Assembly (NCBI GenBank): GCA_020073105.1
Contig: JAIQFW010000017.1
Coordinates: 1-35,764, forward strand
Reading direction: 5' to 3'
From: Terriglobia bacterium
GTDB lineage: Bacteria > Acidobacteriota > Terriglobia > Terriglobales > Acidobacteriaceae
DNA length: 35,764 bases
In this document: piece after piece, positions 1 through 35,764 of the stretch
Layout: the number at the start of each line of letters is the position of its first letter
Position numbering within the stretch: the stretch's first letter is position 1
Notes under the pieces: generated by a model
The model's input: only the letters and a program-made list of their open reading frames with translations
What the model was told of the DNA's origin: nothing
Database searches by the model: none
Made by a program: the position numbers and the translations under genes

Positions 1-117
1 ATGCATGAGACTCTGTTCCCGGAGATTCTTAAGGAATATGGCGACCGGGTCACGTTTATCTACAAGGATTTTCCGCTGGCGGAGATTCATCCCTGGGCAA
101 TCCACGCCGCGGTTGAT
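1..117 (+). pseudogene. DsbA-like thioredoxin-fold protein, internal fragment
   Basis: Frame 1 from the first base reads as the middle of a DsbA/thioredoxin_4-type disulfide oxidoreductase: an LKEYGD stretch, then YKDFPL, then IHPW and HAAVD, in the order typical of the segment that follows the CxxC active site of this family. The active-site part would lie left of the window. Similarity stops abruptly after the Asp codon at 115-117; the frame stays open to 342, but the rest is only the antisense of the ATP-grasp gene. This is therefore a partial gene cut at both ends. It has no functional link to the polysaccharide genes and most likely marks an assembly join or a rearrangement breakpoint. 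Confidence 0.6.
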
Positions 118-1119
118 GGGTTCCACCGGCAACCCCAGAGCATCCCGGTAGGCCATGTGACAGACGTTCACACCGCAGCGGGCGGCAAATTCCACATACC
201 ACCACGGCCGCGCATTGATTTCCAGGATCTTGAACAAGCCGTTGCGGGGGTCACGCTTAAACTCCGCACTGAAGATGCCACGATAAGGTACGGTTGCGAG
301 CAATTGTTCGAGGATCGCGACTGCTCCGCCGATGTCGCTTAGCGGCACGCTTGCCGTCAGGCTGCTATTCCCCAAATCGCTCGGATGCATTCGCAGACGT
401 CGGCGGGCGAAACGCGCGCAGATTCGACCGCGGCGGTCGGCGAATCCGTCAATGAAGTGACTCTCCGTGGGTGGACCCGGAACATACTCCTGCAGCATGA
501 TGGGATATTCCAGTCTGGGCGCGAGTTTCAAAGCCTCGGCCTGGCTGCGCACCAAGTAGCCCTTGACCCCGTACTTGGCCGCAAACTCGATCGAGGAAAG
601 AGGCTTAAAGATGGCCCCGTCGAAGTCTTTTTCTGACATTTCCTGCAACTGTTCGCAAGAGTGGATCAGAACTGTCCGTGGATGTGGAGTGCAGCTGCGC
701 TCTAGCAGTTCCGCGAATCGCCACTTGTTCACCATGGTCTGAACGATTTCGGCGCGCGGCAAACTCGACCGAAAGCGGTTCATCAAGGAAGACGGTAGCG
801 CAACTACGGCTTGCAGCCAGTCGTCCGAGCACGGCATCAACACCGCTTCGTGAAGGGGAAGCGCCCGTAGGAACGCCGCCAGCTCCGCGGGCTTGAGGTT
901 TTCAGAGCCGCGCATGGGCGGCTGGCGATACCATCTTGAGTGCGCCGCAAAATCACCCTGTGCGCAGACCGCATATATGGGTACCCCGGCGCGACCGAAA
1001 ATCCTTAAGACGCCGCCTAGCGTGAGGCCGCCGCCGAAGGCCAACACTGGTACGGCTGCGGTTTGGGCTAGCAATTCCTGGGGCTGCGGCCGGTTGGGAA
1101 GAACCGTTGGTACAGACAT
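1..1119 (-). CDS. ATP-grasp family carboxylate-amine ligase-like protein, 3' truncated
   Basis: Reading leftward from ATG at 1119 (GGAG about 11 bases upstream) the frame is open for 373 codons to the window edge with no stop. The protein shows an N-terminal GGGLTLGG dinucleotide-like turn, a MPCSDDW segment, an LQEYVPGPP segment in the middle ATP-grasp fold and an EINARPWWY metal/ATP-binding motif near residue 305. These are hallmarks of the ATP-grasp enzymes that couple a carboxylate to an amine through an acyl-phosphate. Recognisable family sequence ends near position 118; the last 39 codons are antisense to a DsbA-like fragment and look unrelated. It lies 81 bases downstream of the export gene, so it is probably the last visible gene of this operon. 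The substrate is unknown; amide decoration of the polysaccharide or its precursor is an inference from context. Confidence 0.75.
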   Translation of the reverse strand, partial: MSVPTVLPNRPQPQELLAQTAAVPVLAFGGGLTLGGVLRIFGRAGVPIYAVCAQGDFAAHSRWYRQPPMRGSENLKPAELAAFLRALPLHEAVLMPCSDDWLQAVVALPSSLMNRFRSSLPRAEIVQTMVNKWRFAELLERSCTPHPRTVLIHSCEQLQEMSEKDFDGAIFKPLSSIEFAAKYGVKGYLVRSQAEALKLAPRLEYPIMLQEYVPGPPTESHFIDGFADRRGRICARFARRRLRMHPSDLGNSSLTASVPLSDIGGAVAILEQLLATVPYRGIFSAEFKRDPRNGLFKILEINARPWWYVEFAARCGVNVCHMAYRDALGLPVEPINRGVDCPGMNLRQRKILVDKRDPVAIFLKNLREQSLMH

Positions 1120-1200
1120 TGTTTTAGGACTCCGTGCATTGTTGCGTGTATGCTTCGCAGTACGCGTCAGATTGCTGCTCGGCCGTCTTTCGCTGCACTC

Positions 1201-2196
1201 TCACAAGGGCCGATAAATCGCGGCACCGACAGCAACTTGCATGATGGCATCGAGGGTTCGGCGTGCGGCAGCTCTACCCTCGCTGCGCGGAACGAAAACA
1301 ATGTCATCCGCTTGCAGTTGGATATCCGCAGTTTTTGCCGTCATGATGTTCTTGAGCGGAATGGGGGTTTGCTGCGGGCCATCCGTCGATTTGCGGATCA
1401 GGATGGTCTTGTCAAGTTTGGCCGTACTGTTCGTACCTTGTGCCATGGCAATCGCTTGCAGGACCGACAATTGGGAATTCTCCATGACGAAGCCACCCGG
1501 CATGCGAACGTCTCCCACTACATAAACGATCCCAGCTTTGGATACCACCACGGTGTCTCCAGGAAAGACCGCGACATTGGTCTCTGGAGGAAAGGTCTGA
1601 TTGGAAGGGAGCACCACCGTTTGCGGGTCTCTGGGGTTGGCGCGCCGAGTAATCATGATCTTGTTTCCGGCCTTTGGCGTCAGTCCGCCGGCAGCCGAAA
1701 CCGCATCGAACAGCGCATGCTGGCCCAGCAGCGGATAGATCCCCGGCTTCTGCACTTCCCCCAATACCGAGATGCCTTGGGTGGCGTACTCCCTTTCAAA
1801 GATGGAAACTTGGGGGTTGGTAAAGAAGCCACCGTCGGACAAGCGCTGTTGGACCAGAATCTCTGCCTGCTGGATGGTTAGCCCGCCCACGTGTGTCGCC
1901 CCTATCAGGGGCAGCGAGATATCTCCCGAATCAGCCACGCGCACCGCTTTGGCAAAATCGGAGGCACCGTAGACAGTGACCTCGAGCAGGTCGCCAGCGC
2001 CAATGATCAGCCCGACCGTTCCTTGCACCTCGGCTGACGTTTGTGTGGCTGCGCTTTGAGGCGCTGCACCTGCGGCGGTCGGTGAAGACGGGACCTCGTT
2101 GCGGAGGGAACCACTCTGACCTTCGGTTCCAGGAGTCGCAATCAGAGAAGCCAACAGCACAAGAAATGTGATCAAACCAACTTTTTTCCCACGCAT
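1201..2196 (-). CDS. Polysaccharide export protein, Wza-like (Poly_export/SLBB)
   Basis: This 331-residue protein is a periplasmic/outer-membrane polysaccharide export factor. The ATG at 2196 is chosen because GGAGGTG lies directly upstream and the product then begins with a clean signal peptide (MRGKK followed by a hydrophobic stretch to about residue 21); the frame itself extends 11 codons further. After a Ser/Ala/Thr-rich linker comes the Poly_export domain (IGAGDLLEVTVYG, SGDISLPLIG, LTIQQAE, NPQVSIFE). Two SLBB-type segments follow (ISVLGEVQKPGIYPL and VYVVGDVRMPGGFVM). No lipobox cysteine follows the signal peptide, unlike classic Wza lipoproteins, and the protein is a little shorter than Wza. 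The gene follows the WbpA-type dehydrogenase by 26 bases. No Wzc-type co-polymerase or tyrosine kinase partner is present in the window. Confidence 0.9.
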   Translation of the reverse strand: MRGKKVGLITFLVLLASLIATPGTEGQSGSLRNEVPSSPTAAGAAPQSAATQTSAEVQGTVGLIIGAGDLLEVTVYGASDFAKAVRVADSGDISLPLIGATHVGGLTIQQAEILVQQRLSDGGFFTNPQVSIFEREYATQGISVLGEVQKPGIYPLLGQHALFDAVSAAGGLTPKAGNKIMITRRANPRDPQTVVLPSNQTFPPETNVAVFPGDTVVVSKAGIVYVVGDVRMPGGFVMENSQLSVLQAIAMAQGTNSTAKLDKTILIRKSTDGPQQTPIPLKNIMTAKTADIQLQADDIVFVPRSEGRAAARRTLDAIMQVAVGAAIYRPL

Positions 2197-2222
2197 GGGA
2201 CACCTCCGGAATCGGGCTGCGA

Positions 2223-3590
2223 TTAACAACGGGTTACATTGGAGGAAACGATACCGCGCGTGGCATTGCGAGTGTCAATCACCAAGCGCGATTCACGCAC
2301 GATCCGGGCATAGTCATAGTCAGAGTGGTCGGTCACAATGACTACGCAGTCGTACTGCCACAAATTGCTGAGCGAAACGCTTTTCAGCTTAAGGTCGTAT
2401 TTCCGGCCTCTGCCGATGCTGAGGAAGTAAGGGTCGTTATAGCTGACCACGGCCCCCTCTTTCTGCAGAAGCTCGATGATGGTAAGGGCCGGCGCTTCCC
2501 GCAGATCATCAATGTCCTTTTTGTAGGAAACCCCGAGAATGAGCACGTTTGCCGCTTGCAACGGTTTTGAGCGCTGGTTGAGAGCAGCCGCGATCGACTC
2601 CACAACGTGATAAGGCATGGAAGAATTGATCTCACCCGCCAGTTCGATGAAACGGGTGTGAAAGTCCCATTCCCTTGCTTTCCAGGAAAGGTAGAAGGGA
2701 TCCACGGGAATACAGTGTCCGCCCAGGCCGGGTCCGGGATAAAAGGGCTGGAAGCCAAACGGCTTAGTAGAGGCTGCTTCGATAACCTCCCAGATGTCGA
2801 TTCCCATGCGCTGACACAACAACTTCAATTCGTTGACCATGGCGATGTTGACACAGCGGTAAATATTCTCCAGCAACTTCGTCATCTCTGCGGCCGCGGG
2901 GCCGGACACAGGCACGGTGCGGTTGAAGATGGAGCCGTAGAGGCTGCAGGCGAGTCCGGTCGCCAGGCGGCTGGCGCCCCCCACAACCTTGGGAATATCT
3001 CGGCGAGCCACCGTATTGTTGCCCGGGTCCTCGCGCTCCGGAGAAAAGGCTACATACAGTAAGCGGTCTTCTGCTTGCCCATGGTTACGATCCACCCTGA
3101 GCCCCAGCCGGCTCTTCGATTCCAGCAGAGGGATCATCACCTCCTCTGTCGTTCCGGGATAGGTGGTGCTTTCCAGCACAATCAGCTGGCCCGGCTGGAC
3201 ATGAGGAGCCACGGATTCAAGTGTGCTGGTGATATAGGAGAGGTCAGGTTCACGATGCTCATTCAGAGGGGTGGGAACACAAATGATGATGGCATCCATT
3301 CCGGTCAGCAGCGAGTAGTCGGAAGTGGCGCGGAACCCCTGAGTGCGGGCAAGCTGTATCTCCGTGGCAGGGATACGGCAGATGTAAGAACTCCCTTTAC
3401 ACAATAGGTCGATCTTGTTTGTGTCGATGTCGAATCCAGTAACAGGAAATCGTTCCTCACTGAAAAGGAGGGCCAGGGGCAGCCCAACATACCCCAAGCC
3501 GATGATCCCGACGTGGGCAGTGCGGTTTCGAATCCGCGTCTTCAGTTGCGAACTCAAGGATGTGGGAGCCGTAACGGTAGTGGTCGACAT
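2223..3590 (-). CDS. wbpA: UDP-N-acetylglucosamine 6-dehydrogenase (WbpA-type nucleotide-sugar dehydrogenase)
   Basis: The 455-residue product oxidises C6 of a UDP-hexose to the uronic acid with NAD+. The N-terminal Rossmann motif GLGYVGLPLA (residues about 32-41) and the catalytic Cys293 in GGHCIPVDPFYL are clear, and a C-terminal UDP-binding domain follows. PGPGLGGHCIPVDP followed by YLSWKARE resembles WbpA/WbpO enzymes acting on UDP-GlcNAc rather than UDP-glucose dehydrogenases. The start has a GGAGG Shine-Dalgarno 8 bases upstream. With the WbpB-WbpD fusion and WbpE-type genes about 29 kb away in the same locus, it would supply the first step towards UDP-2,3-diacetamido-2,3-dideoxy-glucuronic acid. 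Substrate specificity (UDP-GlcNAc versus UDP-GalNAc) cannot be fixed from sequence alone. Confidence 0.9.
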   Translation of the reverse strand: MSTTTVTAPTSLSSQLKTRIRNRTAHVGIIGLGYVGLPLALLFSEERFPVTGFDIDTNKIDLLCKGSSYICRIPATEIQLARTQGFRATSDYSLLTGMDAIIICVPTPLNEHREPDLSYITSTLESVAPHVQPGQLIVLESTTYPGTTEEVMIPLLESKSRLGLRVDRNHGQAEDRLLYVAFSPEREDPGNNTVARRDIPKVVGGASRLATGLACSLYGSIFNRTVPVSGPAAAEMTKLLENIYRCVNIAMVNELKLLCQRMGIDIWEVIEAASTKPFGFQPFYPGPGLGGHCIPVDPFYLSWKAREWDFHTRFIELAGEINSSMPYHVVESIAAALNQRSKPLQAANVLILGVSYKKDIDDLREAPALTIIELLQKEGAVVSYNDPYFLSIGRGRKYDLKLKSVSLSNLWQYDCVVIVTDHSDYDYARIVRESRLVIDTRNATRGIVSSNVTRC

Positions 3591-3647
3591 GAAAATCCTC
3601 CGGAAAAACCTTCTGGTTACGCTTCAGTAAGCGCAGGCATCGAACTT

Positions 3648-4655
3648 CTATTTAGAATGAGAACCGCAATGGATTTCGTGTACAGGTTCAATGAGTAATG
3701 GCGGTTGATGAAGGTATGCGGTAGCCTTGCGCTTAGCGTCAATGGAGTCGCACACGGCCTTCGCCTCATCCGGGGTGAGGCCGGCGGCTGCAGCTACTTC
3801 ATCATAGGGAAGTCCATTGTTCTTACCGTACAAGCAAAGATCCAGGGTGCGAAGAGGCACGGAAAAGTAGAACTCCTCTTGCGACTGGGACATGGAAAAC
3901 GTGTCGGTGGTAGAGGGCCGTTCACGGATCTCCGCCGGCAGACCGAGATATTCTGCCAACTCGTACACCTGCGACTTGTAGAGATGGGCGATGGGCTTCA
4001 GATCGGCGGCGCCATCGCCGTTCTTGACGAAAAATCCCTGATCGTACTCGAGACGATTCGGTGTGCCTGCGACCGCGTATTGCAAGCGGTCCGCGTGGTG
4101 GTATTCCAACATCTTGCGGATGCGCTGTTTGAAGTTGCTTGCAGCAACCACCTCCCAGTACACCTCTGCCGTCAGGCGTACCTTGTGCAGCCCGCCATTA
4201 GAAGTCTCAACTACGAGCGAAGGCAGAGCATAGCGTGCACCGCTGGCGATCTCCGCCATCACCAGCTTGCATTTGTGTTTCCCGCCAAAATCCGGGACGA
4301 GCTTGCGTATGGCCTCGTCGCGACGGCGGTAGCAGCCTGCGGCTTCCAGGATGGGAGTGATGTCTTCAAGCACGGTACGGATCCGCAACAGGTCTGCCAA
4401 CTGCAGGCTCAAACGGAGACCCTCGTCGGAACACTCACGCTCTGGCATCAGCAATGCCAGTACGCGTTGGTTGCCCAACGCCCGCACGCAGAGTGCTGCG
4501 ACCACGCTGCTGTCAACACCTCCGGAAAGCCCTAGAACAACCCCCTTCCGCCGCAGCTTAGAAAGAACGATGGTAGTGATTGCCGACGTAATCTTTTCAG
4601 CGGTTGCTTCGGGGTCGATTCTCAACCAAGGTGTGGTACTCATAGCTGTGCTCAT
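3648..4655 (-). CDS. NadE-like ammonia-dependent NAD synthase family protein (polysaccharide-locus paralogue)
   Basis: The 335-residue protein belongs to the NAD synthase (NadE) branch of PP-loop ATP pyrophosphatases. The PP-loop SGGVDSS is at residues 44-50, and the later FFVKNGDGAADLKPIAHLYKSQV segment matches the NadE core that binds the nicotinate adenylate and positions ammonia. No nitrilase-type glutaminase domain is present, so it would use free ammonia. It differs from housekeeping NadE by being about 60 residues longer, with an insertion between the ATP motif and the KNGDG motif, and by GTPNRLE replacing the usual GT-N-S/A-E pattern. It overlaps the AMP-ligase gene by ATGA, implying coupled translation. 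Either it really makes NAD+ or, more interestingly, it amidates another adenylated carboxylate in the pathway; the second option is inference. Confidence 0.8.
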   Translation of the reverse strand: MSTAMSTTPWLRIDPEATAEKITSAITTIVLSKLRRKGVVLGLSGGVDSSVVAALCVRALGNQRVLALLMPERECSDEGLRLSLQLADLLRIRTVLEDITPILEAAGCYRRRDEAIRKLVPDFGGKHKCKLVMAEIASGARYALPSLVVETSNGGLHKVRLTAEVYWEVVAASNFKQRIRKMLEYHHADRLQYAVAGTPNRLEYDQGFFVKNGDGAADLKPIAHLYKSQVYELAEYLGLPAEIRERPSTTDTFSMSQSQEEFYFSVPLRTLDLCLYGKNNGLPYDEVAAAAGLTPDEAKAVCDSIDAKRKATAYLHQPPLLIEPVHEIHCGSHSK

Positions 4656-6220
4656 GCTGCTGCTCCTGCCAGAGTCTCGTGGTCAACAACGAGTTCCCGC
4701 TTGGCGATCTTGCCGTTTGCAGATTTTGGCAACACCGGTCGGAACTGCACGATCTTGGGAACCATGAAGTCTTCCAGTCGGTCCGCACAGAAGGCCCGCA
4801 GTTCCATCTCGGTGAGTACTTCTCCCGGCTTGAGGCTAACGAATGCGCAAATCGCATTCCCGAATACCGCATCGGGCACACCGATCACAGCTGCCTCGGC
4901 AACTTTAGGATGCGTGTACAGGATGTTCTCCACTTCGCGCGGGCTTACTTTCTCGCCCCGGGTTTTGATGATGTCGTCCGTGCGACCCACAAAATAGAGG
5001 TAGCCTTCGTCGTCCGTACGAAACAGGTCACCGGTATACAGCACCTTCTCATTCGGGAAAGGACCGGGGCGCAACACTTTGTCGGTCTCTTCGGGAAGTT
5101 CCCAGTAACCCTTCATGACATTGGCACCACGCACTACCAGCTCTCCCACTACACCGGAACCCACGCGGCCACCACACGAGTCCACTAGGTACACTTCTTC
5201 GTTGGGCATCCCGCGACCGACCGAACCGGGGCGGAGGGTGAGTTGATCGGGGGGCAAGTAGGACACGCGCTTGCACTCGGTCAGGCCATACATCGAATAA
5301 AGTTTCACTTTGGGAAATGCCTGGCACAGCTTTCGAATGTGTTCGACCGGTAAGGCGGCCGCGGTGTTGCTGATGTAGCGTAAGTCGGGAAAACTGTAGC
5401 TCCCCAGATCCATCTGGAGCAGGATGGAGGCGATGGTAGGGACAATTGGGAATCCGGTCACGCGCTCTCGCTTCAGAACTTCGAGCACCGCTCGAGGGTA
5501 TGTGAAAGATTGCTCCAGAACGAGAGTTCCGCCAATTGTGAATGCCATGAGCAATTGGTAGAGACCATAGTCAAAAGCGAGTGGCAACACGTTGATGATG
5601 ATGTCCTCGGGTGTGTTCTCCAGATAGGTCGTGATGGAAGTGGCGGCGGAGACCATGTTCAGATGGGTCACCATGACGCCTTTCGGCCTCCCAGTTGATC
5701 CGGACGTGTAGATCAGAGCGGCGAGATCAACATCGATGTTTCGTTGAATGGGGCGTTCACTAGACCGCCCCTCCATCGTCGCGCTCATGCTCGCCACACG
5801 CTTGCCAGCTAGAACGGGCAGGTCGGAGACTGCTCCCCCAACGATGACGTCGTTCAAGGATGGAACCTCGGCTGCTGCCGGCAGCGCGCCGGACAAGAGT
5901 TTGTCGGCGGTGATCAGGCATACCGCCCGGCAATTGTTGAGAATATAGGCAAGCTTGTCCGGCTTGGTCGTCGGATTAATAAGCAGGAAGATAGCCCGAG
6001 CTTTCAAGATAGCGAAGATCGCCACCACCGTGTCCATCGAATTATTGGCGAAGACGGCCACTCGGTCCCACCGCTGCACGCCGCGTTCGATCAAGGCATG
6101 CGCGAGTCGGTTGGCTAGAGTGTCAATTTCTGCGTACGTCACCCGATGCGGACCGCAAATCAATGCCGTCTTCCCGGGATTCGTTTGCGCACTTCGCTCC
6201 AGAAACTCTTCGAGTTGCAT
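4652..6220 (-). CDS. AMP-forming acyl/aminoacyl ligase (ANL superfamily)
   Basis: The 522-residue protein carries the complete set of adenylate-forming enzyme motifs. These are YTSGSTGRPKG (about 171-181), YGLTE, the TGD motif in VLYTGDLFR, the hinge region GRTDDIIKTRGEKVSP, and the C-terminal catalytic lysine in ANGKIAKREL. It activates a carboxylic acid as an acyl-AMP and would load it on CoA or on the carrier protein encoded just upstream (30 bases apart, same strand). The ligase plus ACP pair resembles DltA-DltC in organisation and also the acyl-CoA ligases found in exosortase-associated polysaccharide loci, although no exosortase occurs here. The substrate (amino acid, hydroxy acid or fatty acid) is unknown. 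Start ATG at 6220 has a GAAGG-like ribosome-binding site. Confidence 0.88.
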   Translation of the reverse strand: MQLEEFLERSAQTNPGKTALICGPHRVTYAEIDTLANRLAHALIERGVQRWDRVAVFANNSMDTVVAIFAILKARAIFLLINPTTKPDKLAYILNNCRAVCLITADKLLSGALPAAAEVPSLNDVIVGGAVSDLPVLAGKRVASMSATMEGRSSERPIQRNIDVDLAALIYTSGSTGRPKGVMVTHLNMVSAATSITTYLENTPEDIIINVLPLAFDYGLYQLLMAFTIGGTLVLEQSFTYPRAVLEVLKRERVTGFPIVPTIASILLQMDLGSYSFPDLRYISNTAAALPVEHIRKLCQAFPKVKLYSMYGLTECKRVSYLPPDQLTLRPGSVGRGMPNEEVYLVDSCGGRVGSGVVGELVVRGANVMKGYWELPEETDKVLRPGPFPNEKVLYTGDLFRTDDEGYLYFVGRTDDIIKTRGEKVSPREVENILYTHPKVAEAAVIGVPDAVFGNAICAFVSLKPGEVLTEMELRAFCADRLEDFMVPKIVQFRPVLPKSANGKIAKRELVVDHETLAGAAA

Positions 6221-6250
6221 GACGTTACCTTCGTATCCTGTGGTTGTGAG

Positions 6251-6544
6251 CTAGGCGGTTTGGTGTTGCAACCGCTGGGAAGCAACCGGCGCCAGCTGCA
6301 GCTCCAGTTTACGGCGAAGAAATCGCGCGAGTTGGGCAATCGAATCCAGATTTTCGGGCACGAGATCCGCTTCTTCGACCTGAATTCCGTACTGCTTCTC
6401 CAGGAAATTCACCAGTTCGAGCAATCCGCTCGAGTCGATGATTCCCAAGTCCAGAAACGAATCCTCATCACGCATCTGACACTCCCGCCCGTACATGAAG
6501 TTGTCGATTACGAAACGGCGTAGTTCTGTCTGTAGTCGGTCCAC
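6251..6544 (-). CDS. Acyl carrier protein
   Basis: The 97-residue acidic helical protein contains the phosphopantetheine attachment site in GIIDSSGLLEL, with Ser38 after the Asp as the expected modified residue. The EKQYGIQVEEADLVPENLDSI segment is typical of helix III and its approach in carrier proteins. Its start codon lies 37 bases inside the end of the asnB gene and its stop lies 30 bases before the AMP-ligase start, so it is embedded in one transcription unit. It probably carries the acyl or aminoacyl group activated by the neighbouring ligase before transfer to a sugar. Fatty acid synthesis is unlikely because no fab gene is adjacent. Confidence 0.88.
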   Translation of the reverse strand: MDRLQTELRRFVIDNFMYGRECQMRDEDSFLDLGIIDSSGLLELVNFLEKQYGIQVEEADLVPENLDSIAQLARFLRRKLELQLAPVASQRLQHQTA

Positions 6545-8472
6545 GATGGGCCTCCTTGTTGAAAACTGGTTACGAATTGATGGATGACAAGCTGGGTGGA
6601 AAGCACACCCACAAGTGCCATGTCGTCCTTCACTCCGATCGCCCGGCCGGTCTTGAATTTCTCAACCAGCTTGGCCACAGCCGGTGCATCAAACAAGCCA
6701 CCGTCCTCGATGGTTCCGGGTGCCAGCAGTTCCTCAAGATAAACATCGGCGCCGCCGGCAAAGAAGCTTCTTCCGTCAGGAGCACGGTAGGGTTGCTTGT
6801 GTCGATTCAGAATGGCAGGCGGTAGCAGCTGACCGAAGGCCCGCTTCAGAATGTATTTTTCATTCAGAACTTTCATTTTGAGATGCTGCGGAAGCTTGGC
6901 GGCAAATTCCACAACACGGTAATCGAGAAAAGGGTGCCGCGTTTCCACCGAGTGAGCCAGGGCCACGCGGTCGCCTTGCGATGACAGAATGTAGCCCGGC
7001 AACAGGAACATGGTTTCTAAGTACTGTGCCTGACAGAAACTGTTCCAACGGAAGTAGTCCAGCGGCAGTTTCCCGGCTAGTTCACTCACGGCATTGTTCT
7101 CGGGAACCACCTGGTGCATCTCGTCTGAGAAGAGCACCTTTAGGCGCGAAGTTAGCTCCCATCTCGGCAGGTGCGAGAAGAAGGGATTTCTGAGGTCTTC
7201 CTGGCTGGCGTGAAAGAACTTCTGCAGATAGGCATCCGGTTGCTTCTGGAGGTTATTCTGATACGGATACAGCCGACGCAGCAACCGGGGGCGGTAGGCC
7301 GACTGGGGTTGTGCCGCCCAGAACCGGCGGATCTTCTGCTCCTTATAGATGTCATAACCGCCGAAGATCTCATCGGCACCCTCGCCGGTGAGGACGACCT
7401 TGTACCCGTTATCACGCACCAGCCTCGAAAGCAAATACAGCGGCGCTGGGGCCGCCCGGATGATTGGTTGCTCCGTATGCCAGATCATTTCCGGAAACGC
7501 GGCAGCCACATCGTTGTACCCACAACGTATCTGTTGGTGAGCCGTGTTCAGGAATCGGATTGCGTCCTGCTGAAACGGGGTCTCATCCAGTTCTTCCGGA
7601 GTGAAGCCAATGGAAAAGGTGCGCAGCCGGGAACCGACTATCTGGTTGGCCAGCGCAGTCACAATAGTGGAATCCAAGCCCCCGCTTAAATAGGCGCCGA
7701 CAGGAACATCGGAGCGAAGACGGATACGAGTGGCATCGGTAAGCAGTTCCGAGAGTTGTTCAACATACTCACCCTCGGGCCGCACTATTTCGGGACTGTC
7801 AAAATCGAGCTGCCAATAGCAGTGAATTCGGATTTCTCCGTCCTTGAACGTAAGTGAACTCGCCGGCGGCAGCTCACAGATATCTTTGAAGATCGTCCTA
7901 GGCGGAACCGTGAACCAAAAGGTAAAGATCTGGTCGAGTCCCGCCCGGTCTATCTCCCGGCAAACACCCGGATGGGCAAAGAGGGACTTGATCTCCGAGC
8001 CAAAGATCAAGTTGCCGCCCACCTTGGTGTAGAAAAGCGGCCGAACCCCGAGCCGGTCTCGAGAGAGAAAAAGTTTGCGCTCTCGCGCGTCCCAGACCGC
8101 CATCCCCCATTGTCCATTCAGATAGCGAACGCACTCCTCGCCTTTCTCCTCGTACAGATGAAGAATGACCTCGGTATCCGAGTGAGTCGCGAAGATGTGT
8201 CCGTGGGCAAGCAACTGCTTGCGCAGTTCAACGTAGTTGAAGATTTCACCGTTGAAGGTGATCCACAAGGATTCGTCTTCGTTGTGAATCGGCTGGTGGC
8301 CGCCATCGACATCAATGATGCTCAGCCGGGCGTTGGCCAAGCCGATACCATGGTCGGCGTGCAGACCCCATTCGTCCGGGCCACGGTGCCGAACCAGGCC
8401 GATCATGCCTTTCAGCACATCCGTGTCAACGTAGGCGCTTTGCGAATTGCAAATCCCAGCGATCCCACACAT
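6508..8472 (-). CDS. asnB: Asparagine synthase (glutamine-hydrolysing), AsnB family
   Basis: The 654-residue enzyme has an intact N-terminal class II glutaminase domain starting MCGIAG, with Cys2 as nucleophile, then RHRGPDE and FNGEIFNY. The C-terminal synthetase domain carries the PP-loop SGGLDST at about residue 263 and TGEGADEIFGGYD. The glutaminase frees ammonia from glutamine and the synthetase adenylates a carboxylate and amidates it. In polysaccharide loci, AsnB homologues such as WbpS have been proposed to convert uronic acids to uronamides, and AsnB paralogues recur in exosortase-linked clusters. Here the gene heads the asnB-ACP-ligase-NadE-like cassette, after a 367-base gap. Aspartate amidation to feed the ligase or direct uronamide formation are both possible. 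Confidence 0.9.
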   Translation of the reverse strand: MCGIAGICNSQSAYVDTDVLKGMIGLVRHRGPDEWGLHADHGIGLANARLSIIDVDGGHQPIHNEDESLWITFNGEIFNYVELRKQLLAHGHIFATHSDTEVILHLYEEKGEECVRYLNGQWGMAVWDARERKLFLSRDRLGVRPLFYTKVGGNLIFGSEIKSLFAHPGVCREIDRAGLDQIFTFWFTVPPRTIFKDICELPPASSLTFKDGEIRIHCYWQLDFDSPEIVRPEGEYVEQLSELLTDATRIRLRSDVPVGAYLSGGLDSTIVTALANQIVGSRLRTFSIGFTPEELDETPFQQDAIRFLNTAHQQIRCGYNDVAAAFPEMIWHTEQPIIRAAPAPLYLLSRLVRDNGYKVVLTGEGADEIFGGYDIYKEQKIRRFWAAQPQSAYRPRLLRRLYPYQNNLQKQPDAYLQKFFHASQEDLRNPFFSHLPRWELTSRLKVLFSDEMHQVVPENNAVSELAGKLPLDYFRWNSFCQAQYLETMFLLPGYILSSQGDRVALAHSVETRHPFLDYRVVEFAAKLPQHLKMKVLNEKYILKRAFGQLLPPAILNRHKQPYRAPDGRSFFAGGADVYLEELLAPGTIEDGGLFDAPAVAKLVEKFKTGRAIGVKDDMALVGVLSTQLVIHQFVTSFQQGGPSWTDYRQNYAVS

Positions 8473-8839
8473 AAAACCTTCTTATAGTGATTGTGGTTTT
8501 TGGAGTCAGAAGGTCCGGGCTTCGCTTGTGTTGCAGAATTCAACACCCACGCAAGCCCACCCGAATCAAGCGAACTGCTTGTTTGACAATATGTTCCAGT
8601 GACACCAAAGCACCATGTGCCTCTGGTTTGAAGAAACGAACAATCATGCGCTGAATTCCTTGACCCTAATTCCTCGGGGATGGTAATCATGGCACTCAAC
8701 ATCACTCGTCGAGTCCAAGTATCGGACTGAGATCGCGTGAGTTCGACATTTCGACGGGGTTCTGTGGGACAACTCCCTGCAGAAACATTAGCTAGCATCA
8801 GATCTGACGAAAATGAATCCGCGGTTGGTCACGTGAGTC
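8473..8839 (-). promoter_or_regulatory. Gene-free leader upstream of asnB
   Basis: No convincing gene occupies this 367-base gap between the asparagine-synthase-like gene and asnB. A 128-codon minus-strand frame crosses it but overlaps the asnB start and resembles nothing. The asnB leader holds an imperfect hairpin at 8524-8556 (GCTTG-TGTTG pairing with CAACA and CAAGC, with a 6-base bulge) and a short CAAGC/GCTTG inverted repeat at 8567-8581. The length of the gap, in a locus where genes otherwise abut, suggests that a separate promoter for the asnB cassette lies here, but no strong -35/-10 pair could be picked. Confidence 0.3.
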
Positions 8840-10651
8840 TCAAGCACTGGGAGCCAACAAGCTTTCTGGCGAAATCGATGGCCTCGAGGGCTCTGCCCAG
8901 AGCGCCTCAAGCAAGGTCAACGTCTGCCAGCAGCGGACACCTCGGGTTGTTGCCGTCTTGAGCATTTTTCGAACGACGCATGCATCCATCATTCCGTGCT
9001 CGCTGACGCTATCCACAATCGTCTGCGGCAATTGCGTGCGCCGGCTCCGGCCGAGAACCGCCAGAAGTTTGTGCCGAGCATTGGGAGGTACCCTCAAGCA
9101 GTAGGACAGCAATCTGACTCTCCATGGAAACACCCATGAATTCGGAGCCACGCCGTACGTCGCATCGGGAATCGCCGCAACCTCCGGGTGTAACTTTTTC
9201 TGAAATGCGCAATACAAACGGTTATTGGATTTGAGCGCGTCGGGCACCTGCATGGCATGTTGAAACAAGGGGAAAGAATAAAAGGGGGTAGTCTGCCACA
9301 AGAAAAATCGCGCCCGGTCTTCGCCTTCAAAAAGCCAGTTATGTCCGCGCTCGTAGATCGTGTAATGGACCGACTTGTGCCCCCAGTCTCGTTCGGGATA
9401 GCTGAGCAAAAGATCTCGCAATTCTGCCACGAGGAGGCCAGCATCCAAATGAAAGATCTGCTCGACGATTTGCAATGGAAGGATGGCATGTTCCTCGATC
9501 ACATACTTGACCAACGCGTCCAGATTCACGACAGGTCTGCGCGGAAGAGCGCCCGGGAAGATTTTGTCGCCACCGTCACCTGTGACATAGGTTGCAGTTC
9601 GCCCCCAGCGTGCCACAATCACATCCATAAAAGCGAGGATGAAGGTCATGGTCACCAAGTTATGGCCATCGGTCATCGAGACCAGCCGTTGCTGCTGAAC
9701 TGCATCGCCGTCGGGAACAGGAATGAAATGCCACGGTATCTTGAGTTTTTTGGAGATCAGCTCCGCCAAGTGGACATCTTCACTACCGTAGCCACTCGGC
9801 GTGGCAAAGGTGGCAGCGACACAGGAAGCATTTTCTCGTCTCATCGCGACCGCTACGGCCCGCGAATCTTGCCCCCCACTCAGCGAAATGACGTTGAGCC
9901 CGGCGTCGGGACCGCATCCACGGCTGCGGGTCGCAGAGAGAAACAAATCAACCAACTCAGTCACGACAGCATCGCATTTTCGAGACAAGTCTCGCTCCTC
10001 GAAATTGGACTGAAAGAGTGTTGCCACTCGAGTGGAGATCTCTGGCCCGGAAACCTTCGCGGCAAGCAGCGACGCGGCCGGCAATCGTTTTACGCTCTCG
10101 AACAGCGTTCTTGTGCCTAACGCATATCCCAGCCAGAGCGTCTGCGCCGCACCCAAGCGATCGAGGCCGACCCCTGCGAACCGGGCCACGAACTTGTCCT
10201 CCCGGCCAGCAATTAGCTGCTTATCATTGGCAAAGTACACAAACGGCAGCCGGCCCAATGGATCATTGAAGATCATCAGGTCCTTCGCGGCGGTATCGGC
10301 AATTGCGATCAGGTACTCGCCATCGGAGTCCAGAATCCACTGCTTGATGAGTTGCTCTCTTGCTTCTGGATGGATGTCAATGTCCTCGACGAGCTTACGC
10401 AATTCACGCTCCACCGAGCCCGACTCTTGGCCGTAGATGCGGCCTTCGAACGCGACAAGATACGCGCCGAACCTAATAACCCGCACCGGATAATCCGGAT
10501 ATCCCACGTGTCCAACAATCAGACCCGGCGAGCAAACGTCGATCACAGCCTTGTAGTCCCGGCTGTGCAGCATCAGTGATTGCAGGTCACGAAACCTGCG
10601 TTCGATGCCGTTCGAGATATCCGCTGTGAGACACAGAGTGAGACCGGGCAT
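8840..10651 (-). CDS. Asparagine-synthase-like protein lacking the glutaminase nucleophile
   Basis: This 603-residue protein has the two-domain layout of AsnB but is strongly diverged. Its N terminus reads MPGLTL, so the Cys2 that a class II glutaminase exposes after Met removal is replaced by Pro, and no substitute Cys is at the N terminus. FEGRIYG is the degenerate match to the FNGEIFN motif. The synthetase domain keeps a variant PP-loop SLSGGQDSRA near residue 257 and TGDGGDKIF. It could use free ammonia or ammonia from another subunit, or catalyse a different ATP-dependent condensation, as beta-lactam synthetase does in the same superfamily. The ATG at 10651 sits inside a perfect hairpin with its ribosome-binding site. 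The gene is preceded by a decayed asnB copy, so this region has collected several family members. Confidence 0.82.
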   Translation of the reverse strand: MPGLTLCLTADISNGIERRFRDLQSLMLHSRDYKAVIDVCSPGLIVGHVGYPDYPVRVIRFGAYLVAFEGRIYGQESGSVERELRKLVEDIDIHPEAREQLIKQWILDSDGEYLIAIADTAAKDLMIFNDPLGRLPFVYFANDKQLIAGREDKFVARFAGVGLDRLGAAQTLWLGYALGTRTLFESVKRLPAASLLAAKVSGPEISTRVATLFQSNFEERDLSRKCDAVVTELVDLFLSATRSRGCGPDAGLNVISLSGGQDSRAVAVAMRRENASCVAATFATPSGYGSEDVHLAELISKKLKIPWHFIPVPDGDAVQQQRLVSMTDGHNLVTMTFILAFMDVIVARWGRTATYVTGDGGDKIFPGALPRRPVVNLDALVKYVIEEHAILPLQIVEQIFHLDAGLLVAELRDLLLSYPERDWGHKSVHYTIYERGHNWLFEGEDRARFFLWQTTPFYSFPLFQHAMQVPDALKSNNRLYCAFQKKLHPEVAAIPDATYGVAPNSWVFPWRVRLLSYCLRVPPNARHKLLAVLGRSRRTQLPQTIVDSVSEHGMMDACVVRKMLKTATTRGVRCWQTLTLLEALWAEPSRPSISPESLLAPSA

Positions 10652-10670
10652 TCCTTCCTCGTAAGGAATG
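10649..10670 (-). promoter_or_regulatory. Hairpin covering the ribosome-binding site and start codon
   Basis: The transcript of the asparagine-synthase-like gene can form a perfect 8-bp stem: CAUUCCUU pairs with AAGGAAUG across a 6-base loop, ACGAGG. The AUG that ends the 3' arm is the gene's start codon, and the GAGGAAGGA Shine-Dalgarno is split between loop and stem. Such a structure could limit initiation until it is opened. Whether it is regulatory is inference; the pairing itself is visible. Confidence 0.45.
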
Positions 10671-10735
10671 GCAATCGTTGCTGAACCAGAAGGAGAAAGA
10701 TAAACCCTGCAGCCGGGAACTGCGACAACTCATCT

Positions 10736-11508
10736 CTAATTTCCGTGCGGTCTGGCCTGCTCCCCGCCCCGGATGAAGTGATCGACAATGAGTTTCGTCG
10801 AGAGAATACCGACAATGGCCATGTCGTCTTTGACGCCAATGGCACAGCCAGCACGACATTTATCGATTAACTGTGACATCGAGCTTGCATCGACGATTCC
10901 CTCCATCTCGACTCTTCTGAATGACAACACGTCCTCCACATAGCCGTTTCCAGAATCTGCGAAGAAACCTCTCCCCTCCGGCGCACGGTGGGGTTGCTTG
11001 TGGCGATGGAGGATCGAAGAGGGCAATAACCCTCCGCACGCCTGCTCAGGATGTATTTCTCATTCAGAACTTTCATCTGAGATGCGGCGGCAGCTTGGCG
11101 GCAAACTCCACCGCAAGGTAATCAAGAAACGGATGCCGTGCTTCCACCTCGGGCGGGAGCGCCACTCGGTCCCCTTGCGACGACAAAATGTATCCGGGCA
11201 ATAAGAACATGGTTTCCAGATACTGCGCCTGACAGAAGCTGTCCCAGTGGTAATACTCCAGGGGGGAGCTTTCCCATCAGTTCGCCGACTGGATCGTGTT
11301 CCAGCAGCCGGTGTCTTGTCTCTTCGGAGAAAAGCACCTTTAAGCGCGATGTCAACTCCCACCCGGGCAGATGCGAGAAGAATGGACTGCGGAGATCCTC
11401 TTCGTTTGCGTGAAAGAACCTCCGCAAATAAGAATCCAGTCGCTTCTGAAGATTGGCCCGATAACGATACAAGCGGTGCAGAAGCCGGGCGCGGTAACTC
11501 GAACCAAG
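10736..11508 (-). pseudogene. Decayed 3' part of a second asnB gene
   Basis: Stitched across frames, this stretch matches roughly the last 270 residues of the intact AsnB at 6508-8472: SYRARLLHRLY, FSHLPGWELTSRLKVLF, FCQAQYLETMFLLPGYILSS, MKVLNEKYIL, HRHKQPHRAPEGR and IGVKDDMAIVGILSTK. At least three single-base indels break it: an extra base in a six-G run (11261-11266), a lost base near 11078 (HLR then a stop, where the intact gene has HLKMKV), and another near 11030. The glutaminase domain and the PP-loop are absent, and a stop lies just upstream of the homology, near 11533. Several indels together with a missing 5' half argue for real decay rather than a single sequencing error. Divergence from the intact gene is considerable, so the duplication is old or the copy came from a different asnB lineage. 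Confidence 0.8.
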
Positions 11509-11605
11509 TTGCTCATTCAGCGTGACCTATTGCAGAAACAGCATCGCGAACCGAAGGACCGTTCCGCTCGGATGTGAAACTCATCGGTGTCCCTCACACT
11601 GCGGT

Positions 11606-12709
11606 TTACACATCATTAAATCCGTTAAAGATGTTCCACGCCCGGGCTTGCGCGAACGCGTGAGCGAGGGGATGCTCCCCCAACCAGAACCCGACCAGGG
11701 GAAAGTAAGGGTATCCACCAAGAGATGGAGGCATGCATACGAAGCCGTGCGACGTCAGTTGCGATGACAAAGGCAGAGAGCGCAAATGTGCTACCCAAAC
11801 GGTGCTCCCCATCTCAGACCGGGCATGACATGCTTGCAGGATGGCGTGGGCTGCGGTCACCCGTTGGCTATCGATGCCGCAGTCTACGATCCACGAACGC
11901 TCGGAATTGTGGCGAACCACCACGTACGCGCAGGGTCGTCCCGCAGCCGGGACGATCGCCAGAATCTCGTATCGATTCACAGGATCCCTGAAAAAACGCC
12001 ACCGCAAATACTCACTCGACACACGCTGGACAAAGCGCTCCTGGGGTGCCGACCAATCTTCGAGTGAAAGGTTCCCTAACTCGGCTTCCGGTACATTCAC
12101 AACCCTTAGGCTGCCGTAGTTAGGATGTAAATTGGCAGCTAAGACTCTTTTTGCGGCGGCGCAGAAATCAACGATCGGACTCGCGACCCTACCAACCCAG
12201 CCGAGATGCGACTGCAATAGCTGGCGCGAACCGTGAATAAATGCATGAGTCGTCCAGAGATCGATAACTTTATATCCCAAGCGTAGGAAAATAGGCTGGG
12301 AAAACTGATTGGGGATGCCCATCAGAATGTCAACTTCCTTATTTGTGACCAAGGACTTGGTAGCACGCACCAGAGAGAACGCACCCAGGTAAACTCGTTT
12401 GCTGCGGTCCACCAAGAGGTTGCCGGCAACTCCAGCTTTGACTGTCGTTTTTCCATGACGTAGATCACGTACAGTTACCGAGCAGAGTCCGCATATTTCC
12501 CCCTTGCCATCTCGCAAGATCCAGGAGAATGGCCGTTCCTGGCCCTGGTCGCGATAGTACCAATCAAAACGTCGCGCGACCTCTGGGGTTCCATTCCTTT
12601 GACATAGGGCTAAGATATCGTTCTTGTACTCGCGCAAATCGACCCTCTCCACAACGGTGCTCGTGTTCGGCGCAGTGGGTGCGGCAAATTCGACGAAGTT
12701 GGTATCCAT
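11606..12709 (-). CDS. GNAT-like acetyltransferase family protein
   Basis: The 367-residue protein looks like a GNAT-fold acyltransferase with a long C-terminal extension. The N-terminal half has FDWYYRDQG, then a core strand pattern VKAGVAGNLLVDRSKR that resembles the GNAT acyl-CoA-binding region. ILMGIPNQFSQPIFLRLGYKVI follows, typical of the GNAT end segment in which a residue in N-x-x-S/A-x-x-x-Y/F-x-K/R-L-G-Y/F contacts the substrate. It has no signal peptide or membrane segment. The start is supported by GGAAA upstream of 12709. It stands between the two-domain glycosyltransferase-like gene and the asnB remnant, 23 bases after the former, so they are probably co-transcribed. A role in transferring an acyl or aminoacyl group from the nearby carrier protein to a sugar amine is plausible but not shown. 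Confidence 0.6.
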   Translation of the reverse strand: MDTNFVEFAAPTAPNTSTVVERVDLREYKNDILALCQRNGTPEVARRFDWYYRDQGQERPFSWILRDGKGEICGLCSVTVRDLRHGKTTVKAGVAGNLLVDRSKRVYLGAFSLVRATKSLVTNKEVDILMGIPNQFSQPIFLRLGYKVIDLWTTHAFIHGSRQLLQSHLGWVGRVASPIVDFCAAAKRVLAANLHPNYGSLRVVNVPEAELGNLSLEDWSAPQERFVQRVSSEYLRWRFFRDPVNRYEILAIVPAAGRPCAYVVVRHNSERSWIVDCGIDSQRVTAAHAILQACHARSEMGSTVWVAHLRSLPLSSQLTSHGFVCMPPSLGGYPYFPLVGFWLGEHPLAHAFAQARAWNIFNGFNDV

Positions 12710-12732
12710 GAGCGTTTCCGTGAAGAGCGATG

Positions 12733-14478
12733 CTAGATAAGTTCGATCAATGGCCGCGTGAGGTTTACGGTTTCCATTACGAGATTTGAGTTACGGCGGG
12801 ACAGAGGACCGACCAAAGTTCTTCCATCCAGTACTTCGTACCGTTTACTACGGTTGAATGTGTGCGTGCCCAGGTTGGCTTTCATCCATCCTGGTTTGAC
12901 GGTTCCGACCGAGGTTTCGTGATATTCGGTTTCGGTCAGAACGTCAACACGGTTCAGCGTTACCGCCCAACTGTCGGCTGCCGAGTAATCCTGACCCGGC
13001 CGGATCAAATGTCCGTCCGCTAGAAAAAGGTGACCGGCGGGCCGACATCTTCGTATGTCAGAGACAATCGGATTGCGTGGGTGGGGTGCCCAGGGCCCGA
13101 ATAAGGAATTCGAGAAGAACAGAAAGAGTTCACTCTTGCCGTCAAACCAGGAATCCGAGCTTCCGATCCCCGAGGTAAACATCCAAAACTTGCCTTTGTG
13201 GTTGAGTATGGTTGTGTCGACAGCGGCAACGCCACGAAGAAGTACGCCCGCCAATTCCCAATCCCATGGGAAGTCAATCGCACGGTACAGCTGAATCGTT
13301 TTGTTGTCCTTGGTTTCGGGCAGGAGATAGGTCTCTCCGTGCCACTCGAATATGCAGGGATAAGAGAGGTGATAAGGTTCTTCCAACACTATTTGAGGGG
13401 CGCCGCAGCCTTTCGCCGCGTCAATCTCCACAAAGGAGATAACTCCTTTCCTTTGGGCACAAGAATAGTCCTCGAAAAAGACATAACTCTTCTCGCCTCG
13501 ATCAATCACGAAGGGGTCGGCATAAAAGTGATTGGACGGAGCGCGTACGATCGTGAGACTATTTCCTCCTGTTGTCCAGTCTTCATCAGGGGCTCTTTTC
13601 CTAAGAGCGATGAACCATTGCTCATGGAAGAGAATGGCGCGAATCAACTGTTTGACCATCCGAACCAACATCCGACTTAGCAGGCGCGCCGTTTCGACGT
13701 TCCCGCGTGCCGCGCCACGATTGGCAGCCGGAGTCTGAAGCAAGTCTTGGATGTACTGCGTATCATGGCGCCGCAGGTCATCCAAGCATTGGGCAAGCAT
13801 CGCTGACCGTTTGGAGCACAGGTTGCTGTAGTTGCGAAACAGGGAAAGACCATCGACAGGCAGATAGGCGCAAGGAAGCCTTCCTTCTCGATTGCTCACC
13901 GCAACGTTTATGCAGTTTTCGATGGGAAGGCTAGGATGCGACATTCTCGAAACGATCTTGAGAAGCAGATCGTCTATTTCTTCGAATGACCAAACGCCGC
14001 ATCGGACCGACTCCTGGAGTCGTACCTTCGGAACCACCGTGCTGAGATTCACCAACACATCCAGGTGCGCGCGCATAACCGCCTCGAGGTCTTTTGGATC
14101 ACATTCGAATCGATTGTCGACCAGCGTAATCTGCACCTCGAGCAGCTCAGGGCGACTGCGTACCGGGGCAAATGAAACCACATCAAAAACATCCGGTCTC
14201 ATAGAACGAGCCTTAAAGACCTTTTCGTCCAACTGCCGCCACAACTTGAACAACAGAGAGGCACGAGGGGCAACGGGCAGGACAATGGAAGCATCCTCGT
14301 CCTTTTTGACCGTGGCAATCAGCACCAGCTCAGCAATAGTCGACTGATCCAGCAGGTCGAGGATCTGGTGTACCCATCTGGGAACAGCCGGCGATTCCAG
14401 GATGACTCCAACTCGAAGCCGATGAGGGACGGGCTGAGCCCGCAAGCTCGGTTCAACGTAAGTGTCCACGATGGTCAT
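12733..14478 (-). CDS. Formyltransferase-like / GIPC-transferase-like two-domain protein
   Basis: The 581-residue product appears to have two parts. The first 200 or so residues resemble the formyltransferase fold (RVGVILESPAVPRWV near the start, LDVLVNLS, then GVWSFEEIDD), but the usual GVWSFHHGD pattern with its catalytic histidine is not there, so formyl transfer is doubtful. The region from about residue 300 shows the pattern of the glucosamine inositolphosphorylceramide transferase N-terminal family (HFYADPFVI, YVFFEDY, QIVLEEPYHLSYPCIFEW, AVDTTILNHKGKFWMFT, SELFLFFSNSLFGPW, RPAGHLF), a five-bladed propeller-like fold seen in sugar-transfer proteins. It begins the minus-strand run after a divergent intergenic region. 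It may transfer or recognise a sugar during polysaccharide assembly. Confidence 0.6.
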   Translation of the reverse strand: MTIVDTYVEPSLRAQPVPHRLRVGVILESPAVPRWVHQILDLLDQSTIAELVLIATVKKDEDASIVLPVAPRASLLFKLWRQLDEKVFKARSMRPDVFDVVSFAPVRSRPELLEVQITLVDNRFECDPKDLEAVMRAHLDVLVNLSTVVPKVRLQESVRCGVWSFEEIDDLLLKIVSRMSHPSLPIENCINVAVSNREGRLPCAYLPVDGLSLFRNYSNLCSKRSAMLAQCLDDLRRHDTQYIQDLLQTPAANRGAARGNVETARLLSRMLVRMVKQLIRAILFHEQWFIALRKRAPDEDWTTGGNSLTIVRAPSNHFYADPFVIDRGEKSYVFFEDYSCAQRKGVISFVEIDAAKGCGAPQIVLEEPYHLSYPCIFEWHGETYLLPETKDNKTIQLYRAIDFPWDWELAGVLLRGVAAVDTTILNHKGKFWMFTSGIGSSDSWFDGKSELFLFFSNSLFGPWAPHPRNPIVSDIRRCRPAGHLFLADGHLIRPGQDYSAADSWAVTLNRVDVLTETEYHETSVGTVKPGWMKANLGTHTFNRSKRYEVLDGRTLVGPLSRRNSNLVMETVNLTRPLIELI

Positions 14479-14612
14479 TTCCGGTCCTACTCAGTCAACT
14501 TCGGTGGATTTATTGAACAATTCTGAGTTCCGCTGGAGGTCGGCTTCCTTGTGGATCATTGCAACTATCGGTGAGCCCTGATAAGAGTACCTTTGTCAAT
14601 GAAGATATATCG

Positions 14613-14642
14613 TTGCCCGGTACCCAATAGATTATGTACTAT
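14613..14642 (+). promoter_or_regulatory. Weak candidate sigma70-type promoter for the lipoprotein gene
   Basis: In the 261-base divergent gap (14479-14739), TTGCCC at 14613 and TACTAT at 14637 are separated by 18 bases, about 100 bases upstream of the GTG start of the plus-strand lipoprotein gene. Both hexamers are imperfect. A TTGACA-like -35 for the opposite direction is visible as TGTCAA at 14594-14599, but no good -10 partner was found. Confidence 0.2.
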
Positions 14643-14739
14643 CGAGTCTGGACAGCCACGCCCTTCCGAATTATACTTCCCGTCAAGATTTTTGAGTAAG
14701 CAGCCTGAATAAATTCCAAGAACTCAGAGGTTTTGTTTC

Positions 14740-16809
14740 GTGCCAGCATCCACTCCCCGTGTGCCCACTGCCCATTTCAACCTAACGGCTTTTGTTCCAA
14801 TGTCGTACCGGCGTTGGTACTTGCTCTGTGTATGGCTCAGCGTGGTTTTGTTACTCGCTGGATGCGGAGGCGGGTCCTCGACCTCTCCGGCGGAATCGGG
14901 CATCAAGATGGCGATCTCGCCACGCAGCTCCACGGTCAGCGCGGGCAGCACTCAAGTCTATACTGCGACCTTGACGGGCAGCACGGACAAAGCCGTGACG
15001 TGGCTGGTCAATAACGTCGCGGGCGGAAATTCCAGCCTGGGAACAATTTCTTCGGATGGCCTGTTCACGGCTCCTGCCACTCCGCCGGACAATCTGTCGG
15101 AGACAATCACGGCGGTCAGCCACGCCGATTCGACCGTATCCGCCAGTGCCGCTGTAACGGTGACCCCCGGTGGAGTTTCGATCTCCATCACTCCGACTTC
15201 GGCAAAAGTTCAGGCTGGCTCAACGCTTCAGTTTTCCGCGACGGTGACCGGTACAACCGACGAAACCGTGACATGGCTGGTCAACGACGTCCAAGGTGGA
15301 AATTCCACCGTGGGCACGATCTCCTCCAGCGGGCTGTTCACGGCTCCTGCCAACCTGCCCGACAATCCGTTCGAAACCATCACTGCGATCAGTCAAGCCG
15401 ATCCGACGAAGTCGACCAGCGCAGCCGTGACCATCAGTTCGTCCACAATTTCAGTCTCTGTCGCGCCTAAGTCGGCCACCGTGCAAGCGGGCCTGACGGA
15501 ACAATTCACAGCGACTGTAACTGGCACGACGAATACAGCGGTGGTGTGGTTCGTCAATGACGTTCAAGGTGGGAATTCCACCTACGGAACGATTTCCACC
15601 CTCGGCCTTTTCACGGCACCGGCAACCGTCCCAGCAAACCCAACGGTCATTGTCAAGGCCACCAGCTATCAAGATCCAACCGAGTCAGGCACAGCTACCG
15701 TCATCGTCACCCCTTCGGGGACACCTGGCATCGACTATTACGTGAGCCCAACGGGTGGCGACTCCGGTGACGGCTCCCCGGCTCATCCTTGGGCAACGCT
15801 CAACCACGCGGACGCCATGATCGGACCTGGGGCTGTGGTGCATGTTGCTCCCGGAACCTACACCCAGGCTGTCTACCTCACCGCCAGTGGAACATCGTCG
15901 CAGCCCATCGAATACATTTCCGACATCACTTGGGGGGCGAAGTTCGTTATCAGGGGCAGTAACGACAGCTGCGTCTACAGCATTGGTAGCTATATCGAGA
16001 TCATCGGGTTTGACATCACCGAGGACCCCACGAGAGGGAGCTGCCGTATCGGACTGCGCACGGAGGGGGAGCATGTTACAGTGCAAAAGAACTACGTGCA
16101 TGACCTGAACCGCGACTCCACCATCAGCAGCTGCGCCAGCGCCGGCGGGGCAGGAATGCTGATCGATTCTCAGCTTGATCCCAGCCATGAGTATGCGACG
16201 GTTGATTCCAATGTGGTCGACGACATTGGCGGGAAAGCCCCAGGTTACGCCGCTCATACGTGTCACTACATTCACAATTACTACCTGAGCATTTCGCACA
16301 TGACGGCCACCAACAACCTCTCGCTCCGAGCTGAGAGTTGGGGCTACAGCATGGGCGGTCACCCTCCGGCTCAGCCGGTTGGCTACCAAACCCTGGTCAA
16401 CAATGCGTCGATTGCCGACGGCTACGGCGCCTTCTACCTGGTGTCGGACATCTCAGGCTCCACCGAGATTGCCAACAACAACATCGTGGATGAGCGCTGG
16501 TCGTCGGGCATCATAGGGTTTGGCGGCTCAGCGAGTCTGGGCAATGGTACGTTCTCCAACAATTTGACCTATATGCCGCTAGGCGGGAACGCCTATGGCA
16601 TGATTTGCCCCACTTGCACGGTATCGAATCCTTACAGCGGCAATCCGCTGTTTGTGAAGTACACCGGCGATGCTGCGGGGGACTATCACGTTCAATCAGG
16701 CAGTCCGGGTATTGATCACGGAACTTCCGCACAAGCACCTCACCACGACGCGGGTGGCAAGAACCGGCCGCAGGGGTCGGGTTGGGACATAGGTTCTTAC
16801 GAGTTTTGA
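14740..16809 (+). CDS. Secreted lipoprotein with three Ig-like (BIG) domains and a parallel beta-helix
   Basis: This is the only convincing full plus-strand gene (689 codons from a GTG with AGAGG nine bases upstream). An ATG at 14800 gives a shorter form with a textbook lipoprotein signal, MSYRRW then LLLAGC, so the true start is uncertain. The lipobox cysteine is residue 42 of the long form. Three tandem Ig-like repeats of about 90 residues follow, each with the pattern ATVTGTTDETVTWLVNDVQG and GTISSSGLFTAPA. From about residue 332 a DUF1565-type right-handed beta-helix begins (YYVSPTGGD, HPWATLNHADAMIG, PGTY, GFDITED). Such proteins often bind or process polysaccharides at the cell surface, but no catalytic triad is recognised. 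Its beta-helix is closely related to the minus-strand protein at 17654-19000. Confidence 0.8.
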   Translation: MPASTPRVPTAHFNLTAFVPMSYRRWYLLCVWLSVVLLLAGCGGGSSTSPAESGIKMAISPRSSTVSAGSTQVYTATLTGSTDKAVTWLVNNVAGGNSSLGTISSDGLFTAPATPPDNLSETITAVSHADSTVSASAAVTVTPGGVSISITPTSAKVQAGSTLQFSATVTGTTDETVTWLVNDVQGGNSTVGTISSSGLFTAPANLPDNPFETITAISQADPTKSTSAAVTISSSTISVSVAPKSATVQAGLTEQFTATVTGTTNTAVVWFVNDVQGGNSTYGTISTLGLFTAPATVPANPTVIVKATSYQDPTESGTATVIVTPSGTPGIDYYVSPTGGDSGDGSPAHPWATLNHADAMIGPGAVVHVAPGTYTQAVYLTASGTSSQPIEYISDITWGAKFVIRGSNDSCVYSIGSYIEIIGFDITEDPTRGSCRIGLRTEGEHVTVQKNYVHDLNRDSTISSCASAGGAGMLIDSQLDPSHEYATVDSNVVDDIGGKAPGYAAHTCHYIHNYYLSISHMTATNNLSLRAESWGYSMGGHPPAQPVGYQTLVNNASIADGYGAFYLVSDISGSTEIANNNIVDERWSSGIIGFGGSASLGNGTFSNNLTYMPLGGNAYGMICPTCTVSNPYSGNPLFVKYTGDAAGDYHVQSGSPGIDHGTSAQAPHHDAGGKNRPQGSGWDIGSYEF

Positions 16810-16833
16810 AATAGAGAGAACTGAATCCAACAA

Positions 16834-16849
16834 TGCGACGACAGTCGCA
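16834..16849. terminator. Perfect short stem-loop between convergent genes
   Basis: TGCGAC-GACA-GTCGCA forms a 6-bp perfect stem with a four-base loop, 25 bases after the lipoprotein stop and before the end of the methyltransferase gene on the other strand. There is no U-run on either side, so a standard intrinsic terminator is doubtful. The position between converging genes is what suggests a terminator or transcript-end structure. Confidence 0.3.
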
Positions 16850-16871
16850 CACTGAGTGGGCAAACTCAAGG

Positions 16872-16903
16872 GTAGCTACTTTTGATCGTAGCTACTTTTG
16901 ATC
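16872..16903. repeat. Tandem duplication of a 16-bp unit
   Basis: GTAGCTACTTTTGATC occurs twice head to tail with no mismatch (16872-16887 and 16888-16903), in the gap between the convergent lipoprotein and methyltransferase genes. It is a visible exact duplication, either slippage or a tiny repeat pair; no function is evident. Confidence 0.85.
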
Positions 16904-16960
16904 ACGGCGGCCAGAAAGCAAAACCGGCACCTTGCCTCGAAGTGCAGCTTTTGGCCGCGA

Positions 16961-17641
16961 CTATGTCCTCTCCAGAGAAGACCGCGGCACAAGAGCTATG
17001 AGGTCTCCCCCAACTCCCACGATTCGACTTATGAGAGCAGACGAGAATGTGAAAGGAAGAGAGAATGCCCAACTACCGAACAAAAGTGTTTCGATTCGGA
17101 GTGAGAAGTACACTTTGGCTCCGGGATATGATGAAAAGTACTTTCTCGCATCGGATAAGGAATGGTGCATCCACGACTCGCTTCTCTTCCTTGGGCAGAG
17201 GATGGTACCGTATGCGAAGATCATCACCCCGCCTGGCCTAAGGTACTCAAGCAGTGCTTTTGTGACCTCGTGAGTTTGTTCGAGGTTCTTGCAGTTATAC
17301 AGGGACAAACCACGCGCGAAAACGCAGTCGAACTCGCCCTTGTGGTCCAGCGACAAAGCTTCCCCTACTTCAAATCGGGCAGCGGTGGAACCGTAATCTT
17401 CTTCAGCCAAACGGATCCCTTCCGCGCTAAGATCAATGCCAAGTGGCTTGAATCCCAAATCTGCAATCAGTTGCGAGAAAAAACCCTGGCCACAGCCAAC
17501 ATCAAGAACGCTGCATCCCGCTCTCAGATTGGCTTTTCCGACCAATGCGCGAAGAAATGGCTTATAGAGCCATCTTCGGTAACTGAAGACCTTCCCATGT
17601 CGATAAGCCTCATCGTAATAGCAACTACCGATATTGATCAT
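16961..17641 (-). CDS. Class I SAM-dependent methyltransferase
   Basis: The 226-residue protein contains the SAM-binding motif I, VLDVGCGQGFFS (from residue 45), the acidic motif II position in LGIDLSAEGI, and the later FDCVFARG and LRPGGVMIFAY segments typical of class I enzymes. It is soluble, and its C-terminal region (about residues 175-210) is fairly hydrophobic. It lies between the two inverted beta-helix genes, 12 bases after the minus-strand copy, and could be co-transcribed with it. O- or N-methylation of a polysaccharide sugar is a reasonable guess; the substrate is unknown. Confidence 0.85.
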   Translation of the reverse strand: MINIGSCYYDEAYRHGKVFSYRRWLYKPFLRALVGKANLRAGCSVLDVGCGQGFFSQLIADLGFKPLGIDLSAEGIRLAEEDYGSTAARFEVGEALSLDHKGEFDCVFARGLSLYNCKNLEQTHEVTKALLEYLRPGGVMIFAYGTILCPRKRSESWMHHSLSDARKYFSSYPGAKVYFSLRIETLLFGSWAFSLPFTFSSALISRIVGVGGDLIALVPRSSLERT

Positions 17642-17653
17642 TGCTGCGTCCGT

Positions 17654-19000
17654 TTACGACGGCGGAACGAACTCATACGCTCCGACATCGCAAGTACTTT
17701 GCTGTGGACGGGGGTTGCCGTCAAAATCGATCGCAGGCGCATTCAGCGCTGTTCCGCGACCGATAGCGGGACTCCCAGGTTGCAGGTGATAGTCCCCAGT
17801 GGCGTCGCCGGTGTACTTCACAAACAGAGGATTGCCACTATAAGAATTCGATACCGTGCATGTCCTGCATAGGCTGTAGGCCCTGCCCCCGATGGGCATG
17901 TAGACTAGATTGTTGGACATGACCGCGGTGCCCACCGTGAGTGCCGTGGCGAACCCCATCACCCCCGCGGACCAGCGCTCATCCACGATGTTGTTGTAGG
18001 CATAATCGATTGTCCCAGCCACGTCGTTGACCAGATAGAAGGCACCGCGCCCGTCTTTGATGGCGGTGTTGTTGCCCAACCTCTGATTGCTGACCGGGTG
18101 ACTCGGGGGATGCCCGCCCATGCTGAAGCCGAACCCGCCGGCCCGAAGCGATATGTTGTTGGTGGCGGTCAGATTCGACATACTCAAGTAGAAGTTGGCT
18201 ATGTAGGGGCAAGTGTGCAGGGCGACAAAGTCTCCCTGCCCGCCGATGTTGTCAACCAGATTGGAATCGACTAGTGCGGTATCCGTTAGCGGTGGACCTG
18301 TGTTCTGACTGCTGATCACAATGCCCCCGCCTCCTTCTTTCTGGCTGCAGCCTCTAATCCTGGAATCGCGGTTCAGATCATGGATCCGGTTCTGCTGGAC
18401 AGTGGTGTGCCCGCCTGTGACGAGCATTCCGATGCGGCAACTCCCGGTAATAGGGTCCTCGGTGATGTCGAATCCGATGTAGTCAACGTAACTGCCCGCA
18501 GCATTAAAGCAACTGTCTTCTTTCCCTGTAACAACCAGCTTGGCACCCCACTTAACGTCCGAAATGTAGGTGATGCGGGCGGTAGCGGCCCCGCTTCTTC
18601 TGAGGGAAACAGCATTGTTATATGTTCCAGGCATAACGTGGACTATTGCCCTCGGCCCGATCATAGTGTCGGCATGGTTGATGGTTGCCCAAGGTCTTTC
18701 CTTGGAACCGTTCCCAGTCTTGTCGTTGCCATTTGGCGATACGTAGTAGTCGTGAGGCTTTTTCCGTCTGGCAGCGCCACCACTTCCATCGTTCAATGCG
18801 AAAGAGCCATATGGGGCAGTGCCAGAACTACGCTCCTGTCCAGGGTTGTAAGGATTCTCGATACCGTCGGTCGGCACGGAAACGCAGAAAGTCGGTGTGC
18901 TCCATAGTGGCTCGGCAGCAAGAAAGAATAGAACAACCTGGACCAGGGATCTGATCCGCGTTTGAAATTCGCGAAATGGTCCGAAAGATGTTATGTCCAC
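17654..19000 (-). CDS. Secreted right-handed parallel beta-helix protein
   Basis: The 448-residue product is a paralogue of the C-terminal half of the lipoprotein at 14740-16809. Shared landmarks are YYVSPNGND, PWATINHADTMIGP, GFDITEDPITGSCRIGM, IHDLNRDS, FSMGGHPPSHPV, NNIVDERW and GNPLFVKYTGDA near the end. It lacks the Ig-like repeats and the lipobox. A short hydrophobic stretch at about residues 19-30 could be a signal peptide, and a linker precedes the helix at about residue 85. The start is a GTG at 19000 with no strong ribosome-binding site, so it is tentative. Beta-helix proteins of the DUF1565/pectate-lyase-like type commonly act on or bind extracellular polysaccharide. The inverted arrangement with its paralogue suggests duplication with inversion. 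Confidence 0.75.
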   Translation of the reverse strand: MDITSFGPFREFQTRIRSLVQVVLFFLAAEPLWSTPTFCVSVPTDGIENPYNPGQERSSGTAPYGSFALNDGSGGAARRKKPHDYYVSPNGNDKTGNGSKERPWATINHADTMIGPRAIVHVMPGTYNNAVSLRRSGAATARITYISDVKWGAKLVVTGKEDSCFNAAGSYVDYIGFDITEDPITGSCRIGMLVTGGHTTVQQNRIHDLNRDSRIRGCSQKEGGGGIVISSQNTGPPLTDTALVDSNLVDNIGGQGDFVALHTCPYIANFYLSMSNLTATNNISLRAGGFGFSMGGHPPSHPVSNQRLGNNTAIKDGRGAFYLVNDVAGTIDYAYNNIVDERWSAGVMGFATALTVGTAVMSNNLVYMPIGGRAYSLCRTCTVSNSYSGNPLFVKYTGDATGDYHLQPGSPAIGRGTALNAPAIDFDGNPRPQQSTCDVGAYEFVPPS

Positions 19001-19071
19001 AAGTTCGTGTTAACGCGTCTCAACATCACTTCCTAGTACGCGCATCCCTAACGTTCGATTTTCCGGAAACG

Positions 19072-20289
19072 TTACGGTTTGATTTTGAATATGGTCCCAC
19101 AGCCGAATGTCCCGCAGGGCCCTCCCGTTATACCTCCTTGCTCGGGGCTGCCGTACATTTCATTACCCGGCGCACGTACGAGAGTTGCCCGTGGGTATCC
19201 CCCATCCGAACCTCCACTGAAGTTATGCCGAACAGTGTATTTGCCATGCTGCGTTACCTCGAACACACTGCCATAGCCGTAATCGCCACCGCGCCCAGTG
19301 GTACCGTACAGTTTGGAACCCGCTAAGACCAGGCTACCATTGGGGAAGGGGCTATCTTGCCCGCCGGCGAAACTGTACAAAACGGCGAGGTTCCCTGCTC
19401 TGTCGAACTTAAAGATCGTGCCGTTGCCATTGGCTCCTCCTCCCCAAGTGGTGCCATAAAGATTCCCTCGGCAGTCGCGGACCAGTCCACCCCAGGGTCG
19501 CGCACCGTCAGCACCGCCTTTGAAGCTGTAGAGCAGTGTATAAGCTCCTGCTGCATCTAACTCAAAGATCGTGCCGTTGCCAGGATCAGGCTCGCCGCCG
19601 CCCATTGCAGTCGTGCCGTACAGATTCCCGGATTCATCGCGCAGAAGTTCGTTCGGCCCGAAGCCGTCGTCCTCGTCTGATCCGGTAAAGTCGTGCAGTA
19701 AAGTTTCCTGACCGAGCGTGTCGATCTTGAAAACAACGCCGCACCCGTATAAAGCACATTTTCCACTGCCGCCCATTGCGGTACCGTACAGATTGCCGTC
19801 CTGATCACGAATTAGCCTCGCGGTAGGATATGCGCCGTTGCCGTAATTGAAGGTAAGAATCGTGGTGAGGGTGCCATCTGGTTCCAGTTCGAAAACGGTT
19901 CCCCATCTGAGTCCACCCCAGCTAGTGGTGCCGTACAGAGTGCCATCAGGACCTGCTGTTAAGCCGGTATCCGGGTTTGCTCCGTCAGGGCCGTAGATGA
20001 AGCTGTGGATGATGCTTTCCTGGCCGTCGCTACCCAACTTGAAGATGGTCCCCCAGTTTGCGTCACCCCCACTAAAGGTGGTGCCGTAGAGAGTGCTCTT
20101 ACTGTGGCGAATCAGAGTTCCTCTCGGAAAACCTCCATCTGGCTGACCCGGGAAACTGTAGACAGTGACAAAACGCGGCTCTCGCACGGATTGCGCCACG
20201 ACGTGACCCGCGAAGACGAGCACAACAGCCAGAGACAAAGCTATCGTGCAGATGGTGCTTGGAATAAAACACCGCCTACCCAGAAACAT
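19072..20289 (-). CDS. GloVer-repeat secreted protein
   Basis: From the ATG at 20289 (GGAG nine bases upstream) the product is 405 residues; the open frame extends 37 codons further upstream, but the signal-peptide-like start MFLGRRCFIP favours the shorter form. A hydrophobic signal segment ends near HVVAQ at residue 33. Seven degenerate repeats follow, each with a LYGTT-x-GG-x-GTIF/VFKL core (for example LYGTTFSGG, LYGTTSWGG, LYGTTWGGG and MYGSPEQGG), matching the choice-of-anchor GloVer repeats that are frequent in Acidobacteria. This is a beta-propeller-like secreted protein of unknown function. Two unpaired Cys-rich loops (CALYGC and CGTFGC) might form disulfides. It is located in the polysaccharide locus, but a direct role is not demonstrated. 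Confidence 0.8.
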   Translation of the reverse strand: MFLGRRCFIPSTICTIALSLAVVLVFAGHVVAQSVREPRFVTVYSFPGQPDGGFPRGTLIRHSKSTLYGTTFSGGDANWGTIFKLGSDGQESIIHSFIYGPDGANPDTGLTAGPDGTLYGTTSWGGLRWGTVFELEPDGTLTTILTFNYGNGAYPTARLIRDQDGNLYGTAMGGSGKCALYGCGVVFKIDTLGQETLLHDFTGSDEDDGFGPNELLRDESGNLYGTTAMGGGEPDPGNGTIFELDAAGAYTLLYSFKGGADGARPWGGLVRDCRGNLYGTTWGGGANGNGTIFKFDRAGNLAVLYSFAGGQDSPFPNGSLVLAGSKLYGTTGRGGDYGYGSVFEVTQHGKYTVRHNFSGGSDGGYPRATLVRAPGNEMYGSPEQGGITGGPCGTFGCGTIFKIKP

Positions 20290-20374
20290 AAGATTAGCTC
20301 CTTTTCGTCGAAAGAGAAGGGGTTTTCCCTTCCGCCGAATAATTGACTTGTGCGTTTGGTAGCACGAATCGTAC

Positions 20375-21262
20375 TCAGGAACACGAGGGCGTGCCGCCAC
20401 GTCTCTGAAGGAATGACCGCCTGATCTCTTCTTGTGCTAATAAACTTCTGAAGCTCGACATGAGCCTGGTGTCAGGCAAGCGTTCTAGCACTGACTTGAA
20501 CGGCATAAAGAAGTTCACGAATGCGCGCATTGACGGCCGGTACACGACTTTCAAGTCGCAATACACTTTGTGAAAACCGAATTTTCCCAAGAACTCCTGG
20601 ATATGGGTGTCGTGGACAATGGATCGAAAACCAAAGGTGACTCGTTTGTGTTCGTCCACAACGTAGGTCTTCAGCATTGTGTCGATCAATGCGTACACCG
20701 GATAAAAGCAAAGGTACGCGGGGTGACATTTCAATACTAAAGCGGACGTGTAGTCGTCTCCGACAACGCACTTGGAATAAGTCGCGAGCTTTCCCTCGTG
20801 AAGAACAGCCCAGAAATCAAATGGGCCGCCCACAGAGTCCATCACATTCTTCTCGAAGTCTCCTCGTGTCATTCGACAGGCTTTGTTGTATCTTTCAAGG
20901 GCCGCCACGTAACATTCATACCCATTAGCCGCAAGCCATCCCGGATGAACTCGTTGAACTATGCAACTCTTGTATCCGCGCCGGATGTAATACCTGATTT
21001 TCTTGGGTAGCTTATCGAACTTGTATTCGTCACAAGCGACGTACCAAAACTCCGTCGGATCCGCAAATGTCCTTGTGAAATACCGCAGGAATAGGGTTCC
21101 AGATCTCTTCAACGCCTCTTGAGCTTCTCGGGCGCCTATTTCGACTGGCTCTGGCATGGCAGAAGCCTGTACGAGCGCCATGTGGTAAGGCCGCCACCAG
21201 GTCCCGCCCGCCTCAAAAAGTGGCGACATTTCCCTTTTCAACCAAGCCAGGTAAGTATCCAT
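20375..21262 (-). CDS. GNAT/FemAB-like acyltransferase-fold protein
   Basis: With ATG at 21262 (AGGAG nine bases upstream) the product is 295 residues; a longer frame to 21322 adds 20 residues without a good ribosome-binding site. It shows features of the FemAB/GNAT fold: RRGYKSCIVQRV, FDFWAVLHEGKLATYS, and GFHKVYCDLKVVYRP near the end. A similar domain in FemAB-like proteins transfers aminoacyl or acyl groups to amines of cell-surface precursors. No signal peptide is seen. It lies downstream of a glycosyltransferase gene and upstream of the GloVer gene. It may partner the aminoacyl/acyl carrier cassette at 4652-8472, but that is a guess; family assignment is moderate. Confidence 0.5.
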   Translation of the reverse strand: MDTYLAWLKREMSPLFEAGGTWWRPYHMALVQASAMPEPVEIGAREAQEALKRSGTLFLRYFTRTFADPTEFWYVACDEYKFDKLPKKIRYYIRRGYKSCIVQRVHPGWLAANGYECYVAALERYNKACRMTRGDFEKNVMDSVGGPFDFWAVLHEGKLATYSKCVVGDDYTSALVLKCHPAYLCFYPVYALIDTMLKTYVVDEHKRVTFGFRSIVHDTHIQEFLGKFGFHKVYCDLKVVYRPSMRAFVNFFMPFKSVLERLPDTRLMSSFRSLLAQEEIRRSFLQRRGGTPSCS

Positions 21263-21375
21263 CTCTACTACTCCTGCCCTTTGGCACCAGCCACCGTCGA
21301 CCTCTACATCTGCCCCGGACAACCGAGCGGAGCCTGTAGATACCCCTTCTGTCCGCTAAAGGGAGGGGTTCAAGC

Positions 21376-22620
21376 TCAGGCGCCACACAGTCCAACCCAC
21401 CCATGCTTCCGTGCCGGGCCAGTTCGGTAAGTCGTAACCGCGTCTTGATAGACTGCGGCGGTTTTCTCCGCATTTGCTTTCCAGGTGAATTCGACGCGCG
21501 CCTTTTCTGCGGCGTGTCTTCTGAGCCCGGCCTGCAAGGCATCGTCCGTCAGTATTCGGTGGATAGCCCGGCCAAGGGAAACGGGGTCTCCGGGTGGCAC
21601 CAGCAGGCCAGTTTCGCAATCCTGAATGACTTCTGGTATGCCACCCACGTGGCTCGCCACTATAGGAACTCCGCACATCATTGCTTCCGGAATGACAGTC
21701 GGAAGCCCCTCCATCTTGCTGCAGAGTACGAAGCAATCCGCGGCTGACAACCACTGTGGGATTTCCTCATGCGGCCGGGCGCCAATGAATACACAACGCC
21801 CAGCCACACCAAGCTCCGCTGCCATCCGGGTCAGTTGGTTCCTGAGTTCGCCATCCCCGACCAGGTACAACCGGTAGGGAACGCCTTGCATGCCGCGGAG
21901 AGCAGCAAGTAACACAGGAATCGCCTTCAGTTCCGTGAGCCGGCCCACAAATACAATGGTCTTTTCTTCGAGAGGGATTCGTAGTGCATGTCGTGCCTCT
22001 GTTTTGCCCCACGGCCTGAACACCTCGGCGTCAGCACCGTTGCGGATGACCTCAATTTGTCTCTCGCCCGCTAATCTGAAAATGTTGGACTTCAGCTGCT
22101 CGCTCACCGCGATGAGTCGGTGGACTCGAGTCAGAGCCCATTGCGTCGACCATCGTGCGGCCGCGCTGCGCTGCGGGTATTCGTTGACGTCGGAGCCATG
22201 CACGGTACAGACCACGGGGAGGTTGAACTCGCGGCCCAAAAGGACTGCCGCAAATCCGTCGGGCACGATGGTATGGGCGTGGATCAGATCAAATCGCTGC
22301 CTGCGAACACAGCACGCGATCAATCGGCGACAGCACAGATAGTAGACCAAGCCCGACCGGAAGAAAGGCCATCCTATCGGTAATACAAGGACCCGAGGGC
22401 GCTCAACCGCAAACTGGCGATCGTCGCTATGGAGAGGTATGACGCTATATTTGCGAACCCGAGGCATGAACTTCAGAAAAAGTGGAGGCCAAGGTGTCGG
22501 CGCAATTGGCACAGCGTTGATTCCTAGGGATCGCAACGCAGAGATCTGCTCCAAGACGAATATGCCTGCGTACGGCCTCAGGGGATTTGGGAAATTGCCC
22601 GACAAAACCAGCACTCTCAT
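21376..22620 (-). CDS. Glycosyltransferase family 4 (GT-B)
   Basis: The start is taken as ATG 22620, where the family N terminus MRVLVLSGNFPNPLRP begins with AGGGA upstream; the frame runs 59 codons further but reads like antisense. The 414-residue enzyme shows FDLIHAHTIVPDGFAA, TVHGSDVNEYP, VIRNGADAEVF and VFVGRLTELK, then the retaining GT4 nucleotide-sugar site EGLPTVIPEAMMCGVPIVAS, with the E-x7-E pair. It adds one sugar to the lipid-linked repeat unit in the cytoplasm. The gene is co-directional with the polymerase/ligase gene 61 bases upstream. Donor and acceptor are unknown. Confidence 0.9.
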   Translation of the reverse strand: MRVLVLSGNFPNPLRPYAGIFVLEQISALRSLGINAVPIAPTPWPPLFLKFMPRVRKYSVIPLHSDDRQFAVERPRVLVLPIGWPFFRSGLVYYLCCRRLIACCVRRQRFDLIHAHTIVPDGFAAVLLGREFNLPVVCTVHGSDVNEYPQRSAAARWSTQWALTRVHRLIAVSEQLKSNIFRLAGERQIEVIRNGADAEVFRPWGKTEARHALRIPLEEKTIVFVGRLTELKAIPVLLAALRGMQGVPYRLYLVGDGELRNQLTRMAAELGVAGRCVFIGARPHEEIPQWLSAADCFVLCSKMEGLPTVIPEAMMCGVPIVASHVGGIPEVIQDCETGLLVPPGDPVSLGRAIHRILTDDALQAGLRRHAAEKARVEFTWKANAEKTAAVYQDAVTTYRTGPARKHGWVGLCGA

Positions 22621-22681
22621 AGATCCCTGTCGATATCGCCAAACAACGGCGATTGAAAACGGTGAGCGATGTTTGCGTTGA

Positions 22682-24043
22682 CTAACTGCGTGCTTGTCTC
22701 CTGGAAAAGGAGGTAGTGACAGCCAGCAGCATCCAGCACAGCCAGAAAGACTTGCGCCAGACAATGTCCAGAGATATCCCGGCAGCGAGCATTCCATAGC
22801 ACGCTGCCTGGTAGGAGAGCAGTCGGTATTGCCCGATTCCGTGCATGCTCCCGCTGACTTGGGCGGCGTCCCGGAGTTGTGATCTCAGGGCACAAGCAAA
22901 GAAGAGGAATCCAATGATGCCAAGCTCAACCAGCATTCCTATGTAGATGTTGTGAGAATCCCGGGCAAAACCGCTGAATGTCGGCGCCGCTCCAGCGACT
23001 TCACTGTAAGTTGTTGAAAAATTATCCAACCCGGCTCCCCAGAGGCCGTGGTGCCAGATCGCCTGTATCCCTGCAATCCAGATATCGAAGCGCCCTGCTG
23101 CCCGGCTGGATACTGCACCCCGCAGACGTGCGAAGAACGATTCTGGCACCACCAGGCACAACGACAGCAACGTGCAGACAGGTATCAACGCACGCCAGCC
23201 GACACGCAATCGATATACAAAGAAGAGCACCAGTACCGAGAGGGCAAAGATGACACCTCGAGACATCGTTAGAAAAACACCCAAACCGATAACCCCTGTG
23301 ACTATCGTCAGCAGGGTCCTCTCGAGTCGATTGTGCGTTGAAAACAGGCGGCCTAAAGCCAAGGCAATCGGGAGGAGGAGTACAACCGCAAATTGATTGG
23401 GATCTTCTTCCCGCCCCCCTGCGATCATAGATGCCCGCATAGAGAGGGCTCCGCGATAAAAGATGCCGGAGTAGAACTGGGCCGTCGAATACACTGCGGC
23501 GGCGAACCCACCGACGATCGCGCATAGCTCGACGCAGGAAAGCTCCCCGGGCGTGATTCGCACCGACACTGTGACCAGGAACATCAGCAAAAGGGCCAGA
23601 GCGGTTGGGACACGCTGCCAGCTCAGCTCCGCGTTGAGCGCCCAGAATGCGGTCGAAACACTCCAGATGACAAACAGGCTCCACCACAGAGCAGCGCGAG
23701 GAGGAGCCGTGAAGCGGTTGCCAGCCAGTGCCGTGAACATCAGCACAAGTGTCGCCGCGCCGCCTACGACAAACGTAAGAGTCGTACCACTTTTTCCTTG
23801 GCCGAGGACAGATATCGCATCAAACGGGAGCAGCAGCGCGAATAACCCGAGTGACACGCGCACCGGCCACTGCAGAACCAAAGGAAGGGCCAGCAACATC
23901 ACGGCAAACAGCCAATGGTTCGTCCCCACACTTACACCTAGAAGAAGCGCAGCTCCGACCAAGAAAACCGAGAACAAGACTCTTTCCCCTGCCCCGACGC
24001 ACTTCACCTTGCCTGTAGATGGGCGGGCCAATGTGGTGGACAT
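22682..24043 (-). CDS. O-antigen polymerase/ligase-family membrane protein (Wzy/WaaL)
   Basis: The 453-residue protein has roughly ten hydrophobic transmembrane stretches and the family's conserved Wzy_C-type loop, RFDIWIAGIQAIW followed by GAGLDNFSTTYSE and the histidine in DSHNIYIGMLVELG. Wzy proteins polymerise lipid-linked repeat units at the periplasmic face, and WaaL ligases transfer the chain to lipid A core; the two families are hard to separate by sequence. With a Wzx in the same run, the Wzy role is more likely. It is one base downstream of the GT4 stop (TAATATG), implying co-translation. Confidence 0.85.
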   Translation of the reverse strand: MSTTLARPSTGKVKCVGAGERVLFSVFLVGAALLLGVSVGTNHWLFAVMLLALPLVLQWPVRVSLGLFALLLPFDAISVLGQGKSGTTLTFVVGGAATLVLMFTALAGNRFTAPPRAALWWSLFVIWSVSTAFWALNAELSWQRVPTALALLLMFLVTVSVRITPGELSCVELCAIVGGFAAAVYSTAQFYSGIFYRGALSMRASMIAGGREEDPNQFAVVLLLPIALALGRLFSTHNRLERTLLTIVTGVIGLGVFLTMSRGVIFALSVLVLFFVYRLRVGWRALIPVCTLLSLCLVVPESFFARLRGAVSSRAAGRFDIWIAGIQAIWHHGLWGAGLDNFSTTYSEVAGAAPTFSGFARDSHNIYIGMLVELGIIGFLFFACALRSQLRDAAQVSGSMHGIGQYRLLSYQAACYGMLAAGISLDIVWRKSFWLCWMLLAVTTSFSRRQARS

Positions 24044-24044
24044 A

Positions 24045-25205
24045 TTAGTTCCCGTCAGGAACCGGATCTGTATTGCGGGCCTGACCGCTGACTACTGTTT
24101 TACTGAGAGCTGAGTACAGAGCGTGGAGTCGTCCTTCCTGACTTTTCCAGTTGTAGGTAACCTCGGTCGCTGTCCGGCCTCGAGCCCCCATTTGTTGAGC
24201 CTGTTCCGGAGAGCTGATCAACGACTGAATGGCATGGGCGATGTCTGCGGGGCTGGAGGGGTCCACGAGCAGTCCACATTTTGCACCGTCCACGATCTCT
24301 CGCCACAGGGGAAAATCCGAGGCGATCACAGGAATGCCCGCCGCCATGTATTCAAAAAGCTTGATGGGCATTGAGCATACGTAATTTTCCACAGGACGGA
24401 GTACGACCACTCCCGCACGCACGCAAGACAGCAAGTGGGGAACCTCGCTCGGATGCACAGATCCTACGTAATCAACGCGATTCCAGCCGGGCAGTTGCGC
24501 CAACTCTGCGTGCAACGCCTCCGACCAGAACCTGCCCGCCAGAGTCATTCTGACTGGGCTATCAGAAGGCAATAAGCTCATGGCTCGCACTAGTTCGTGG
24601 ATCCCCCTTGCCTGCGGGATACTGCCGATGTAAGCAACCGACATCGTCCGATCACTCCAGGGTGCCTCGGACCGAGGAAAGTCTTTGAGGACCGGAAAGT
24701 TGCACACCACGATCGTCCGCGGATTTGTGTCACAGAAGCGCCGAGCAATCGTCGGGGTGGCAACCACCAATGCCGAAAACCAGCGGCACGCAAAATCCTC
24801 CACCCACTCCGCCGCCCACTTCAAGGGCCGGCGACACCACACGCGGAGATAGAACTTGCTTTCAATGGTTCGCGGGAGATCTTCGTGAATGTCGTAAATA
24901 ACGCGCCGTCCAAGCATTCTCAACAGCAATCCCACCGGAATCAGTTCGGGATCATGAAAATGGTAGATATCCGCATTTTCATGGAGCGCTCGGCGAAAAA
25001 CCCTGAATGCGGTGAGCATCAGTCGCAAGATACGGCTCTGTAACGGGTGCACAGCGCGGATTTGGACTCCTTCCACGATCTCATCGAGTCCGTGTGGCGC
25101 AACCAGGACAACTTCACAACCCAGGCGGACAAGCGACTTGCACTCTCTTTGAAAAATCCTTGCATCGAAGACCGGATGGACCGAAGTGAGATGGGCCACC
25201 TTCAT
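24045..25205 (-). CDS. Glycosyltransferase family 4 (GT-B)
   Basis: The ATG at 25205 gives a 386-residue product starting MKVAHLTSVHPVFDARIF; an alternative TTG at 25214 adds three residues. Motifs include DIYHFHDPELIPVG, VIYDIHEDLP, SVAYIGSIPQARGIHE and the C-terminal nucleotide-sugar site SMPIKLFEYMAAGIPVIASD, all typical of GT4 retaining transferases. It has no signal peptide and is expected to act at the inner face of the cytoplasmic membrane on the undecaprenyl-linked oligosaccharide. A GGGGA ribosome-binding site lies about 11 bases upstream. The neighbour upstream is a deacetylase-like gene, 137 bases away. Confidence 0.9.
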   Translation of the reverse strand: MKVAHLTSVHPVFDARIFQRECKSLVRLGCEVVLVAPHGLDEIVEGVQIRAVHPLQSRILRLMLTAFRVFRRALHENADIYHFHDPELIPVGLLLRMLGRRVIYDIHEDLPRTIESKFYLRVWCRRPLKWAAEWVEDFACRWFSALVVATPTIARRFCDTNPRTIVVCNFPVLKDFPRSEAPWSDRTMSVAYIGSIPQARGIHELVRAMSLLPSDSPVRMTLAGRFWSEALHAELAQLPGWNRVDYVGSVHPSEVPHLLSCVRAGVVVLRPVENYVCSMPIKLFEYMAAGIPVIASDFPLWREIVDGAKCGLLVDPSSPADIAHAIQSLISSPEQAQQMGARGRTATEVTYNWKSQEGRLHALYSALSKTVVSGQARNTDPVPDGN

Positions 25206-25342
25206 GATTTTCAATTCCCCTTGCCGGAGCCCGGCTCTTCAACTTCGCGAAGACGGGAGCCCAAGGGTTCTGATTCGTAGGTTTGCGATCCCGAATTGCG
25301 CGGGAGAAGAATCACCAGGCTGCAAGCTCAGTTGAAGGCCCA

Positions 25343-26215
25343 CTACTGGGAGTGACGATGGGCAGCCCGCCAATAGCTCAGACCTTCCCAACATCTGACT
25401 GTGTCATCCTTTAGGTTCAGCCAGACGCTGGCGTGCCATTGCCGAGGATGGATCAGAATGTATAGCCTTTTTTCTCCGCGAAAGATGGCGTCTTCAGGAT
25501 CGCCGTGACTCCAAAACGGTGGATACCTCGAATCTGAACAGCGGGTTGTCACATGTTGCATTAGCTGGCTGTCATACGCTTCCAGCACCACGTTGAGTTC
25601 TCGACGAAGGTGATCGTCTTTCAACATTTCGTGGTTGGGAATCCCCAGCTTTCGATTGATAAAGTCACCATGGGAAGCTACCGTAAGCATCGGCAATCCA
25701 GTGGCTTCCCGCAAACTGTGTAAGTTCTCCCGGAACAACTCCCGAAGATGGGGCATCACGGCCTCTATCTGTTCTCTACGGGTGAAGCCTTTCTTCCTGG
25801 CTAACGTTGCAAGCTCTTCGTAATGGTAGCTAGCCTCGCATCCGCTGGCCTGAATTTCCTGCATGAGGGGGATGTCTAGGGTTGACTTCCTGAAATAGTA
25901 AGAAGACTGTACCCCGCGTCGGAGTTCCAGTTCCCACATTCGCCGTGCGGTTTTAGAGTCTGCGTCCACGTCGTGCCGCAGCACGATGCACTTCTGCTCC
26001 GAGCTAAGCGTTTCGCTCTGCAGGTGCTGCCAAAACTCAATCAGAGAATGGAACTGATAGCCACCATCGATGGCTCTCCCAATGAGTGCATGGTACTTCC
26101 CTAACCGGTCGGGTATGAGGAAATCCGAGTACGCTCGATAAGAGACGCTCCTGGACAAGCAGATGAACTTACTACCTAGACCATTATTGCGGTGGAAAAA
26201 GACCATGGAACACAC
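25343..26215 (-). CDS. Polysaccharide deacetylase-like protein (NodB-fold, possibly WbmS type)
   Basis: Translation is best begun at GTG 26215, with AAGGAAG nine bases upstream, giving 290 residues; an ATG three codons later is the alternative, and the frame further upstream overlaps the flippase gene and is not used. The core VLRHDVDADSKTA contains the His-Asp-x-Asp metal/catalytic start of the NodB-like barrel, and GCEASYHYEELAT is a diverged version of the next motif, keeping one His. PHLRELFRENLHSLRE and later SHGDF follow. It may deacetylate an N-acetyl sugar in the repeat unit, as in bacterial O-antigen clusters where WbmS-type proteins occur. The degenerate motifs mean activity is uncertain. 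There is no signal peptide, so a cytoplasmic role is likely. Confidence 0.65.
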   Translation of the reverse strand: MCSMVFFHRNNGLGSKFICLSRSVSYRAYSDFLIPDRLGKYHALIGRAIDGGYQFHSLIEFWQHLQSETLSSEQKCIVLRHDVDADSKTARRMWELELRRGVQSSYYFRKSTLDIPLMQEIQASGCEASYHYEELATLARKKGFTRREQIEAVMPHLRELFRENLHSLREATGLPMLTVASHGDFINRKLGIPNHEMLKDDHLRRELNVVLEAYDSQLMQHVTTRCSDSRYPPFWSHGDPEDAIFRGEKRLYILIHPRQWHASVWLNLKDDTVRCWEGLSYWRAAHRHSQ

Positions 26216-26264
26216 CGTGCGGGGCTTCCTTCGCGCGAGCCGAACCGCCGTGTAGGGACTTGAG

Positions 26265-27851
26265 TTAGCTTGAGAGCTTCGGAGCCTGGGAGAAGATCCA
26301 TGCCGGGGACATGTTCTTCGACCATGCGAAAAAGGCGTCACGCGCGACGGGGTCACAGTAGATCCAGTAAGCGTAGTACAGCAGCAAAGCAACCGCGGAA
26401 GTTGCCACCGTCACAATCGGCGCAACGTGGAATAGCATGAGCATTCCCAGCACCATGCCGGCCGGGACAAAGAGGCGAAGTTCTCCGGCCAGCAACCGAC
26501 CGATCCGCTGATAGGAGATGCCGCAATGGCGAAACACCACCAGACAGTAGTAGCCGTACATGGCCACACCTGCAATCGCAAACAATCCCAGGGTGATTCG
26601 TGCGCTGCCCGTACTTCCGCCAACGATCAGCGCAGCGATGCGGGCCAAAAGCACCATGACGATGATCCGCAGTTCCACTGCCTGTTTTTCCAGCACGTTT
26701 AACGTGATTCCAAGGGGTACTGCCATAAACCAGAACAGTACGTAGATACTGAGAATCTGGGTGTACACGCCCGCTTCTCCCCAACGTTGGCCAAAGATCA
26801 GCACAAACACATCCTTGCCGACCAGAGTGAGCAGCAGCGTTGGAAAGAGAAACAATTTGATGAGGTAATGAAAGATCTTGTCGACCGCCGCATGCAGCGC
26901 GCCACTGCGATGCGCCTCACTGGCATGTTGGAAAAACACAGTGGCAATGTTTGCGCCGATCAGGCCCACCGGCAAGCGCAAGAGCTTGTTGCCAAGCGAA
27001 TAGTATCCGACGACGGTTGTTGAGAAATATGCCGACAGCATGAATGTCGGAATCTGCCAGCCCAGATTGTTGAGGGCCGCCGATGCGGTGCTGAACTTTG
27101 GGAAGCTGCTGTAGCGCTTCAGCGCATCCAGCATGCCCGAGACCTTTACTCGCACAAAAAGGCTCCCGCTATCCGAGCAGGCCTGCAGACCCAGAATGAC
27201 TGACGAGATGAATGTGGAGAGCACGGTCGCCACAATGATGACCTTCGCCGACCGATACCCCTTAAGCCCCCACACAATCTGCATTGCGACAAAGAAGAGA
27301 ACACCCACTACCTGGGCAATACCCTGAATGCCAAAACGTTTTTTCCGAATATTCCAGTACATCAATGCGGATGACACACCGAAGATTATGACATTGACAG
27401 GGACCAGCCAAAGCACCGGTTGCAATTCAGTTGCCCGCAGCAGAACCAGCAATGGATGGCCCAGCAATCCGATCAGCACCGCAGTGATGGAGCTGATAAC
27501 CACCACAAAGCACAAACTCACCATTGCGGTATTCGCGGCTTCCTCGTCTTTCTCCGGCAGAACAATCGAGAGTTCGTAGCGCATTCCGACGACCGCGCTG
27601 ATCAATCCTACAAGCGCCACGAACAACGCGGCAGCCCCGAACGCCTCCGGTGCAAATAACCGCGCTATGAATGGCGCCGTCAGGGCAGTGACTGCCTGGG
27701 CGAAAGTTGAGCCCGACACCAGTTTCAGAACATTACTGGCAAAACCGCTTTGGGGTCGCGGAGCCGCGCCGTTAGATGTGGCCGGAACTGGAATGCCCAC
27801 AGTCGCCAACGCGGTGTCCTCTTCAATTGTCGGAGGTTCGATCCGGGTCAT
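26265..27851 (-). CDS. Wzx-type oligosaccharide flippase (MOP superfamily)
   Basis: The 528-residue membrane protein has about 12-14 predicted transmembrane segments and the MATE/MOP architecture. The first helix follows SGFASNVLKLVSGSTFAQAVTALTAP and APEAFGAAALF, and GMRYELSIVLPEKDEEA is typical of lipid-linked oligosaccharide flippases. It moves undecaprenyl-diphosphate-linked repeat units to the periplasmic leaflet. It begins six bases after the GT2 stop, implying translational coupling, and no separate Shine-Dalgarno is obvious. Confidence 0.9.
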   Translation of the reverse strand: MTRIEPPTIEEDTALATVGIPVPATSNGAAPRPQSGFASNVLKLVSGSTFAQAVTALTAPFIARLFAPEAFGAAALFVALVGLISAVVGMRYELSIVLPEKDEEAANTAMVSLCFVVVISSITAVLIGLLGHPLLVLLRATELQPVLWLVPVNVIIFGVSSALMYWNIRKKRFGIQGIAQVVGVLFFVAMQIVWGLKGYRSAKVIIVATVLSTFISSVILGLQACSDSGSLFVRVKVSGMLDALKRYSSFPKFSTASAALNNLGWQIPTFMLSAYFSTTVVGYYSLGNKLLRLPVGLIGANIATVFFQHASEAHRSGALHAAVDKIFHYLIKLFLFPTLLLTLVGKDVFVLIFGQRWGEAGVYTQILSIYVLFWFMAVPLGITLNVLEKQAVELRIIVMVLLARIAALIVGGSTGSARITLGLFAIAGVAMYGYYCLVVFRHCGISYQRIGRLLAGELRLFVPAGMVLGMLMLFHVAPIVTVATSAVALLLYYAYWIYCDPVARDAFFAWSKNMSPAWIFSQAPKLSS

Positions 27852-27857
27852 TGGAAT

Positions 27858-28895
27858 TCAGTGGATGGCAGTTTCAGCCAGCGAGGGTCCTGCGTTGTGG
27901 GACCTTCGAGGTAATACAGTGAAGAAACCTGCGAGACTGCCTAGTCCGTAGATAAAGTGATGGATAAAGAACAACCCCAAGAGCAAGAAGAAGTATTGCT
28001 TGCCCTCGTGAAGTGCTATCCCCATTGCGGCAGTGCCTGCAGCTAGCCCGTACGCCAATAGAAGCACTGCCAACAGAACCAAACCTGCGGATGTAAACAA
28101 CGAGAGGACGGCACCCCCGAGAAGTGCCACGGTAAATATGAGCGGGAGCGAGTGTCTGATGCAGATACTCGCCGGGCATGCATACCACATCCTGGGAAGC
28201 CAAAACCCGTTATTAAACGCCTGCACTGCCAACCGCTTCGCATTGGGCACGTTGTAATACGCAACTTCCAGTGCAGGGCTTAGAAATAATCTGCCTCCGG
28301 CCTTGCGAACCCGAGCGTTGAATTCGTAATCCTGATTGCGGGCCAATTCCTCGTTGAACAGACCCGCCCGTTGAAACACCTCGCGCTTGTAGGCGCCGTA
28401 GGGGACGGTGTCAACCCATTTCCCAACATTCCCGGTGCGGAATGCGGATGGGCCTACGCCGAACGGGTGCTGGCTCATTAGTGCGATTGTGCGCGCGACG
28501 AGCGTATCAGCGCCAGGCTGGGTGTTCAGTCTGCCGCCAACGACGTCAGCTTGTGTTTTCTCCAACTCCCGCATGCACGTGGTGATGTAGTTGTCCGGGT
28601 ACTCGGAATGAGCGCCCATAATGATGATCACGTCGCCCCGTGCCTGGAGGATTCCATTGTTCAAACCGGAAGAAGTAATTTTCGCCGGGTTATCGATCAT
28701 GCGAATACGGGGAAAACTTAGGATCAGCCCAGCAACGATAGGTCGAGAGTGATCGGTGGACATGCCGTCAGCAACCAGAATCTCCCACTGATCTTTGGGG
28801 AAGTCATTGACCAAAATGCTCTTCAGGCATCGTTCGATGCATCGTTCTTCGTTTCGCATCGGAACAATGACGGTTACCGCGATGGAAGAGGTCAT
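27858..28895 (-). CDS. Glycosyltransferase family 2 (ExoA-like)
   Basis: The ATG at 28895 is chosen because it overlaps the stop of the DegT gene as TGATG; the reported longer frame has no family similarity upstream. The 345-residue protein starts with VTVIVPMRNEERCIERCLKSI, the GT-A nucleotide-binding start, followed by ILVADGMSTDHS, SSGLNNGILQARGDVIIIMGAH and the RNQDYEFNARVRKAGG acceptor-site region. Hydrophobic helices at the C terminus anchor it in the membrane, as in ExoA-type succinoglycan glycosyltransferases. It adds a sugar to the lipid-linked unit. Confidence 0.88.
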   Translation of the reverse strand: MTSSIAVTVIVPMRNEERCIERCLKSILVNDFPKDQWEILVADGMSTDHSRPIVAGLILSFPRIRMIDNPAKITSSGLNNGILQARGDVIIIMGAHSEYPDNYITTCMRELEKTQADVVGGRLNTQPGADTLVARTIALMSQHPFGVGPSAFRTGNVGKWVDTVPYGAYKREVFQRAGLFNEELARNQDYEFNARVRKAGGRLFLSPALEVAYYNVPNAKRLAVQAFNNGFWLPRMWYACPASICIRHSLPLIFTVALLGGAVLSLFTSAGLVLLAVLLLAYGLAAGTAAMGIALHEGKQYFFLLLGLFFIHHFIYGLGSLAGFFTVLPRRSHNAGPSLAETAIH

Positions 28896-30178
28896 CACAC
28901 AATCTCGCTCGAGGCAGCCGACAACTGATGAACATGTTGAGTGGCAATGCGCATCACTTTTTCCACCGCGATACACGTATCGTTGATGTGCTCGTAACTC
29001 AGTGTGGGGTGGACCATGAACATGAGACTGGTCGCTCCCAATTCTTGTGCTATCGGCAACCGCAAGGCTGGATGCCACTCAGCAGGGAAGGCTTTCTCCA
29101 GATACACCTCGCTGCAAATTCCGGTGGCGCATGGAACGCCCTCCGCGACGATGGCTGCGAGTATGCGGTCCCGGTTCCATTCCGGAGAGAGTTGCTCTGG
29201 TTTTACAAAAACGTAGTACTTGTAATACGAATGTCCGACTCCGGCTGACGGTTCGGTCACCCGCAGCGCAGGAATGCTTCGAAATCGTCCGGTCAGTGCC
29301 GCTGCATTACGCCGGCGTCCTTCCACTTGCTTATCCAGACGCCCCAATTGGACCCGTCCCAGGGCAGACTGAATCTCGGTCAAGCGAAAATTGGTTCCGA
29401 ACGTGTCATGAATCCAACGGAAGCCTGGTTCTGCAGTCGCATGCGACAGGGCGTAGTTTCGTCCGTGATCCTTGAATTGCCAGACGCGCTCCCAAATATC
29501 CCGTCTGCTTGTAACCACCATGCCGCCTTCACCGCCCGTCGAAATGATCTTGTCCTGGCAGAAAGAAAACGCGGCCGCGTCTCCAAGGGAGCCCACGCGT
29601 CGTCCCCAGTAGCTCGCGCCGTGGGCTTGCGCACAATCTTCGATTACTGCAATCGAATGCTCCCGAGCAAGAGCCGTGATCGAATCCATGTCGCACGGCC
29701 ATCCGGCCAGGTGAACCACGATAATGGCACGGGTTCGAGGCGACAGCACCGCACGAATGGTGTCTTCCGTAACCGTCTGGCTGACCCGATCTACATCTGC
29801 AAAGACCGGGATGGCGCCTCGCAGAACCGCGCAACTTGCCGACGCAATGAAGGTTCGACTGGGCACAATCACTTCGTCGCCGGGCCCTACTCCAAACGCC
29901 ATCAGTGCCAATTCCAGGGCTACGGAACCATTCGCAACTGCGATGGCATGCCTGCATCCACAGTAGTCCGCGAACTCAGCCTCGAAACGCCGCCCTTGCT
30001 CTCCTGTCCAGTAGTTCACCTTACCCGAGCGCAAGATTGAAACCACCGTGGCGATCTCGTCTCCGCTGAAATGGGGCCACGGAGCGAAAGGCTTTGTGCG
30101 AACGGGCTGTCCGCCATGAATCGCTAATCGGTCACTGATGACGGCGGAATCATCAACTTTTACAGCCCTCTCAATCAA
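28895..30178 (-). CDS. DegT/DnrJ/EryC1/StrS-type sugar aminotransferase
   Basis: This 427-residue PLP enzyme has the SFCQDKIISTGGEGGM motif, with the PLP lysine at Lys210, plus HLAGWPCDMD and VIEDCAQAHGASY. The start is a TTG at 30178, overlapping the end of the PglC-type gene by 8 bases; it is supported by GGGAG seven bases upstream, inside that gene. It transfers an amino group to a keto sugar, most likely the 4-keto-6-deoxy intermediate produced by the WbpM-type dehydratase nearby, to give a 4-amino-4,6-dideoxy sugar such as a bacillosamine precursor. Its close partner genes are the dehydratase and the PglC-type transferase. Confidence 0.85.
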   Translation of the reverse strand: MIERAVKVDDSAVISDRLAIHGGQPVRTKPFAPWPHFSGDEIATVVSILRSGKVNYWTGEQGRRFEAEFADYCGCRHAIAVANGSVALELALMAFGVGPGDEVIVPSRTFIASASCAVLRGAIPVFADVDRVSQTVTEDTIRAVLSPRTRAIIVVHLAGWPCDMDSITALAREHSIAVIEDCAQAHGASYWGRRVGSLGDAAAFSFCQDKIISTGGEGGMVVTSRRDIWERVWQFKDHGRNYALSHATAEPGFRWIHDTFGTNFRLTEIQSALGRVQLGRLDKQVEGRRRNAAALTGRFRSIPALRVTEPSAGVGHSYYKYYVFVKPEQLSPEWNRDRILAAIVAEGVPCATGICSEVYLEKAFPAEWHPALRLPIAQELGATSLMFMVHPTLSYEHINDTCIAVEKVMRIATQHVHQLSAASSEIV

Positions 30179-30764
30179 GGTATAGCTCCCATAATGTGGT
30201 TAGGATGATCTTGATATCAGCTCGTAGTGAATTGCCGTTACGAACGTACTCGAGACCGAGCCGCACCTTCTCAGGGCGAATTTTTTCGTGATACATGCGA
30301 TGTGGGTCAGTACTTCCCCGTAAGATTTCGCCTTCGTGCCGGAGTTTGATAGAAGCCCAATCGGTAATTCCCGGGCGAACACGGAGCAACTCGCGCTCGT
30401 CATGGTCATAGAGCACAACTTCGTCCATGACCTCAGGTCGAGGACCAACCAAACTCATGTCGCCGCACAGAACATTAATTAGCTGCGGGAGTTCATCAAT
30501 CTTGTACCTTCGCAAGATGGAGCCGGCGTGTGTGATGCGGGGATCGTCGGCCGGAGTCTCTGCTCCTCCGCGCGCTTCGGCATCGGCCACCATGGTTCGG
30601 AATTTGAAGATGCGAAATGGTCTGCCGAAACGACCTGCCCTCACTCCGCGATAGAAAACCGGGCCAGGCGAGTCGAACTTGATCCACACGGCAATCACCG
30701 GAAAGAGTGGCAACACCACGATCAATCCCAGAGTGGATAGGATGATATCAAACATCCGTTTCAT
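30171..30764 (-). CDS. PglC-type monotopic phosphoglycosyl transferase (bacterial sugar transferase)
   Basis: The short 197-residue form is typical of small PGTs: one N-terminal hydrophobic re-entrant helix (about residues 5-28) followed by the cytosolic domain. The catalytic Asp-Glu dyad is at residues 90-91 in YKIDELPQL, and FKFRTM, GDMSLVGPRPE and RPGITDWASI are conserved. It transfers a sugar phosphate from a UDP-sugar to undecaprenyl phosphate, starting the repeat unit. It overlaps the dehydratase gene by ATGA and the aminotransferase gene by 8 bases, so the three are co-translated. The adjacent dehydratase and aminotransferase hint that a modified UDP-GlcNAc is the first sugar. Confidence 0.9.
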   Translation of the reverse strand: MKRMFDIILSTLGLIVVLPLFPVIAVWIKFDSPGPVFYRGVRAGRFGRPFRIFKFRTMVADAEARGGAETPADDPRITHAGSILRRYKIDELPQLINVLCGDMSLVGPRPEVMDEVVLYDHDERELLRVRPGITDWASIKLRHEGEILRGSTDPHRMYHEKIRPEKVRLGLEYVRNGNSLRADIKIILTTLWELYLD

Positions 30765-32737
30765 CGTGACACTTCCATCGTGGGCGTTAGTGTGACGGCG
30801 CTGGAACTGTTAAGCGACTGCTCTAGCGGGGCGGTCGGGATGAGAGTGCTTCGCTCGCGGGCATATTTCTGGGAGTAGTCGTACCGGTCTACTTCAGAGA
30901 TAGCGTGAAGCTCAGCACTCGGTCGGTATTGCGGGACAATCTCAACGAGCTCCTTCATCAGGCCATAAACGTTCCGAGATTCGACGAGCGCATTCAGTTC
31001 AGCCAGCCACAAGTGTATCTGGCTCAAGTCGACCCTTCCCCCGTCGAACACGCGGATTTTTTCATGGGCGGTTGCCTTCAGACCTTCGATCGCCAGATTT
31101 ATCTCTTCAAAGAGCTTTTCGCCGGGACGCAGTCCGGTGAAGGCGATTTGGACATCTCGATGCAGCGTAGATCCCCAAAGGCCGATGGCGTTCTTGGCCA
31201 GATCCAGGATGCGCACAGGTAGACCCATGTCTAAGACAAAAACCTCGCCACCGCGCCCCATAGCCGAGGCCTGCAGCACGAGCTGAACCGCCTCTGGAAT
31301 TGTCATGAAATACCGCGTCACGTCGGGATGTGTGACGGTAATCGGTCCGCCGTGCTCAATCTGATTTTGGAATAACGGCAGCACACTGCCATTACTGCCC
31401 AGCACGTTGCCGAAGCGTACCGCAATAAATCGCGTGCGCTGCTGCTGCAGGGCCAGGATGATGAGTTCGGCGATGCGCTTGGAAACTCCCATGATGTTGG
31501 TCGGGTTTACCGCTTTGTCGGTTGAGATCAACACGAAATCTTCCGCTTGGTGCTCGCGTGCCACGAGCGCCACATTGTAAGTCCCGAAGACGTTGTTGGT
31601 AATTGCCTGCCAGCAATTCAGCTCCATCAAGGGAACGTGCTTATAGGCCGCAGCGTGGAATACCGAGTTGGGGTGGTACAACGCGAACACATCGCGCAGG
31701 GTGCAAACGTCCAGGATGTCTCCGACGCACTGAACATAGATCAACGCCGGGAAATCGCGAGACAGTTCAATGCCAACACGGAACAGGTCATTCTCTGAGC
31801 GATCGAACAACAAAAGGTGGCTGGGATTAAAACGTGCGACTTGCCTTGCAAGCTCCGAGCCAATTGAGCCGCCAGCTCCGGTGATGAGAACCACTTTGTT
31901 CTCGAGTCTGGCTCGTATTGGATCCAGATCGAGTTTCACCGGCATGCGGCCGAGCAAGTCATCGGGACTGATCTTACGCAGAAGGGCGAAAGCTGATCCA
32001 TTCATTCTCTCTGCAATCGGCGGAACAATTTTGAATTCCAATTTATGTGCCCGACATTGTTCAATCACTCGCTGCATAAGTGCGCCAGGCGTGTTGCGAA
32101 TCGCGATTACCACACAATGTACGCCATACGCCGTAAGCAACTGTCCGAGATCGTGGGTTGTGCCCACCACGGGAACACCGTGAATCCGGATGCCCAGTTT
32201 GCTTCGATCGTCATCGGCGAAGCCTATGGGCTTGTAATTAAGCTCGGGGTGCTCACGAAGGTCGCGGGCTATTGCGCTGCCCATTCGACCGGCGCCCACG
32301 ATAAGGGTTCCCTTCGGTTCGATATAGTTCTCGGACACATGTTCTGTGTAGGCTCGGACAGCAAAGCGAGCCCCGCCTGTCACTAGGATGGTTAGACACG
32401 CGTCGATGGCCAACACGGTCAGATGAAATCCTGGTATGTGCCACAACAGTCCCAACACTCCAAACAGAATTCCCGAGCTAATCCCGGTGGCGTGGGTTAT
32501 GTCCAGGGCTTCACTCATTCCGGCGTAGCGCCACCAACCACCCAGCAGGCCGAAGCGTTTAAACACGAGAATCTTCACCAGCAGAATTAAAGGTAAAGTC
32601 TGCACAAATATCAGGCTATTCGCCGGAGTCAGGTCGAAGTCAAAGGCGACGTCATATGCGGCATAGTAAGTGATGGCAATCAGGATTGTCTCGGCCACGA
32701 GGATTAGCCAGGAGCGGTACTTCATTAGGCCGCGCAT
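30761..32737 (-). CDS. WbpM/CapD-type UDP-GlcNAc 4,6-dehydratase membrane protein
   Basis: The 658-residue product has four N-terminal transmembrane helices, then a Rossmann domain resembling the CoA-binding fold (LIVGAGRMGSAIAR), then the SDR dehydratase domain with VVLITGAGGSIGSELARQ at about residue 283. DKAVNPTNIMGVSKR contains the Met/Lys pair that replaces the usual Tyr-x3-Lys in the FlaA1/WbpM group, and it lies near residue 405. The enzyme removes water from UDP-GlcNAc to give UDP-4-keto-6-deoxy-GlcNAc. The start ATG has AGGAG upstream. It is followed directly by the PglC-type transferase (ATGA overlap). Confidence 0.88.
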   Translation of the reverse strand: MRGLMKYRSWLILVAETILIAITYYAAYDVAFDFDLTPANSLIFVQTLPLILLVKILVFKRFGLLGGWWRYAGMSEALDITHATGISSGILFGVLGLLWHIPGFHLTVLAIDACLTILVTGGARFAVRAYTEHVSENYIEPKGTLIVGAGRMGSAIARDLREHPELNYKPIGFADDDRSKLGIRIHGVPVVGTTHDLGQLLTAYGVHCVVIAIRNTPGALMQRVIEQCRAHKLEFKIVPPIAERMNGSAFALLRKISPDDLLGRMPVKLDLDPIRARLENKVVLITGAGGSIGSELARQVARFNPSHLLLFDRSENDLFRVGIELSRDFPALIYVQCVGDILDVCTLRDVFALYHPNSVFHAAAYKHVPLMELNCWQAITNNVFGTYNVALVAREHQAEDFVLISTDKAVNPTNIMGVSKRIAELIILALQQQRTRFIAVRFGNVLGSNGSVLPLFQNQIEHGGPITVTHPDVTRYFMTIPEAVQLVLQASAMGRGGEVFVLDMGLPVRILDLAKNAIGLWGSTLHRDVQIAFTGLRPGEKLFEEINLAIEGLKATAHEKIRVFDGGRVDLSQIHLWLAELNALVESRNVYGLMKELVEIVPQYRPSAELHAISEVDRYDYSQKYARERSTLIPTAPLEQSLNSSSAVTLTPTMEVSR

Positions 32738-32809
32738 CTAAGTCTCCTTTCCTGCTGGCCTCCCGCAGGTGCTCTGAGAGGTCCATGCAGTGTGTTTCGT
32801 ACTTTCGCT

Positions 32810-34438
32810 TTATGTCGTGACGGTCACTGCTGATTCTGGTTCGCCAGCAGAAGACTTGGCCGCTGGCGATGCGGTGATGTCGGTCGCCACACCGCGTTCA
32901 ATCAGATATTCTCGGCCGCAGGTTTGACATTTTGCCTCGCCCGAGGTCACGTTCAAGCGAACACCGCAGTAGCACATCCATCCGGCCTGTTTTGCCGGTA
33001 CGCCCACCATCAAGGCGTAGTCGGGAACATCTCGGGTGACCACTGCCCCGGCACCGATGAAACTGTATCGGCCCAAGGTGATGCCGCACACGATCGTGGC
33101 ATTGGCGCCAATCGATGCTCCCTCCTTCACCAGGGTTCGTTGGTATTCATGACGGCGCACTACGTGGCTGCGCGGGTTGACGACATTGGTAAACACCATG
33201 GAGGGTCCGCAGAATACGTTGTCCTCCAGTTCCACACCGGTATAAACAGACACATTGTTTTGAATTTTTGCGTTATCTCCTATCCGGCATTCCGGGCTCA
33301 CCACCACGTTCTGGCCGAGATTGCAGCGTGCACCGATTTTGGATCCGTTCATGATATGGGTGAAGTGCCAGATTTTCGTTCCCGGGCCTATCTCGCAGCC
33401 TGGGTCAATCACTGCCGTGGAGTGAGCAAAATACTTGGGTTCGGCCAGGCATACTTCCACCGGCTGCCCTTTTTGGGTGAGTGATCGGTCGCACGCTTCA
33501 AGTACCTGCAGCACCTGCAAACCGCTCTCCCCGTTCGTCCGCGGAGCCTGCCCGGTGCGGATGCAATCGAGGAAGTGCTGGCATTCCTGGCGCAGAGGCT
33601 CCTGCTTTGGAAGGGGCACTGCTTCTCCGCCGTCCCTGTGCGCTACCGGGACACGGTCCACCCAATCGATGCGGTGGGCATAAAGAACCAGTTTCCGTTC
33701 GGGTTCGGTATCGTCGAATACCGCCATCTTCTTGCCACCGACGATGGCCAGCTTCTGCTCTTTGAAGGGATGCAGCCAACTCACAAAAATGTGAGCATTC
33801 ACGCCGCTTGCAAATTCACAGGTTGTGAGGGTTGTGTCCGCAGTCTGCGAATCCAGGTACGTCCCGCCATGGCTGGAGACCCGTACCGGCATCTCTTCCA
33901 GCAAGAACAGAACTGCGGAGACATCGTGCGGGGCGAAGCTCCAGAGAATGTTTTCCTCAGTGCGCAGCTTGCCCAGATTGAGGCGGGAAGAGTAAATGTA
34001 CTTAATCCTGCCCAGTTCCCCGCCACTGATCAATTCTTTCAGTTTCAAGATGGCCGGATGGTATTGCAGAATATGTCCAACCATGAGGATTCGATTGCGG
34101 CTGCGCGCCATCTCCACGAGTTTGCGGCCATCCTCAAGATGCAGCGCCAATGGCTTTTCGACAAAGACGTGTTTGCCCGCTCGCAGGCATTGTGTCGCCA
34201 GTTGATAGTGCTCTGCGGCAGGAACAGCGACGACGACACCTTCCACGTCAAGGTCGGCCAGTACCTCCGCCAGGTTGGTCGTGGCCTGCACGCCGTACTG
34301 CTGCCGTACTTGATCCGTCACCTCCGTACGCACATCACACACCGTGTGCAAGGCACCCAATTCATGAAAATTGCGCACGATGTTCTTTCCCCAGGCACCA
34401 CATCCAACAACAGCGACATTTGGGCTGATCGCGGTCAT
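32810..34438 (-). CDS. WbpB-WbpD fusion: UDP-GlcNAcA 3-dehydrogenase and N-acetyltransferase
   Basis: From ATG 34438 (GAGGAGAG upstream, ATGA overlap with the aminotransferase gene) the protein is 542 residues and contains two enzymes. The first, to about residue 330, is a Gfo/Idh/MocA oxidoreductase (VAVVGCGAWGKNIVRNF, VEKPLALH). The second is a left-handed beta-helix acyltransferase with hexapeptide repeats (AVIDPGCEIGPGTKIWH, VSVYTGVELEDNVF, LGRYSFIGAGAVVTRDV), as in WbpD. A C-terminal zinc-ribbon-like CYC...CQTC cluster lies at about 489-508. The pair would oxidise C3 of UDP-GlcNAc uronic acid and acetylate the 3-amino product made by the WbpE-type enzyme next door. In Pseudomonas aeruginosa these are separate proteins. 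Confidence 0.9.
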   Translation of the reverse strand: MTAISPNVAVVGCGAWGKNIVRNFHELGALHTVCDVRTEVTDQVRQQYGVQATTNLAEVLADLDVEGVVVAVPAAEHYQLATQCLRAGKHVFVEKPLALHLEDGRKLVEMARSRNRILMVGHILQYHPAILKLKELISGGELGRIKYIYSSRLNLGKLRTEENILWSFAPHDVSAVLFLLEEMPVRVSSHGGTYLDSQTADTTLTTCEFASGVNAHIFVSWLHPFKEQKLAIVGGKKMAVFDDTEPERKLVLYAHRIDWVDRVPVAHRDGGEAVPLPKQEPLRQECQHFLDCIRTGQAPRTNGESGLQVLQVLEACDRSLTQKGQPVEVCLAEPKYFAHSTAVIDPGCEIGPGTKIWHFTHIMNGSKIGARCNLGQNVVVSPECRIGDNAKIQNNVSVYTGVELEDNVFCGPSMVFTNVVNPRSHVVRRHEYQRTLVKEGASIGANATIVCGITLGRYSFIGAGAVVTRDVPDYALMVGVPAKQAGWMCYCGVRLNVTSGEAKCQTCGREYLIERGVATDITASPAAKSSAGEPESAVTVTT

Positions 34439-35631
34439 GATCTTTCTCTCCTCTGGAATTGGATTTTCGTGGTGCTGTAGAATTGCGCCATCGTTTCCAC
34501 GACTCTTCTTTGCTGGGCTTCCTTCAACTCGGGGTAGATGGGCAGGGCGAGGACTTCCCGGCTCGCCATCTCCGACCACGGAAGTCTGTATCGGGACGAC
34601 AAGAAGGCGGGTTGGCGATGGAGGGGCTCGGGATAGTAGATCTCGGTGGGAACGCCGGATTCCACGAGATGCTGGCGCAATTGGTTGCGCTCCAACACGC
34701 GAATCACGAACTGGTTGTAGACATGCCCCATCCCTTCAGGCTCCCTGGGCAGGATTACGCGATCAGTCAAAGCAAATTCTGCGAAGAGCAAGCGATAGCG
34801 GTTTGCATTTTCCCTGCGCTGCCGGGTCCACTCTTCCAGGTGCCGCAACTTCACCCGCAGGATTGCAGCCTGCAGTTCATCCAGTCGGCTATTCACCCCC
34901 AACATTTCGCAGTGATATTTTTGCCTACTGCCGTGAACTCGAAGCAAGCGCAGACGCTCTGCCAGGTTTGGATCGTTCGTGGTCATCATGCCGCCATCGC
35001 CGGCGCCGCCGAGGTTCTTGGAAGGGAAAAAGCTGAAACAGCCGATGGTCCCGATGTTGCCCACTTTCTTGCCTTCGCACACTGCTCCCAGCGCCTGGGC
35101 CGCATCCTCGACTACCGGGATGCCCTCTCCGTTAGCGATTTCCATGAGGGCATGCATGTCTGCGGGCAGCCCATAGAGGTGTACCGGAAGAATAGCTTTG
35201 GTATTGATGGTAACCGCGTTGGCAACTTCAGAAGGATCCAGATTGTATGTGCCTGGTTCGATATCGACGAATACTGGCGTGGCGCCGAGGCGGGCAATTG
35301 CCCCCGCGGTGGCGACGAACGTGAAGGGCGTGGTGATCACTTCATCGCCGGCACGGATACCGAGTGCCATCAGGGCTAACAACAAAGCATCCGATCCCGA
35401 AGCACAGGCAATCGCGAATCGGCTGCCTACACAACCCGCGATCTCACGCTCCAATTGCTCAACTTCGGGGCCGAGGATAAACCTTTGGCTTCGCATGGTC
35501 GCCGCCACGGCATCCATGACTTCGTCGCGGATCCCCTCGAACTGCGCCTTGAGATCCAGGAACGGAAAAGCAAGTGAAACGCTCCTGGGTCGCGCTGTAG
35601 TAGCGCGCAGAACTTCCTCAACTCTCAGCAT
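34435..35631 (-). CDS. wbpE: WbpE-type UDP-3-keto-GlcNAcA aminotransferase (DegT family)
   Basis: The ATG at 35631 has GAGGAG upstream and yields 398 residues; an upstream extension to 35712 has no ribosome-binding site and no homology. PLP-enzyme landmarks are the lysine in SFFPSKNLGG (Lys205), HLYGLPADM and VVEDAAQALGA. It should convert the 3-keto sugar to the 3-amino sugar within the WbpA-WbpB-WbpE-WbpD pathway. Only 133 bases remain upstream of it to the window edge, so it could be the first gene of the operon or an internal one. The overlap with the WbpB-WbpD fusion gene supports translational coupling. Confidence 0.88.
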   Translation of the reverse strand: MLRVEEVLRATTARPRSVSLAFPFLDLKAQFEGIRDEVMDAVAATMRSQRFILGPEVEQLEREIAGCVGSRFAIACASGSDALLLALMALGIRAGDEVITTPFTFVATAGAIARLGATPVFVDIEPGTYNLDPSEVANAVTINTKAILPVHLYGLPADMHALMEIANGEGIPVVEDAAQALGAVCEGKKVGNIGTIGCFSFFPSKNLGGAGDGGMMTTNDPNLAERLRLLRVHGSRQKYHCEMLGVNSRLDELQAAILRVKLRHLEEWTRQRRENANRYRLLFAEFALTDRVILPREPEGMGHVYNQFVIRVLERNQLRQHLVESGVPTEIYYPEPLHRQPAFLSSRYRLPWSEMASREVLALPIYPELKEAQQRRVVETMAQFYSTTKIQFQRRERS

Positions 35632-35730
35632 TGGATTTTCTCCTCGCTCTTGTCTTGAAAATGGGAGAGGCATCAAGGCAGCGCCTGTTCTCCAAGATCC
35701 GCGGCTTTTCAATTCGGCCCGCCCAAGGAC

Positions 35731-35756
35731 CGCAGACCTGAAAAGCGAGGTCTGCG
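35731..35756. repeat. 9-bp inverted repeat upstream of the wbpE-type gene
   Basis: CGCAGACCT and AGGTCTGCG pair perfectly across an 8-base loop, about 100 bases upstream of the wbpE-type start. It is not followed by a T-run in either direction. It might be an operator, a terminator of the preceding gene outside the window, or a chance pairing; the function is not visible. The remaining upstream stretch 35632-35730 shows no gene. Confidence 0.6.
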
Positions 35757-35764
35757 CTAATCAC

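Follow-up and report, generated by a model that had tools for sequence, protein, structure and literature searches.

We asked what a protein resembling NAD synthetase does in a compact cassette that also codes for an AsnB-type amidotransferase, a carrier protein and an adenylating ligase. The cassette lies in a 35,764-nucleotide stretch of DNA from a Terriglobia bacterium, analysed as a whole and called the window here. All four open reading frames are on the minus strand (Table 1), and their packing is exactly that described in the original prediction: asnB overlaps the carrier gene by 37 bases, the carrier and ligase genes are 30 bases apart, and the ligase gene overlaps the NadE-like gene by 4 bases. 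A nucleotide-sugar dehydrogenase gene follows after 57 bases, probably on the same transcript. The four genes are real, but the span originally given to the cassette, 4652-8472, leaves out the NadE-like gene, its most informative part. The family assignments held. The NadE-like protein passed NF002048 (the PRK00876/NF002048 subfamily) with 474 bits against a cut-off of 313, AsnB passed the asparagine synthase model TIGR01536 with 508 bits (cut-off 267), and the ligase and carrier matched PF00501 and PF00550, the GTG start of the carrier coinciding with the point at which its homologues start. The WbpA type proposed for the dehydrogenase is tentative: only the general NDP-sugar dehydrogenase model TIGR03026 was passed, and the WecC and TviB equivalogs scored below cut-off.

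Table 1. Features of the cassette and its surroundings in the window.
Feature	Position	Strand	Length	Match or remark
AsnB-type glutamine amidotransferase / amide synthetase (asnB)	6508-8472	-	654 aa	TIGR01536
Carrier protein, free-standing	6251-6544	-	97 aa	PF00550; GTG start
Adenylating ligase, free-standing, NRPS-like	4652-6220	-	522 aa	AMP-binding, PF00501
Predicted NadE-like amide synthetase, NAD synthetase paralogue	3648-4655	-	335 aa	NF002048
Nucleotide-sugar dehydrogenase	2223-3590	-		TIGR03026, 400 bits, over cut-off
Polysaccharide export protein, EpsE-like	1201-2229	-		TIGR03028, 141 bits, below cut-off of 263
Candidate GNAT-type transferase	11606-12709	-		Profile match, E 2e-6; no Pfam match
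Decayed second asnB copy	10748-11511	-		Frameshifted, N-terminal half missing

The locus also holds a Gfo/Idh-hexapeptide fusion gene and DegT genes, matched at family level. In the decayed asnB copy, tblastn recovered residues 388-642 of the intact AsnB across three frames at 46-80% identity, which suggests a duplication followed by loss. By profile search, the candidate GNAT-type transferase is a distant relative of a protein of about 370 aa found beside rhizobial copies of the cassette; its AF2 model (pLDDT 36) gave no usable structure. A divergent AsnB-like protein (8840-10651, minus strand) lacks the N-terminal Cys, starting MPGL, keeps an intact PP-loop (SGGQDS) and weakly resembles cyclase-type AsnB relatives. 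At the window end, an ATP-grasp-like protein is truncated (1-1119, minus strand); its relatives adjoin three other NadE-like modules (loci L039, L062 and L063). Two secreted proteins encoded on opposite strands (14800-16809, plus; 17654-19000, minus) share the region YYVSP..GDGS..PWATLNHAD and are probably paralogues.

We compared the NadE-like protein with NAD synthetases. Its AF2 model (pLDDT 89.6, pTM 0.88) has the NadE fold, with VIA Z values of 22-30 to most solved NadE chains and of 30.1, at an rmsd of 2.6 for 238 residues, to the NMN synthetase of F. tularensis. In a tree of 31 NadE-like and 32 NadE sequences, the NadE-like proteins formed one clade with a support of 100/100. In the numbering of B. 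subtilis NadE with Met, whose reference sequence was checked against 1ee1, the positions on the ATP side are kept: the PP-loop, which reads SGGVDSS, together with Asn134, Arg138, Arg140, Glu163, Asp174 and Lys187. Thr170, present in 100% of the NadE set, is Val in the window protein and is lost family-wide; Lys259, just as constant there (100%), has mostly given way to Leu or Met in the NadE-like family (Leu in the window protein); and Asp221/Glu222 are replaced across the family, with Ser in place of Asp221 in the window protein. An extra segment at about residues 118-162 directly precedes a long helix; judging from known NadE structures, it may lie on the acceptor-acid side. Alignment positions, tree and model thus bear out the large insertion and altered residues that had been read from the sequence. 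The original prediction had also proposed looking for a separate housekeeping nadE, and this search was positive: another contig of the host genome codes for a full-length glutamine-dependent NadE (546 aa; NF010588, 688 bits, cut-off 479), and a separate NadE was present in 38/38 other Acidobacteriota genomes with a NadE-like gene, the weakest scoring 96 bits in a 633-codon frame (genome G333). We therefore rejected the NadE-like protein as the sole or main NAD synthase of its hosts. Together with the separate clade and the changed positions, this indicates that it is probably not an NAD synthase.

How far the four genes travel together was assessed in 62 NadE-like loci, which span nine or more lineages of phylum level. 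The set comprised some 5-20 kb around Acidobacteriota NF002048 genes (the cut-off was passed in 39 of 396 Acidobacteriota genomes, spread patchily over families), relatives from Proteobacteria, Spirochaetes, Planctomycetes, Ignavibacteria, KSB1, Myxococcales, Anaerolinea, Bacteroidales and Zixibacteria, and plasmid loci. A companion gene was counted when it lay within 9 kb of the NadE-like gene, and the controls were 61 loci whose nadE gene, ordinary or distant, was of similar length. A ligase gene was found near 52/62 NadE-like genes, a carrier gene near 38/62 (44 with an added profile search) and an AsnB gene near 39/62, compared with 0/61 controls for each. Plasmid searches contributed six loci. 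As four of these were picked up via the ligase, the ligase count is slightly too high; without these four it is 48/58. Gene order varies among loci. Nine of them have exactly the arrangement asnB-acp-ligase-nadE: the window, a gammaproteobacterial MAG, Chelativorans, Chromatiales, Myxococcales, S. meliloti pSymB, Shinella, M. ciceri (Mesorhizobium ciceri) and Nitratireductor, the Shinella and Nitratireductor copies being on plasmids. The median intergenic gap inside module runs is 8 bases. The S. meliloti 1021 copy is complete (pSymB, NC_003078.1, about 1450582-1455388; 10151-14957 of locus L237), and other strains of the species have its NadE-like gene annotated as NAD(+) synthase. Co-occurrence relative to controls, the repeated order and the short median gap are strong evidence for a functional module. 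Thus, the suggestion that the four genes work as a unit with a conserved order is borne out, and the NadE-like protein is very probably not the NAD synthase of its cell. Of the findings that were to refute the original prediction, neither genomic one turned up: the NadE-like gene is not the sole NadE of its genome, and the gene order recurs. AsnB as an essential member of every module was rejected, since it is absent near 23/62 loci. An apparent fusion of an adenylation domain with NadE in Mesorhizobium AR07 (L239, 9235-12957) was set aside; the join reads like a frameshift, and RefSeq starts NadE separately. Viral contigs yielded distant NadE relatives only and no members of the NadE-like family. 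We found no published description of this gene combination in the open-licence literature.

The partners would fit a thiotemplate process of variable substrate. Among solved structures the ligase comes closest to an NRPS adenylation domain, one from linear gramicidin synthetase, and its motifs look intact by reading (YTSGSTGRPKG, YGLTE, YTGD and NGKI); its best NCBIfam model, the XrtA ligase TIGR03098, failed at 472 bits (cut-off 592). In NRPS domains, Asp235 and Lys517 hold an amino acid, and the window ligase has the equivalents of both, the former in FDYGLYQ. Among ligase subtypes, however, the Asp235 position is D, G, S, A, C, V or I. This difference between modules implies that the acyl group differs, so that one common acyl group is unlikely, and a single fixed amino acid for all copies was rejected. 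In all subtypes, 49/49 family ligases carry an Arg in the predicted substrate pocket, three or four positions downstream of the A5 Glu; it is missing from the few other adenylating enzymes compared. We place it at GrsA position 330/331, this and the other position names being provisional. This Arg may reflect a substrate with an extra carboxylate, hence something for the NadE-like protein to amidate; it could instead contact something besides a substrate carboxylate. In the carrier, the Ser of the DS motif is invariant in 16/16 homologues, and most of the solved structures that come closest are peptidyl carrier proteins, PigG among them. AsnB shows, by reading, Cys2 (MCGI), a PP-loop SGGLDST and GEGADEIFGGY; its nearest solved structure is the hydroxyamidotransferase 7ylz, and it fell short of both the XrtA amidotransferase model TIGR03108 (446 bits, cut-off 817) and the N-acetylglutaminylglutamine amide amidotransferase model (345 bits, below cut-off).

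Polysaccharide genes occur near 25/62 NadE-like loci and near 4/61 controls. The polysaccharide setting originally proposed therefore holds for many copies, but around some of the complete ones no sugar genes are annotated. In S. meliloti, a polysaccharide locus lies some 10 kb beyond the module, past minCDE. On the Nitratireductor plasmid, the four genes are accompanied only by a hypothetical protein of about 370 aa, likened to GNAT by size and place only, and no annotated polysaccharide genes are nearby. Recurrent companions are a HemK/PrmC-like methyltransferase, the GNAT-like protein of about 370 aa, SGNH-type proteins, hexapeptide acetyltransferases, and an exosortase together with a small PEP-CTERM-like protein. 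No transferase accompanies the module in every locus. The module is not bound to the neighbouring uronic-acid gene: the type of ligase substrate varies, AsnB is often missing, and complete copies without annotated sugar genes nearby exist.

Several companions deserve separate mention. The HemK/PrmC-like methyltransferase gene lies beside the module in L244 (13710-14435), L239 (16893-17585), L237 (26521-27297) and L051-L057; since PrmC methylates an amide nitrogen, N-methylation of the module's new amide is possible. L056 (11651-12505), L057 (9800-10750) and L078 (15237-16079) encode, beside the module, SGNH-type proteins that are predicted to be extracytoplasmic and contain an unusual block, GHHSVG or HHS. 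An exosortase and a very small protein with a PEP-CTERM-like end adjoin Acidobacteriota NadE-like modules in L056, L058, L062 and L066. Relatives of the ligase in Rahnella (L241) and Tritonibacter (L243) belong to thiotemplate clusters with KAS III and acyl-CoA dehydrogenase, which may offer a clue to what the ligase takes as its substrate.

We tentatively propose that the module is a mobile thiotemplated carboxamide former that combines carrier loading with amidation by the NadE-like protein and, in the window, delivery to a sugar. The ligase would adenylate a carboxylic acid bearing a further carboxylate, for the window subtype probably an alpha-amino acid, and load it onto the carrier. The NadE-like protein, with its nicotinate side rebuilt, would adenylate a carboxylate and exchange AMP for ammonia to give a carboxamide. 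Where present, AsnB could perform a second glutamine-dependent amidation or supply ammonia. Finally, the carrier would hand the amidated (amino)acyl group to an acceptor; for the window, an amino sugar of its polysaccharide is the likeliest. What we observed are the gene set and its conservation, the distinctness of the NadE-like proteins from NAD synthases, the intact catalytic motifs, the carrier Ser and the pocket Arg; the acyl identity, the order of the steps, the substrate of the NadE-like protein, the acceptor and the transferase are what we infer. Most likely, the module commonly serves the decoration of surface polysaccharides.

Other explanations were weighed against this proposal. 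That these are merely unrelated genes grouped by chance within a large polysaccharide locus is scarcely credible: each family is common by itself, but the control-locus comparison and an order conserved across phyla contradict it. It is also very improbable that the NadE-like gene encodes an additional NAD or NMN synthetase, with the other genes as unrelated neighbours. Public records do annotate an NAD(+) synthase, the fold is the same and the F. tularensis NMN synthetase is among the nearest structures; against this stand another NadE in every module-bearing genome tested, the tight linkage to ligase and carrier, and the lost equivalents of Thr170, Asp221/Glu222 and Lys259.

A uronamide pathway is a less easily dismissed, though still unlikely, explanation. 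A WbpS-like AsnB, together or alternating with the NadE-like protein, would act on the uronic acid that the neighbouring dehydrogenase makes and amidate its C6 carboxylate. Ligase and carrier would separately attach an aminoacyl group to the amine of a sugar, in the manner of the Wbp/Vim pathway. In Porphyromonas gingivalis, the AsnB-like WbpS gives glucuronamide and VimA determines the amino acid on the sugar amine (PMC7468200), and the window dehydrogenase, Gfo/Idh-hexapeptide fusion and DegT protein are of the kinds used for diacetamido uronic acids. However, the published pathway works without a NadE-like protein, which tracks ligase and carrier better than sugar genes (52/62 for the ligase, 25/62 for sugar genes); stand-alone module copies have no annotated sugar genes; and the candidates for VimA-like (transferase) and VimE-like (CE4 deacetylase) proteins in the window (20375-21322, 25343-26206) had no Pfam or NCBIfam match, nor did the VimA candidate match any solved structure. 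We consider it improbable, too, that the product is a diffusible (acyl-)amino acid in amidated form, for instance an osmolyte or signal, with the module's place in polysaccharide loci being secondary. The compact Nitratireductor plasmid copy, adjoined only by its hypothetical protein, Holophagaceae modules with no polysaccharide genes alongside, and the sub-threshold 345 bits of AsnB to the N-acetylglutaminylglutamine amide model speak for such a small molecule; the polysaccharide enrichment (25/62 against 4/61) and the recurrence of predicted extracytoplasmic SGNH proteins and exosortase genes speak against it.

The thiotemplated carboxamide former has a wider version, which we put forward as a doubtful possibility: that a family annotated as NAD(+) synthase is a carrier-dependent amide synthetase acting on an (amino)acyl thioester made by ligase and carrier, that it is widespread and horizontally spread, and that it creates a previously undescribed class of amidated acyl decorations on surface polysaccharides. 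In nine or more phylum-level lineages, that of the model symbiont S. meliloti among them, genes labelled nadE are probably misannotated and would belong to a four-gene pathway for which the open-licence literature yielded no description. If this is true, carrier-linked amidation joins the known routes of surface-sugar variation or leads to a new amidated metabolite. Since a tractable laboratory strain, S. meliloti 1021, shares the gene order of the window, the product is directly determinable.

Among known systems, NadE itself (NH3-dependent, of the N-type ATP pyrophosphatase family) shares the fold, the SGGxDS PP-loop and the ATP-side positions with the NadE-like protein; in that family a carboxylate is adenylated and then attacked by ammonia (PMC3376133). 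The NadE-like protein differs in its own clade, the segment at about 118-162, the changes at Thr170, Lys259, Asp221 and Glu222, and in sharing every genome tested with another NadE. The XrtA/PEP-CTERM exopolysaccharide set provides the best or second-best models of the window ligase and AsnB (TIGR03098 and TIGR03108), and exosortase genes adjoin some module copies, but both proteins fall far under the curated cut-offs (472 versus 592 and 446 versus 817 bits). To our knowledge, that set has no NadE-like member. The linking-sugar Wbp/Vim pathway likewise combines an AsnB-like amidotransferase, uronic-acid sugar genes and an amino acid on a sugar amine; its genes are matched in the window at family level (nucleotide-sugar dehydrogenase, Gfo/Idh with hexapeptide transferase, DegT aminotransferase), and the paper describing it ties VimA and AsnB-like proteins to exosortase clusters (PMC7468200). 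It is a reasonable precedent that would make uronamide and aminoacyl-sugar formation chemically plausible, although the published pathway has no NadE-like protein, ligase or carrier. Free-standing NRPS adenylation and carrier pairs of the PltF/PltL and PigI/PigG type are resembled by the ligase, structurally nearest to an NRPS adenylation domain and with the Asp235 and Lys517 equivalents, and by the carrier, close to peptidyl carrier proteins such as PigG; here, however, the partners are a NadE-like protein and AsnB, not a prolyl dehydrogenase, and other module loci lack Asp235. Finally, the Rahnella ligase-carrier pair, found with a type III PLP-dependent enzyme, and the Tritonibacter cluster have a ligase of the same family, with FDYGL, the pocket Arg and an adjacent carrier, but other thiotemplate enzymes stand where the module has its NadE-like protein.
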